Source: Pyropia yezoensis
Taxonomy: Eukaryota; Rhodophyta; Bangiophyceae; Bangiales; Bangiaceae
Reading direction: 5' to 3'
NCBI GenBank assembly: GCA_009829735.1
Contig: CM020618.1
Location: forward strand, 12,816,568 to 12,880,567
Length of the DNA: 64,000 bases
Below, in pieces: positions 1 to 64,000 of this stretch; positions within the stretch are counted from its first letter, which is position 1, and each line of letters opens with the position of its first letter. Under the pieces are notes generated by a model. It was not told where the DNA came from. It saw only the letters and a program-made list of their open reading frames with translations, and made no database searches. The position numbers and the translations under genes were made by a program.

Positions 1-582
1 TTCTTCGTCATAGCCTACGGCGAGACTTTTGACCGCGCGGACGAGTACGTGCGCTTGTCTCGATCAACCGTGGCGCTCTGCACGAAGCGTCTACTGGAGT
101 TTGTCGTCAAGCGCTTTTCGGGCGACTACCTGCGGCAACCTACGGACGCGGAGGTGGCGTCCATACTGGCCCGGAACAAGCAACGCGGCCTCCCGGGCTG
201 TATCGTATCGATCGATTGCACACACTGGCGGTGGACTGCTTGCCCCAAGGGCTTTCACGGCCTCTACCACAGCCACAAGAAGTCTCGGTCCGTTGTCACT
301 TTGCACACCGCAGCTCCCTTCGGCGGTGTCCAGCGCCGCGCGTGCTCAGGCGACGCGTTGCTCCACACCGACTCCAAAACGACCGACAGAGGGGCCACCA
401 CCAATATGCGGCAGCCGCCGTCTCGGCAGCCGCCGTTTAGGCGTCGGCTCCAACAGAAGGGAGCAGCTGCAACTGCTGACCACCGCCGTCGCGGCGAACC
501 GACGGCGCGGCACGGCGCCCAATGGACGGGCCGAGCTTGCGGCTTCCGTGCCCGACTGAGGGGTAGGGTGCCCGCCACATGA
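1..582 (+). pseudogene. PIF/Harbinger transposase fragment (DDE_Tnp_4 type)
   Basis: The frame is open from base 1, so the gene begins outside the window. The segment from base 1 to about 309 carries features of PIF/Harbinger (ALP1-like) transposases: an AYGETFDRADEYVRL block, a helix ending in YLRQPT, then GCIVSIDCTHWRW with the first catalytic Asp, followed by CPKGFHGLYHSHK. After about base 309 (RSVVTLHTAA) the family match stops abruptly. The expected segment with the second Asp is absent and the rest to 582 is unlike the family, so this is a truncation, deletion or intron boundary. The SANT-like gene on the opposite strand at 1.0-3.2 kb is the usual partner protein of this superfamily. 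Family call is firm; intactness is doubtful. Confidence 0.75.
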
Positions 583-1023
583 GACGGCGAGCGACGCAGG
601 CGGACCCTTTGTCTTCGTGTTGCGATGGCAAGAGATTTAGGAAAAAAAAAAGTCCCCTAGCCAGTGGGGACAAAAAATACACGTTTTCCAGCGCGACAAC
701 ATGGAACTACAACAAGCAGAAGAGCAACATTACAAACACCATGCGGCAGAAAGTGACCGCGTCGACCATCAGGTATCCCTCGACAACAAGGTGATTGAGC
801 GGCAAGTGCTCGCACATGCCGCTCAAACCATGATGCACGCCAAAAAGAGCCGTGCAGAGAAACAGGTACAATCAATGCGCCCCAAAAGGGCCGCACAGAC
901 AAGCAGGTGCATGTGGGGGCCGCGTATCAAAGCACACACATGCGGCGTTACGCCGCAAAACAAAACATGGCCAATGCTCGCAAAAGCGCGCAACTTATGC
1001 GCGTTACGGGCGTGACAGGCGCG
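583..1023. other. Spacer between convergent Harbinger genes
   Basis: No coding sequence is supported here. A short stem-loop (GTCCCC at 652-657 pairing with GGGGAC at 666-671) is flanked on both sides by A runs and lies between the ends of the two convergent genes, where it could mark 3' processing. Nothing else is seen. Confidence 0.4.
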
Positions 1024-3193
1024 CTACAGGGTCGCCGCGTTAGTCTTCCTGTCGGTCGGCTTGTGTTCGGCAGCGCCGTCGGTGGCCTCCGGTGCCACAC
1101 CCTCACCCGCGTCGGTGGCGTCGCCGCCGTCAGAGGCGGTCAGGTCGATGTGGATAGTCGGGGACGGCTGCGGCTGCGCCGCCCTCTTGGACACCGCCTC
1201 CTTGGTGCGCTGCGCCTTGGCACCGCGTGACATATTGCGCAAGGGAGGTGTGGCCAGCGCCTGGGGGAAGACGGCTGGCCAAGGCGCCAGTCGAGGAGCT
1301 TGCAGAGGAGCGAGGCGCGCGGGTTCAGCGGGCAGTGGCAGTGGGGGGTTGACAGTCGCCTGCTCCAGCAGAGCAGCCTCCGTAGTGCCATAGGACCCGG
1401 ACAAATGCAGGCCACCGGACGCCGCGCTCGCCGCGTGGTGCGCCGTAGGTTGCGCGGGGCAATCCGCGCCTCCTGCACAACCTGCACGTCCGAGTCGGAG
1501 TCCATCATGAGACGCGTCACAGGCGTGGGGTCCTTGTCCACTGCGCGTCGGCCCGCGGTGTCGCGCGTGTCGGTGGGGGTAGAGGTGCGCGTGAGCCCCT
1601 TCATACCGCACCGAACGCGGACGCGCACAGGCGTCACGGCTGCGCTGCAGCTGCTGCTGATGTCGGTCACACCTCGGGTGCTGGTCGGTGTGCGCGCAGC
1701 ACGAATGGCCAAGCGCTTCTTGCGGTAGGGCTCACTCTCATCGTCGCTGGCCGAGTCGTCCCCGTGCTTTTCCGCCGCCTTCCCCAGTAGCACCATCGTC
1801 TGCCGCTTCTTAAAGACCGCGGTCGCCGCGCTGTCCGCCATATGAGGGCTGAAAAAAAACGCGATCTGGGCGCGCGCCGCAGCCGAGCGCGCGATACTCT
1901 CGAGAGCGTCGGCGCTCTTGGCGCTCTCCATGGCGGCGGCGCGTGCCACCGACCGCGCCTCACTGCGATCGCGCTTGGCCGCCTTGACTCCCAACGGCGC
2001 GGGTGCGTACGCGCCAGTCTTAGGAGGCGCTTTCACCATCACGTCCGAGTCTTCCGCGCCAGACTCCTCCGCGGATGCCAGAGACGGAGGCGGCGGCGGC
2101 GGCAGCGGGGTCGCGTCTGCCGCGGCTGCCCCGCTGAACTTGTCCAGGTGACGGAGCGCCTTCCAGCAGCCCACAAAGTCGCATGTCGCCTCCTTGGGCT
2201 TGCGAACGCAAGACTTACCCTTCTTCTTGTCCTTGTCGCGGTCCTCGCGAACGCCCGCGTACGCGCCCATGCCGTATATAACCGCCGTGGCGGCGCTGAT
2301 CAGGCCCTGTTCTTCGAGGTTGCCAGTCAGGTTCTGGTTGCGGACGCGGCGATAAGCGTCCTTAAACGCGTCCACACCCTGCGCAACGGTTGGCCAGCGC
2401 CCTTCCAGAGCCCGCGCCGTCCACGACACCTGGTTATCCGGCAGGTCCTTCTCGCCCACAAGGATCTTGTACGCATGATACACCTTCATCCACAAGTCCG
2501 CCTTTGTCTGGTCGGCTCCATTGCTGTTGTCCACCACCACCGCCGCGTACGCGCGAGCTAGGGCGCAGTCCTCAGCCTCAGTCCATGAGCGCCCAGAGCC
2601 CATACCTCCCGCCGGCGCCTCGTTATTCCCGTCACCCTTGCGCTTCCTGCCGTTGGCGCGATTCTTGCGCGCCAGAACGCGAGAGTAGGTCACTGCCGGG
2701 AGGAACCCGGACGAGGGTCGTTCCCCCTCCAGCGTGACGGCCCTTCGTTGCGGGGATAGCCTCTGTCCCTGCGCGTCGGGTCCTGCGCAAACCCCTGCTG
2801 CGGGGGGTCGTGCGGGTCGAACTGCCGCTCCGACGAGGGGCCCTGCGGCTGGAACTGCCGCGGTGTCGACGACGGTGGACCTTGCTGCAAATGCCACCGG
2901 CCGTTCGGCAACGGACGCCCTCGCCCGGCGAACGGCTGGCCGTCGAAACTGGTCCCACGGCCGCCAGAGTAAGGCGGCCTCGGCGTAGGTGGCCGGGGCG
3001 GCAGCGTTTGCGGGTTGTAGACTTCGTGTGGCGGTGGCGTCGACCTCCGTCCGTGGGGCTCCGAAAAGGACGAGGGCTGTTGCGGCCTCAATTGTCGCGG
3101 CGTTGCAGGCCTTTTCCGTGCTTGGTCTCGCTCCGAGTACCCTTGCCCGTCGAAGCCGCGCTGCTGCGGCGGCGGGAGACCCTGGTACTTGTG
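1024..3193 (-). CDS. Myb/SANT-like DNA-binding protein, probable Harbinger ORF (exon structure uncertain)
   Basis: The core is a trihelix/SANT-like domain on the minus strand at about 2603-2330, starting GRSWTEAEDCALARAYAAV and continuing through a second helix with QVSWTARALEGRW. It is followed by a DFVGCWKALRHLDKF block (about 2180-2135), as in plant NAM-associated or Harbinger Myb-like proteins. Downstream is an acidic/basic region and an Ala-rich helix. A different frame (2690-3193) encodes a Pro/Gly/Arg/Gln-rich disordered segment that begins just after a TAGCAG splice-acceptor-like site at 3194-3199. The last about 130 codons read more naturally in the frame ending at 1024 than in the one ending at 1140. 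I therefore infer introns or frameshifts at both ends. In this superfamily the protein binds element ends and assists nuclear import of the transposase. Confidence 0.55.
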
Positions 3194-3199
3194 CTGCTA

Positions 3200-3937
3200 G
3201 TCCCTCCCTGAAGGAGTCCCGTGGTCCAATGGTCCCTGCGCGTCCACCGGCGCCGTCAGTTGTAACCGCCCAGAGTCTTGCGCAGTAGGCAATGGGCGCG
3301 GCTGGGAGCTCCCCGCGTCGCCGCGCGACTGTCGCCCAAACTAGAACACCAGCAGGCGCGGCCCACTCCAAAGCAGCCTCACCAGACGCCATACTTGCTC
3401 ACGGCCCGACACAGGGCCGGTCGCCCGCCGGCGCGCCTCGTACAACAGCCCAGGGGGGGCCGCCCAGGGGCAAGGACAGGTTGCAGGGCAAAGGGGGTGG
3501 TTTTCGTCAGCGTAGCGGGAGAGCCTGCACATGTGACACAGGCGCTCACCTCGGGGTCGATGGGGCGGCCAATCCTCGTCGCCGCCACCAGCAGACGCCA
3601 TTATTCGTTGCTTATGTAGCTGCGGACGACGGTCTGTCGCGTTCCAGAAGCGACACGGCCAAGCGGGGCGCCGGGCCGCGCAGCTGCACGAGACGCACCT
3701 CCCGAGACACCACCACAGCCAGAGAGAGGTGGAGTGCCCAGGAGGGCACCAAGCCGCCCCCGCAATGACAGCGTTGGCGGGGCAGCTACCCACCAAGGTA
3801 GCACTTGAGGGGGGCGGCTCAGGAAAAGGCTGGAATGGGAGAGGCAGTCCTGGGGTAGGAGCGCTGCTGCGATATGGGACAGGCGGTTGTCGGGGAAGGT
3901 GTGATGATTCTTGCGGCAGTTGGCTCGTCGTAGGCGC
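3200..3937. other. Unassigned sequence left of the LTR array
   Basis: Open frames exist on both strands, including a minus-strand frame with a C-x2-C and C-x3-C cysteine pattern near 3500. None has a recognisable domain or a convincing start. It may be upstream sequence of the SANT-like gene. The stretch ends at the TCCAG duplication (3938-3942) of the LTR array. Confidence 0.4.
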
Positions 3938-3942
3938 TCCAG

Positions 3943-4307
3943 TGTAGCACAATAGGAATCCGTCGCACGTCCACTCTCAGGGAACACTCACCAAGGGGGA
4001 TCGGCACCAACGTCACCGGGAGGCCAAGGTTGCTGTCCTTGGAGCGCAAGCCACGGGACCAAGATGGGAGCCCAAATGGGAGGGGTTTGTTGTTCTACCT
4101 TGGCCGGCGGTGGATTCGCCACCGGCCCCCTCGTTATAAACCCTCGGAGACACTACTAACTACCCTCTCCACCCCAAGATGCAAGTCCCTCTGGTCATAC
4201 GTAACTTATAGATACCGTGACCAGTACGGACTCTCAAATTGAAAGTTAAGGATTAGAAGTAGCCCCCCTAATATTAGGGTCACAATACGGACAACCATAT
4301 TGCTACA
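3943..4307 (-). repeat. LTR 1 (3' LTR of unit I)
   Basis: 365 bp with perfect terminal inverted repeat TGTAGCA/TGCTACA. It is preceded by TCCAG, matching the five bases after LTR 3. It has a TATA-like box on each strand: TTATAAA at 4134-4140 on the plus strand and CTATAAG at 4205-4211 on the minus strand. It differs from LTR 3 by very few bases, for example one substitution in the AACGTCACC/AACATCACC stretch, so the insertion is recent. Confidence 0.92.
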
Positions 4308-4319
4308 TATCCCCCCCTT
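4308..4319 (-). promoter_or_regulatory. Polypurine tract of unit I
   Basis: On the minus strand the bases abutting the 3' LTR read AAGGGGGGGATA, a typical plus-strand-DNA primer site for reverse transcription. The copy next to LTR 2 (18965-18976) has a shorter G run. Confidence 0.7.
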
Positions 4320-4893
4320 AGATTCGGCCCGTCCTCGGGTCGAGTTGCATTCGGGTTACCGAATGTAAGTGGGTCGCGTGACTGTTTACCCGTCGGGTGG
4401 GGCTTTGCGCCCCGTCGCGACAGACACCCCTTTTCGAGGTTGTCCGAGGGGGGTGCCCCCCTTTGTGTGGTACACACACGATCCGTTTTCCGGACCGTTA
4501 ATTTCCCGATGCGGGTTTTTGTTCACGACCCCCCTTTCCGAGGGGTGGTGCAAGCGGATCCGCCACCAGGTGCCTGGTGGTAGGGGGGCCCCTCTCGTGT
4601 GGACGATTGAGTGGGGGGCGGGGGCTGCGCGCGTTGCGTGGGGGCGGTTGGGGGTGACCCCCCTTTGCTTACCCCGTGTGTGGGGGTGGCCCCGTCCCGC
4701 CCAGGTGCCTGGGTGGAGCGCGTTCGTAGCCCCGTGGGGCGTGGGTCGACCCGCGTGTTTGTGGCGCTTCTCGTAGCCGTTTGTGGTCATAAGCGCGGGT
4801 GCCCGCGCTTTCCTGGCTCGTCCCGGTTATCCCACCGTACCGGGTCGTAGCCGTCGACGGCTTGTGGGCGCGGGGGACTCCGCACCCGTTATC
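4308..4893 (+). other. Leader between LTR 1 and the antisense-side gene
   Basis: About 590 bases lie between the LTR and the first ATG of the plus-strand gene. They are rich in short G and C blocks and have no supported coding frame. If the plus-strand TATA-like box in LTR 1 is used, this would be the 5' leader of the antisense-side transcript. Confidence 0.35.
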
Positions 4894-7341
4894 ATGTCCT
4901 ATCCCCAGGTGCTTGGAGAGGAGGAAGACCTCCTGATCGGGGAGGAGATGGAGGACGACGCGCCTGTCGGTCCCGACGCCGCGCGTTACGGGGTGAGCTC
5001 GTCTGACGACGACGGGCCTGCGGTGTCCGTCCGTCTGTCGGCCGGTGGACTGTCGTCCGTGTGCAGCGGCACGACGGTGCCGTCGGCCGGCGGTCAACCC
5101 GGCGGTCAACCGCGCGTGGCGGCTTCTACCCCCTCTCTGCCGGCTGCCCGGATGGAGCCTGGTGCCGGTGCCGGCTCACCGCAGCTACCTCAAGATGGTC
5201 CGCCCTGCGGCGGAGGTGGGGACCCGCAGCCGACTCCGGCTGGTCAAGGTGGTCCGGGTGTCCGGGCGGTGACTCCTCGAGGCGGTCCCGACGTTGACGC
5301 GGGTGGTGGTGGCGGTGCGACACCCGGTGCGGCGGGTCAAGACGGTGCGGGTGTCCGCACGGCCGGGGCTCCGGCTCCGGAGGCTGTCCAAGTGCCTTCC
5401 CCTTCCGAGGCGGGGGCTACGCCGACGGGTGGTGCCGGCGCCGGTACCGTACCTGCGGTGCCGCGGGTGTCGAGCGGTCAAGACGCTCCTTCTCCCATGG
5501 CGGTTGACACCGGGAGTTACTCCGGGCGGGCGCCCGCCCTTCTTCTTCCTCCTCGGCCTCGTCAATCTCCGACGTCGGCCCCTCTGCCGGTGGTGCGTCC
5601 CCCGGCGCCCCCGATTCTTCCTGGTCCTGCCCGGGTTGCCCCGTTGGGTGGCGGCGTCGCCGTGGCGGCGGGTCAACCCGCCATGTCGGTGTCCGACTTG
5701 GTGGCTCGGGTTCGAGGCCTCACGGTGCAAGAGTCGATGGAGTCCGATGGGCGTATGCGGGTGGACTTCCACCTGGTGCATCCCCGTGGAGAGTCCTCCC
5801 GGCGCGTCAAGGTGGACCCGAGCTGGGAGCGGGAGTTGGTGCGGCTGGTCAACCAGCCGAACGCGGTCCGGGTGGAACACCATTGGATCCTGAGTCAGCC
5901 GGACGACCGGCATGCGCAGCTCTGGCGCACCCGGGTGGGACGGGGTGAGGTCTACCTCGACCCCAACTTCGGGGTCTGCGACCTGATTGCCCCCGCGTTG
6001 CCGCGGGAGATTGACTACCCGGCTAGTGCTCGGGGGATTGCGGCGGCGGCGGAGCCGGTTGCGTTTGGGGAGACGGTGAGCCGTACCGGTCGGTATCCCG
6101 ACTTTGACTACTACCCGGGGGTACCCCCGTATCTGTCGTTGACGGCTCCCTACCCGCCCATGGCGGGGTTGAAGTCGGCGTCGAGTTGGCGACGTAACCA
6201 TGGTGTCATGGCGGATGCGTTCCGCACGGATATAACGTGTGCGTTGCAGACCGGCAACGGTCGTGCTCCGGTATACACTCCCGTGCGCCCGCCGCTATGG
6301 CAGGAGGGGTGGGAACCCGCCCCTGCTTTCCGGTTTGACACCGGCTCCTGCCTTCGCTACTTCGGGAGTGTGTTGGCCTCGCGACCGGTCCACCCGTTGC
6401 AGGGTACCTTCACCCTTGAGGTTACCCTCGGGCAGGCCTCATCCTTCTTGCTGTCCGTCCGCCGGCAGGGTCGTCTGTTTCATCTTCCGACGGGTGTCCG
6501 TCGGCACATCGCGCAGTTGGGCGTGGATCTGATAGCTGCTAAGACCGGGTTGGCCCGGGAGTTCGAAGCCCTGCTGGCTGTTCACGATGCCGTGAACTGG
6601 GCTGGGGTGTTGGCCCTTCCCCCGTACCGGGACCCGCAGGCTGGGGCTTCCCCCTTGCCTCGTCACTCGTTGCGTGTCCGGCGTACTCAGCCGGGTGAGC
6701 CTAGTTGCCATGGGTGGGCGTCCACCGAGGCCGTTCCTGACCTGGGTATTCCCATGGTTATCCATGACCCTCTTCAGGTCCTTGCTCCGTGGTTCGGTAA
6801 CCCGATGCCGGCGGCGGTTGGCCGTCGTCCCCGAGAGTGGGGCTCTGTGGGTGGGGAGCGTGAGGTGTCCCGTCGTCGGGCGGAGTACCGCCGTGGTTAC
6901 GGTGGAGCCCCTTCGGTAGGGTCCTACCGGGCCTCGTATCAGGTGCCACCGGCTCCGGTGGTAGCCGTGTCGGCTCCTGTGGCTCCTCTGGCTGCGCCAG
7001 TGTCACCTCCCGCCCCTGTCCTACATGACGGGGGTCCCCGTCTCTGGTATGAGGGCGTTGACGCCCTTGTTACCCGCGCAATGCGTGGGGGTCTCTCTGT
7101 TAGCTGGGGGGATATCCCCCCAGGTGCTGCGCTGGTTGGGTCAGCGCGTTGCTTCGGTGGCGTGCTGGACCGCCTCCAGAAAGCTCTGGAGGACGTGGAG
7201 GCTGGCCGCAGCACCCTCGTCCAGCTATGCACCGAGGTAACTCGGGTGGTCGACCGTCGTGACGTTGCCGACCGGTGGAGCACGGAGGTCTACGCGCTTA
7301 CGCGTGAGTGGCCTCCCTCGGGCAGTGGGTCTACCCACTGA
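4894..7341 (+). CDS. Antisense-side accessory protein of the LTR element (unknown family)
   Basis: An 815-residue frame on the strand opposite gag-pol; I chose the first ATG (MSYPQVLGEEED), though the frame stays open upstream to 4783 with a GTG. Residues about 20-300 are acidic then Pro/Gly/Ala-rich and probably disordered. Residues about 300-620 look globular (VDFHLVHPRG, WERELVRLVNQP, FGSV near 490, then LFHLPTGVRRHIAQL near 530). A Pro/Val-rich linker precedes a helical C-terminus of about 90 residues (DRLQKALEDVEAG). There is no zinc knuckle, protease or clear membrane segment, so it is neither gag nor a typical envelope protein. It converges on pol, stops 502 bases from pol's end, and has a relative in the LTR element at 42.7-47.7 kb. 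Function unknown. Confidence 0.75.
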   Translation: MSYPQVLGEEEDLLIGEEMEDDAPVGPDAARYGVSSSDDDGPAVSVRLSAGGLSSVCSGTTVPSAGGQPGGQPRVAASTPSLPAARMEPGAGAGSPQLPQDGPPCGGGGDPQPTPAGQGGPGVRAVTPRGGPDVDAGGGGGATPGAAGQDGAGVRTAGAPAPEAVQVPSPSEAGATPTGGAGAGTVPAVPRVSSGQDAPSPMAVDTGSYSGRAPALLLPPRPRQSPTSAPLPVVRPPAPPILPGPARVAPLGGGVAVAAGQPAMSVSDLVARVRGLTVQESMESDGRMRVDFHLVHPRGESSRRVKVDPSWERELVRLVNQPNAVRVEHHWILSQPDDRHAQLWRTRVGRGEVYLDPNFGVCDLIAPALPREIDYPASARGIAAAAEPVAFGETVSRTGRYPDFDYYPGVPPYLSLTAPYPPMAGLKSASSWRRNHGVMADAFRTDITCALQTGNGRAPVYTPVRPPLWQEGWEPAPAFRFDTGSCLRYFGSVLASRPVHPLQGTFTLEVTLGQASSFLLSVRRQGRLFHLPTGVRRHIAQLGVDLIAAKTGLAREFEALLAVHDAVNWAGVLALPPYRDPQAGASPLPRHSLRVRRTQPGEPSCHGWASTEAVPDLGIPMVIHDPLQVLAPWFGNPMPAAVGRRPREWGSVGGEREVSRRRAEYRRGYGGAPSVGSYRASYQVPPAPVVAVSAPVAPLAAPVSPPAPVLHDGGPRLWYEGVDALVTRAMRGGLSVSWGDIPPGAALVGSARCFGGVLDRLQKALEDVEAGRSTLVQLCTEVTRVVDRRDVADRWSTEVYALTREWPPSGSGSTH

Positions 7342-7843
7342 GGAGTGCTATTGTTTGTGCGGGAGAGGGCCCCGGCAACCCTTATGGTAGCCGGGTAGTA
7401 GTGAGTATAAACTCATCCCCTTTGGGGGCGTTGCTTGCCTCTGTTTGCTGCCCTGGGGAGTACCCCTTCTGGCTCAGTGGTGCCTTGCCTCCCGTCCAAC
7501 TTCTTCCGGTAGGTTCATGCTTGGGGAGGTCATCCTCCCTCACTTGGTGTCTTGGCTTGGGGAGGTCATCCTCCCGTGTAAGCTCCCTAGTTACTTCGAT
7601 ATTATCGGAGTTAGCCTTTACCTTTAAGTTAACTTATAAAGGTTCAGGTTTTACTTAGTTACCTAAGCTTAGCTCTACTTAGTTACTTAAGCTTAGCTCT
7701 ACTTAGTTACCTAAGCTTGGTTCGACTTAGAAACCTAAGTCCGATTTGACTTAGAAACCTAAGTCTGCCGTAACCATGTCACACCCTACTTAGTAGGTAT
7801 AAGCCTCACCCCCCAACAGCCGAAGTCGGTGTCGGTTGGGTTG
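7342..7843. repeat. Convergent intergenic region with palindromic tandem repeat
   Basis: This lies between the stops of the plus-strand gene and pol. It has two copies of GGGGAGGTCATCCTCCC (near 7535 and 7557), each itself partly self-complementary. It also has a tandem array of about 24-bp units at 7653-7764 built on ACTTAGTTACCTAAG and ACTTAGAAACCTAAGT, both near-palindromes. Unit I has five unit copies and unit III (22275-22362) has four. A role in ending both convergent transcripts is plausible but inferred. Confidence 0.7.
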
Positions 7844-10800
7844 TTACAGTAGGCGTCGTCGCCTCATGTAAGGCATGAGTAGTTGGCGGGGTATATTCGC
7901 CGCCTGTTCCCAGGTGGGTGAGTCGTATCCGACCCACATAACCTTGACGTACCAGGGTCCTGGTATGTCCGGGTCGGTGTGTCCGACCACGCTCTCTACT
8001 TGGTATGGAATCCCATCCGGTCCCACCGGGTCATCCGACCGGTGGGTTGTAAGAGCTTCATGTAGCAACCCAGCCGGTACCGGCTGAGGCTGTTCCGGCT
8101 TCGGAGCCGGTGTGACATCATTCATACTGATGCGTTGGATCTCCGTATCGGAGTGTAAGATAACAGAGTGGTCATCTCTGTGGAGGATCTGGTACGGTCC
8201 CTTGACCGGTTGCATAAGCTTGTTCCCTCGGAACTTCTGGTGTCTGATATAGACCCAGTCACCTGTTACCAGGGTTGCGTTGCGCACCCGTAGTCGGGCG
8301 TCGAAGTTCTTCTTATACCGAAGTTGTGTTCTGTCAAGGGCACCCTTGAGCTTAGGAATCATCCACGATAGCTTGGCCAACCAAGCTAGGTGGATGCGTT
8401 CGGCGGGTCGGCCCTTCGGTGTATCATACCGAGTGCACCTGCCGGGTGGCAGCGTCAAGTTACCGACGCCTAGTGGCATGACCCACTCCAGCGGAGCAAT
8501 GTTTGTGCTCCGATGTGGCCTGGCATTGTATGCCAGGGTGAGTACGGACAGAAGCCTGTCCCAAGTGTTCGTGTGCTCGGCCACGTAGCACTGTAGCATC
8601 TTGACGATGGTGCGGTTGAACCGCTCCACCTGCCCGTTGGACTGCGGGTGGTAGTCGGATGCCCGACGTGGTTCAATACCGAACATGCCCAGGACCTTAG
8701 TGCAGAATGCCGACGTAAGGTTTGCTCCGTTATCGGAGAGGAGTTGCTTCATGACTCCGTATGCACTGATCCAGTGGTCAACCACTGCGTTCATGATCGT
8801 GTATGCCGTATCATTCGGGATGGCTGCCGCTCTTGACAGCTTAGTGAAGCGGTCAGACATGACCAGGATGTACCTGTTCCCTTCTTCCGTTATCGGAAGT
8901 GGCCCGAGTATGTCGATAGCGACTTGCTCGTTGGGCCCATCAGGTGGGAATAGCTTCATGGCAGACGCCCGCCTATGTAGACTCATGCGGTTACGTGCAC
9001 AGGGGTGGCATCCCCTTACGTGGTCGACCACGTCGACGGCCATTGCTGGCCAGTAGAAGAACCTTCGCATTGCTGCGAACATACGTGAACCCCCCGGGTG
9101 TCCGGCTGTAGGGTTCTCATGTTCTCGTTTCATGACGGCTTGCCGTAAGGACACGGGAACCACGACTTGATGTCGTCCATCGGCGGGTGCCCGCCGGTAT
9201 ATGAGTCCGTCTTCGTTCTCGGAGAAGATGCCGGCCGTACCGGCCAGGAGGTTAGCACGATGACGTCTACAGTCATCGTCGTTGGCCTGTGCCTCGCGGA
9301 AGTCCGCGAGGGTCAATGGGCACGCAAGGTGTGCCATGGTATGGTCAGCCATACCCTGGGTAGCATTACCCACCATGCACACCGGTACTACCGGGATGTC
9401 CTCGTCCACCGGGCGGGTATCCCCGCTCGGGGTGTCGAGTCGAGACAACGCGTCTCCGAGGTGGTGGGTTGACCCAGCCTTATACACGGTGCGGTAGTCG
9501 TGCTCGGCCATCTTCAGCCTCCATCGGGCTAGCCTTCCATGGCTATCGGAATCCTTGTCACCAAGGTTGAGGAGCCATCGTAGGGGTTCGTGGTCGGACC
9601 TCACGATGAACCTGGAGCCCTCCAGGTATGGACGGAGCAGTTGCACTGCCCATATAACTCCGAGGCATTCACGCTCGGTGGCACTATAGTTCCGCTCAGC
9701 CGGGTTGAGTGTCCGGCTGAAGTATCCTACCGGACGTAGGTCCGGGATAACGTTATCGGTACCGATCAACGTCTCCCCCTGTAGCAGGGTGCATCCCACT
9801 TGTGTATCACACGCATCGACATCGATGACGAAGGTACCCCGTCTATGCGGTAACGCAAGGACGGGTGGGGCTAGTAGGGCTCGCTTCAGCGACTCGAATG
9901 CCTCCTCTTCGCTAGGCGAAGGGGGTTGGAGTACCTTGGGTAAGGTACTGCTCGTAAGAACCGTTAACGGTTTAGCTATCCGAGCGAAGTCCTTGACGAA
10001 CCGTCGGTATACATTGCACATTCCCAGGAAGCTCTTGAGCTGCGTCTGGGTGTTAGGGAACCGGGCATCCCGGAGTGCCCGGGTATTGGCTTCGAGTACC
10101 CCTAGTTTACCAGGGGTTATCTGGTGGCCCAGATACTCGACCGTCTGTTGGAAGAAGGCGCACTTCTTCAGACGCAGGGTTACCCCGGCGTTCCTCAAGA
10201 GGGTGAGTACCTCGTCAACATGTTGTACATGGTCATCCATGTTACGCGAGAAGACGATGACGTCATCGAGGTACACTAGGCAGTTACGCCACTTCACCCC
10301 CGACAGTATGATGTCGATAGCCCGCTGGAATGTAGCGGGGGCGTTGGACAATCCGAAGGGCATCCTTAGGAACTCGTACACTCCACTGTGACAGACGAAT
10401 GCCGTCTTGGGGATATCCTCGTCCGCCACCGGGATCTGCCAGTATCCGGCATTGCAGTCGATGGTGGTAAACACCGTAGCCTCCCCCAGGGAGTCGATGC
10501 ATTCATCCATCCTTGGTAAAGGGTATGAGTCCTTCTTGGTAACCAAGTTGAGGCGTCGATAATCGATGCAAAACCGAGGGGTTTGATCCTTCTTCGGCAC
10601 AATAACGACTGGGGCACCCCATTCCGACATCGAAGGTCGGATCACCTTAGCTTCACTCATCCTCTTCACTTCTCCATCAACGATCTCTCGTTGCATAGGT
10701 CCCGCTCGGTGCGGTTGTGAGCGGGCGGGTCGTGCGCCTGGTACCAGGTCTATACGATGTTGGGTTGCCCCAATGGTCCCCAAGGCCCCGCCTGTCCACA

Positions 10801-12010
10801 TGACGTCATGCTTTCTTAGCATCCGTCGTACCCCTTCGGCTACCGAAGGGGGAAGGTGGTCGAGGTCAGCCTCGGCCAGTGCCTTCAAGGCCTCTTGGTC
10901 CTTTGGCGGCAGGTCCGCCGGAGCCGCCGATGGGTTAGGCTTCCCGTCATCGGGTTGCTGTCGCTCGGTGGTCTCGGCGACCGCCAGTACTTCAAGTGGT
11001 TCCACTTGACCTTCCTTATCAGGGGTAAGGATATCTCCTTCGTAGAGTTCGGCAATCCCGAGGATAGTTCCCTTCGGGAGGGTGACTGCCTTACGGCGAT
11101 AGTTCGCCATCACTAGGAGGGACGACCCTCCTGCTGGGAGGTCTATGAGACCGTTGGCCATGGTCAACCCATGGCGCTTGTACGTCCGTAGGTTGGACTG
11201 GACTCTGCAGATGCCTGCGAGGTCGCAGTTAACCGGGAGGACTGTCTCTGACAACGGCTCAAAGCGAGTTCGCTTGGCCAACCGAAGTGTCTTCGGCTCG
11301 ACGCTTGCGTACACCTCAGCCACGTTAACGTGGCTTCCTTGTAGCGTCAGGTCCCTGACGATAGCCGTGTGTCCTCGCTTCGTCCCGTCGGCTTCTTGAA
11401 GCTCGACGGTCCTCCGGCCTGGCCGGATTGCATCAACGTGAACGTTGATGAAGGTGCACCCCAGTATGCAGGGCACCGATAGCGTTTCACATACCAGGAA
11501 GTCAACTTCCGTGGTGAGATCCCCGATGGTAACCTGCAGCGACATCGCTGCGGTCGTACGAATGAGTCGACCATTCGCGTCCTTGATGGTGGGTCCCCGA
11601 GTCACTCTGACTCGTGGAAGCCACTTGTCCGGGAGGGTATCCTTCCGGATAAGGTTGGGTCCAGCCCCTGTGTCCAGTACAGGGTAGTACGATCGTGTCG
11701 ACTGGGGGTCAACCCCCAGTGTGGGTGATACCTTGAAGTTCTCCAAGGTAAACAACACATGTCCTACACCGATATCCGGTGTAGCTCGGGCATCCTGAAC
11801 AGGGCCCTCGTCTGGTTCAACGTGACGGGGCTTCCCGTCCTCTCCTCCCAACCTTGGAGGTTGGTCATCAATCCCCTGACGCCGTGTCGTCGGGGCCGGA
11901 AGGTGTACCCGGGGGTTGATGCGGCGTCGGCTCAACCGCGCTCTCCGTGGGGCTTTCCCCGCGGTACTCCGGGGTGGCTTGCTTGGGTGACCCCAGCGCC
12001 CCCCGGTCAT
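7844..12010 (-). CDS. pol: Ty3/gypsy Pol polyprotein, unit I (PR-RT-RNaseH-INT-chromodomain)
   Basis: A 1388-residue intact frame. Retropepsin active site is DTGA near residue 113. Reverse transcriptase shows FCIDYRRLN and the YLDD catalytic box near 578. RNase H begins with DVDACD near 730. The integrase zinc finger (H-x-H-C-x2-C, ending GCHPCARN) is near 985-1010, and the integrase core follows with VAIDILG (first Asp, about 1029), LSDNGANLTS (second Asp) and QSNGQVERFN (Glu). The last about 55 residues form a chromodomain (YQVESVVG, WYVKVMWVGYDSPTWEQ), which targets integration to particular chromatin in this clade. The ATG lies 8 bases after the gag stop and in another frame, so expression needs reinitiation or frameshifting. 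The unit III copy appears identical in protein sequence. Confidence 0.95.
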   Translation of the reverse strand: MTGGRWGHPSKPPRSTAGKAPRRARLSRRRINPRVHLPAPTTRRQGIDDQPPRLGGEDGKPRHVEPDEGPVQDARATPDIGVGHVLFTLENFKVSPTLGVDPQSTRSYYPVLDTGAGPNLIRKDTLPDKWLPRVRVTRGPTIKDANGRLIRTTAAMSLQVTIGDLTTEVDFLVCETLSVPCILGCTFINVHVDAIRPGRRTVELQEADGTKRGHTAIVRDLTLQGSHVNVAEVYASVEPKTLRLAKRTRFEPLSETVLPVNCDLAGICRVQSNLRTYKRHGLTMANGLIDLPAGGSSLLVMANYRRKAVTLPKGTILGIAELYEGDILTPDKEGQVEPLEVLAVAETTERQQPDDGKPNPSAAPADLPPKDQEALKALAEADLDHLPPSVAEGVRRMLRKHDVMWTGGALGTIGATQHRIDLVPGARPARSQPHRAGPMQREIVDGEVKRMSEAKVIRPSMSEWGAPVVIVPKKDQTPRFCIDYRRLNLVTKKDSYPLPRMDECIDSLGEATVFTTIDCNAGYWQIPVADEDIPKTAFVCHSGVYEFLRMPFGLSNAPATFQRAIDIILSGVKWRNCLVYLDDVIVFSRNMDDHVQHVDEVLTLLRNAGVTLRLKKCAFFQQTVEYLGHQITPGKLGVLEANTRALRDARFPNTQTQLKSFLGMCNVYRRFVKDFARIAKPLTVLTSSTLPKVLQPPSPSEEEAFESLKRALLAPPVLALPHRRGTFVIDVDACDTQVGCTLLQGETLIGTDNVIPDLRPVGYFSRTLNPAERNYSATERECLGVIWAVQLLRPYLEGSRFIVRSDHEPLRWLLNLGDKDSDSHGRLARWRLKMAEHDYRTVYKAGSTHHLGDALSRLDTPSGDTRPVDEDIPVVPVCMVGNATQGMADHTMAHLACPLTLADFREAQANDDDCRRHRANLLAGTAGIFSENEDGLIYRRAPADGRHQVVVPVSLRQAVMKREHENPTAGHPGGSRMFAAMRRFFYWPAMAVDVVDHVRGCHPCARNRMSLHRRASAMKLFPPDGPNEQVAIDILGPLPITEEGNRYILVMSDRFTKLSRAAAIPNDTAYTIMNAVVDHWISAYGVMKQLLSDNGANLTSAFCTKVLGMFGIEPRRASDYHPQSNGQVERFNRTIVKMLQCYVAEHTNTWDRLLSVLTLAYNARPHRSTNIAPLEWVMPLGVGNLTLPPGRCTRYDTPKGRPAERIHLAWLAKLSWMIPKLKGALDRTQLRYKKNFDARLRVRNATLVTGDWVYIRHQKFRGNKLMQPVKGPYQILHRDDHSVILHSDTEIQRISMNDVTPAPKPEQPQPVPAGLLHEALTTHRSDDPVGPDGIPYQVESVVGHTDPDIPGPWYVKVMWVGYDSPTWEQAANIPRQLLMPYMRRRRLL

Positions 12011-12018
12011 CCTTCCTC

Positions 12019-14193
12019 TTACTCGTTTCCCGCCCTTGGTAGGGTGCTGTCCGCCGGGACATCCGGCTGAGGAGGTGCCCCCTCGACGGCCAGTACTCCA
12101 CCTGGAGCTGGCTGCCTACCCGGTGCGGGTCCGGGTGCTCGGGCGGGATACCCCCCGGTGGATGCCTTGCGTTGCGCCGCTGCCCGCCGAGACTCCTCGG
12201 GGATGAGTGGGCAGGAAGACACCCAGTGCTGGGGATCCCCACACAACATACACCCGGACGTGCCGGTCCCCCCTTGAGGTCGCATCGGGGTATTCCCGTA
12301 GCTACGGTTGCCTCCCTCGGGCGCCCGAGTGCCTGCTCCCTGGTAGGCCTTGGGTCCTTGTGTCAACCGGAACATGGACTCCCCCAACCGGTTGGGTCGG
12401 CCCGCAATCTGCGGAGGTGCCTCCGTGCGCACCGCCCATGTTGGCAAGGGTTGGTGAGGGTTACCCGTCACCGGGGAGTACCCCGTAGTCCGAACATACG
12501 GGACGCGCCGTCCCGTTCCTTCGTTGACCTGGAACTGGGTTCCAGCCGGGGCGATGTACGCTACCGTACCGTGTTCATCAATCACCGGCGTCGCCGGTAG
12601 CAACAGGTGGCCCTGTTGGTCGACTAGAGGGTCATCTTCACCAATAGGGGTATGTTCGGTCGCCACCAGTACTGGTGCGTCCTTACGTTCCACCTTCTCT
12701 TGCCTCGGTACCGGGGTAAGACTGGGCTTGCCTCCCTCACCCTTGGGCTTCGGGGCCAAGGCACACTCCGGGTGTAGAACCCGGTAGGCGTCCCCTAGGG
12801 ACTTGCACATATGCATCAGTCGACTGAAGTTCGTCCGTGCCGTGTTGGCGCCCCGTGCGGATATCCGCACGTAGTTGGGTACTCCTGCGAACAGGATGGC
12901 CCGTAGCTCCCCTTCTCCGAGGAGCTTCCCCAGCTCGTAGTCGAGCTCTTGGATCCGGCGTCCAAACATCTCCTCATCCTCCCATGACTGGGCGGTGGCA
13001 GTGCGAAGGGCCCGATAGTGGTCCTCGCACTTGTCCTCACTGAGGTAGCTGCTCAGCAGCTCCTTCAATATCCCACGGTAATCCATGGGGTGGCCGCGAC
13101 CCTCATTCCCGGCATCGGGGATGCCTGGCGAAGAATGCCTCGCACCCGTTCATCAACAAAGAACGGAAGGATCTCCAGGGCCAGCCCCTCGTTAACGAGC
13201 GCATTGTCTGCGGCTGCCTTGAAGCTAGTCAAGAAGCCGATGACTGCCAACGGGCGTCCGTTCGGCCCCCCGAACATAGGGACTCCCTTCATAAGGGTCT
13301 GCGGATCGCCCGATGCGACGTATTACGCATCGATTCCGATACGGTGGTAGAGCGGTCCTCCAAACGATAACGTTCCGGAGCAAGAACCGACCGGAAGACC
13401 TCGTTGACGATCTCCGTGTCAGCGTCCTGGATATCCAGTCGCTTAGCCAGTTGATGAGCGAACTCATCGGACTCCATCCGCTTCAGTAGGCTCGCAGTTA
13501 CCTGCGCGGTCATAGCTTCCACCACTGAAGATGGTACTTCAGGCGTCGGCACCTCGGGAACCCGAGTTGCCTGGCCTCCTTCGTCGTGGGGGTACTGCGA
13601 GAGGGTACCCCCTCCCCCAATAACCGACTCTCCCCCGGCGTAAGTATCCGCCGGGTCGTGTCCGCGGAGTCCGCTTCGGGTGCTCCGAGCGTATCGCTCC
13701 GTGTGACTCCGTTCCAACTCTGCCGACGAGTCGGACCCATATCCCATTGTGTCCGGGGGTTGTCCAGGAGTAGCAACCCCGGGATTGACCCTGGTGGACT
13801 CCGAAAGTAGACCGGCCGGTTCGAACCGTACCGGTGTGGGAGGAACACGACGGGGTCCCGTCGTGTGCCGTGTTGACATCAACACTGCCATTGCGTCCTC
13901 CGTCCGATCTTGACGGGCGTCGAGCCCGGAAAACCGGGCCTCGATGCGGGCCAATGATGCCATCAGGGAATCCCCTGGTGAAGGAGGCGGCGGAGTGAGG
14001 TCGGTCGACGACAGTTGAGGCGGGCCCCCGCCTCCTGCCGTCCGAGCCGTGCCAAACGTCGATCCGGCACCGGAAAGCATTAGCGTCTCAATGTTATCGA
14101 TCGGGTTCCCGATCCCGGTTCCCGTAGTCACCTCCGGAGTCGGCGTCGACGCCGATCCGCCATCTTGAACGTTCCCGTCTCTTGGGTAGACAT
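12019..14193 (-). pseudogene. gag: Gag, unit I, broken in three places
   Basis: The reading starts MSTQETG and encodes a disordered N-terminus, a capsid-like helical region (FLTSFKAAADNALVNEG, RTATAQSWEDEEMFGRR) and a CCHC zinc knuckle C-x2-C-x4-H-x4-C (CMLCGDPQHWVSSC) near the C-terminus, so identity as gag is secure. Three breaks are visible. One C is missing in the run near 14172, compared with units II and III. A 7-base deletion near 13289-13305 puts the capsid region out of frame. One G is missing in the run near 13085 compared with unit III. The stop is TAA (12021-12019), just upstream of the pol ATG. Some single-base differences may be assembly errors. Confidence 0.85.
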
Positions 14194-14389
14194 AGTCACA
14201 ATCAGTCCACCGACGCAACGATCACCACGAATAAGAGAGCGAGGGGGTAGATTGGGGAGAGTAACAGTATGTCACAGTCACAGGTAAAAGCTCAACACAA
14301 TCGATCAGGTCGCAACACCACGAGTACAAGAAAAGGACCGGATCCCTATCCGTGTGCCAGGGCCGAAGACGGCGTCACCACAAGGGTGA

Positions 14390-14889
14390 NNNNNNNNNNN
14401 NNNNNNNNNNNNNNNNNNNNNNNNNNNNNNNNNNNNNNNNNNNNNNNNNNNNNNNNNNNNNNNNNNNNNNNNNNNNNNNNNNNNNNNNNNNNNNNNNNNN
14501 NNNNNNNNNNNNNNNNNNNNNNNNNNNNNNNNNNNNNNNNNNNNNNNNNNNNNNNNNNNNNNNNNNNNNNNNNNNNNNNNNNNNNNNNNNNNNNNNNNNN
14601 NNNNNNNNNNNNNNNNNNNNNNNNNNNNNNNNNNNNNNNNNNNNNNNNNNNNNNNNNNNNNNNNNNNNNNNNNNNNNNNNNNNNNNNNNNNNNNNNNNNN
14701 NNNNNNNNNNNNNNNNNNNNNNNNNNNNNNNNNNNNNNNNNNNNNNNNNNNNNNNNNNNNNNNNNNNNNNNNNNNNNNNNNNNNNNNNNNNNNNNNNNNN
14801 NNNNNNNNNNNNNNNNNNNNNNNNNNNNNNNNNNNNNNNNNNNNNNNNNNNNNNNNNNNNNNNNNNNNNNNNNNNNNNNNNNNNNNNNN
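14390..14889. other. Assembly gap (500 N)
   Basis: Exactly 500 N, probably a placeholder of arbitrary size. The left edge stops a few bases before the expected primer-binding site and 5' LTR of unit I. The right edge resumes in the middle of the next unit's pol (equivalent to about 10714 in unit I). If unit II were complete, an LTR, the antisense-side gene and about two thirds of pol would be missing here. Confidence 0.98.
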
Positions 14890-16199
14890 GTTGTGAGCGG
14901 GCGGGTCGTGCGCCTGGTACCAGGTCTATACGATGTTGGGTTGCCCCAATGGTCCCCAAGGCCCCGCCTGTCCACATAACGTCATGCTTTCTTAGCATCC
15001 GTCGTACCCCTTCGGCTACCGAAGGGGGAAAATGGTCGAGGTCAGCCTCGGCCAGTGCCTTCAAGGCCTCTTGGTCCTTTGGCGGCAGGTCCGCCGGCGC
15101 CGCCGATGGGTTAGGCTTCCCGTCATCGGGTTGCTGTCGCTCGGTGGTCTCGGCGACCGCCAGTACTTCAAGTGGTTCCACTTGACCTTCCTTATCAGGG
15201 GTAAGGATATCTCCTTCGTAGAGTTCGGCAATCCCGAGGATAGTTCCCTTCGGGAGGGTGACTGCCTTACGGCGGTAGTTCGCCATCACTAGGAGGGACG
15301 ACCCTCCTGCTGGGAGGTCTATGAGACCGTTGGCCATGGTCAACCCATGGCGCTTGTACGTCCGTAGGTTGGACGGGACTCTGCAGATGCCTGCGAGGTC
15401 GCAGTTAACCGGGAGGACTGTCTCTGACAACGGCTCAAAGCGAGTTCGCTCGGCCAACCGAAGTGTCTTCGGCTCGACGCTTGCGTACACCTCAGCCACG
15501 TTAACGTGGCTTCCTTGTAGCGTCAGGTCCCTGACGATAGCCGTGTGTCCTCGCTTCGTCCCGTCGGCTTCTTGAAGCTCGACGGTCCTCCGGCCTGGCC
15601 GGATTGCATCAACGTGAACGTTGATGAAGGTGCACCCCAGTATGCAGGGCACCGATAGCGTTTCACATACCAGGAAGTCAACTTCCGTGGTGAGATCCCC
15701 GATGGTAACCTGCAGCGACATCGCTGCGGTCGTACGAATGAGTCGACCATTCGCGTCCTTGATGGTGGGTCCCCGAGTCACTCTGACTCGTGGAAGCCAC
15801 TTGTCCGGGAGGGTATCCTTCCGGATAAGGTTGGGTCCAGCCCCTGTGTCCAGTACAGGGTAGTACGATCGTGTCGACTGGGGGTCAACCCCCAGTGTGG
15901 CTGATACCTTGAAGTTCTCCAAGGTAAACAACACATGTCCTACACCGATATCCGGTGTAGCTCGGGCATCCTGAACAGGGCCCTTGTCTGGTTCAACGTG
16001 ACGGGGCTTCCCGTCCTCTCCTCCCAACCTTGGAGGTTGGTCATCAATCCCCTGACGCCGTGTCGTCGAGGCCGGAAGGTGTACCCGGGGGTTGATGCGG
16101 CGTCGGCTCAACCGCGCTCTCCGTGGGGCTTTCCCCGTGGGGCTTTCCCCGCGTACTCCGGGGTGGCTTGCTTGGGTGACCCCAGCGCCCCCCGGTCAT
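14890..16199 (-). pseudogene. pol: Pol fragment of unit II, cut by the gap
   Basis: Encodes only the N-terminal part of the same Pol, including the DTGA retropepsin region and the linker before reverse transcriptase; the rest falls in the gap. The expected start (ATG at 16199) is out of frame with the long frame, owing to small indels near 16110-16150 where a GTGGGGCTTTCCCC block is duplicated relative to units I and III. Several substitutions separate it from them, so it is a distinct copy. Confidence 0.85.
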
Positions 16200-16207
16200 C
16201 CTTCCTC

Positions 16208-18379
16208 TTACTCGTTTCCCGCCCTTGGTAGGGTGCTGTCCGCCGGGACATCCGGCTGAGGAGGTGCCCCTCGACGGCCAGTACTCCACCTGGAGCTGGC
16301 TGCCTACCCGGTGCGGGGTCCGGGTGCTCGGGCGGGATACCCCCCCGGTGGATGCTTGCGTTGCGCCGCTGCCCGCCGAGACTCCTCGGGATGAGTGGGC
16401 AGGAAGACACCCAGTGCTGGGGATCCCCACACAACATACATCCGGACGTGCCGGTCCCCCTTGAGGTCGCATCGGGGTAGCCCCGTAGCTACGGTTGCCT
16501 CCCTCGGGCGCCCGAGTGCCTGCTCCCTGGTAGGCCTTGGGTCCTTGGGTCAACCGGAACATGGACTCCCCCAACCGGTTGGGTCGGCCCGCAATCTGCG
16601 GGGGGCCTCCGTGCGCACCGCCCATGTTGGCAAGGGTTGGTGAGGGTTACCCGTCACCGGGGAGTACCCCGTAGTCCGCACATACGGGACGCGCCGTCCC
16701 GTTCCTTCGTTGACCTGGAACTGGGTTCCAGCCGGGGCGATGTACGCTACCGTACCATGTCATCAATCACCGGCGTCGCCGGTAGCAACAGGTGGCCCTG
16801 TTGGTCGACTAGAGGGTCACCCTCCCCAATAGGGGTATGTTCGGTCGCCACCAGTACTGGTACGGGCCTTACGTTCCACCTTCTCTTGCCTCGGTACCGG
16901 GGTAAGACTGGGCTTGCCTCCCTCACCCTTGGGCTTCGGGGCCAAGGCACACTCCGGGTGTAGAACCCGGTAGGCGTCCCCTAGGGACTTGCACATATGC
17001 ATCAGTCGACTGAAGTTCGTCGTGCCGTGTTGGCGCCCCGTGCGGATATCCGCACGTAGTTGGGTACTCCTGCGAACAGGATGGCCCGTAGCTCCCCTTC
17101 TCCGAGGAGCTTCCCCAGCTCGTAGTCGAGCTCTTGGATCCGGCGTCCAAACATCTCCTCATCCTCCCAGGACTGGGCGGTGGCAGTGCGAAGGGCCCGA
17201 TAGTGGTCCTCGCACTTGTCCTCACTGAGGTAGCTGCTCAGCAGCTCCTTCAATATCCCACGGTAATCCATGGGGTGGCCGCGACCCTCATTCCCGGCAT
17301 CGGGGATGCCTGGCGAAGAATGCCTCGCACCCGTTCATCAACAAAGAACGGGAGGATCTCCAGGGCCAGCCCCTCGTTAACGAGCGCCTTGTCTGCGGCT
17401 GCCTTGAAGCTAGTCAAGAAGCCGATGACTGCCAACGGGCGTCCGTTCGGCCCCCCGAACATAGGGACTCCCTTCATAAGGGTCTGCATAGAGCGGATCG
17501 CCGATGCGACGTATTACGCATCGATTCCGATACGGTGGTAGAGCGGTCCTCCAAACGATAACGTTCCGGAGTAAGAACCGACCGGAAGACCTCGTTGACG
17601 ATCTCCGTGTCAGCGTCCTGGATATCCAGTCGCTTAGCCAGTTGATGAGCGAAACTCATCGGACTCCATCCGCTTCAGTAGGCTCGCAGTTACCTGCGCG
17701 TCATAGCTTCCACCATGAAGATGGTACTTCAGGCGTCGGCACCTCGGAACCCGAGTTGCCTGGCCTCCTTCGTCGTGGGGTACTGCGAGAGGGTACCTCC
17801 TCCCCCAATAACCGACTCTCCCCCGGCGTACGTATCCGCCGGGTCGTGTCCGCGGAGTCCGCTTCGGGTGCTCCGAGCGTATCGCTCCGTGTGACTCCGT
17901 TCCAACTCTGCCGACGAGTCGGACCCATACCCCATTGTGTCCGGGGTTGTCCAGGAGTAGCAACACCGGGGTTGACCCTGGTGGACTCCGAAAGTAGTCC
18001 GGCCGGTTCGAACCGTACCGGTGTGGGAGGAACACGACGGGGTCCCGTCGTGTGCCGTGTTGACATCACACTGCCATTGCGTCCTCCGTCCGATCTTGAC
18101 GGGCGTCGAGCCCGGAAAACCGGGGCCTCGATGCGGGCCAATGATGCCATCAGGGAATCCCCTGGTGAAGGAGGCGGCGGAGTGAGGTCGGTCGACGACA
18201 GTTGAGGCGGGCCCCCGCCTCCTGCCGTCCGAGCCGTGCCAAACGTCGATCCGGCACCGGAAAGCATTGGCGTCTCAATGTTATCGATCGGGTTCCCGAT
18301 CCGGTTCCCGTAGTCACCTCCGGGTCGGCGTCGACGCCGATCCGTCATCTTGAACGTTCCCCGTCTCTTGGGTAGACAT
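16208..18379 (-). pseudogene. gag: Gag of unit II with many single-base indels
   Basis: The same gag is recognisable end to end: N-terminal STRHTTGPRRVPPTPVRFEP, capsid-like region, then the CCHC knuckle and TAA at 16210-16208. It is split over at least six frames by single-base losses, nearly all in homopolymers. Unlike units I and III it retains the seven bases that keep the N-terminal and capsid regions potentially continuous (near 17484-17500). Confidence 0.8.
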
Positions 18380-18580
18380 AGTCACAATCAGTCAACCGAC
18401 GAACGACCACCACGAAAAGAGAGCGAGGGGGTAGATTGGGAGAGTAACAGTAGGTCACAGTCACAGGTAAAAGCTCAACACAATCGATCAGGTCGCAACA
18501 CCACGAGTACAAGAAAAGGACCGGATCCCTATCCGTGTGCCAGGGCCGAAGACGGCGTCACCACAAGGGTGACGAAACCC

Positions 18581-18599
18581 GTCCCCTGCTGCTCCACCA
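18581..18599 (-). promoter_or_regulatory. Primer-binding site next to LTR 2
   Basis: Plus-strand GTCCCCTGCTGCTCCACCA, one base from the LTR. Its minus-strand complement begins TGG, as expected for pairing with the CCA end of a tRNA primer. The same 19 bases occur next to LTR 3 and in the 42.7-kb element. Confidence 0.8.
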
Positions 18600-18600
18600 A

Positions 18601-18964
18601 TGAGCACAATAGGAATCCGTCGCGCGTCCCATCTCAGGGAACACTCACCAAGGGGGATCGGCACCAACGTCACCGGGAGGCCAAGGTTGCTGTCCTTGGA
18701 GCGCAAGCCACGGGACACAAGATGGGAGCCCAAATGGGAGGGGTTTGTTGTTCTACCTTGGCCGGCGGTGGATTCGCCACCGGCCCCCTCGTTATAAACC
18801 CTCGGAGACACTACTAACTACCCTCCACCCCAAGATGCAAGTCCCCTCTGGTCATACGTAACTTATAGATACCGTGACCAGTACGGACTCTCAAATTGAA
18901 AGTTAAGGGTTAGAAAGTAGCCCCCCTAATATTGGGTCACAATACGGACAACCATATTGCTACA
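18601..18964 (-). repeat. LTR 2 (internal LTR of the array)
   Basis: 364 bp. It starts TGAGCA (one base lost from TGTAGCA) and ends TGCTACA. It carries more small differences than LTR 1 and LTR 3 have between them, mainly in homopolymers. It serves as 5' LTR for unit II and 3' LTR for unit III. Confidence 0.9.
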
Positions 18965-19527
18965 TATCCCCCTTAGATTCGGCCCGTCCTCGGTCGAGTT
19001 GCATTCGGTACCGAATGTAAGTGGGTCGCGTGACCGTTTACCCGTCGGGTGGGGCTTTGCGCCCCGTCGCGACAGACACCCTTTTCGAGTTGTCTCAGGG
19101 GGGTGCCCCCTTTGCGGGCACACCACGATCCGTTTCCGGACCGTTAAATTCCCGATGCGGGTTTCTGTTCACGCCCCCCTTTCCGAGGGGTGGTGCAAGC
19201 GGATCCGCCACCAGGTGCCTGGTGGTAGGGGGGCCCTCGTGTGGACGATTGAGAGGGGGGCGGGGCTGCCCGCGTTGCGTGGGGGCGGTTGGGGGTGACC
19301 CCCTTGCTTACCCCGTGTGTGGTGGGCCCCGTCCCGCCCAGGTGCCTGGGTGGAGCGCGGTCGTAGCCCCGTGGGGCGCGGGTCGACCCGCGTGCCTGCG
19401 GCGCTTCTCGTGGCCGTTTGTGGTCATAAGCGCGGGTGTCCGCGCTTCCCTGGCTCGTCCCGGTTATCCCACCGTACCGGGTAGCCGTCGACGGCTTGTG
19501 GGCGCGGGGGACTCCGCACCCGTTATC

Positions 19528-21963
19528 ATGTCCTATCCCAGGTGCTTGAAGAGGAGGAAGACCTCCTGATCGGGGAGGAGATGGAGGACGACGCGCCTGT
19601 CGGTCCCGACGCCGCGCGTTACGGGTGAGCTCGTCTGACGACGACGGGCCTGCGGTGTCCGTCCGTCTGTCGGCCGGAGGACTGTCGTCCGTGTGCAGCG
19701 GCACGACGGTGCCGTCGGCCGGAGGTCAACCCGGCGGTCAACCGCGCGTGGCGGCTTCTACCCCCTCTCTGCCGGCTGCCCGGATGGAGCCTGGTGCCGG
19801 TGCCGGCTCACCGCAGCTACCTCAAGATGGTCCGCCCTGCGGCGGAGGTGGCGACCCGCAGCCGACTCCGGCTGGTCAGGGTGGTCCGGGTGTCCGGGCG
19901 GTGACTCCTCGAGGCGGTCCCGACGTTGACGCGGGTGGTGGTGGCGGTGCGACACCCGGTGCGGCGGGTCAAGACGGTGCGGGTGTCCGCACGGCCGGGC
20001 TCCGGCTCCGGAGGCTGTCCAAGTGCCTTCCCCTTCCGAGGCGGGGGCTACGCCGACGGGTGGTGCCGGCGCCGGTACCATACCTGCGGTGCCGCGGGTG
20101 TCGAGCGGTCAAGACGCTCCTTCTCCATGGCGGTTGACACCGGGAGTTACTCCGGGCGGGCGCCCGCCCTTCTCTTCCTCCTCGGCCTCGTCCATCTCCG
20201 ACGTCGGCCCCTCTGCCGGTGGTGCGTCCCCCGGCGCCCCCGATTCTTCCTGGTCCTGCCCGGGTTGCCCCGTTGGGTGGCGGCGTCGCCGTGGCGGCGG
20301 GTCAACCCGCCATGTCGGTCCGACTTGGTGGCTCGGGTTCGAGGCCTCACGGTGCAAGAGTCGATGGAGTCCGATGGGCGTATGCGGGTGGACTTCCACC
20401 TGGTGCATCCCCGTGGAGAATCCTCCCGGCGCGTCAAGGTGGACCCGTGCTGGGAGCGGGAGTTGGTGCGGCTGGTCAACCAGCCGAACGCGGTCCGGGT
20501 GGAACACCATTGGATCCTGAGTCAGCCGGACGACCGGCATGCGCAGCTCTGGCGCACCCGGGTGGGACGGGGTGAGGTCTACCTCGACCCCAACTTCGGG
20601 GTCTGCGACTTGATTGCCCCCGCGTTGCCGCGGGAGATTGGACTACCCGGCTAGTGCTCGGGGGATTGCGGCGGCGGCGGAGCCGGTTGCGTTTGGGGAG
20701 ACGGTGAGCCGTACCGGTCGGTATCCCGACTTTGACTACTACCCGGGGGTACCCCCGTATCTGTCGTTGACGGCTCCCTACCCGCCCATGGCGGGGTTGA
20801 AGTCGGCGTCGAGTTGGCGACGTAACCATGGTGTCATGGCGATGCGTTCCGCACGGATATAACGTGTGCGTTGCAGACCGGCAACGGTCGTGCTCCGGTA
20901 TACACTCCCGTGCGCCCGCCGCTATGGCAGGAGGGGTGGGAACCCGCCCCTGCTTTCCGGTTTGACACCGGCTCCTGCTTCGCTACTTCGGGAGTGTGTT
21001 GGCCTCGCGACCGGTCCACCCGTTGCAGGGTACCTTCACCCTTGAGGTTACCCTCGGGCAGGCTTCATCCTCTTGCTGTCCGTCCGCCGGCAGGGTCGTC
21101 TGTTTCATCTTCCGACGGGTGTCCGTCGGCACATCGCGCAGTTGGGCGTGGATCTGATAGCTGCCAAGACCGGGTTGGCCCGGGAGTTCGAAGCCCTGCT
21201 GGCTGTTCACGATGCCGTGAACTGGGCTGGGGTGTTGGCCCTTCCCCGTACCGGGACCCGCAGGCTGGGGCTTCCCCCTTGCCTCGTCACTCGTTGCGTG
21301 TCCGGCGTACTCAGCCGGGTGAGCCTAGTTGCCATGGGTGGGCGTCCACCGAGGCCGTTCCTGACCTGGGTATTCCCATGGTTATCCATGACCCTCTTCA
21401 GGTCCTTGCTCCGTGGTTCGGTAACCCGATGCCGGCGGCGGTTGGCCGTCGTCCCCGAGAGTGGGGCTCTGTGGGTGGGGAGCGTGAGGTGTCCGTCGTC
21501 GGGCGGAGTACCGCCGTGGTTACGGTGGAGCCCCTTCGGTAGGGTCCTACCGGGCCTCGTATCAGGTGCCACCGGCTCCGGTGGTAGCCGTGTCGGCTCC
21601 TGTGGCTCCTCTGGCTGCGCCAGTGTCACCTCCCGCCCCTGTCCTACATGACGGGGGTCCCCGTCTCTGGTATGAAGGCGTTGACGCCCTTGTTACCCGC
21701 GCAATGCGTGGGGTCTCTCTGTTAGCTGGGGGGATATCCCCCCAGGTGCTGCGCTGGTTGGGTCAGCGCGTTGCTTCGGTGGCGTGCTGGACCGCCTCCA
21801 GAAAGCTCTGGAGGACGTGGAGGCTGGCCGCAGCACCCTCGTCCAGCTATGCACCGAGGTAACTCGGGTGGTCGACCGTCGTGACGTTGCCGACCGGTGG
21901 AGCACGGAGGTCTACGCGCTTACGCGTGAGTGGCCTCCCTCGGGCAGTGGGTCTACCCACTGA
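19528..21963 (+). pseudogene. Antisense-side accessory gene of unit III, frameshifted
   Basis: Aligns along its length with the gene at 4894-7341 (same MSYP start, same terminal stop context), but the frame changes repeatedly. Examples are a lost C just after the start, a lost C near 20015, an extra G near 20640 and lost bases near 20840, 21070, 21246 and 21495. Nearly all breaks are one-base changes in homopolymers, in the same stretch (14890 to about 22270) where gag of unit II is also broken. This may be poor consensus rather than decay of the gene. Confidence 0.85.
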
Positions 21964-22274
21964 GGAGTGCTATTGTTTGTGCGGGAGAGGGCCCCGGCAA
22001 CCCTTATGGTAGCCGGGTAGTAGTGAGTATAAACTCATCCCCCTGGGGGCGTTGCTTGCCTCTGTTTGCTGCCCTGGGGAGTACCCCTTCTGGCTCAGTG
22101 GTGCCTTGCCTCCCGTCCAACTTCTTCCGGTTGGTTCATGCTTGGGGAGGTCATCCTCCCTCACTTTGGTGTCTTGGCTTGGGGAGGTCATCCTCCCGTG
22201 TAAGCTCCCTAGTTACTTCGATATTATCGGAGTTAGCCTTTACCTTTAAGTTAACTTATAAGGTTCAGGTTTTT

Positions 22275-22362
22275 ACTTAGTTACCTAAGCTTAGCTCTAC
22301 TTAGTTACCTAAGCTTGGTTCGACTTAGAAACCTAAGTCCGATTTGACTTAGAAACCTAAGT
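22275..22362. repeat. Palindromic tandem repeat, unit III copy
   Basis: Four units of the ACTTAGTTACCTAAG/ACTTAGAAACCTAAGT array that has five units at 7653-7764. It lies between the ends of the convergent genes. Confidence 0.75.
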
Positions 22363-22441
22363 CTGCCGTAACCATGTCACACCCTACTTAGTAGGTATAA
22401 GCCTCACCCCCCAACAGCCGAAGTCGGTGTCGGTTGGGTTG

Positions 22442-25400
22442 TTACAGTAGGCGTCGTCGCCTCATGTAAGGCATGAGTAGTTGGCGGGGTATATTCGCCG
22501 CCTGTTCCCAGGTGGGTGAGTCGTATCCGACCCACATAACCTTGACGTACCAGGGTCCTGGTATGTCCGGGTCGGTGTGTCCGACCACGCTCTCTACTTG
22601 GTATGGAATCCCATCCGGTCCCACCGGGTCATCCGACCGGTGGGTTGTAAGAGCTTCATGTAGCAACCCAGCCGGTACCGGCTGAGGCTGTTCCGGCTTC
22701 GGAGCAGGTGTGACATCATTCATACTGATGCGTTGGATCTCCGTATCGGAGTGTAAGATAACAGAGTGGTCATCTCTGTGGAGGATCTGGTACGGTCCCT
22801 TGACCGGTTGCATAAGCTTGTTCCCTCGGAACTTCTGGTGTCTGATATAGACCCAGTCACCTGTTACCAGGGTTGCGTTGCGCACCCGTAGTCGGGCGTC
22901 GAAGTTCTTCTTATACCGAAGTTGTGTTCTGTCAAGGGCACCCTTGAGCTTAGGAATCATCCACGATAGCTTGGCCAACCAAGCTAGGTGGATGCGTTCG
23001 GCGGGTCGGCCCTTCGGTGTATCATACCGAGTGCACCTGCCGGGTGGCAGCGTCAAGTTACCGACGCCTAGTGGCATGACCCACTCCAGCGGAGCAATGT
23101 TTGTGCTCCGATGTGGCCTGGCATTGTATGCCAGGGTGAGTACGGACAGAAGCCTGTCCCAAGTGTTCGTGTGCTCGGCCACGTAGCACTGTAGCATCTT
23201 GACGATGGTGCGGTTGAACCGCTCCACCTGCCCGTTGGACTGCGGGTGGTAGTCGGATGCCCGACGTGGTTCAATACCGAACATGCCCAGGACCTTAGTG
23301 CAGAATGCCGACGTAAGGTTTGCTCCGTTATCGGAGAGGAGTTGCTTCATGACTCCGTATGCACTGATCCAGTGGTCAACCACTGCGTTCATGATCGTGT
23401 ATGCCGTATCATTCGGGATGGCTGCCGCTCTTGACAGCTTAGTGAAGCGGTCAGACATGACCAGGATGTACCTGTTCCCTTCTTCCGTTATCGGAAGTGG
23501 CCCGAGTATGTCGATAGCGACTTGCTCGTTGGGCCCATCAGGTGGGAATAGCTTCATGGCAGACGCCCGCCTATGTAGACTCATGCGGTTACGTGCACAG
23601 GGGTGGCATCCCCTTACGTGGTCGACCACGTCGACGGCCATTGCTGGCCAGTAGAAGAACCTTCGCATTGCTGCGAACATACGTGAACCCCCCGGGTGTC
23701 CGGCTGTAGGGTTCTCATGTTCTCGTTTCATGACGGCTTGCCGTAAGGACACGGGAACCACGACTTGATGTCGTCCATCGGCGGGTGCCCGCCGGTATAT
23801 GAGTCCGTCTTCGTTCTCGGAGAAGATGCCGGCCGTACCGGCCAGGAGGTTAGCACGATGACGTCTACAGTCATCGTCGTTGGCCTGTGCCTCGCGGAAG
23901 TCCGCGAGGGTCAATGGGCACGCAAGGTGTGCCATGGTATGGTCAGCCATACCCTGGGTAGCATTACCCACCATGCACACCGGTACTACCGGGATGTCCT
24001 CGTCCACCGGGCGGGTATCCCCGCTCGGGGTGTCGAGTCGAGACAACGCGTCTCCGAGGTGGTGGGTTGACCCAGCCTTATACACGGTGCGGTAGTCGTG
24101 CTCGGCCATCTTCAGCCTCCATCGGGCTAGCCTTCCATGGCTATCGGAATCCTTGTCACCAAGGTTGAGGAGCCATCGTAGGGGTTCGTGGTCGGACCTC
24201 ACGATGAACCTGGAGCCCTCCAGGTATGGACGGAGCAGTTGCACTGCCCATATAACTCCGAGGCATTCACGCTCGGTGGCACTATAGTTCCGCTCAGCCG
24301 GGTTGAGTGTCCGGCTGAAGTATCCTACCGGACGTAGGTCCGGGATAACGTTATCGGTACCGATCAACGTCTCCCCCTGTAGCAGGGTGCATCCCACTTG
24401 TGTATCACACGCATCGACATCGATGACGAAGGTACCCCGTCTATGCGGTAACGCAAGGACGGGTGGGGCTAGTAGGGCTCGCTTCAGCGACTCGAATGCC
24501 TCCTCTTCGCTAGGCGAAGGGGGTTGGAGTACCTTGGGTAAGGTACTGCTCGTAAGAACCGTTAACGGTTTAGCTATCCGAGCGAAGTCCTTGACGAACC
24601 GTCGGTATACATTGCACATTCCCAGGAAGCTCTTGAGCTGCGTCTGGGTGTTAGGGAACCGGGCATCCCGGAGTGCCCGGGTATTGGCTTCGAGTACCCC
24701 TAGTTTACCAGGGGTTATCTGGTGGCCCAGATACTCGACCGTCTGTTGGAAGAAGGCGCACTTCTTCAGACGCAGGGTTACCCCGGCGTTCCTCAAGAGG
24801 GTGAGTACCTCGTCAACATGTTGTACATGGTCATCCATGTTACGCGAGAAGACGATGACGTCATCGAGGTACACTAGGCAGTTACGCCACTTCACCCCCG
24901 ACAGTATGATGTCGATAGCCCGCTGGAATGTAGCGGGGGCGTTGGACAATCCGAAGGGCATCCTTAGGAACTCGTACACTCCACTGTGACAGACGAATGC
25001 CGTCTTGGGGATATCCTCGTCCGCCACCGGGATCTGCCAGTATCCGGCATTGCAGTCGATGGTGGTAAACACCGTAGCCTCCCCCAGGGAGTCGATGCAT
25101 TCATCCATCCTTGGTAAAGGGTATGAGTCCTTCTTGGTAACCAAGTTGAGGCGTCGATAATCGATGCAAAACCGAGGGGTTTGATCCTTCTTCGGCACAA
25201 TAACGACTGGGGCACCCCATTCCGACATCGAAGGTCGGATCACCTTAGCTTCACTCATCCTCTTCACTTCTCCATCAACGATCTCTCGTTGCATAGGTCC
25301 CGCTCGGTGCGGTTGTGAGCGGGCGGGTCGTGCGCCTGGTACCAGGTCTATACGATGTTGGGTTGCCCCAATGGTCCCCAAGGCCCCGCCTGTCCACATG

Positions 25401-26608
25401 ACGTCATGCTTTCTTAGCATCCGTCGTACCCCTTCGGCTACCGAAGGGGGAAGGTGGTCGAGGTCAGCCTCGGCCAGTGCCTTCAAGGCCTCTTGGTCCT
25501 TTGGCGGCAGGTCCGCCGGAGCCGCCGATGGGTTAGGCTTCCCGTCATCGGGTTGCTGTCGCTCGGTGGTCTCGGCGACCGCCAGTACTTCAAGTGGTTC
25601 CACTTGACCTTCCTTATCAGGGGTAAGGATATCTCCTTCGTAGAGTTCGGCAATCCCGAGGATAGTTCCCTTCGGGAGGGTGACTGCCTTACGGCGATAG
25701 TTCGCCATCACTAGGAGGGACGACCCTCCTGCTGGGAGGTCTATGAGACCGTTGGCCATGGTCAACCCATGGCGCTTGTACGTCCGTAGGTTGGACTGGA
25801 CTCTGCAGATGCCTGCGAGGTCGCAGTTAACCGGGAGGACTGTCTCTGACAACGGCTCAAAGCGAGTTCGCTTGGCCAACCGAAGTGTCTTCGGCTCGAC
25901 GCTTGCGTACACCTCAGCCACGTTAACGTGGCTTCCTTGTAGCGTCAGGTCCCTGACGATAGCCGTGTGTCCTCGCTTCGTCCCGTCGGCTTCTTGAAGC
26001 TCGACGGTCCTCCGGCCTGGCCGGATTGCATCAACGTGAACGTTGATGAAGGTGCACCCCAGTATGCAGGGCACCGATAGCGTTTCACATACCAGGAAGT
26101 CAACTTCCGTGGTGAGATCCCCGATGGTAACCTGCAGCGACATCGCTGCGGTCGTACGAATGAGTCGACCATTCGCGTCCTTGATGGTGGGTCCCCGAGT
26201 CACTCTGACTCGTGGAAGCCACTTGTCCGGGAGGGTATCCTTCCGGATAAGGTTGGGTCCAGCCCCTGTGTCCAGTACAGGGTAGTACGATCGTGTCGAC
26301 TGGGGGTCAACCCCCAGTGTGGGTGATACCTTGAAGTTCTCCAAGGTAAACAACACATGTCCTACACCGATATCCGGTGTAGCTCGGGCATCCTGAACAG
26401 GGCCCTCGTCTGGTTCAACGTGACGGGGCTTCCCGTCCTCTCCTCCCAACCTTGGAGGTTGGTCATCAATCCCCTGACGCCGTGTCGTCGGGGCCGGAAG
26501 GTGTACCCGGGGGTTGATGCGGCGTCGGCTCAACCGCGCTCTCCGTGGGGCTTTCCCCGCGGTACTCCGGGGTGGCTTGCTTGGGTGACCCCAGCGCCCC
26601 CCGGTCAT
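22442..26608 (-). CDS. pol: Ty3/gypsy Pol polyprotein, unit III
   Basis: 1388 residues, intact, with the same PR-RT-RNaseH-INT-chromodomain order and apparently the same protein as the unit I copy. At least one silent nucleotide difference exists (GAGCC versus GAGCA near 22706), so the two are not simply one sequence entered twice. All catalytic residues are present: DTGA, YLDD and the integrase D-D-E triad. The ATG follows the gag TAA by 8 bases. Confidence 0.95.
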   Translation of the reverse strand: MTGGRWGHPSKPPRSTAGKAPRRARLSRRRINPRVHLPAPTTRRQGIDDQPPRLGGEDGKPRHVEPDEGPVQDARATPDIGVGHVLFTLENFKVSPTLGVDPQSTRSYYPVLDTGAGPNLIRKDTLPDKWLPRVRVTRGPTIKDANGRLIRTTAAMSLQVTIGDLTTEVDFLVCETLSVPCILGCTFINVHVDAIRPGRRTVELQEADGTKRGHTAIVRDLTLQGSHVNVAEVYASVEPKTLRLAKRTRFEPLSETVLPVNCDLAGICRVQSNLRTYKRHGLTMANGLIDLPAGGSSLLVMANYRRKAVTLPKGTILGIAELYEGDILTPDKEGQVEPLEVLAVAETTERQQPDDGKPNPSAAPADLPPKDQEALKALAEADLDHLPPSVAEGVRRMLRKHDVMWTGGALGTIGATQHRIDLVPGARPARSQPHRAGPMQREIVDGEVKRMSEAKVIRPSMSEWGAPVVIVPKKDQTPRFCIDYRRLNLVTKKDSYPLPRMDECIDSLGEATVFTTIDCNAGYWQIPVADEDIPKTAFVCHSGVYEFLRMPFGLSNAPATFQRAIDIILSGVKWRNCLVYLDDVIVFSRNMDDHVQHVDEVLTLLRNAGVTLRLKKCAFFQQTVEYLGHQITPGKLGVLEANTRALRDARFPNTQTQLKSFLGMCNVYRRFVKDFARIAKPLTVLTSSTLPKVLQPPSPSEEEAFESLKRALLAPPVLALPHRRGTFVIDVDACDTQVGCTLLQGETLIGTDNVIPDLRPVGYFSRTLNPAERNYSATERECLGVIWAVQLLRPYLEGSRFIVRSDHEPLRWLLNLGDKDSDSHGRLARWRLKMAEHDYRTVYKAGSTHHLGDALSRLDTPSGDTRPVDEDIPVVPVCMVGNATQGMADHTMAHLACPLTLADFREAQANDDDCRRHRANLLAGTAGIFSENEDGLIYRRAPADGRHQVVVPVSLRQAVMKREHENPTAGHPGGSRMFAAMRRFFYWPAMAVDVVDHVRGCHPCARNRMSLHRRASAMKLFPPDGPNEQVAIDILGPLPITEEGNRYILVMSDRFTKLSRAAAIPNDTAYTIMNAVVDHWISAYGVMKQLLSDNGANLTSAFCTKVLGMFGIEPRRASDYHPQSNGQVERFNRTIVKMLQCYVAEHTNTWDRLLSVLTLAYNARPHRSTNIAPLEWVMPLGVGNLTLPPGRCTRYDTPKGRPAERIHLAWLAKLSWMIPKLKGALDRTQLRYKKNFDARLRVRNATLVTGDWVYIRHQKFRGNKLMQPVKGPYQILHRDDHSVILHSDTEIQRISMNDVTPAPKPEQPQPVPAGLLHEALTTHRSDDPVGPDGIPYQVESVVGHTDPDIPGPWYVKVMWVGYDSPTWEQAANIPRQLLMPYMRRRRLL

Positions 26609-26616
26609 CCTTCCTC

Positions 26617-28793
26617 TTACTCGTTTCCCGCCCTTGGTAGGGTGCTGTCCGCCGGGACATCCGGCTGAGGAGGTGCCCCCTCGACGGCCAGTACTCCACC
26701 TGGAGCTGGCTGCCTACCCGGTGCGGGTCCGGGTGCTCGGGCGGGATACCCCCCGGTGGATGCCTTGCGTTGCGCCGCTGCCCGCCGAGACTCCTCGGGG
26801 ATGAGTGGGCAGGAAGACACCCAGTGCTGGGGATCCCCACACAACATACACCCGGACGTGCCGGTCCCCCCTTGAGGTCGCATCGGGGTATTCCCGTAGC
26901 TACGGTTGCCTCCCTCGGGCGCCCGAGTGCCTGCTCCCTGGTAGGCCTTGGGTCCTTGTGTCAACCGGAACATGGACTCCCCCAACCGGTTGGGTCGGCC
27001 CGCAATCTGCGGAGGTGCCTCCGTGCGCACCGCCCATGTTGGCAAGGGTTGGTGAGGGTTACCCGTCACCGGGGAGTACCCCGTAGTCCGAACATACGGG
27101 ACGCGCCGTCCCGTTCCTTCGTTGACCTGGAACTGGGTTCCAGCCGGGGCGATGTACGCTACCGTACCGTGTTCATCAATCACCGGCGTCGCCGGTAGCA
27201 ACAGGTGGCCCTGTTGGTCGACTAGAGGGTCATCTTCACCAATAGGGGTATGTTCGGTCGCCACCAGTACTGGTGCGTCCTTACGTTCCACCTTCTCTTG
27301 CCTCGGTACCGGGGTAAGACTGGGCTTGCCTCCCTCACCCTTGGGCTTCGGGGCCAAGGCACACTCCGGGTGTAGAACCCGGTAGGCGTCCCCTAGGGAC
27401 TTGCACATATGCATCAGTCGACTGAAGTTCGTCCGTGCCGTGTTGGCGCCCCGTGCGGATATCCGCACGTAGTTGGGTACTCCTGCGAACAGGATGGCCC
27501 GTAGCTCCCCTTCTCCGAGGAGCTTCCCCAGCTCGTAGTCGAGCTCTTGGATCCGGCGTCCAAACATCTCCTCATCCTCCCATGACTGGGCGGTGGCAGT
27601 GCGAAGGGCCCGATAGTGGTCCTCGCACTTGTCCTCACTGAGGTAGCTGCTCAGCAGCTCCTTCAATATCCCACGGTAATCCATGGGGGTGGCCGCGACC
27701 CTCATTCCCGGCATCGGGGATGCCTGGCGAAGAATGCCTCGCACCCGTTCATCAACAAAGAACGGAAGGATCTCCAGGGCCAGCCCCTCGTTAACGAGCG
27801 CATTGTCTGCGGCTGCCTTGAAGCTAGTCAAGAAGCCGATGACTGCCAACGGGCGTCCGTTCGGCCCCCCGAACATAGGGACTCCCTTCATAAGGGTCTG
27901 CGGATCGCCCGATGCGACGTATTACGCATCGATTCCGATACGGTGGTAGAGCGGTCCTCCAAACGATAACGTTCCGGAGCAAGAACCGACCGGAAGACCT
28001 CGTTGACGATCTCCGTGTCAGCGTCCTGGATATCCAGTCGCTTAGCCAGTTGATGAGCGAACTCATCGGACTCCATCCGCTTCAGTAGGCTCGCAGTTAC
28101 CTGCGCGGTCATAGCTTCCACCACTGAAGATGGTACTTCAGGCGTCGGCACCTCGGGAACCCGAGTTGCCTGGCCTCCTTCGTCGTGGGGGTACTGCGAG
28201 AGGGTACCCCCTCCCCCAATAACCGACTCTCCCCCGGCGTAAGTATCCGCCGGGTCGTGTCCGCGGAGTCCGCTTCGGGTGCTCCGAGCGTATCGCTCCG
28301 TGTGACTCCGTTCCAACTCTGCCGACGAGTCGGACCCATATCCCATTGTGTCCGGGGGTTGTCCAGGAGTAGCAACCCCGGGATTGACCCTGGTGGACTC
28401 CGAAAGTAGACCGGCCGGTTCGAACCGTACCGGTGTGGGAGGAACACGACGGGGTCCCGTCGTGTGCCGTGTTGACATCAACACTGCCATTGCGTCCTCC
28501 GTCCGATCTTGACGGGCGTCGAGCCCGGAAAACCGGGCCTCGATGCGGGCCAATGATGCCATCAGGGAATCCCCTGGTGAAGGAGGCGGCGGAGTGAGGT
28601 CGGTCGACGACAGTTGAGGCGGGCCCCCGCCTCCTGCCGTCCGAGCCGTGCCAAACGTCGATCCGGCACCGGAAAGCATTAGCGTCTCAATGTTATCGAT
28701 CGGGTTCCCGATCCCGGTTCCCGTAGTCACCTCCGGAGTCGGCGTCGACGCCGATCCGCCATCTTGAACGTTCCCCGTCTCTTGGGTAGACAT
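26617..28793 (-). CDS. gag: Gag, unit III, in two overlapping frames
   Basis: The best-preserved gag in the array. The first frame (28793-27888) starts MSTQETGNV and encodes the disordered N-terminus with a helical end (SLLKRMESDEFAHQLAKRLD). The second (27891-26617) encodes the capsid-like region and the CCHC knuckle (CMLCGDPQHWVSSC). They overlap by four bases (ATGA). Unit II has seven extra bases just upstream of this point, which suggests that the split arose by a 7-base deletion shared by units I and III. Whether a -1 frameshift or reinitiation bridges the frames is unknown. Confidence 0.85.
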
Positions 28794-28998
28794 AGTCACA
28801 ATCAGTCCACCGACGCAACGATCACCACGAATAAGAGAGCGAGGGGGTAGATTGGGGAGAGTAACAGTATGTCACAGTCACAGGTAAAAGCTCAACACAA
28901 TCGATCAGGTCGCAACACCACGAGTACAAGAAAAGGACCGGATCCCTATCCGTGTGCCAGGGCCGAAGACGGCGTCACCACAAGGGTGACGGAAACCC

Positions 28999-29017
28999 GT
29001 CCCCTGCTGCTCCACCA
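28999..29017 (-). promoter_or_regulatory. Primer-binding site of unit III
   Basis: Plus-strand GTCCCCTGCTGCTCCACCA, separated from LTR 3 by one base. It marks the 5' end of the element on the minus strand and is complementary to a CCA-ended tRNA. Folding the implied tRNA end gives acceptor strand CTGCTCC with discriminator A; I cannot assign the amino acid. Confidence 0.85.
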
Positions 29018-29018
29018 A

Positions 29019-29383
29019 TGTAGCACAATAGGAATCCGTCGCACGTCCACTCTCAGGGAACACTCACCAAGGGGGATCGGCACCAACATCACCGGGAGGC
29101 CAAGGTTGCTGTCCTTGGAGCGCAAGCCACGGGACCAAGATGGGAGCCCAAATGGGAGGGGTTTGTTGTTCTACCTTGGCCGGCGGTGGATTCGCCACCG
29201 GCCCCCTCGTTATAAACCCTCGGAGACACTACTAACTACCCTCTCCACCCCAAGATGCAAGTCCCTCTGGTCATACGTAACTTATAGATACCGTGACCAG
29301 TACGGACTCTCAAATTGAAAGTTAAGGATTAGAAGTAGCCCCCCTAATATTAGGGTCACAATACGGACAACCATATTGCTACA
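29019..29383 (-). repeat. LTR 3 (5' LTR of unit III)
   Basis: 365 bp, TGTAGCA to TGCTACA, followed by the TCCAG duplication at 29384-29388. As the 5' LTR of the rightmost unit it should supply the gag-pol promoter; a minus-strand CTATAAG box is present at the position equivalent to that in LTR 1. Confidence 0.92.
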
Positions 29384-29388
29384 TCCAG

Positions 29389-31488
29389 GTGGCATAAAGG
29401 TTGAAGACGATGCCGGCTAGGGGCACTTCGGGCGGCAAAATGGCGGACTCATGTGGCGTGCGGGGTGGGGCGAGGGGAGATGGCGGGGGTGGATGGGGCG
29501 TCGCAAACACAACAAACTGCCCCCCGCCCCGGGACGGCAATTGTTGGGAGGGGGGGGGGGCGGGCTAGCCGGTTTCTGCCAAGGCAAAGGCGTCACGTTT
29601 GCGCGTTGACTGTTTCCCAGCAATGCCGCTCCTGTGGCCGTCCGAAGGGGGGAAGGGAGGCGACAGGGATGCAAGCTATCCCGTGGCCCAAACACGACCC
29701 GCGCCCACCATGGGACCCGCGTGGGTGAGTCCGATGTTTTGTGTCGGCAGCCCTCCCCTCTGTGCTTTGCCCATTGGTAGAACGATCCATTGCTGGGTTG
29801 CCGTGTCGTAAACGTTGACTGGTGGTGAAGAACGGCCTCTCCGGCAGGCACCGCCTGATTCACACAAACGCAGGCACGGGAGCGCCCACCCGAGAGGGCC
29901 CCAACGCCAACACGTCGCCGACGTGCACCCTGGGTGCACCGACAGCCATGGCTTCGTCGAATGGGTCACCCACCCGACGGACAGACTCACCGGGCATGCC
30001 CGCAGGTTGGGGACCAGGAGGTGCTGCAGATACCCCCTCCAATGGTGGACAGTGCTTGCGTTGGGTCGCTGCGGAGTGTACAGGGGGTGCCGTTTTGGCT
30101 TGGCGATTATCACCTGTCGCGCCGTCATGGCGGGGGGTGGGGGCCGCTCGATGGTGTGTGCAGGTCGCGCAACGGTTGCCACCGTCCTCCAAGTCCAAGA
30201 CCCCGTTTGCGCGAGGGGCGGCTGGACGGCGTTGGGCGACGACACCAGACGGGCACCGCCTGTGCCTGTGGCTCAGGATGCTGGGCGGCAGAGCCTTGCG
30301 CGGTGGGCACGCTCCGTTATGGCGCCCGACTCGCGCGGGGCACCACGAAAATCTGACCGTCACGCGCTGTCCAGATGTGCGTCGTTCAACCAATGGCAGC
30401 CCCACGTTCGTCATCTGCCGCCGACGTCGCCTTCCCGAGACCGTAATTGGATCTCCAACCCGTGCAGAGCGCGTCGATTTGACGGTCTCTAAACGAATAT
30501 TTGGCCTGTCTTCGCTCAACGTGGCACGTCTAGGACGTGTGTTAGGCGTCGTTTGAGGCCTTAATCGAGCTGTGATCGCATCCGTAACGTTGAGATTCAC
30601 CACGATTGAGACGTTGACGAGCTGAATCTCTCGCGGACTCGGCTGCGGCCGAGGTGAGCTGCCCTGGATGTTCGACCAATCAGAGGCGACGTCATAGCAA
30701 GTATGTTTGATTCTCGTGAAGTCTTTCCCGCAACGTTGCCTCTCGTTGGAGGCCCAGTGAAAAGCGTCCACCTGTCCTGCATTTCACGAGTTGGGGAGAC
30801 GTCGGTGGCTTTGCTCTAAGTTGCTTTTCCCAGTGACATCGTGCCTCATAGCCCTGTACATTAGAACGATCGGGTACTGTGCTTCGCAAGCTCCACATCA
30901 GCAGGACTTCTCTCACTTGACGACCATACCCACGTGGTCACCTCGCCGATGCTGGCAGTGCCGGGGGGTGCGTTCAGGCCGTGCCGGCGGCGGGGGCGGA
31001 GAGACCAGCGGGTATGAAGACGGGGGGGTAGCGGCCGGCCAGTGGCGACGATAGTCGACGGAGCAGCAGCTGGGGGTGGGGACCGTAGCAGAAATCCGCG
31101 GCTGCGGAGGCACGGGACTGCTAGCCGGCCGCGGTGACGGGGAAGCGGCCGCTGGCTCACAGCTGCGGCACCGGGCGGTAGCAGATGGGGGTGGGGCGAC
31201 AAGCTGGCAAACAGGCATGGGCGGCGATCACGGAAGCGGTAGTACAACGAAGTGTTGAGGGGGGAAAGTCAAATCCCGGGGGAGCTGCCGAGTTAGGGCG
31301 AAGGCGAGAGTGGGGAGGCGCAGCGATGTGGGTGTCCCGTCGACCAACAGTGGGGGAACAGGGTCCCTCCGGTGGCAGCCGGCCGAGGGGGGGGGCACCA
31401 ACGAGTTCGTCACAGCAGGAGGGTAGGCCTACGTCCCACGCGCACGCGTTCGTACGCCCCCCTCTCGGAGGGCCTGGTCATAAGCATA
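29389..31488. other. Degenerate sequence right of the array, possible Kelch relic
   Basis: No intact gene is supported. On the minus strand at about 29680-30245 one frame contains VNVYDTATQQWIVLPMG, which resembles a single Kelch blade, but neighbouring blades are not continuous in any frame. Long frames on both strands at 29822-30771 overlap completely and neither is convincing. A CCAAT box and a GACGTCAT motif lie together near 30676-30700 and could be an old promoter. The remainder, up to 31.5 kb, is GC-rich without features. Confidence 0.3.
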
Positions 31489-31611
31489 AGATACTGTCAG
31501 CCTGGCATGTCCTATTGATCCCCCGATATGGGCACCAGCAGCCTACATTCTCAATGCGCAGCCTACATTCCCAATCTCACTTGAGAATGTAGGCTGCCAT
31601 TACCGCCACTC
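31489..31611. repeat. Dispersed 123-bp repeat with hairpin, copy 1
   Basis: Nearly identical to 41365-41487. It contains GCAGCCTACATTCTCAA (31538-31554) and its exact reverse complement TTGAGAATGTAGGCTGC (31581-31597), with a third direct copy of GCAGCCTACATTC between them. Confidence 0.8.
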
Positions 31612-33239
31612 AGTAAGCCCCAGTACAAGTGGTACGTCTTCGCGACGATCGTCAGGCGCCACATTTGGAGTATCTCGGCGGATATTAATATTCAAGATTC
31701 AAAAAAAGTCCGTTGGTCGTAACAAATTGTTACTGACGGACCTGGATCGTCACCTGCCGCCGCCTCCGTCACCGTCTGGCGCGGGTTTTTGAACCGTCGG
31801 TCACCCGTAATCTTTTCCCACCGCTGACCGTTAGCCGTGTCCCAACGTCCGCTGTGTCCCTCGGTCTCCGTCCACTACGCCAGGGGAGGGTGTTCTTTCG
31901 CGCGAAGCAGCACCATAGAACGGGGTTCCTGCGGTGGAGGGGGAGGGGTGCTCGGGGTGCCTGGGGGTCGCCGGGCGAGGATCTGAGCAGACTGGGGAGG
32001 GGGCATCTGGGCGGGTTGCAGGACGGATTCTCCAGCGGTCGGGGGGGGGGGGGGGCGGTGGGATGCGGTGTGGGGGGAGGCACGTCTCGGCGGATGGGTG
32101 GGGGGTTCCTGTGGTGGTCGGAGGGGTCGTGGGGAGGGGGTGGCAGGGGGAGCGCCACGGTGAGGGTGGGTGGACCTGGAGACACTGTGAGCAGGGCTCT
32201 TTGGTGCGGGAGTGGGGGCATGCGTAATTGTAAATGGAAAGAAAATTTATCAACCACCTCGCCACAAACTCAGGCGTCTTGGGCTGCGAGAGCCCTTTTA
32301 ACGCCGAGTTTGTGACGCCACAAACTCGCACCACAAACTCACAACCGTGTCTTGGAACGCCTCTTAGACCGCCCGTGATGCGGGGGGCGACTGATGGTGG
32401 CGGTGCCTGTTGTGGATCGTGCGGGAAGGTGGGCCAGCTGCCCACCTGCGTGGGTGCCGCCGTGTACCAGCATGCCCCTCCTCCACCTCGGCACTAGGGA
32501 CCGTGGTCAACGCGAAGTCGTTTGTGAGACTCTCGGGCTACCCCCGTCGTCCCGCACTCTTATGCAGCCCTCCAGGGAGCGCCCGCCCTCAGCAAGCAGT
32601 GCACCGTGCACCTCCCTCGTCACGGCGTGCCCCCCTCCGCATCGGGCGGACTGGGAGCTGCCGCCCCGGCCGTACGGTCCAGGCAGCTAGCTCTGCGGCA
32701 CCCCGCCGCAACTCCGCTTGGGTACCCTTTCGTGGGGCTCCCTCGCGTAGGCACTCGAATTACCCGTCCTCATGCGCTCTCTCGTCGGGCCTCTCCCGCC
32801 CGACCGGCACCCCCAGTGGGACGTGGGCAGGGCGTACGCGCCCGCAACGGTCACCGCCCTCGCCAGCCTTGCAATCGTCACTCGACTCATGGGGTACAGG
32901 GTGGGCCCCCCGTTCACGAGGCTTGGGCGCCCAAGGCCTGTCCGCCACGCCCACGTCCGCCCGACACCCACGCCCCAGCGGACCACCCCTCACCGCTGGT
33001 CCACCCCGCCGGTCCACGGCCACGTGGCCCGTGGATTGGGTGGGGCAGGCCAAGTACTTGGGCATGCCCCGCTCCATTCCACAACAGTACATGGGGAGGG
33101 CCAATTGTATTTAAGCGTGTGGGCGGAAAAAGGACGACAGAAGAGCGCCCGCCTCGTGCGAGATTTTCATACGACTGTGTAGATGCCGCCCCCTCTGACC
33201 TCCCCCCTTCTATGGGCGGGGGACCCAGGAAGCGTTTAG
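31612..33239. other. Non-coding, several small palindromes
   Basis: A 34-bp near-palindrome (31708-31741, arms GTCCGT/ACGGAC around GTAACAAATTGTTAC) follows an A run. CCACAAACTC occurs three times (32262, 32318 and 32331) with one inverted GAGTTTGTG at 32306. The overlapping GC-rich frames between 32.4 and 33.1 kb have no recognisable domain. Confidence 0.4.
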
Positions 33240-35652
33240 ATCTGGGGTGCGGGGGGGGGGGCGCGTGGCGGGGGGGGCCGGGGGCCAGCGGCGGCGCCGT
33301 TTTTTTTTTGGCGATTTGGTGGTGATCCGCCGTCGGGCACGCGGCGTGAGGCACGCCCGCCCCCCCCCCCCCCCCCCCCTCCCCCCCGGCACTCTCGGGA
33401 CCGACGGGGCTTTCCTCCACCAGTCCATCACGCGATGATCGCACCACCGCCCGCCCCTCTGCCGTCGGTTTATTCTCTTGTTGTTTTGTATGACGCGCAA
33501 AAAAAAAAAAAAAAAAGAAACAGGGGAGGCCACGAGAGAGCGCGGCCGCTCGTAAGGGCGGGGGGTTCCTCCCCCTATTGTACTCGTGTCTCCAATGGCA
33601 GGGTCATGCAAGGCGGTGGCCGGTGGGGAGCCGCACCACACCCGCTGACGGGAAAGCGGCCGCGGTGGCGGGGGGGGGGCCGACGACCCGTTGCGCCGCA
33701 CCCCCCGCCGGTGTCTGCAATCCCACAACCAATCACCCCCGTGCCGACCCGCCTGCTGCGCACACTGGTGGCGGATGACGTGCCCCGCACCCTCCCCCCC
33801 CCCCCCCCCCCCCTGGACACCCTTCACCCCGCACGCGGACGGAGGGGCAACGGCCCTGATGACGAAGAGGGGGGGGGAACGGGGGGGGGGGGGAAATCGG
33901 TTGTGGTGACGCAAGCCTTTGCACGCACGCGCCAACCGCCAGAGGCGGTCCTGGTTGTGGCCGGCCGGCCAGGCATCAATGAGGCCCCTTTACGGGGGGG
34001 GGGGGGGCGGGATGGGGGGCGGGATGGGGGGGGTGGAGAAGCGGCCGGACAAGAAGTCCCCCTTTTCAGCCTGCTCCCTTGCTGTCTTCCCCGCAGCACA
34101 CCCCCTCTCCCCCCGCCCCCACACCCCCCCCCCCCCCCTCCACCCCCTCCACCTTCTCCACCCTCCCCCTCCGCCACCTCTCCACCCCCCGATCTGACCG
34201 CCCACTGGGGAGCGCTGTGCCAGCAGACACGGCAGCGACGCCACGGGCGGCCACTTAACCCCACTCGCCTTCGCGCCCATTCCCCCCCCCCCCACCCCCT
34301 ACCTACCAGCGAGCACGAGGGAGAGGGGGAGGTGGGGGGCGGGGGGGATGGGGGGGGGGGAGGGGGGAAGCGGGGCACCGCCGCCGCCCCGCGCCGCGCC
34401 CCCCCCGTAGCGCCCCGCCCCCGCCGTCCTTGCAAGCCCCGTGCGGGACCACCCGCCGTCGTCCACACACCGCCCCCCCCCCCCGCCCTGCTCCTCTGCG
34501 ACCGCGTCGGGGGCGGGGGGAGGAGGGGGGGGGGGCCCTGCCGGCGGGTCCACCGCCGCCGGCACACCGCCCCGCCCCGCCCTCACCGCCTGCGGTTGGC
34601 CCCTGTGCGTGTGTCCCGCGTCGGCCGGCGGGGCGATGCGCAACAGCGCACGTCAGCGGGGGGGGGGGGGGGCGGGAGAGGGGTGGCGGGGGGGGGGCGT
34701 CTGGTCCCACCGTCGGCGGCGGGGGGGGGGGGGGGTGGGGTGGAATGGGCGGGGCTGGGGCCGGCACGGGCGCGTGCGTCGCGGTGGCGGCGGGCGCCCT
34801 GCTGGGGTGTGCCGCGTCCCCTCCTGCCCCCTTTTTTTTCGTTTGGAGGCCGCTGAGGAGGAGGGTGGGGGGGGGGGGGGGGGGGGGGCGGAAGCGCCGC
34901 CGCCGCGGCGTCGCCCGCCCGTTCCACCCCGTCCCCACGCCCGTGCCGGCCCCCGCCCCCGCCCATTCCACCCCGCCCCGCCCCGCCCCGCCCCGCCCCG
35001 CCCCGCCCCGCCTCGCCCCGCCCCGCCCCGCCTCGCCCCGCCCCGCCCTTCCGCCCCCCCCCCCCACCTCCCGCTCTCCGCCATGATGCGCCACCTGCCA
35101 CTCGCGCAGGTGGCGTGGACGGTGGCCGCCGCCACCGCTACCGCCGCCGCCACCGCTACCGCCGCCGCCACCGCCGCCACCGCCGCCGCGGCGGTTCAGG
35201 GGCGGTTGCCGCCGCGGATGCTTGCCACCATACGGGGCCCCGTTTGGCGCCGCGGCGGGGTAGGACGGGCGGGAGATGGGGGCGGGGGTGGGGGGGCGCG
35301 TCGAGAGGGGGGGGGGGGTGAGGGGGGGGGGGGGGGTTTGCGGGGGGGGGGGGGGGGTGCACCCCCGAGGGCGGACACGGACGGGCAGGGGGGGGGGGGT
35401 GGGGTGTGGGGGGAAGGGGGTGGGGGGGGGGTGGGCGCCGCTCTGCGGTGCCGCACCCACCGCGCCCCCGCGCTCGCGCGCGGGCACCCGCGGGGGCGGT
35501 GCGCTGCAGGGCGACGGGCAGGGGGGGGGGGGTGCCGGGGGGGGGTGCTGTGCGTGCGGCGATGTGGGGGGGGGGGGGGGTTGAGGGGGGTGTGGGAGGG
35601 GGGGGTTTGACGCTCTCACCCCTCTACTTGAGCGGCGCTGCCGCGGCTGCCT
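33240..35652. repeat. Extreme low-complexity G/C tract
   Basis: Dominated by long runs of G or C, a CCGCC pentamer array at about 34971-35050, and a CCGCCGCCACCGCTA-type 15- to 18-mer array at about 35117-35195. Very long frames are open on both strands at once only because stop codons need A/T. None is accepted as a gene. Confidence 0.75.
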
Positions 35653-37104
35653 TTGCCGCTCTGTGACCCGCAGCAGCACACCCTCCGCTCCTCCACCCCC
35701 ACCTACGGTCACCGCCCTCCCGCCACGCCTGCGGCTGTCTTGGCCAAGGACGCATCCACCCCCCTCCCGGCCCCCCCCCTTTTCTTCTTCCCCAGCTGCT
35801 ACCGTCACCGCGCTCCACCAACCAACCCCTGTCACGGCCATTTTCCCCCTTCTCGCCCCTTTCCCTCCACCTGCCCCCTTCCGCCTCCCGCCCTCCCCCC
35901 TTCCACCCAACCCCCTCCTCTCGTGCCCAACCATGGTGTCCCCCACCGTCACCGTCTGCAAGGCCGCCGCCCCTTCCACCCACCCCGCCCCCCTGGCCGC
36001 CACCCCCGCCGCCGGCCTGCCCCCGCTGCCACCCACCGCGGCGGCCGCCGCGCGGGCCCGTCGCGGCTGCCGCCACGTCGCGGCGTCCCCCCCCGCGGTG
36101 GCCGCCGCCCGCGGCGGCGGCCGCGGGCGTGCCGCCCCGCCGGCCCGCAAGACCATTGGCGCGGGCACCCCCGCCGCGGGGGCAAAGGCGGGCGCCCTGG
36201 CCGTCCCTCCCGCCGTGGCCGCCGTGTCGCTGTGGCCGCGGCCACCGCCGCCGCCGCCGCCGCCGCAGCGGCGACCGGCCGCACGGCGGACGCCCCGGCC
36301 GCCCACCCCCGCCGCAGCCGCCGCGGCGGGGCGGCCACCGCCGCAACCGCGCGCGCGCACGGCGGCAAGGCGGCGGCAGCGGCCAGGTGCCGCCGCTTTG
36401 CAGCCCTCATGGCAGAGGGCCGGGCGGCCGCCCTGGCGGACCGCCCGCCTGCTGCCGTCGGCGCCGCCGCCGACGGCCGGGGCGCCCCCCCCGCCGGCGC
36501 GGCGGCCACGGCGACAGTCGCCGCAGCTGCGGGCGGGGCGGCGCTGCCGGGGGCCGCGGCGGAGTCAAGGACGACGCCGCCGCCGGCGGCGGCGCGCCCC
36601 GCCTGCCGCCGCCCCCGCCCCCGCGCGGCGACGGCGCCGGTCCCTGCGGGGGCGCCGGGGGCCGCCGCCGCAGACGGACGCACCACCACCGCCGCCGCCG
36701 CAGGCACAGCGGCGGTGACGGGCCGCGCCGCCGCTGGCGGGGCGCCCACGACGACCCACCCGCGGGTCAAGACCGTCGCCGGTGGGCGCCGCCGCCAAGC
36801 GGCGACCGCCCCGTCCGCGGCGGCGGTGGCACGGGCTTCCTGGGTCCACGCGGAAGCCGCCGCGGCCGTGCATGTTGCGGCCGCCGCCGGGGCCGCCGGG
36901 CGGCGGCGGCGGCTGTCGCCGCCGGGGACTGCGGCCACGGCCGCCGCCCCCGGCGCGGCGGGCCGCCCCGACCGCCGGCGGGGAGGGGCCGGCGGCGGCC
37001 GGCCTTGGCGGGCCGCGCTTGGCCGGGTGGCCACCGCCGCCGCCGGGCTCGTCCTGGGCACCGCGATGGTGGCCCTGGCGCGGGCGGGGCGGGCGGACGA
37101 TTGA
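35653..37104 (+). CDS. Possible Ala/Arg/Gly/Pro-rich protein, low support
   Basis: A 483-codon plus-strand frame through almost pure GC sequence. An overlapping frame (from ATG at 35933, MVSPTVTVCKAAAPSTHPAP) looks like a plastid-transit-type leader, and the longer frame ends with a hydrophobic stretch (VATAAAGLVLGTAMVALA) that could span a membrane. A real gene with a frame change near 36200 is possible. The opposite strand is equally open (35949-37253), and composition alone explains this. No domain recognised. Confidence 0.2.
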   Translation: MPLCDPQQHTLRSSTPTYGHRPPATPAAVLAKDASTPLPAPPLFFFPSCYRHRAPPTNPCHGHFPPSRPFPSTCPLPPPALPPSTQPPPLVPNHGVPHRHRLQGRRPFHPPRPPGRHPRRRPAPAATHRGGRRAGPSRLPPRRGVPPRGGRRPRRRPRACRPAGPQDHWRGHPRRGGKGGRPGRPSRRGRRVAVAAATAAAAAAAAATGRTADAPAAHPRRSRRGGAATAATARAHGGKAAAAARCRRFAALMAEGRAAALADRPPAAVGAAADGRGAPPAGAAATATVAAAAGGAALPGAAAESRTTPPPAAARPACRRPRPRAATAPVPAGAPGAAAADGRTTTAAAAGTAAVTGRAAAGGAPTTTHPRVKTVAGGRRRQAATAPSAAAVARASWVHAEAAAAVHVAAAAGAAGRRRRLSPPGTAATAAAPGAAGRPDRRRGGAGGGRPWRAALGRVATAAAGLVLGTAMVALARAGRADD

Positions 37105-37261
37105 GGTTTGGGGGGGGGTGGCCCGGCGCCCACGGCCGGGGGATGTGGGGTGGTCGGGGTGGCGGTGCGGGGGGATGGGGGGGAGGCGGGAGAGGATCTC
37201 TTTTTGCAAGCACTTGACGCGCACAAGTCCCGTGCGTGCGGGCGTGACGTCATTGTATGTA

Positions 37262-38603
37262 CAGTCGGTACCCAATTTTATCCGTACGCTTCTGAGAGAA
37301 TTTTGAGATGCCAGATCCGGCGTGAAGATGAGTCATCTGGGGCGAGATCGCCGCATTCCGCGCGTGACCGCGCCCAAGTGCTACGGCACGGCTCATATAA
37401 AACAGCCCATAGATCAGCGCCCAGGACCACACCGAGGTAGGTAGGCGCCATGGCGGGCTCACCACGTCGCCCCCTGTCCGACGGCGAGTGCGCTGCCATC
37501 ATGGCCCTCCTGCAACAGGGCAAGTCCCTGCTGGCTATCGGTACGGCTTTGGGCCGCTCGAAGAGCACCGTCGCCTACGCGGCTATGGCCATGCGCGCGG
37601 CGGCAGCCCGCGCCATGGTGGACAAGCGCGGCCGTCCCAAGGTGTTGTCGGACCGTGAGCTTCGTGGCATCAAACGGTCGATGGACGAGAACGGATTTAC
37701 CTCTGTGGCCGCCCTGACGGAGACGGTCAACACTACGCGCTCCCAGGCATCGGGCGGGCCCAGAAAGGGCGCAGTGTCACCCTCCACTGTCCGTAGGGCC
37801 GTCCGGGCCCTGGGGTTCCACTCTCGGACGGCCGCCAAGAAACCCTTCCTGTCGGAGAAGAACGTCTCCAAGCGCCTGGTGTGGGCGACAGCGCGCCGGG
37901 GCTGGACGGCTGAGTGGGCCTCCGTGCTATTCACCAACGAGAGCTCGTTCGTGGTGCGAGACGCCAGCTCGTCGCGCGTGTGGCGCCGCAACGGCGAGCG
38001 GTAGGCCCCGCATCGCCTGCGCCCCACCTTCAAGAGCGGGCATCAGAAGGTGATGGTGTGGGGGGGGTTTTCGGCGCGCGGCCGGACGCCTCTGGTGCGC
38101 GTGGAAGGTTCCATGAATGCGGCCAAGTACTCCGGTGTGCTGGAGGACTACGTCATGCACCAGATTTTTGCGGACTACGGCACCCCGGACGCTGCGTGGC
38201 TGTAAGAGGACTTAGCACCCTGCCACGCGGCCAAGGCGTCAAAGGAGGTCAAGGCCCAGCTTGGGCTGCGGGTTCTTCCTTGGGTCGGGCAGAGCCCCGA
38301 CCTCAACCCAATCGAGAACGCTTGGGCCGAGCTGGAGAGGCGCCTGCGAAAGCGCCGCACAGTTCCCAAGAACAAGGACGAGCTGTTTGGGGCCCTCTGC
38401 CAAGAGTGGGACGCCATCCCACATAGCTTTTTTAAGGCCCTGGTCGAGTCGATGCCCCGTCGTGTGCGCGATGTCATCGCCGTTCAGGGCGCCAGCACCA
38501 AGTATTGCTGGGCCCAGTGCGTGGAATCGAGGGCTTGCTTACTGTCAAATCGCTCCGTACGAATCTCGTTATTGGCCGTACGGATAAAATTGGGTACCGA
38601 CTG
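37262..38603 (+). mobile_element. Tc1-type (DD34E) DNA transposon, inactive
   Basis: 1342 bp bounded by perfect 26-bp inverted repeats (37262-37287 and 38578-38603, starting CAGTCGGTACCCAAT) and flanked by TA on both sides (37260-37261 and 38604-38605), the usual Tc1/mariner target duplication. It encodes one decayed transposase. Intact ends mean it could still be moved by a transposase made elsewhere. Confidence 0.93.
37450..38506 (+). pseudogene. Tc1 transposase with two stops and a lost catalytic Asp
   Basis: One continuous frame. An N-terminal helix-turn-helix (LSDGECAAIMALLQQGKS, ALGRSKSTVAYA) is followed by RGRPKVLS, a GRPR-like motif, and a second helical domain. In the catalytic domain the first Asp is replaced: FTNESSF stands where the family has F-S-D-E-S. 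The second is present (EDLAPCHAAK), and the Glu is in DLNPIENAW, 34 residues later, hence DD34E. A TAG at 38002-38004 and a TAA at 38203-38205 interrupt it, and the family's usual C-terminal stop after TKY is lost. Three independent defects make it certainly dead. Confidence 0.93.
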
Positions 38604-38644
38604 TACAGCTGTTGTATTTCTCTTGGTCTTTTTTTTTTTCTTGT

Positions 38645-39260
38645 GATCTGACCTCGTATGTGTTTCTGTATCGTCGATCTACATAAGTATGGCTTTGCAT
38701 GGTTTCAAAATAGCGCACCATGACAACCGTCACCTTGCACAAGCGCCGTCACCGCACCAACCTCCGCAAGCCAACCCCCTGCCAGCATGCCCGATACGGC
38801 CACCCCCCCCCCCCTCCAGAAGAACCCGCTGCTACCGATGCCGTGGACGCCGCCGTCCCGCCCGTGTGCCAACGACAGCTGGGGGTGATACATCTCTTTG
38901 AACTGCCTGTATTCTTGGAGGGCGGCCTCAGGGGGAATGCTGTGTGGGCGTGTGTTTGGGGGTCAGCCAGGGAGTGGTCGAGGGCAGAGGGTTGCCATGG
39001 CTACCCCCTCAATGATGGCTATTGAGGGGCGAGCCCTCTCCTGCATGAAGACGTGGTGGGTCCTGCCTGTCATGCGACGGCTGGCACGCCTCGAATAGGT
39101 GACTGTGGATGATGGGGACACGCACACGCGGTGCGGGAGAGGCCAGCCCCCATCCCCTTGTGCTACAACACGCCTCGCGTAGAGCAGCAGAAAGCACGGC
39201 CTCCAAGGAAGCGATACACGTGGAAAGTACGGAAACGCTCACAGGAAAGACTCTCGGTGT
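38645..39260. other. Spacer, nothing recognised
   Basis: Short frames on both strands, none with a domain. A C run at about 38805 and scattered T runs only. Confidence 0.4.
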
Positions 39261-40266
39261 TCAGGACACCCGCACAACGACGCTGCCGTCCATGGAGCCC
39301 GCCTCGAGGTACCGGTGCACCTCCACCATCTCCTCAAACGGAAACACCTTACCCACTCTGGGCTTGAACGCCCCTGCCGTCACGCCCTTGACCACAAACG
39401 CCCGGAGGGGGTCGAGCGCCGCCGCATCCGTGCCCACTTCGTACAGCGAGTAGCCGTAATAGTTGAGCCCCTTGGCGATAAACTATACCTGGGAGAGGGT
39501 CAGTGGGGACCCCCCGATGCCCCCAAACGGCACAATGGCCCCGCCAGTACGTGTGACGGTGACCAGGTCGGCTATCAAAGCGTCGCCAGCGAGGGCATTG
39601 AATACCACGGCAACGCCCTCTCCACCTGTGTGGCCTGCACCTGCTCGACGAGGTCCACCTCAGAAGTCACAATGACGTGCGCGGCGCCGGCGTCACGGAT
39701 GGCCGCCGCCTTGGCTGCCGACCGGGTGACCCCAATGCCCCCCCCCCCCACCTGGAAAACTAGTTCAATCGCCGCCTTGTCCACCCCCCGCATGGTGAGG
39801 ATGACAAGCACCTCATCCCCCCGGGCGACGGGTGCACGGATGACTAGGGCCCCGTACGCTGTGGCCACCTGCATCCGCAGCGATGCATTCTCCTGGGGGG
39901 TGAGGGATTCAAAGTAGGTGGCCGTCACCGACGCAGGGACGACCACGTGCCGACGATAGCCGGGGTGGCGGCTCATGGGGAAGAGAGGGATGGTCGACAC
40001 GCGGTCACCGACGGCAGGGGAGAAAACGCCGTCCCCGACAGCGTCCACAGTGCCGACGGCGTTGTTGCACACGGAGCCCGGCGCCACCGTCTTGTGGACG
40101 TAGAAGCCCGCGCTGTATAGGCACTCGCCAAAAATCCAACCCCAATGGCCTTGACGGCCAGCCGCACCTCCCCGGGGCCGGGAGCGGGCATCGGCACGGT
40201 CTGGTACTGGAGGACGTCAGGGGGGCCAGGCTCCTCAAAGCGGGTGGAGGTGGTTGTAGCTTCCAT
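39261..40266 (-). pseudogene. Quinone oxidoreductase-like (MDR family) pseudogene
   Basis: Starts MEATTTSTRFEEPGPPDVLQ and reads as the N-terminal GroES-like domain of NADPH:quinone reductases (PGPGEVRLAVKAIGVGF). It then shifts frame near 40130, continues through APGSVCNNAVGTVDAVGDGV and AYGALVIRAPVARGDEVLV, shifts again near 39610, and ends with a typical C-terminus (EEMVEVHRYLEAGSMDG) and TGA at 39263. An in-frame TAG lies at 39485-39483. The dinucleotide-binding segment is also degraded: where an ASSSVG-type glycine motif is expected it reads LTMRGVDKAA. Two frameshifts, a stop and a damaged cofactor site support a pseudogene over sequencing error. Confidence 0.8.
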
Positions 40267-41040
40267 GGCAGAGGCGAGAGTGGGAAGAAGGGCGGGGGTG
40301 GGGTGGGGGTGGGGCGCAGGGAGTAACGTGCACAACGGCCAAGGAGTGGCCGAAGAGCCTCGTTGGAAGGGCCCAAGCCATCAAGAGAGGAAGGGGGGGG
40401 GATGATGGGGAGGAGTAAGAGACGAGCGGCGTGCCGAGCCATGTGCCGCCGGCAAGGCTCTCTTGTGAAGAGCTCAGCCCGTTGGCTCTCACCCGCTCAT
40501 AGATGCAACACCGACATGATCGCGCAGCAGATTGGCTACGATTTATGGACAAAACATATGACCCAAAGGCCAGGAGAAGGCCACCTGCTCGTCCCGCACT
40601 CACACTGAATCTTAAGAACAGGGCGGAGACCGTCGCGTCCACCTGATGGCCAAATCTGACCCAGTCAAGGCAGCGCATTGGGGTCTATCAACGCCGATTC
40701 TGACCTGATTAAGTGCTCTTCTCGTCTCTTCGTACGTTCGGCAGGTGCGCGTGACTGGATACTGCTGGGGTGGAAGCGCACGGCCCTCCAAATCCTGCAT
40801 TTTTACTTGCCTTTGTCTCCGCGTAACTCCTATTCGAGCCTCCTGGTCGGCGGCGGGCGGCCGAGGGTGCAAATTATCCCGACGGGCGGACGGTAGCAGC
40901 GACCGACACCCTTGCTGCGGCAAGGGCCTAGGCGGGCAGCCGCGGGCGAGCAGCACGCCCGGGAGCGGACGCGGGCTGCGGCGCACCACGCCTGGTGCGC
41001 TCGCCTGGGGCGGGCGCGCGGTCGGTCTGTGGCGCCCTGG
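40267..41040. other. Spacer upstream of a TATA-containing unit
   Basis: No supported gene. GC rises towards 41 kb, consistent with promoter sequence for the unit at 41059-41272. Confidence 0.35.
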
Positions 41041-41058
41041 CTGGGCGCCCGCCGCCGG

Positions 41059-41272
41059 TATATAACCCCGCCGCTTCTCGCCGCTCTCCCTCTCTCGCCG
41101 GCCCGGCACGTCCGTCGTCTTCGCGCCTCCCGCCCACCTCTTTGCGCGACTACGCTCCGCACATCTGTCGTCTTCAGGTGGGCTGTTGGAGTGTCCGTGT
41201 TTTTCTCCACGGACACGCGTTTGTATCCTTTATTTTTTCTTTTCTTTTGTTTGCCGCAACCCAAAGAATAAA
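41059..41272 (+). promoter_or_regulatory. TATA box, stem-loop and AATAAA: possible small transcription unit
   Basis: TATATAA at 41059-41065 is followed by a pyrimidine-rich stretch with a repeated GTCGTCTTC, a donor-like CAGGTGGGC at 41175-41183, a perfect 9-bp hairpin (GTGTCCGTG 41191-41199 with CACGGACAC 41208-41216, 8-base loop), T-rich sequence and AATAAA at 41267-41272. This is the order of a short polyadenylated transcript or a solo LTR. No convincing protein is encoded. Confidence 0.4.
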
Positions 41273-41364
41273 ACACTGTCAATGGCTATGCGGCGTCGCT
41301 CCCGCTCTACCTCTGTTATCGAGGTAATGACAGAACAACATGCGAACCTGCCGAGCTACTGTCG

Positions 41365-41487
41365 AGATACTGTCAGCCTGGCATGTCCTATTCATCCCCC
41401 GATATGGGTACCAGCAGCCTACATTCTCAATGCGCAGCCTACATTCCCAATCTCAGTTGAGAATGCAGCCTGCCATTACCGCCACTC
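41365..41487. repeat. Dispersed 123-bp repeat, copy 2
   Basis: Matches 31489-31611 with a handful of substitutions. One arm of the hairpin is altered (GAATGCAGCC instead of GAATGTAGGC), so copy 1 is the better folded. Flanks are unrelated, so the repeat edges are the ends of a mobile or duplicated unit. Confidence 0.8.
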
Positions 41488-41693
41488 CACACCCACCCAG
41501 TGCCTGCCCACGGGGGCAGGCCCCGTTGGAGGGGCACATCCGCCACAGTCGCGCATCGGTCCGTCAGATCGCTCCTTGGAAACGAATCCGTGGACTTCGG
41601 CCGCATGTATCTACCTAATTAATCAAAGAGGACACCCCGACATGGGAGCTGCAGCTGTGCGGGGAGCGAGCCGTGAACACGGCTAGTTAAGGT

Positions 41694-42613
41694 GTGCAGC
41701 CTGGGTTTCTTTACACTAGTCTTTTCAAATAAACGTGCAGCCCTGTGAGAGGCTGAGAAGAAGATTGGGGTTTTTTCATGACCCCAATTTTCACCCCACG
41801 CCACAGAGGCCGTGAGGGACGGTCGGGCGCAGCCCCGGTGACGCGGCCACCCAGATCTTGCGCATGAGTGTGTCCCCGCGAGTGAATCTACCCAACCCCT
41901 TGCACGACATTTCCACCCCCCCCCCCCCCCCCGTCGCCTTGACGCCTCCCCCTTCAACCCCCCCCCCGCCGGAGTCTGAAGGTGACAGCCCTTCCCCCAT
42001 CAATAACTCCACTCCCGTCGCTGTTACCCCGGGCCTTCTCAGACATCTCTAAGATGCTCCGGGGAAGCGTCTGTGGGTGTACTATGAGGGTCGAGAAGCC
42101 TCCGAGGTGCAGAGGACAGTACATCCGCCACAGGTGGTAAAGTCACAGTCGTGGGGGGACTGCACCTTCCCGAGACGTGAAAAAGACGCCCCCTGCGCCG
42201 GGCCTACCCCTGTTTGACCTCGCCAACCCCGGGTGTGGCGGGTAATGAGCCTTTGGGGGGTGCGCCGGGCGAGGGTGGTGGCCTTTGGGCGCTGTGCGAG
42301 GAGATGAGGTGGGGTGGGTGGCACTTCACCAAGGTGTGGTGTTTCGTTCCGGCAGCCGTTCTTCGAGGAACGGTTGACTCTCCACTATGCATTATTTTCT
42401 AATCTTTTCTATTCTCACCTGCCCCATACGGCCGCGACAACGGGTGCAGGTGAACACGTGTACATTCTTCAACTTCCTGTGGCCCAAAGGAAGAAAACGA
42501 CCTGACACCTCGCTCTTGAGCCAATGCGGTGACAGAATTGCCTCTCAGAGCGATCGAATTGATTTTCGTCGGCCAATGAGGAGACGAGGGAGCCTGTGAA
42601 ACCCAGGCTGCAC
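41694..42613. mobile_element. Candidate non-autonomous inverted-repeat element
   Basis: GTGCAGCCTGGGTTTC at 41694-41709 recurs exactly inverted at 42598-42613. Outside both arms is a CTAGTT-type sequence and a GTGAACAC (41673-41680 and 42639-42646) that could be an 8-bp target duplication of the hAT kind, though the alignment of the ends is imperfect. The interior encodes no transposase and holds an AATAAA (41726), an ATTGGGGT/ACCCCAAT hairpin near 41766 and C runs near 41915. Confidence 0.35.
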
Positions 42614-42725
42614 AAAAAACGCCCTCTCAACTAGGCGTGTGAACACTAGCAAATCGCCTTAGTCGCCCTTCTGAAGGCCGGCTGACGGAAAGGACCGCCA
42701 GGAGGATGCGTGAGAGCGTGGTCGG

Positions 42726-43194
42726 TGTGGCAAAAACCACTTGCACACACGACACCCAAGTTGGGGCGGTGTACAAGGGCTGCCTCCCGTGTCGGGGGAA
42801 CCCGAAGAAGTGCAAGTCGCACACACTCTGTCCCTGTTGTGGGGCAAACCCCCCACTGACAAACAAGAGGATGGTGTGTGGTCCAACAGTTTCTTGGTCG
42901 GGACGGGGACGCAGGGCCAAGCCCCGCTGTCCCTCCCCTTATCCCCCCAGGGTCCCCTCAGAATCTCGCCACTCAGAATCTCCCACCCCAGCACCTGCCC
43001 ACCGGGCCACACGAAAATTCAAGACGATAAATGCAGAAAACCCTCAAATCCAAGTTGGATTTACTACTAAGCTAACTATCCCAAACTTAGGGAATATGGA
43101 CCCAAATGCAGGGGGAGGAGCGGATCAGGCTAGTGGCCTGCCGCCCCTTGCATGGCACGTGTTGCCCCCCTACCTGGGGGACAATACTGTCACA
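42726..43194 (-). repeat. Left LTR (3' LTR) of the second element
   Basis: 469 bp, TGTGGCA to TGTCACA (one change from the TGCCACA of its partner). Preceded by GTCGG. On its inner side the minus strand reads GAGGAGAGGGGAG (43195-43207), the polypurine tract. Confidence 0.92.
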
Positions 43195-43536
43195 CTCCCC
43201 TCTCCTCAGTTCCGACCGACCCGGTCGGCCCTGTGAGGGGGTGCGTAAACGCACGTCTCGGCGTTGGGGGGGCGCGACTTGCTGTCCCCCCTCTTGAGTA
43301 CGTAACGCGGATGTGGAGGCGGTCACGTTGACCGCCCCTTTCCTCAAGCTTGCCCACTCGGCAGCTTGCTCTTCTCGGTTCACACTTCACCATCACCACC
43401 ACCTCCCCTTTACCTTCCACGGGGCCGCCCCACGCTGGGAAGGCCACCCGTCTACCCACGATCCGAGTCCCCCTCAACTCGAGGCGGGCCTCGTGCCGCT
43501 GTAGCAAGGGCGTCTCTCCCCAACTTGGGGAGAGCC

Positions 43537-45480
43537 ATGGCGACCCCGGGAGTGGAGACGGACTCTCTCGACGAGCGTATGGAGGACACCTCCTACGGTG
43601 CAGCGCCCGCCGGGACTTCCGGCGGGGGCTCCGCGATCGCTCCGGGGGGTGGGACTCCCGCGTCACCCGGCTTTGGGTTGACGGCGGGATCTCCTCCGGA
43701 GGCGGGACAAGTTGTCCCGCGTGAGGCCTTGGGGCGGTGGTCTTACCCCGCTTGGCCTCTATATGAGGAGGGGTTGACTGTTCTTCGCTGTGGCCGACTT
43801 GGCGCAGCAGTGGGTCGGGTATGGGACCGCCTACGGGAGAAGTATCCCCGTAGGGTCGGGTTTCCTGCCGGCTTCAGGACGGACCAGTTTGCCTTCCTGG
43901 ACGACGAGGAGGTCGAAGACATACAGCGGGCCAAGGCCATGGTGGACCGCGGGGGAACTATCCCGAGTCCCGGCGACTTGCCGACCTTTACTTGGGACGC
44001 GGTGGCAACTCGCCCCCCGTACCTTCACGAGGCCGATCCACACACTCATCACCTTGATGTGCGGATGGAGAAGGACTACCGGCGAGGTCCCTACTTGGTG
44101 ACCTCGGCTCAACTTGAGTTTCCTCAGCAGTCTGCTGCCAGTAAGGAGCAGTACTATCCGAAGAAGCCCGAGTGGTGGCCTCAAGTTGAGGTCCCCTACG
44201 GGTTCCCGGCTTTGCTGCCACGGTTGTTTGACCACTTCGGCTCCGTCATGTTGACGGCTCGCCCTGATCACCTGGTGTGGGCCATGTTGGCCACCCAGTG
44301 GCTCCTCGAGGTCATGTCGACCTGGGTGTCTTGTGTTCAGCGGCGGGGGATGCTCTGGCATCTCCCCCTCCGGCTTATCCAAGGTTTGAAACAGCTCACC
44401 CCTTAGCTAGTTGCTGAGGGGTGCTCATCAGGACAACTCACTCTACTTGAGGAGATGCTCCGCCTCCACAAGTTTATCGAGTGGGAGAGCATTGAGCACA
44501 AGTTGCGCCGCCCCACTCGTGGGCCCAAGGACGATGGCGCATTTCGCCAGTTCGTGTGGGTCGCTCGTGAACTTCACGACGGCCGTGTGGTCCTACGAGA
44601 GGGGTTGGGCATCGGGGACTACCCGTATGCCCCGGGAGTGGATCGCCACACTGCGCCACCCCCGGACAAGCCCATAGTTATGGCCGTGCCCTCATATGAT
44701 GACCACATGACTCAACTCACTGCGGGGGCCCCAAGTCGGGGTCGCAGTTACACCCGGGTCCCGCCACCTCGGCGTGCCCCTCCGCTTCCTCCTGTCCCCT
44801 ACCAGCCGCACGGGGACATCCCGATTAGCGTGGCCATTGAGTCATCCACCCCGGTGTCCCCCAACTTGGGGGCCACCCTCCTGACGGTATACCCCAAGTT
44901 GGTGTTACCGCCCACGCCTCTAACCTCAGAGATGATGATCACCACGTTGGTGCGCACCATTTCCTGGCTGGCCGCGTCGACCGCAACCCTTCAATGTTCC
45001 GAGACTCCTCAACTTGAGGAGCGCGTTCGTACTGCAGTGGCAACCGCGAGTTGCGAGTCGGTGGCGGAGTTTATGACGGCCGAGTTGGCTCGCATTGGGG
45101 CTATTATGCCCCAGCCAGCCCCACTTGGGCGTGGCAAACGTCGCGCGAGCCGGGCATACTCGCCTCCTCGCCGTCGTCGCCGACACTCGCGGCGCTCTCC
45201 CTCCGTGTCGGAAGACGAGTTGTCTTACTCCGTCTCGGAGTCCTCCACTCCGTCAGAGTCGGAGTCGGTCCGGCGTCTGCGTCGCCAACTTGCGCGCAAG
45301 ACTAAGCAGAAGAGCAGCCGCGGTCGTCGCCACTTGCGCGACCGTGAGGGGCGCGACGGGTCCGACTTGGAGCCGCCGGCCCCGCCGACTGGTGGGGAGC
45401 GTTATCGCCGTGGGTCTCGCCGCTCGCCTCTACGTGAGGGCGAGGGCCGTGGGATTGGAGAGTCTAGCATGCATGCCTAG
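43537..45480 (+). CDS. Antisense-side accessory gene of the second element, one internal stop
   Basis: The start is the ATG at 43537 in a strong context (GCCATGG). The frame runs 647 codons to a TAG at 45478 and is interrupted once by TAG at 44404-44406. The N-terminus is Gly/Ser/Pro-rich. A globular centre contains FGSV near residue 234, then QRRGMLWHLPLRLIQGLKQL near 275, and after the stop LLEEMLRLHKFIEWESIEHK. This order matches the gene at 4894-7341 (FGSV, 40 residues, LFHLP, then EALLAVHDAVNW). A Pro-rich linker and helices follow, and the C-terminus is Arg/Ser-rich (YSPPRRRRRHSRRSPS), suggesting nucleic-acid binding or phosphorylation. The single stop may be a recent mutation or read through. 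Function unknown. Confidence 0.7.
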
Positions 45481-45591
45481 TTGGCAGTTGCCTTGGTTGT
45501 GAGAGTGTGAGGGCTAGGGCTGTAGTTAAAAGCCACTCTGCGTACCACTTCGACTTGAAGCACTCTCTTGGCACCGTTACTCGGCCTTCCC

Positions 45592-46587
45592 TCACGTTGA
45601 GGGAGGGCTGTTAGGGTCTATCTCATTCCGGGCACAGCATGCCCGGACCTTCTCAGCGGGAAGGTCCTCCACATACTCCCACGTATCATCCTTGGCTTTG
45701 TAGCCAAACCAACGCACCTTCAACATGAGGCGGTCAGTGTCCTCATCCCATCCGTGGTCGATGAACTTATCGAACACGTACTCCTGCGGGCCCTGTTTGG
45801 CCGCAGGCAGCGAGGGGAGGCGCCACGCTTCCAACGCACGCGCCCAAGCTGGGTCGCCTGCAGGCGGTGGTGCAACTTTGACCACGTCCTGTCCGTTCAC
45901 TGTGCGGACCCCATCGTCACTTTCGATGGCGAAGCGCCGCCCATCAGTACGAAGGACCTGGTACGGCCCCTTCGTCTGGAATACCAACTTACCCCCAGTT
46001 GGGGTGTGTGAGTGTACCAGCACCCAGTCACCCTGCTCGGGGACATGCTTAGCATTGCGCCCCTTTTTGTCAAAGGTACGCTTGTAGCGCTTTTGTGCTT
46101 TGTCCATCTCAGCCCTGACTTTAGGGATGAGGTTTTCAAGCCTAGCAGCGAACTCCGCCTTACTCTCAGTAGGAGTAGGCGTACTGCCACCATCCTCCCT
46201 AGTTGGGAGCGGCCGCCGCACGGCAGTAGACCGCACGCAACGGGGGGTCACAAAAGCGAGGGGTACTTCCCCGGTAGATGAGTGAACCTGTGAATTGTAG
46301 GCAGTGGTAAGAATAGAAATGTATTGGTCCCACGTTTTCACATGCTCACTCACATAGTGGCGCAGCTGCCGAACAATAGTTTTGTTGAAGCGCTCCTTAA
46401 CGAGGGCCCTTGAACGGGGCCCTCCCCTGTACGGTTGTTGGCGTATAGGGGGTACACCGGGTTTCAACTCGATCCGGTGTTGGGTGGCTCTCATAAGTCC
46501 CAACTGACCATCCCACAACTTGTGATATTGGTCCAAGAGGCGTTCAACTTGAACCCTCAACCTGGGTGGAACACCCTCCATGTTCAC
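45592..46587 (-). pseudogene. pol: Deleted Pol: RT start fused to integrase end plus chromodomain
   Basis: A 331-residue frame. The first part matches the segment just before the RT core (VERLLDQYHKLWDGQLG, ATQHRIELKPGVPP, compare ATQHRIDLVPGARP in the large element). It then jumps at PRSRALVKERFNK to the end of integrase (ERFNKTIVRQLRHYV). The C-terminus is a chromodomain (MLKVRWFGYKAKDDTWEYVED). All of the RT catalytic core, RNase H and the integrase triad are missing. At the junction is a perfect inverted repeat, GAGGGCCC at 46402-46409 and GGGCCCTC at 46417-46424, which may have prompted the deletion. The frame stays in-frame after deletion and can still give a chromodomain protein. Confidence 0.85.
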
Positions 46588-47256
46588 ATGGGGACGAGGA
46601 GAGGCGGCCGACTTGGCTTGGTGCTTCTCCTTTCCGGACTTCGGGTCGCTACTCGCGCCCGCGTTGAGGGTGACCGCTACTACCGGTCCCTCATGTTGGT
46701 CGATATAGCCGAACTTGGCTCCCGATCAAAGATACTTTCTTTGAGGGTGGCGGGGGTAGCAACTTGCTACGACCCCTGTCACAGGCTCGAGCCCATCACC
46801 GACGAGTGAAGGTCCGCCGTCCTCCACCCGCCTAGTTGGCGACGGCTCTATGCCGAAGTTGAATCCAACCCGAGTGGATCTCGCGGGGACAGTCCTCTCA
46901 CCTTGGGACGTTCCCTTTGAGTGTACCACCCGGTGGCCGAAGTGCGAACCACCGGTCCGAGGAAGACCCTCAGGGTGAACACCCGACTGGGTCGGGGTGG
47001 CATACCGCCCGCACCGATACCCACGGCCCTGCTGGCTGGAGTGCCTCTAGCACCTCCGCGACCCCAGGTACACCCTGTGTCTGGCCAGTATTCAAAGGCG
47101 CCGGAGTAAAGTCGTCACCGGAGAGTTTCCCGAACGTCGGGAGGTCTGATCCAGCCGTGTTGGCTAACGATCCACACGACACAGTCCAAGACCACCGTTC
47201 CTCTGAGACAGAGGGCCCCCTACGCCCGGGTGCACCCGGAGGTAAAGTTTACCTCT
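46588..47256 (-). pseudogene. Degraded gag/protease region of the second element
   Basis: Between the pol relic and the primer-binding site there are only short frames on the minus strand (for example 46929-46726 and 47182-46970). A linker continuous with pol (SGKEKHQAKSAASPRPHV) and a TLKES segment like the TLPKGT before the linker in the large element are visible. No zinc knuckle or DTGA site remains. The region is far shorter than a full gag. Confidence 0.5.
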
Positions 47257-47275
47257 GTCCCCTGCTGCTCCACCA
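47257..47275 (-). promoter_or_regulatory. Primer-binding site of the second element
   Basis: GTCCCCTGCTGCTCCACCA on the plus strand, identical to those at 18581 and 28999, two bases from the LTR. It indicates the same tRNA primer. Confidence 0.85.
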
Positions 47276-47277
47276 AA

Positions 47278-47746
47278 TGTGGCAAAACCCGCTTGCACAC
47301 ACAACACCCAAGTTGGGGCTGTGTACAAGGGCTGCCTCCCGTGTCGGGGGAACCCGAAGAAGTGCAAGTCGCACACACTCTGTCCCTGTTGTGGGGCAAA
47401 CCCCCCACTGACAAACAAGAGGATGGTGTGTGGGCCAACAGTTTCTTGGTCGGGACGGGGACGCAGGGCCAAGCCCCGCTGTCCCTCCCCTTATCCCCCC
47501 AGGGTCCCCTCAGAATCTCGCCACTCAGAATCTCCCACCCCAGCACCTGCCCACCGGGCCACACGAAAATTCAAGACGATAAATGCAGAAAACCCTCAAA
47601 TCCAAGTTGGATTTACTACTAAGCTAACTATCCCAAACTTAGGGAATATGGACCCAAATGCAGGGGGAGGAGCGGATCAGGCTAGTGGCCTGCCGCCCCT
47701 TGCATGGCACGTGTTGCCCCCCTACCTGGGGGACAATACTGCCACA
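47278..47746 (-). repeat. Right LTR (5' LTR) of the second element
   Basis: 469 bp, TGTGGCA to TGCCACA, followed by GTCGG. About 98-99 percent identical to the left LTR by eye. Confidence 0.92.
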
Positions 47747-47751
47747 GTCGG

Positions 47752-48793
47752 CAGTTCGATTATTCTCACATCGTGGCCGGTTGAATCTGGCACGCCCCAG
47801 CTCGAAATACTTAGGCGGCCCCTGTCCCTCGACCCCCCAGTGAGAGGCCTCCGACACGTGGAACCGGATGAAGGCGAGATGTCGAAGTCGTTGAAACCCG
47901 CCTCTCTGTAGGTCTCATTCGCTCGAACAGGCGACCCCTCGTTCGACTCCCACTCGGTCAATCGTGATTCCAGCCGAATAGGACTCGCCATTCGGTGGGG
48001 CCCACTTAAGTGATGATCTTCCAGGAGCGCTCCAATGAGCGACGCGGCGAGGCCACGTGGGTGCCTCGTGCATTGTTGCCGGCCAGAGCCAGGATGGGCT
48101 CATGGCCGGATACCCGCGTGGTCTTGAGCCGCCACTGTGACATGGTCTGGACAGAGTCGACAGGTATCGTGTGTCGCGCCGTCCCTGCCTTCCCCGCCCG
48201 CTCTTGTCGGCGCCTTGTCTTCGGTGGGCTCTTCCCACGCCTCGACTCGCCTCGCCGACCCCTCCGCGTGTCCCATTCGAGTGCTGCTTGCCAAGTGACG
48301 ACGCGCTTTCCAGCCACTCTCTGCTGGACGCCAGCCCGCGGCTGCCGTCGTCACTCGCCGTCTCTTCCACCGCCCAATGACATCGCTACTGGCGTTTGGG
48401 ACCCGCGCGGCGGCTTCTTATGTGCGGGCCCGCCGCCCCTCCCTTCTCCTTCTGTCTGCACCCCACGTCTTCTTTCCACATCCCTGGTACCGCCGACTGT
48501 CCGTCTGGAGTTGCCACTACGCCTGGCGGTTGGTGAGGGGCTTCCCCGCCGCCGACGTTGGCACGCTCCGGGGATTGAGGTTGGCTAGCGTGGGGCCACG
48601 TGTGGACGGCTACAGCGGGCGGGCGGTAAAGGCGAGCAGCGGGCGCCGTGGCTCGACAGGCTCAGCAGACCGGCCGACCGGAAGCGGGTGGAGCACCTTG
48701 CGGAGCAAGCTTTGCCGGCGAAGCGGGCAGATCGGGTAGAGAACAGACGCTGCCCCGGACAGCTCGCTTCGGCGGGAGCGCTGCATAGTAAGA
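47752..48793. other. Spacer upstream of the ankyrin gene
   Basis: A 192-codon plus-strand frame at 48010-48588 exists but shows no domain and overlaps equally open frames. A GTTCGACTCC near 47949 resembles a tRNA B box, but no tRNA fold was found around it. Confidence 0.35.
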
Positions 48794-51469
48794 ATGGGAG
48801 GGCGTGCCTTGCCCCTTCACGACGCTGCCCGGCGGGGTGACACGCGCCAAGTATAATCGCTTCTGGCCGCGGCGGCGCCCGTGAGTGTGCCCGGTGTGAA
48901 TGGCAACACGGCGCTCCATCTGGCCGCTGTGTTGGGCATTGCACAAACAGTCACGGCATTGCTCGAAAAGGAGGCGCCGGTTGGTGCGAAAAACGCTCTG
49001 GGCGACACACCCCTTCACCTAGCGTCCGCATTCGAGCACACAGAAGTGGTCAAGGTGCTGATCGCTGCCTCCGCGGCTGTTGGTGCCATCTACGCGGCTG
49101 GTAACACGCCGATTCATAAGGCGGCAAGATCAGGCCATCATGATCTTGTAAGAGAGTTCCTGACCGTGGCGGCTCCCGCGGAAGCGGCCAACAATGATGG
49201 AAGTACACCGTTGCATTTGGCGGCTGTGTCTGGTCGCAGCAACGTTGTCGCGGCTTTGCTGGAAGCCGCGGCGCCTGTTGACGTTGCCAACACTGATGGC
49301 AACACTCCTCTGTATCTTGCGGCTGGATTTGGACGCACGCCTGTGGTTGCGGCGCTGCTAGCAGTGGAGGCTCCCCTGGACACGGCTAATGCGGTAGGCT
49401 ACACGCCGCTGCACTGGGCGGCCGTGTCCAGACACACCGGGGTGGTTGAGCTGTTGCTGGCTGCGGCGGCAGCGGTGGGCGCTCCGAACGCGGATGGAAG
49501 CTCGCCCCTTCACAAGGCGGCGAGGGCAGGATATACGGAGGTCGTGGCTGGGCTTCTGGCCGCTGCGGCGCCCGTGAATGTGGCCAACACGGCAGGCGAT
49601 ACGCCCTTGCACCTCGCGGCGCGGTACGGACACACGAAGGCCGTGAGGGCGCTGTTGGGAGCGGCTGCGTCTGTGGATGCGCCGAACGGGGCTGGCGACA
49701 CCGCACTGCACGAGGCATCGAGGGCTGGGCACCTTGCTGTCGTGGCGGAGATTCTGGCCGTGCCTTGGCCGGTTGGTAGTGTCAATGCAGCTGGCGGCTC
49801 GCCGCTTCATTAGGCAGCCCGGTTTGGTCACGGAGAGGTCTTTCCGGCGCTTCTATTTGCTGCAGCACCAGTCGAGGCTGTGGACGCGAACCAGGATACG
49901 GCGCTGCACTGTGCGGCAAGTTTAGGCAGCGCGGGTGCTGTGGCGACGCTGCTGGCGGCCGCTGCGCGAGTTGATTTGGCCAACGCCATTGGCGACCCGC
50001 CTCTTCACATTGCCGCTGGGTCTGGGCACGCAGAGGATGTTGGAGCGCTGCTGGCCGTGTCGGCGCCTGTGGATGTATCGAACAAGAGTGGCAAGACGCC
50101 GCTTGGCGGTGTTGTCAACAGTCTTGAGATGAGCAAAGTCAGATTGGCTCGCATGAAGGGCACAATGGAGGTCCTGCGTGCCTGGGATGCTGCTGTGCCT
50201 GCAAACGTCGCTTCCTCACGCTCTTGGACCGGCAAGCGGACATCTCTCCGGACGTTTCTGATCAAAGTTCCACTGCTGACACAGCTGGAACGTGAAGCTG
50301 CGAAAAGCGAGTGGCAGACAACGGCCGCGCAGTTGGTTACCCATACGGTTGTGCCTCCATCTGCCGCAGATCGAGCATTGGCATCGCTCCAGGCGGTCTA
50401 CGACACTTTCGGCTCCGATCCTGCCAGGCTGACGACGGCCAATGTTCACCGAGTTGTGACCGGCGACCTAATCAAGGACGTGCGCTGCTTGCTGTGTGCC
50501 CACCAGATTCTCGTTCTTGCTGATGACGTGGGCCTCTTCAAGTTGCTGACAACCCAGGAGGTTGAGGCTCAACAAATCCGCTTCTACCATGGCATCTACG
50601 AGCCAATGCTCATGCTTTTTGAGCCGGGCTACCATCTCGTCGTACATGCCATTATGCTCAGTGCTGCCAAGCGTCGCTTTGTGGACAAGCACCATGTTTC
50701 TTGCGTGACCGCGGGGCTCAAGGTGCACGCGGCCAGCCATCGCGAGCTGAGAAAGGTATACATGCGTCTCAGCAATCCGGAGGCGGCGATGGACAACTTG
50801 GGCTGGCGATTGTTCCACACTGTTAAGGAGCTTCGATGCCTGCATCAGAGTCTACGGGACAAGGAGGAGCGTGAGCGAAAGCTGACGCTTATCAAGTCGG
50901 CCGTCAAGATTGGTGCCAGCTTGGTCCCCCTAGTGGGTAGTGTGCTCAGTGTTACGGTAGACGTTCTGGCGGCGATGGAAGAGGGGGCGACGGGGGCTTC
51001 GGCGGTGTACAAGCTCCCCTCAGACCCTGCTGATATGAAAGCAGCTGTGCAGGTGTTCCGATGTGTTCGGGATGCCAAGGGCGTACCATCCTTCGAACTC
51101 GCGGCTATCCTACTTCCTTACGAGTCCATGGGTGCGGTCGTCGAGGACCTCGAGGTAGCGGCAGGGGCTCTGGGAATCGATGTTGGGTCCGCGGTGGACG
51201 GCGTAGCAAGTGGAAAAGATGGAGAAGGGGACGAGTGGGGCAAGGTCACCGACGTGACAACGGATGAAATCATTGAGCACTCGGCTGACTGGGTTTCCGG
51301 CAGTGGATGTCACAGTGCCTTTGCAACCTCCTTCACTTCTGAGGCGAGCCCTGTGGTTGCACCCGACGGCAACGCGCCGGACCCCGGCTCGTCACCGGCT
51401 GCTCAGACAGCTACGCCTGAAACTGCTTCTACCGGGCCCCTCGGTATGAATTTTTTGAGGGCGTGCTGA
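48794..51469 (+). pseudogene. Ankyrin-repeat protein with unknown C-terminal domain, two in-frame stops
   Basis: One frame from an ATG at 48794 (MGGRALPLHDAARRGD) to TGA at 51467. The stops are a TAA at 48854-48856 and a TAG at 49811-49813, the latter exactly where LHKAA-type repeats have Lys (AAG to TAG). About ten ankyrin repeats of 33 residues (GDTPLHLAARYGHTKAV, GNTPLYLAAGFGRTPVV) occupy the first about 430 residues. The rest, about 450 residues, is helical and unrecognised. It has a hydrophobic Gly-containing segment (KIGASLVPLVGSVLSVTVD) preceded by charged coiled-coil-like sequence (RDKEERERKL) and ends in a Ser/Pro/Thr-rich tail. The body is otherwise undamaged over 860 codons, so the decay is young, or the stops are suppressed or erroneous. 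Confidence 0.75.
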
Positions 51470-51660
51470 GCTGGAGCTTTGGCGTGGTGGCAGTCAAGAT
51501 GGTGGCGTTCGTGACCGCCGGTTACCCTTCGGACCATATTGTCTCCTTTGAGGCGGCCGTGCGGGCCGGTACGGTGAGTGAGTGCATTAACGGTGCCGCG
51601 GTCGTGCGCTGTGGCGACAGAGCGGTGGCTGGGACGATATCTCACTTGCTGGGCGACTAG
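51430..51660 (+). pseudogene. Possible protein-kinase C-lobe remnant
   Basis: In a different frame overlapping the end of the ankyrin gene, the translation reads YEFFEGVLSWSFGVVAVKM, then GYPSD and AVRAGT, then CGDRAVAGTISHLLGD and a stop. The order resembles kinase subdomains IX-XI (WSFGVV followed by a short insert and an alpha-helix near the C-terminus), but the APE motif, HRD loop and everything upstream are absent. It could be a fused kinase domain lost by frameshift. Low certainty. Confidence 0.3.
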
Positions 51661-53880
51661 TGGGGTTTGCGCCAGGGGACCGTTACGTCTGCGCACGCGT
51701 TCTTTCGCGAAGCCAAAGAGTACGTGCGGGAGGGACGAGGGGGATCAAGGCCGGAGCGGCGGTCACCACCCGGAAGTGGCACAAGCGGCTCGTCGGCATT
51801 GCAAGTGTAGTCAGAGTAGGGTGTGTGGGCCCGCTTGTGCAAATGTTAGTTTGAAGCTAGGACAGAGATGGAGAGGGGGGCAGCGCATGGGTGTCGTAGT
51901 GGACGTGACACGAGCGTGGTAGGCCTCAACCAGTTGTATCGCACGTACGGAACCATCTCGGCACCCCACGACGTTGACTGGACACAGCCAAACGACACAG
52001 GCAGTATACAGAGCAAATGGTTGCACCAAATAAAAGAGCACCTCATAGCCTTCCGAGCTGGAAAGAAAAACCAGGGGAAAATCGATAAATACTGCCGACG
52101 TACTGGGGGCCTCTCAAGAAGACTACAGCTGCTTCTATGTAGGACCACCTTTTGGGACAAGTGTGAGAGCTGTGCTTTTGGTTTCCCGTGGTGCGCACGT
52201 GGCATTTTTCACGAATGGGCGCAACAGACCTCTGGAGGGCATTGAGGCAGTGCGCCGGTCGACAGTCCGCGCTTTTTTATCCTCCAGTGGGGGCATTTCG
52301 TTCGTGAAGCGCAGGGGATGCTGAGGAATGTGTTTGAGGGAAGTGATTTTCGATTCAATTGGTTTTCGAAAGATTGAGTTTATGAAGCGTTGCTGTTGTA
52401 CCGCGTTGCAATCACACGAGCGCCAGTCGCCCGGTGTGCATGACAGAGAGAACATCAAATTGGGCGCCAATCGAAAGATCTGGAAATTCCGATTCCTAAT
52501 ACACAGTGGCAGAAGATTTGCGACTGCGCTTCCCCCGCCGAACCCAAGAAGCGCTGCGTAGCACGATCTGGGAAGGGTTTTCTCCAGCGTTTGGCTCCGG
52601 CCAAACGGGAGCGGGACCCTGTAGCCGTTTATCAAGTTGCATACTGATCGGCTGCGGACTCTTTGCGCCAGAGCCCATTTGTCGCAGCTCTTACTGTGTG
52701 GGGCGTACCAGCAGGGGCGCTCGCCTCGGACAAGTGGACAAGCTCACGGAGTTTAGTACCCTGCGCAGTGATGCTGAAAGGGAGGTTCAGGAGTTAGCCG
52801 AAATCGGGTTTGCGGGTTGCGAACGCGACTTCGGACCCCTCTCACTGGACCGTGCGCCCCGGCATTCTTCGTTTTTCTAGTGTTCCTTCTGTGGCCGTTT
52901 GGCTGGGCGACGTACGCCCTGCGTACGACCATCACATGAGGCATCATGTGCTGCGCTATAAGAGCATGAAGAGCGACAGGGCGTATGTCTCCCGACTATC
53001 ACCGTCGTGTACGCCCCACAGCAGCTGTCAAAAGAGACCCATAGAATTTGTGGAATCGAGAAAGCCGCAGTGGAAGGGGCTCTAAAAACGCGCACTTTAG
53101 TGCTGAGTGCGCTAGACGATTTAAGAGTTCTGATTGACTGATACTCGCAGGGTCATCAAAGCACACTCCGTGGGGAGGTCTTACTGGTTGATCCGCGTGA
53201 AGTCATCACCGGGATACTACCCGCAAACGTCGCGAAAAGTGCATACGGCCCGCGGCGTTTGCACAACCACTGAGCGAAAACGTCGTTCCACAGCCATCCG
53301 CAAACGGTATCTATGTGGACTCGTCTGCGGGTCGATAAACGCGTCAAATCAGGCTCTTCCTGATCCTCTCTTTAAACGCCACTGCGCTGGGGTGGTCTGC
53401 GAGGTGCTGGGTCCCGCACCAACAGGCCGTGTGATTCTTACGTGGGGACGTCTCAGCCGAGGTCCTCGGCGAGGTGCGCCGCCTCCGCGGCGAGGAGCTT
53501 GGAAAAGCCCACGGGACGGAGAGTACCGTACAGCACCAACCCCCGGAGCACATACGCACATGTGGTCACTCTGTCTCCCTTGACGCACCACCCATGCCCA
53601 GGTATAGCCACCGCCGCATATCCCTCCCCTTGACGTCGGTGACGCGTTCATAGCCGTCCACGCCGTGCCGTGCCCGGCCACGTCGTGCCCGGAACTACTA
53701 CCATCGCTGTTGTTGTGTATTTTTGAAATTCGAGTGAGCATTTTCAGCGACGCGACTCCCAAGGGTAAACGCGCGTATAGTTGTTGAGTAGGTCATTTCG
53801 TAGTTGCGTGCAGGGCCGAAAACGCACACGTCGCAGAGAGTGGAATTGTGCAGCGTACAGTTGCAGGGACGAACAGTACA
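51661..53880. other. Long non-coding stretch
   Basis: Lower GC than its surroundings and no open frame above about 170 codons. None of the frames has a recognisable domain. Confidence 0.45.
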
Positions 53881-55973
53881 GCGCGTGCTCACCCGTCCTT
53901 CGCGGTGCTCTGTAATGCGCTCACCTCGAGGGGGTCCCCGTTTGGCTCACGAGAGAGGGAGTGGCCCCACCGACGCCATCTTCTCACCGCCCTCCGCCCC
54001 TCCTGCTCCAAGGGGCGGGGGGGGGCGCCACCCGTGGCTCCCACCGTTGGCAGCCGCGCTCGTGCCGCGGCAGGTCAGGTCGAGCCCCGTCACGTCGCCG
54101 CCGCGCGCTTGGCCTCCCAACCAGACGGGTCGGCGCCGCGGGCCCCCCCTCATGTGGCGTGGGGGAGGGGGGGCTGGTGGGATGCGGGTCAAGCGCCCGG
54201 CCGCTGTGTATCAGAGCAAGTTTTCTCGACGGTGCGGACACAGCGGGTTGGCACCACCACCCGCGTGCACTGTGCGGCAGGCCTGGCGCTGCCGCCGGCG
54301 TGGGCCGTGACGTGGCTGCCGCCGTGCTGGCCGCTGGAGACCCGCACTTGAGGAAGGTCGGAAAGAGAGGGGGGGTCACCAGGCACGGTGCTTCCCCGCC
54401 GTGGACCACCCCTGCAAAACAAATGGATTGTTTGGGGGGTGGGAAGAGCAAGGGTGGTGATAGGTATCTCGCGGCTGCCGCGGCCGTGGCGGGGAGCGCA
54501 CGGCGGGCGGCGACCCGCCCCCCCCGGCCAGTCTCCTGAGGGACGCCCGACCGACAGCGTGGTGGTAGCGCTGCGAGGTTTCTGGTGGGTGCCGGCAGCG
54601 TCGGTGGCGGCGGGCGCTTCCCTTCGCCAGGGCAGGCAGGGGGGAGGGGCCTTGGCACAGCCGAAGCGACGTCCCTGCGCCTCGTCTGCACGCGCGGCCG
54701 CACCGTGCCGCAGCGGGGCGCTTGCCGCTGCAACGCCCGTCCCCATCCCTTGGCTCTTTGGTGGGTGACCTTTGTTTGTTTTTTTTGTCGGCAAGGGCGA
54801 CCGAGCCGCGGCAACCGAGGGGGGGGCCTTCACGGACCTGCAGCATCCCGAGCCGCGTCGGTGTGGGAGGGAGAGACGTCGGCGCTGCTTGGTGTGGTGG
54901 TTGCCCACGGGCTGGCGTGGCGGCCGCGTGGCGGCGGCGGTGGCGGCGTGTTCCTCCATCATCTCCACGTCCCGTCCCTGGTCCCCCGCGGCCGCGGCTT
55001 GGTGCGCATCTTCCGCCGGGGTGGCAGCGGGTTTGTGGTGTTGGGGAGACGTGGCGCATCCAGCCCGACCCTCACCGCCCGCCGTTGCTCCCCCTCTCTC
55101 TCCCTGCTGCTGTCGTCCACGCCAGCACACTTGAAAGCTTGCATGTGGCTGCAACCTTTGGCGGGCACCATCCATTTATCCCCGCCTTGGTTCCCCTCTC
55201 TCCTCGCCCCCCCCCCTCTGCTGCTCTGTCCCCCCCTCCGTGGGGGGGACCCTGCCGACCGTCGAGGCTGCGCTGATTGTTACGCCTGATTGCTGCCCCT
55301 CCCCCCGCTTTGCCGCCCTGGCCCCCCTTCGCCGCCCTTGGCCCCCCTTCGCTGCCCTTGGCCCCCCGTGGCCCCGCCCGTCTGCCTTGCCACGCGTGGA
55401 GGGGGCGCTACTGCACGCGTACACGCCCGCTGCCGGGTGAGGAGGGGGGGTGTTGTGCCGCAGCGGCGGCGGCGGCCGCGGGGTTGGCGGCGGGGGTGGC
55501 GGTGGTGGTGGCTGTGGCCTCGCGCCGCGTATCCCCGCAGCGTGCGTCGCGTCGTGTCCTTGGTGTGGGGAGGTGGGAGGAGGAAGCGTTTGAGGGGGGG
55601 ATTGTTGACGGGGGGTCGCCGACACCGCCACCACTCGCCAGCCGGGGGCCTGGAGCGGGTTCCGGCAAACCGAGCGCGCAGCGGGCTTCGGCCCACCGCG
55701 AGTGAGCGCGTCTAGCGGGGCAAGGCGGGGAGGTGTGGCCCCAGCGTGCGGCGTCAGGCCTCAACGGCTGCGCGAACGGGCACTGTTTCTCAGTTGCCAC
55801 CGCTTTCGCCGTCGTGGTGGTCCACCTGCTCTCGCCCGCGGTCGCCACATTGGGCGTGCCGGTGGCTGCCCCGAAGTTCCCGCGCTTCTCCCCCAACGGT
55901 CCCCCCTGGCCGTCCCGGCCCTCCTCCCTGAAAACGCTTCCTTCCCAGTCACTCCCGGCCGGGTGACTCCGCA
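53881..55973. other. GC-rich stretch with overlapping unsupported frames
   Basis: Minus-strand frames at 54189-55175 (328 codons) and 53984-54814 and plus-strand frames at 54585-55289 overlap each other. All are Ala/Arg/Pro/Gly-rich and without motifs. Homopolymers of C and G recur near 54000-54180 and 55200-55450. An upstream regulatory region for the gene at 55974 is possible. Confidence 0.35.
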
Positions 55974-56963
55974 ATGCCCTCCTTCATGCATGCGGCGGGG
56001 CCGTCCCCACCTCCCTCCCCCCCCTCCCCTTCTGCATCTCAGGGCGGCGGCCGCGGGGGCGGCACCGGGTCGTCGCGGCGGAGGCAGTCCCTCGAGGCGG
56101 GGCCGCCAGCCAAGCGGGCGGGTGGGGGCCTTGCCGTTCCCCCGCCACGCAAGTCGGTAGGGAGCACCCTCACCACTACCACCGTTGGGTCGACCATCTC
56201 ATCGTCGACTGCCGCGGGCGCTGGCGTGGGAGTGAACGATGAGTTGGCCCGCCTTGCCGGCCGCCACTCGTTTGGGGCACCGGCATCGAGGCGGCCGAGC
56301 TTCCGCCGTCGCTCTTCGGCCGCCTTGCCAACGACACGGTCGTTTAAGGGAGGGGGTGGAGGGCTGCTGGCCCGCCTGGAGAGCAGTCGTCATCGTGGAA
56401 GCGGTGGAAATCGCCGCGGTGACGGTGGCGGAGGGCTGACGTGGGCCGCCAGCTTCAAAATTCCCTCGGGGGAGCTCGCGCAGCCTGCGGTGGAGGAGGA
56501 GGACACCCCTGGTGTTCCCCGCGGTGGTCTGGTCGGCGGCGGCACATCCACCCCACATGACCGGGTGGACCGCCTCCGCAGCCGTGGGGCGGTCGCCACC
56601 GCATCGTTGGCGCCGGGCGAGTGGGACGCGGAGAATGCAGAGGACATGGCCGAGCTGGCTGCGCGTGTGCAGCGAGGCGGCGGGGAGGTGGGCGGCCGAT
56701 CCGGCGGCGGCGGCCGAGCGGGAATGGGCGGGGTACCTGCCCGCCGGCCGCAAAACGTGAAAGTCAACCTCATGCGACAGGCGGTGGTGCGGGAGCCAGC
56801 GACGCTGCGGCTGAGCCGCCTTGGCCGCAGCCCCGTTCACGACGGGTTTGTGGTGGTTGCCAACGCGGTGCGGAGGGAGTGTACGTTGGAAGGGGGTGCT
56901 TGTCGCAACGGTGGGTGGCGCCGCGTCTGTTGGGACGAACTCTCACTGCACAGGCGCTCCTAG
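55974..56963 (+). CDS. Hypothetical basic Ser/Gly/Arg-rich protein
   Basis: A 329-residue frame starting MPSFMHAAGPSPPPS. The N-terminal half is low in complexity with many SR and RR pairs (RRPSFRRRSSAALP), suitable for nuclear targeting and phosphorylation. The C-terminal half is more varied (AASFKIPSGELAQP, AENAEDMAELAARVQ, NVKVNLMRQAVVREPATL). No domain recognised. A 213-codon frame is open on the other strand but is less protein-like. The end may be spliced, because the last 40 residues look like read-through. It lies head-to-tail with the hemerythrin-like gene, about 150 bases apart. Confidence 0.4.
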   Translation: MPSFMHAAGPSPPPSPPSPSASQGGGRGGGTGSSRRRQSLEAGPPAKRAGGGLAVPPPRKSVGSTLTTTTVGSTISSSTAAGAGVGVNDELARLAGRHSFGAPASRRPSFRRRSSAALPTTRSFKGGGGGLLARLESSRHRGSGGNRRGDGGGGLTWAASFKIPSGELAQPAVEEEDTPGVPRGGLVGGGTSTPHDRVDRLRSRGAVATASLAPGEWDAENAEDMAELAARVQRGGGEVGGRSGGGGRAGMGGVPARRPQNVKVNLMRQAVVREPATLRLSRLGRSPVHDGFVVVANAVRRECTLEGGACRNGGWRRVCWDELSLHRRS

Positions 56964-57111
56964 TTGGGAGGGGTATGTGGATGAGCGGGCACATCGCCTG
57001 GCGAAGTGCATGAAGGCGTTGTGTCTGACTGTTAGTCCTAACCGTATGACTCGCATCCCTCGTCTGTTCTGCCCCTGCTGTACCTATGTCACAATCCCTT
57101 CTTGACGCACA

Positions 57112-58005
57112 ATGGCCTCGTGGGCACGTGTACTTGCTTGCACTCTCTGGCTGGCAGTAATGGACCTCTACTACTGCTTGGCTTCCATGTCGAAGCGCAC
57201 CCTCACGGTCTCGTCACTGGACATTGATGAGTTTGTCAGCTGGCTCCCTGGTCTCCGTTCGTACCTCAGTGAGGTACTGTTCACGTTTGAGATGGACACG
57301 CTCTTGCCCGCCCTGGCCAGCATCATCCCCCCTGCCTCCCAAACGACGCTCCTCCGCGCGCATCCGCGGCCGCTGCAGGCCGCACACACCCGCATGCTGT
57401 CTCTCTTAGAGACAGTCGAGGCGACGCCTGACACGTACGCGCACCAGCCGCCGGGGGCAATGCTCAAGCAGATCTTGATTGCTGTCGATGCCTTTGCACC
57501 GGTGGTGCTGCAACACCTGGACATCCTGGCGGCCACCTTTCTTCCACAGCTCGTGGGGGTGCTCGGCCTCCGCGCCCGCCGTCGGTCTTCCACGACGGGG
57601 GCGTCGACGGACTTTGCATCTGACGGCCCGTCCGATGCGGCAGACCGCCTTGGAAAGACACTCGCAGCAGGGCTCTACAAGGCTGTTGCGGGAGCAACCG
57701 ACCCGGGGGCTGCCGCCGCCGCGACGGTGCGCCCGATGCGCGAGCCCGGTGTGGCTGACGCGTGGACAGAGGCGCTCCTTGCCGTATGTGGCGGTGGCCC
57801 GTTGGCGAGAATGAAGTGGCGTCGCGTCGTGGTCGATGGCGGCCGCCGGTGGCGACGGCTGCACGTGAGCGTCGTCCGCCGCTTTTACAAGCGCTGGGCC
57901 GCCGAGTACATCAGCGTCCGTGGGGAGTTGCCGGTGGCAGCCAACGAGGAGCACGTCGATCGGGATGTGTGGGGAAAGGCGGAGATTGAGGTGGACAGTG
58001 ACTGA
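57112..58005 (+). CDS. Hemerythrin-like (HHE) helical protein with weakened metal site
   Basis: 297 residues. The N-terminus has a hydrophobic stretch (VLACTLWLAVMDLYYCLA); a second Met at residue 26 is an alternative start. Residues about 37-155 have the HHE pattern as seen in fungal proteins: a helix ending FEMDTLLPALASI, a helix with LRAHPRPLQAAHTRML, and a last helix AVDAFAPVVLQHLDILAATFLPQLV. Family members bind a di-iron centre through His and Glu. Here only some ligands remain (Glu in FEMD, His in LRAHP and in LQHLD), and the acidic residues after HLD are Ala. Metal binding is doubtful. The C-terminal 120 residues include a basic stretch (MKWRRVVVDGGRRWRR). Stop is TGA. Assignment by pattern only. 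Confidence 0.45.
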   Translation: MASWARVLACTLWLAVMDLYYCLASMSKRTLTVSSLDIDEFVSWLPGLRSYLSEVLFTFEMDTLLPALASIIPPASQTTLLRAHPRPLQAAHTRMLSLLETVEATPDTYAHQPPGAMLKQILIAVDAFAPVVLQHLDILAATFLPQLVGVLGLRARRRSSTTGASTDFASDGPSDAADRLGKTLAAGLYKAVAGATDPGAAAAATVRPMREPGVADAWTEALLAVCGGGPLARMKWRRVVVDGGRRWRRLHVSVVRRFYKRWAAEYISVRGELPVAANEEHVDRDVWGKAEIEVDSD

Positions 58006-59039
58006 GCAGTGTCGGGAGGTACGAGAGGGCTGTACTGTCATGACGGCACTGCGGTCTTCTTCTTTATTGAACGGCGAAGGAGTCAGAAAACACAAGGCAA
58101 AGAGTGTGTGCATGGCTGCGAGAGGGCTGTGTTATCTTCCTTGACGTCACGTTCGTCTTCATTTTTTGAATGGCAAAGAAGAAAACGCAAGGCCCAGAGT
58201 GTGCGCGGCTGCACGGTTGTACACAGTGAACGTGTCTCAGTGGCCTCAATTGTGCCACACGTTACTGCTGATACCCGCACTCAATTTACTATTTCCAAGA
58301 TCGGCCTAGTCCGCGCGGCACCCGCTTCCCTATCCTGCCTTCGTGCAGACGCGCACGTGGGCGCCTCGCGGGGGTCATGTGAAAACCCAAGCCGCCTCCA
58401 CTGGCGAGAGCACCCGGTCGGCGCAGCTCAGCAGATGTGAGTGTGAGCTTGCATTCGTGGTGGCGGATGCGCTACCGCCTCAGGATCTCGTGCCGACGCA
58501 TCCAATTGGCGCATTCTCGACTCATCTGAGCGCCCGTCAGTATAGGGTGTCTCGTTCGGTGATCTGGTTGGCCATACGATTCGGAACACATTCCCAGTCT
58601 TGCAAAGGCGCACCTGGAGGGGAGGAAAACGCGAGGGCCACTTGCTGCATCCGCGCCCAATCTCCCGGGACGTTGGTGGCGGGTCTCGGCAGTCGAGACC
58701 CGCACAGCCCCCCTCCAGCGCCGCGTGTGCCGGTTGTAACCAGTTTTCGCCGCCAGTGCGTTGCAGACCACGGACTGTTGTACCCCAGAGAGGGGTAGGA
58801 CTGTTTGTCTAAAGCGTGTTGCGCTTGCGTCTCCGAAGCTGTCGCGCTCACCGCCTGCTGATCACCATCCTCGCGCTTCTTGACCTCCACTTCCCAACGA
58901 GCGCCGGCCCGCCTGCCCCATCGCCCCCCCCTGCGATCGCACGAGTATCGCCGCCATCTTTGCATCCCTCTGCTTCACCACCGCCGCTGTCGTTTTCGTA
59001 CAACCCCGCCCAGCCGTCACAGGTGCCGCCGGTGACACG
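58006..59039. repeat. 3' region with an imperfect tandem duplication, then bestrophin upstream region
   Basis: Two diverged copies of about 70-100 bp sit head to tail at about 58036-58122 and 58137-58214 (shared GTCTTC, TTGAA, GGCRAAG, AARGC and AGAGTGTG blocks). The rest to 59039 shows no supported gene. Overlapping frames on both strands have no motifs. Confidence 0.45.
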
Positions 59040-60344
59040 ATGTCGGCCCCGCGCGTGACCCCCCGCCGGGCAGCCCGTCCACCGCTGGCCGCCTTTTGCG
59101 GTGGCGCCCCCCTTCCTGGTGCCCTTTACCGTCCTACGCACGCACAGGTGCTGCCGCACGGCGCATGGGGGTCCAACGCGGCACTGGCGCTGTGCTCTGC
59201 CGCCGGTCGGCGGCGGGCGGGCCTTGTTGCCCCCGTCCGGTCGTCGCGCTTTCTGGCGTCTCCTACCACTCCCCGTGCGCCCGTGGCGGCGCCGACCAAG
59301 ACCACCCCCACGGCGGCCATCCAGCGGCCTGAGCGCTACTCTTCCTCTGACTGGTCGCGCAACTTGGTTTCTCTCCCCTCCTCGGTCGTGCTGCGGCGGA
59401 TCAGCTCTCACGTTGCGTTCAACGTGGTTACGGCCACGGCTGTGGTAGTTGCCCATAGCTACACGGCGGACATGAAGATCTGGCACTTGTCGCCCCTGCC
59501 GCACGTTCTTCTTGGCACCGCGCTTGGCCTGCTGCTGAGCTACCGCACGTCGGCGGCGTATGACCGGTTCTGGGAGGCCCGCAAGGTGCTCGGCGGGATG
59601 GTGAACGAAACCCGGAACATCATGCGTATGGCCGTGACGGGCCTGCGGCCGGCGGCTGCGGACGCGGTTTGCCGCCTCACGATTGCGTGGACTTTTGCGA
59701 CGATGCACCATCTGCAAGGAACGGACTCTGAGGACGGTGTGGCGGAGTACCTGACGCCTGAGCAGCTGGTCACTGTCAAGGGGGTGACCAACCGGCCCAT
59801 GGCCGTGGCGATGCTCCTTGCTACTGCTGTCGCGGACGGCTTTACCGAGAAGGAGGAAGCCCTTGTAAATGCTCGTGCGGGCGTGGGTGCCGGTGCAACG
59901 ACGGCCAACCTGCTTGCTGAGCGTCAAGAGATGGAGAAGCTGGTAACGCTGCTGGTCGACTACCTTGGCATGTGCGAGCGGATTGTGCTCACGCCCATCC
60001 CCCTCAACTACTCGCGTCATACGTCGCGCTTCCTCAGTTTGTGGACCGCCTCTCTGACGGTGGTTCTTGTGGAGCTGCAGGGTCCCTTCCTCATCCTTGA
60101 CATGCTGTTCATCGCATGGGCGCTCTTCGGCCTCGAGGAGGTTGGTCACATGATTGAGGACCCTCTGCAGCTGACCAAGAGCAGTTTGCCGTTCATCAAT
60201 GTGTGCAACACTATCCGGCGGGATATTGAGCAGCAGGGACTGGCTGTGCTCGCTCACCGCGCGGCCAAGGCGGGCGTGGAGGGTGCCGCGGGGCCGGTGG
60301 TCTCGGTGGTGGAGCCGGCCAAGGAACCGGCAAAGGTGGTTTGA
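59040..60344 (+). CDS. Bestrophin-family anion channel, probably plastid
   Basis: 434 residues from the ATG at 59040. Residues 1 to about 95 are Ala/Arg/Pro/Ser-rich and acid-poor, typical of a plastid transit peptide. The bestrophin (formerly UPF0187) domain follows: a first membrane helix (VAFNVVTATAVVVAHSY), a second (HVLLGTALGLLLSYRTSAAY), the conserved RFWEARK, TPIPLNYSRHTSRFL before the third, and FGLEEVGHMIEDP near 365. Plant members of this family (VCCN) are thylakoid chloride channels that adjust proton-motive force in light; the same role is inferred here. Length is normal for plant and algal members. Stop is TGA. It converges with MsrB, whose end lies 325 bases away. Confidence 0.9.
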   Translation: MSAPRVTPRRAARPPLAAFCGGAPLPGALYRPTHAQVLPHGAWGSNAALALCSAAGRRRAGLVAPVRSSRFLASPTTPRAPVAAPTKTTPTAAIQRPERYSSSDWSRNLVSLPSSVVLRRISSHVAFNVVTATAVVVAHSYTADMKIWHLSPLPHVLLGTALGLLLSYRTSAAYDRFWEARKVLGGMVNETRNIMRMAVTGLRPAAADAVCRLTIAWTFATMHHLQGTDSEDGVAEYLTPEQLVTVKGVTNRPMAVAMLLATAVADGFTEKEEALVNARAGVGAGATTANLLAERQEMEKLVTLLVDYLGMCERIVLTPIPLNYSRHTSRFLSLWTASLTVVLVELQGPFLILDMLFIAWALFGLEEVGHMIEDPLQLTKSSLPFINVCNTIRRDIEQQGLAVLAHRAAKAGVEGAAGPVVSVVEPAKEPAKVV

Positions 60345-60668
60345 GGTGCTCGGCCTGGAGCCACATCCTGTGTCATGGCCCACCGCGTCCTCCAGCACGG
60401 GATGTTTTTTCATGCCGTCCCGTACAGTAGGACGTAAGGTGTGTTCTCATTTTTCCTTCCTCTGCATGGCGTGTATTGCGTAGCTTGTATCCTTTCATTC
60501 TCTGGTTTCTTGTGAGACGTCAAGCTGGTCGTCAAGGGGTGTGCTTGACCGTGTTCTTTGGATCCAGAGCGTGTAGCGAAAATATTTTATACGAAGGCCG
60601 GGGGTGCAAGCAGAGAACCTCCAGCAGAAAGGATGCTTTTTCTATTTTGTTGTGATGCTTCACACATC
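60345..60668. other. Convergent spacer between bestrophin and MsrB
   Basis: AT-richer 3' region serving both genes; no coding sequence. A TATTTTAT stretch near 60583 may help polyadenylation. Confidence 0.4.
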
Positions 60669-61685
60669 TCAATAGCTTCTCCTTGCTTTGCCCTCGGGCA
60701 GCGCCGGTGATGCCCCCTTGCGATACTTGACAGACACCGAGTTCACACAGTGCCGCTCGTTGGTCGCCGTCATCCGCTCCCCCGTGAAGACGTGGCCGAG
60801 GTGACCCCTGCAACCCGCGCAGACAATCTCGGTGCGTCGGCCATCGGGCACTGCGTCGACGGCGCCCGAATAGCAAGCCTCAAACGCGGGCCACCCGCAG
60901 CCGGCGTGAAACTTTGCCTCAGCGGAATAGAGGGGCGCAGCGCACGCGGCGCAGACAAAGTGGCCCAGCTCGGGGAAGAAGCTGTCGTAGGCGCCCGAGA
61001 AGGGACGCTCGGTGCCCTTGCACCGCAGCACCGCGTACTCGGCGCGCGTCAGCTGCCGCCGCCAGGCGGTATCGTCCTTGGCCGCCGCCCCCGCCACCGC
61101 TACCGTGGGGATGGTCGCGGGCGCCGCAGGGACCTCCGCGGCGGTGGCAGGCGGGACCCTCTCGCCGCCGCCGGCGACAGAGGGGCGGGGGGGGTGCGCC
61201 AGCCGCCGACGGATCGCGGCATAGGTTGATCGGCGGCGCTCCAGCGGCGTGTCCTCAGAAGTGGCAGGGGGGGGGGGGCTGGAGGTGGTGGATGAGTGAG
61301 CGGGCTGCAATGAATGCCCGTCGGTGACCGCAGGCGGCTTCTTCGGTGACGTCGACGGGCGGAACTTGCACAGAGACTTCTTCAAAGATGCCAGCGCAGA
61401 GCTTGAGAGCGCCGGGACGGAGAGAGAGTGACGACGGCGGGCGAAGACGGCCGGCAGGGCGGCCGTGACCAGCACCGGGTTGGGGGCGGCGGCTGCTTCC
61501 GGCGCCATCGAGGGGGTTGCCAGGGACCGGATGAGCGGCCGCGGTCCGATTGCACACAACAAAGGGGCGGAGAGGGTGGTGCGTGATGCGGCCACAAGAG
61601 GATATGGAGGCGACGGTGGTTGGGGGTCTTGTACGGAGGGCAAGGTGACACCAATTAGGGGCCCCGCGGCTCGGCAGCCGCCCAC
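60669..61685 (-). CDS. msrB: Peptide-methionine (R)-S-oxide reductase B
   Basis: 338 residues. The first about 215 are Ala/Pro/Ser/Arg-rich and include a likely organelle targeting peptide; the true start could be either the first Met or a downstream one such as MAPEAAAA. The MsrB domain spans about 216-325: WRRQLTRAEYAVLR, KGTERPFSG, zinc-binding CAAC and CAGC pairs, CGWPAFEA, GHLGHVFTGE, and the catalytic Cys at about 313 in RHCVNSVS. It reduces methionine-R-sulfoxide in oxidised proteins. A Cys in LRCKGTE, where most members have His or another residue, may act in recycling. Stop is TGA. Confidence 0.95.
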   Translation of the reverse strand: MGGCRAAGPLIGVTLPSVQDPQPPSPPYPLVAASRTTLSAPLLCAIGPRPLIRSLATPSMAPEAAAAPNPVLVTAALPAVFARRRHSLSVPALSSSALASLKKSLCKFRPSTSPKKPPAVTDGHSLQPAHSSTTSSPPPPATSEDTPLERRRSTYAAIRRRLAHPPRPSVAGGGERVPPATAAEVPAAPATIPTVAVAGAAAKDDTAWRRQLTRAEYAVLRCKGTERPFSGAYDSFFPELGHFVCAACAAPLYSAEAKFHAGCGWPAFEACYSGAVDAVPDGRRTEIVCAGCRGHLGHVFTGERMTATNERHCVNSVSVKYRKGASPALPEGKARRSY

Positions 61686-62324
61686 AGGCAGTGCAGCGGA
61701 GCCGCAGACGGGAGAAACCCCGCCGGTGCGTTCGGTGTCGGTGGAATCATGCCTGCCGCGGTGGGGCAGTAAGAGATGTGGATGTGCCTCCTGTCTTCTC
61801 TCCCCCCAACGCGAATCAGTGCCGTCCAGACGGAGAGAAACCGGCCGATGGAAGCGTGGAGGCGTGGCAACACGCCACGAGACACCATGGCCGGGATCCT
61901 CTATCCGTGCACGTACACGTCACCTTTCCTCACCATTACATGTGGACTCCATCTGTTCAAAACGGTACATTCCTGTACTTCAGCATACGCTCCGTAGTGC
62001 ACGTTTGAGTTTTGAAACGCCGCTCCCAGTGGGCTTCGTTTGCCCTCGACGCCGCGAGCGGACTGGCACCCCCCCCACCCAAATGGTGCTGCATCCAACC
62101 GCCGCCCCGGTCGCTGTAGCACAGCGCTGTCCGTCGAAGCTTGCTCTGGATCCGTCCTCTCTTGCGTAGCGTCTGTGTCCTCACACTCACGGAGCTGAAG
62201 CAGGCACGACGGGCACAGACCATTCCCTGTGTGTTCCGCCTTGCCTCTGACCCCCACCCGTCCTATACCTCTCTGGTGTCGCGTTCCCCCCACACCCTCC
62301 CTCCCTTCATCCACCCCCGCCAGC
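61686..62324. other. Divergent promoter region between MsrB and MAD2
   Basis: About 640 bases separate the two divergent starts. No clear TATA box is seen on either strand. C-rich blocks just upstream of the MAD2 ATG are likely 5' leader. Confidence 0.4.
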
Positions 62325-63011
62325 ATGGCCACTGCCACGGCCTTGGCCTCTTCTCGGCTGGCCACTACCTCCCCCGCCACAACCATCACGCTCAAGGGCT
62401 CCACCGCCCTCGTCACCGAGTTTTTTCACTACGCTGTCAATTCAGTGCTCTTCCAGCGGGGCATCTACCCCCCCGAGACGTTCACGCGGGTGGCCAAGTA
62501 CGGGCTGACCATGCTTGTCACCACCGAGGCGGCCCTTACTGACTATCTGTCGGCCACGCTCGGCCAGGTGGCCGAGTGGCTCGGCCGCGGGGAGCTGCAG
62601 GCGCTCGTCCTGGCCGTCGCATCGGTCGAGACGGGAGCGGTGGTGGAGCGATGGGTGTTTGATGTTGAGGCCAGTGACGACGGGGAGGGGAAGGAGGGTG
62701 GCGCGACCGCGGCGGCGGCGTCCGGCGGCGGGGGCGGCATCAAGGCGCCCAAGGAAGAAAAGGCGGTGACCGCGGAGATCCAGGCCATCATCCGGCAGAT
62801 CACGGCGAGTATCACCTTCCTCCCCCTCCTCGAAGACGCCTGCACCTTCGACCTCATCTTTTACGTCTCTGCCGCCGCTGCCACCCCCGACGAGTGTGAG
62901 GAGAGTGGCGGGCGGTGCGTCGTCAATGCGCAGCAGGTGCAGCTGCGGAGCTTTGACACTGGCGTCCACCGAGTGCACACGCTGGTGGCCTACGCGCGGC
63001 AGGAGGAGTGA
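62325..63011 (+). CDS. MAD2: Spindle assembly checkpoint protein MAD2 (HORMA domain)
   Basis: 228 residues from the ATG at 62325 (MATATALASS). The frame continues upstream to 62229, but that extension is Pro-rich leader. The HORMA domain begins ITLKGSTALVTEFFHYAVNS and continues QRGIYPPETFTRVAKYGLTM and LERWVFDVE-like VVERWVFDVE. An inserted acidic/Gly-rich loop follows (about residues 120-150, longer than usual), then EIQAIIRQITASITFLPLLE, TFDLIFYV, and a C-terminal safety belt (VQLRSFDTGVHRVHTLVAY). MAD2 binds CDC20 and MAD1 at unattached kinetochores and blocks the anaphase-promoting complex. All landmark blocks are present, so it looks functional. Confidence 0.96.
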   Translation: MATATALASSRLATTSPATTITLKGSTALVTEFFHYAVNSVLFQRGIYPPETFTRVAKYGLTMLVTTEAALTDYLSATLGQVAEWLGRGELQALVLAVASVETGAVVERWVFDVEASDDGEGKEGGATAAAASGGGGGIKAPKEEKAVTAEIQAIIRQITASITFLPLLEDACTFDLIFYVSAAAATPDECEESGGRCVVNAQQVQLRSFDTGVHRVHTLVAYARQEE

Positions 63012-63691
63012 GGTGGGTGAGGGGGGGACGGGGGGAAGAGGGAAGACAGGGGACGGTTAAGGGATGGGCGGCATCGATTTGTTTGTTTGTGCACAGGACA
63101 CGGGAGTTTTTTTTTCTGTTTTTTTGAGTGTGCCTGGGTGGAAGAAGGGGGGAAGGCATACATGGCAGGGCGTTCTGCGGGGACGCTCGCCACCTCCCGT
63201 GCGCGCTTGCGGGCTGCAGCGGCGGTGCGGCCTGTGCGCGAACCCGCTCGAGGAGACGGCACTGGCGGCGCCTGTGGAATATTGCGGGGGCCGGGGGGGG
63301 GGGGAAGTGCTCCTCAATGCTCGGCTTTTACGAGCGTTGCGGGCATCGCCAGTGGGCCAGCCTGCCTCCCATCGGTGGCGAGCCCCACGCCCAAACGTTT
63401 CACAGAAAATTTCTTGTTCTACATGTTGTCCCCTCCCACGCTCCTCCCCCTCTCTCTCTGCCTCCGTATCCGCTTCGCATCCTCCCTTCCGCCATGGGAC
63501 GCAAACACCGCCCCCGCCCTTCATCCGCTCACAAGAGCGCGCGGCGAGCGGAAAATGTTGCGACGGACCAACGAGGGGAATGCCGAGGGAAGGGAGCGGC
63601 GCAAGTGGTTTCAAAAAAAAAAAAAAAACGCTACGCCGGGCCGTGCGCGGTCCGCGGCGAGGACCACCGCACACAGGCGGTGGAATGAGGG
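63012..63691. other. Convergent spacer between MAD2 and the phosphatase gene
   Basis: T-rich stretch at 63109-63126, a G run near 63292 and an A run near 63613. Both-strand frames are open but motif-free. Confidence 0.45.
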
Positions 63692-64000
63692 TTAACCGCC
63701 ACCTCCTTCCCCCCCAACCCCACTGTCCAAAGAGGCGGCCGCCTCCCCCACTTCCCCCCTCTCATCCTTTGCTTCCCCCACCCCTCTCACCACCACCCCC
63801 AATCCCCGTTGCAGCTGCTCCACAAAACCACCGTTGGGGTCCGCAATGCACCTGCCCCGCCGCACCGCCGCGAGCGCCTCTTCGTAGGTACACCCCTCGG
63901 CGGCCATGAGGTACCCCACCGCCGCCGCCGCCGAGCGGCTTACGCCCCGGTAACAGTGGACGTACACGCCGCCGCCGGCAGCCCTGGCGGCGGCCACCGC
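63692..64000 (-). CDS. Dual-specificity protein phosphatase, C-terminal part
   Basis: The gene enters from beyond the window end; 101 residues are visible. The catalytic loop HCYRGVSRSAAAAVGYL fits HC-x5-R with the following Ser, the nucleophile being the Cys. Upstream VYVHC is the preceding beta strand, and downstream YEEALAAVRRGRCIADPN is the usual helix and loop containing the conserved Pro-Asn. The last 35 residues are Gly/Glu-rich. The Asp general acid lies outside the window. Confidence 0.88.
   Translation of the reverse strand, partial: AVAAARAAGGGVYVHCYRGVSRSAAAAVGYLMAAEGCTYEEALAAVRRGRCIADPNGGFVEQLQRGLGVVVRGVGEAKDERGEVGEAAASLDSGVGGEGGGG

Follow-up and report, generated by a model that had tools for sequence, protein, structure and literature searches.

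A candidate accessory gene opposite gag-pol in two LTR retrotransposon families of the red alga Pyropia yezoensis

Open reading frames on the strand opposite gag-pol, between pol and the 3' long terminal repeat (LTR), are denoted aORF-3R and are known from plant Ty3 elements, e.g. maize Grande (gene23), rice RIRE2, and Phaseolus PvRetro13, and also from the fungal element Boty (PMC7264820). The function of the plant aORF-3R is reported as not known (PMC7264820, PMC11963269). GENE23 of Grande is described as nuclear and transcribed from its own promoter (PMC7264820). In Retand, described as a non-chromovirus lineage, the antisense protein of most clusters carries a TRP28 domain (PF04195), and about half of the clusters have tandem repeats there (PMC11963269). 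Accessory proteins are also reported from DNA transposons. The VANC anti-silencing proteins of VANDAL elements are element-encoded, consist of conserved and variable parts, and diverge faster than the mobility protein of the same element, which also harbors noncoding tandem repeats (PMC5735166, PMC10398659); the VANC targets form tandem repeats (PMC5735166). A DNA transposon of Ectocarpus encodes an accessory gene opposite its transposase (PMC12477816). None of the terms sought appears in a survey of plant elements, as covered by a term search (PMC6317226), and in the open-licence literature searched, no description of a gene of this kind from red algae was found. The genome of Pyropia yezoensis consists of 48% repeats, with LTR retrotransposons as the majority (PMC7423979).

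The genes described here belong to two element families of this alga, denoted A and B, and were found in a window of 64,000 nucleotides, i.e. the whole stretch of DNA that was analysed. Both occupy the space between pol and the 3' LTR on the strand opposite gag-pol (in B, opposite a pol remnant), and their coding frames are conserved and open in most of the best-scoring copies. They thus resemble Grande gene23, RIRE2, PvRetro13, and Boty in place, orientation, presence in most copies, and a conservation suggesting a role in the cycle of the element. They differ from the plant aORF-3R in their red-algal host, in showing no Pfam family above the cut-off, and in being shared by families whose pol proteins are only 41% identical, with selection measured. 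As in Retand, tandem repeats accompany the gene in family A; unlike Retand, PF04195 has no match in this genome at E values up to 10, and pol ends in a weak chromo-like domain. VANC shares with the genes described here the conserved and variable parts and the faster divergence, and with family A the noncoding tandem repeats, but it belongs to a different element class, and no match to DUF1985 or DUF287 was obtained in the Pfam scans; the Ectocarpus gene likewise resides in another class, a DNA transposon. The known architectural slot is filled here, in a red alga, by proteins of a family for which no domain was recognised and which is common to two deeply separated element families, with homologs in a second Pyropia species.

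The features of the family A element in the window are as follows.

3943–4307 (about): 3' LTR; the outer target duplication TCCAG is the same as at 29384–29388
4894–7341, plus strand: antisense accessory gene of 815 codons, between pol and the 3' LTR and convergent with pol
7650–7763: 24-bp tandem palindromic repeat CTTAG...CTAAG, between two convergent stop codons; its copy number varies among element copies
7844–12010, minus strand: pol of 1388 codons (protease, reverse transcriptase (RT), RNase H, integrase, weak chromo domain)
12019–14218, minus strand: gag-region frames, adjoining the assembly gap
14390–14889: assembly gap of 500 N; 10714–14389 is repeated across it as 14890–18572
18603–18965 (limits approximate): middle LTR of an LTR-internal-LTR-internal-LTR arrangement
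19550–22000 (limits approximate), plus strand: second copy of the antisense gene, split into several frames
22442–26608, minus strand: second intact pol
26617–28799, minus strand: gag region of the second copy, two frames, with a very weak zinc-knuckle match (E 0.036)
29019–29383: 5' LTR of the tandem arrangement, with the primer binding site directly inside

The order protease-RT-RNase H-integrase, the LTRs (~365 bp, starting with TG and finishing with CA), and the target duplication are all present, as in Ty3-type LTR retrotransposons. The arrangement reads LTR, internal region, LTR, internal region with the 500-base gap, LTR, and the 5-bp duplication TCCAG is found at both of its outer ends. 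Since the sequence beside the gap recurs across it, the whole is likely to be a single insertion that contains either a tandem copy or an assembly join, and the gap itself probably marks a place where the assembly was joined within the repeat. The element had been called a chromovirus, a label that receives weak support: the chromo domain (PF00385) is matched at the end of pol in both A (E 0.012, 15.9 bits) and B (E 0.00037, 20.8 bits), in either case below the Pfam cut-off of 25.1.

The frame of 815 codons reported in the original prediction is found as described, opposite gag-pol and between pol and the 3' LTR. Its product shows an acidic N-terminal tail, a Gly/Pro-rich linker, a conserved core (about residues 300–600), a Pro/Ala-rich linker, and a C-terminal part. 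A similar start and acidic tail recur in the related proteins P0006 and P0007, at the position of the start Met. With a core of about 200–300 residues thus defined, the protein is open to studies of binding, localisation, and structure. The frame is not confined to this copy: of the 55 copies of family A that were scored, 51 carry it without an internal stop, although these are the best of 36,337 first-look candidates, so that the true intact share is lower or uncertain. In one of the two family A copies of the window (18.6–29.4 kb), the antisense gene is broken into several frames.

Selection on the gene was assessed from pairs of copies. Between subfamilies, dN/dS is not near 1 but lies at 0.30–0.41. 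The window gene gives 0.298, 0.316, and 0.303 against three copies of subfamily A2 (L021, L022, and L024; L023 was left out, its gene needing two frames), with 269–272 changes at third codon positions versus 136–148 and 103–105 at positions 1 and 2. In the same comparison, the remaining five frames show ratios of 0.44–1.85 and contain 8–26 stop codons. Other copies yield 0.337 (L047), 0.314 (L048), 0.349 (L066), and 0.407 (L049) against A, and 0.349 for L047 against L048; the family B gene gives 0.33 against an old, decayed relative (L061). Among 19 young A copies compared with L001, 113 nonsynonymous and 210 synonymous differences were counted, a ratio of 0.21, although these copies are kin and picked by score, so that the differences are not independent events. 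A corresponding count for young B copies (536 differences over 19 copies) was discarded because the sequences were compared without gaps and copies with indels had probably raised it. Within A2, the ratio rises to 0.53–0.74, as for decaying copies. Pol is more constrained (0.10–0.115 over its last 350–363 codons), and the antisense gene evolves faster than pol both by this measure and by A–B identity, which is about 24% for the antisense protein. Judged by these ratios, the family A antisense gene is kept under purifying selection, and there is hardly any doubt that the frame is a selected protein gene. The selected function that the original prediction had derived from conservation across diverged elements is borne out by dN/dS together with the homology of the two proteins described below.

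The gene does not share one history along its length. The part concerned is the following.

5540–7410 (about): exchanged block, within which A is 68–87% identical to A2 and 69–93% (mostly at least 78%) identical to A3, A4, and L049

In an identity profile of A versus A2 (L022, 120-base steps), the upstream region and the N-terminal part of the gene are 81–100% identical, mostly above 90%, and identity returns to 85–98% past the block, which ends just after the stop codon. On the immediate flanks of the block, A is only 47–74% identical to A3, A4, and L049 and closer to A2, whereas in pol it reaches 91–96% identity with the former where covered. Synonymous divergence changes along with identity: dS between A and A2 amounts to 0.25–0.26 in the first 300 codons and to 0.71–0.73 in the core. 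Because the identity pattern reverses and dS shifts in step, it follows that lineages have swapped the conserved half of the gene as one block. A known route to such exchange in retroelements, template switching when two RNAs are packaged together, would produce the pattern seen here.

A second element of the window carries a related gene, with the following features.

42726–47749: family B element, with LTRs at 42726–43197 and 47278–47749 and the target duplication GTCGG; its primer binding sequence is identical to that of family A
43537–45480, plus strand: antisense gene, homolog of 4894–7341, with an Arg/Ser-rich C-terminal tail
45592–46587, minus strand: pol remnant, consisting of the N-terminal end of RT fused near 46399 with the C-terminal end of integrase

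The similarity of the two antisense proteins, noticed before as a set of short motifs, reflects real homology. Aligned as profiles (hhalign), A and B score 56.0 over 203 columns (A residues 362–573, B residues 96–320), compared with 25.5 for the best of 100 column shuffles and 24.9 for a reversed profile. The single sequences alone give 51.6 bits over 230 columns in BLASTP, where 500 shuffles do not exceed 27.3 bits, and the Pyropia vietnamensis protein P0003 matches B with 41.6 bits. On these alignments, the antisense proteins of the two families are homologous. The order of the shared motifs is confirmed, including RRQGRLFHLP in one protein and QRRGMLWHLP in the other and the E-x-LL/ML-x2-H segment. 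The predicted spacing of 40–41 residues holds from FGSV to HLP; counted up to the R with which the motif begins, it is 34–35. Protein searches, each scoring 8000 candidates, revealed relatives of A in P. vietnamensis (P0003, 48% identity; P0004, 45%; P0006, 47%); further relatives without functional name are 48–95% identical to A, and one such relative is 97% identical to B. A search for the shared motif returned 20 matches, four of A type, eleven of B type, and five unrelated, and the reversed-pattern control gave 0 in both. Since these 20 comprise nothing else, no third family was found among them by motif.

The family B LTRs are 98.5% identical and are bordered by the 5-bp duplications GTCGG. 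The expectation of a second element with a gene in the same place and orientation holds insofar as a homologous antisense gene is present, but the window copy is interrupted by an in-frame premature stop at 44404–44406. In many other B copies, the frame is open over 724 codons, and among the best-scoring candidates at least 718 codons are open in 115 of 123 scored copies. The pol remnant lacks the RT core, RNase H, and the integrase core. The junction is spanned by 55 of 121 scored matches to the remnant. Of the 66 others, 37 belong to frames that are all exactly 1380 codons long, read as full-length pol in the one case examined (L067); the autonomous B pol can be aligned along the A pol. In lists of best-scoring candidates, where a missing entry is uninformative, an antisense gene accompanies the 1380-codon frame at the expected distance in 23 of 37 cases, and all 23 are open over 723–731 codons. 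Twelve of the 55 deleted copies have a listed antisense gene, open in eleven, the exception being the window copy. The open antisense frames of deleted copies were considered as proof of selection and set aside: they are weak evidence because the useless pol remnant is itself stop-free in 46 of 55 copies.

Domain searches did not assign the proteins to a described family. No Pfam family above the cut-off was obtained by hmmscan for A, L027, L047, and P0003, and the antisense proteins have no sequence match in the PDB. Matches to PF19720 (E 0.089) and to a pilin chain in the PDB (E 1.8) were taken as chance. The TRP28 domain, with 0 matches genome-wide, was also not found by hmmscan, in searches run without a plant positive control. 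The plant mobile domain gave no match, a weak negative since the controls were likewise silent; the negative result for DUF1985 and DUF287 comes from the Pfam scans of the same four proteins, in which the HMMER filters drop most weak matches. Scans of viral and prokaryotic contigs with two short peptide patterns each showed no relatives. Profiles of the antisense proteins show no similarity to either the Gag or the Pol frames of family A, and descent from these was rejected for that reason. Stretches were judged by the hydropathy threshold of a usual membrane helix, and no membrane-like stretch is found: the highest 19-residue hydropathy is 1.37 in A and 1.23 in B. An Env-like accessory ORF was rejected on this absence of a transmembrane segment and on the antisense orientation. 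Basic stretches occur in both proteins and are stronger in B.

Several explanations of the frame have to be weighed. The region of the gene is GC-rich (61–67% in 2-kb steps) and poor in stop codons, and it contains further long frames that overlap, so a frame open by chance deserves consideration; yet none of 1000 dinucleotide shuffles of 4309–7843 reaches the 854 codons of the stop-to-stop frame (highest 576, median 221), and with selection and cross-family homology added, the probability of a chance frame is negligible. The functional product might instead be the antisense RNA, acting as double-stranded RNA or by transcriptional interference with gag-pol, with the frame being secondary. The convergent arrangement would suit such a role, a possibility raised for plant elements (PMC7264820), but a dN/dS of about 0.3–0.4, the excess of third-position changes in the frame, and a protein conserved in another species speak for the coding capacity and make this very unlikely; an RNA role may exist alongside the protein. 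LTR elements are also known to capture genes (PMC7264820), and the frame could be a host gene carried along as a passenger. Its relatives among the 8000 candidates scored in each protein search bear no functional name, the hit lists from this genome are filled by near-identical element copies, and the gene occurs in two families with distantly related pol. These two families, the second Pyropia species, the purifying selection, and the block recombination argue for a gene useful to the element, and capture of a passenger is very unlikely.

A protein working in the particle is harder to dismiss. Expressed from the opposite strand and joining the virus-like particle or the pre-integration complex, such an accessory could serve RNA packaging, nuclear entry, or particle movement; in its favour are the C-terminal tail of B, rich in Arg and Ser, the Arg-rich stretch of A, and conservation together with the element. 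Against it, neither profile resembles the Gag or Pol frames of family A, and the lack of a membrane-like stretch shows that the protein is not Env-like, which leaves a particle role rather unlikely. The reading favoured here, tentatively and with less than even confidence, is a nuclear regulatory or anti-silencing protein, because membrane-like segments are absent, basic stretches are present, and GENE23 offers a parallel. Such a nuclear accessory would be made from its own antisense transcript and could act on the DNA or chromatin of the element, thereby sustaining transcription or countering silencing, comparable to VANC in VANDAL transposons and to what is suggested for plant antisense ORFs such as GENE23. 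Evolution faster than that of pol, the block exchange, and the noncoding repeats beside the family A gene are in keeping with this reading, whereas the lack of a Pfam match above the cut-off and of a PDB match counts against it. The conserved core would be the working domain, and the low-complexity tails would represent interaction or nuclear-targeting regions.

A more specific version of the anti-silencing reading is conceivable but speculative, and it is doubtful that it holds as a whole. The gene would encode a modular, sequence-specific anti-silencing protein of red-algal LTR elements, the target-recognising half of which is swapped between lineages by recombination, with RT-less non-autonomous derivatives still spreading the gene. 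Its origin would be independent of VANC, and if true, LTR elements would possess a counter-silencing system of their own. The tandem repeats bear on the parallel between the favoured reading and VANC. Half-sites of the form CTTAG...CTAAG number 12 in the 502 bases between the stop codons, versus one in the 2448 bases of the antisense gene, and the array may serve to terminate transcription in both directions or to provide binding sites. Family A pairs an A3-like core with A2-like repeats, so that core and array are of different descent and do not simply co-vary, and in family B an array of this kind is absent between the two genes. Both points weaken the parallel with VANC. In L048–L050, two related repeat units are found.

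The second LTR element of the window (family B, 42726-47749) is non-autonomous. Its pol deletion is common to 55 of the 121 scored genome candidates, i.e. the best-scoring ones, from which it appears that the deleted form was spread by autonomous family B elements. The primer binding sequence of this element (47258-47277, minus strand) is identical to that of the Ty3-type family A (29000-29018, minus strand), despite pol proteins that are just 41% identical.

In family A, the antisense gene is separated from the convergent pol by an AT-rich, 24 bp tandem palindromic repeat (CTTAG...CTAAG, 7650-7763), whose copy number differs from one element copy to another and which possibly serves as a bidirectional terminator or as a binding array. 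Since the sequences flanking a run of 500 N (14390-14889) are near-identical (10714-14389 and 14890-18572, 97.8%), this run probably represents an assembly join within the repeated element.

Further mobile-element traces and genes comprise:

49-579, +, Plant_tran transposase fragment (PF04827, E 3.6e-12)
1143-3392, -, large frame beside it, weak NAM-associated match
37450-38001, +, transposase start (HTH_Tnp_Tc3_2, E 2.6e-11)
48881-51469, +, ankyrin-repeat protein, split over two frames
59040-60344, +, bestrophin-like channel (PF25539), probable host gene
60669-61685, -, SelR methionine sulfoxide reductase (PF01641), probable host gene
62229-63011, +, HORMA-domain protein (PF02301), probable host gene

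The first two, at the window edge, appear to be a PIF/Harbinger-type element pair, and the third is of Tc1/mariner type. The ankyrin-repeat frames may form one gene with an intron or with a break. A dispersed 123-bp repeat occurs at 31489-31611 and 41365-41487 (96% identical).
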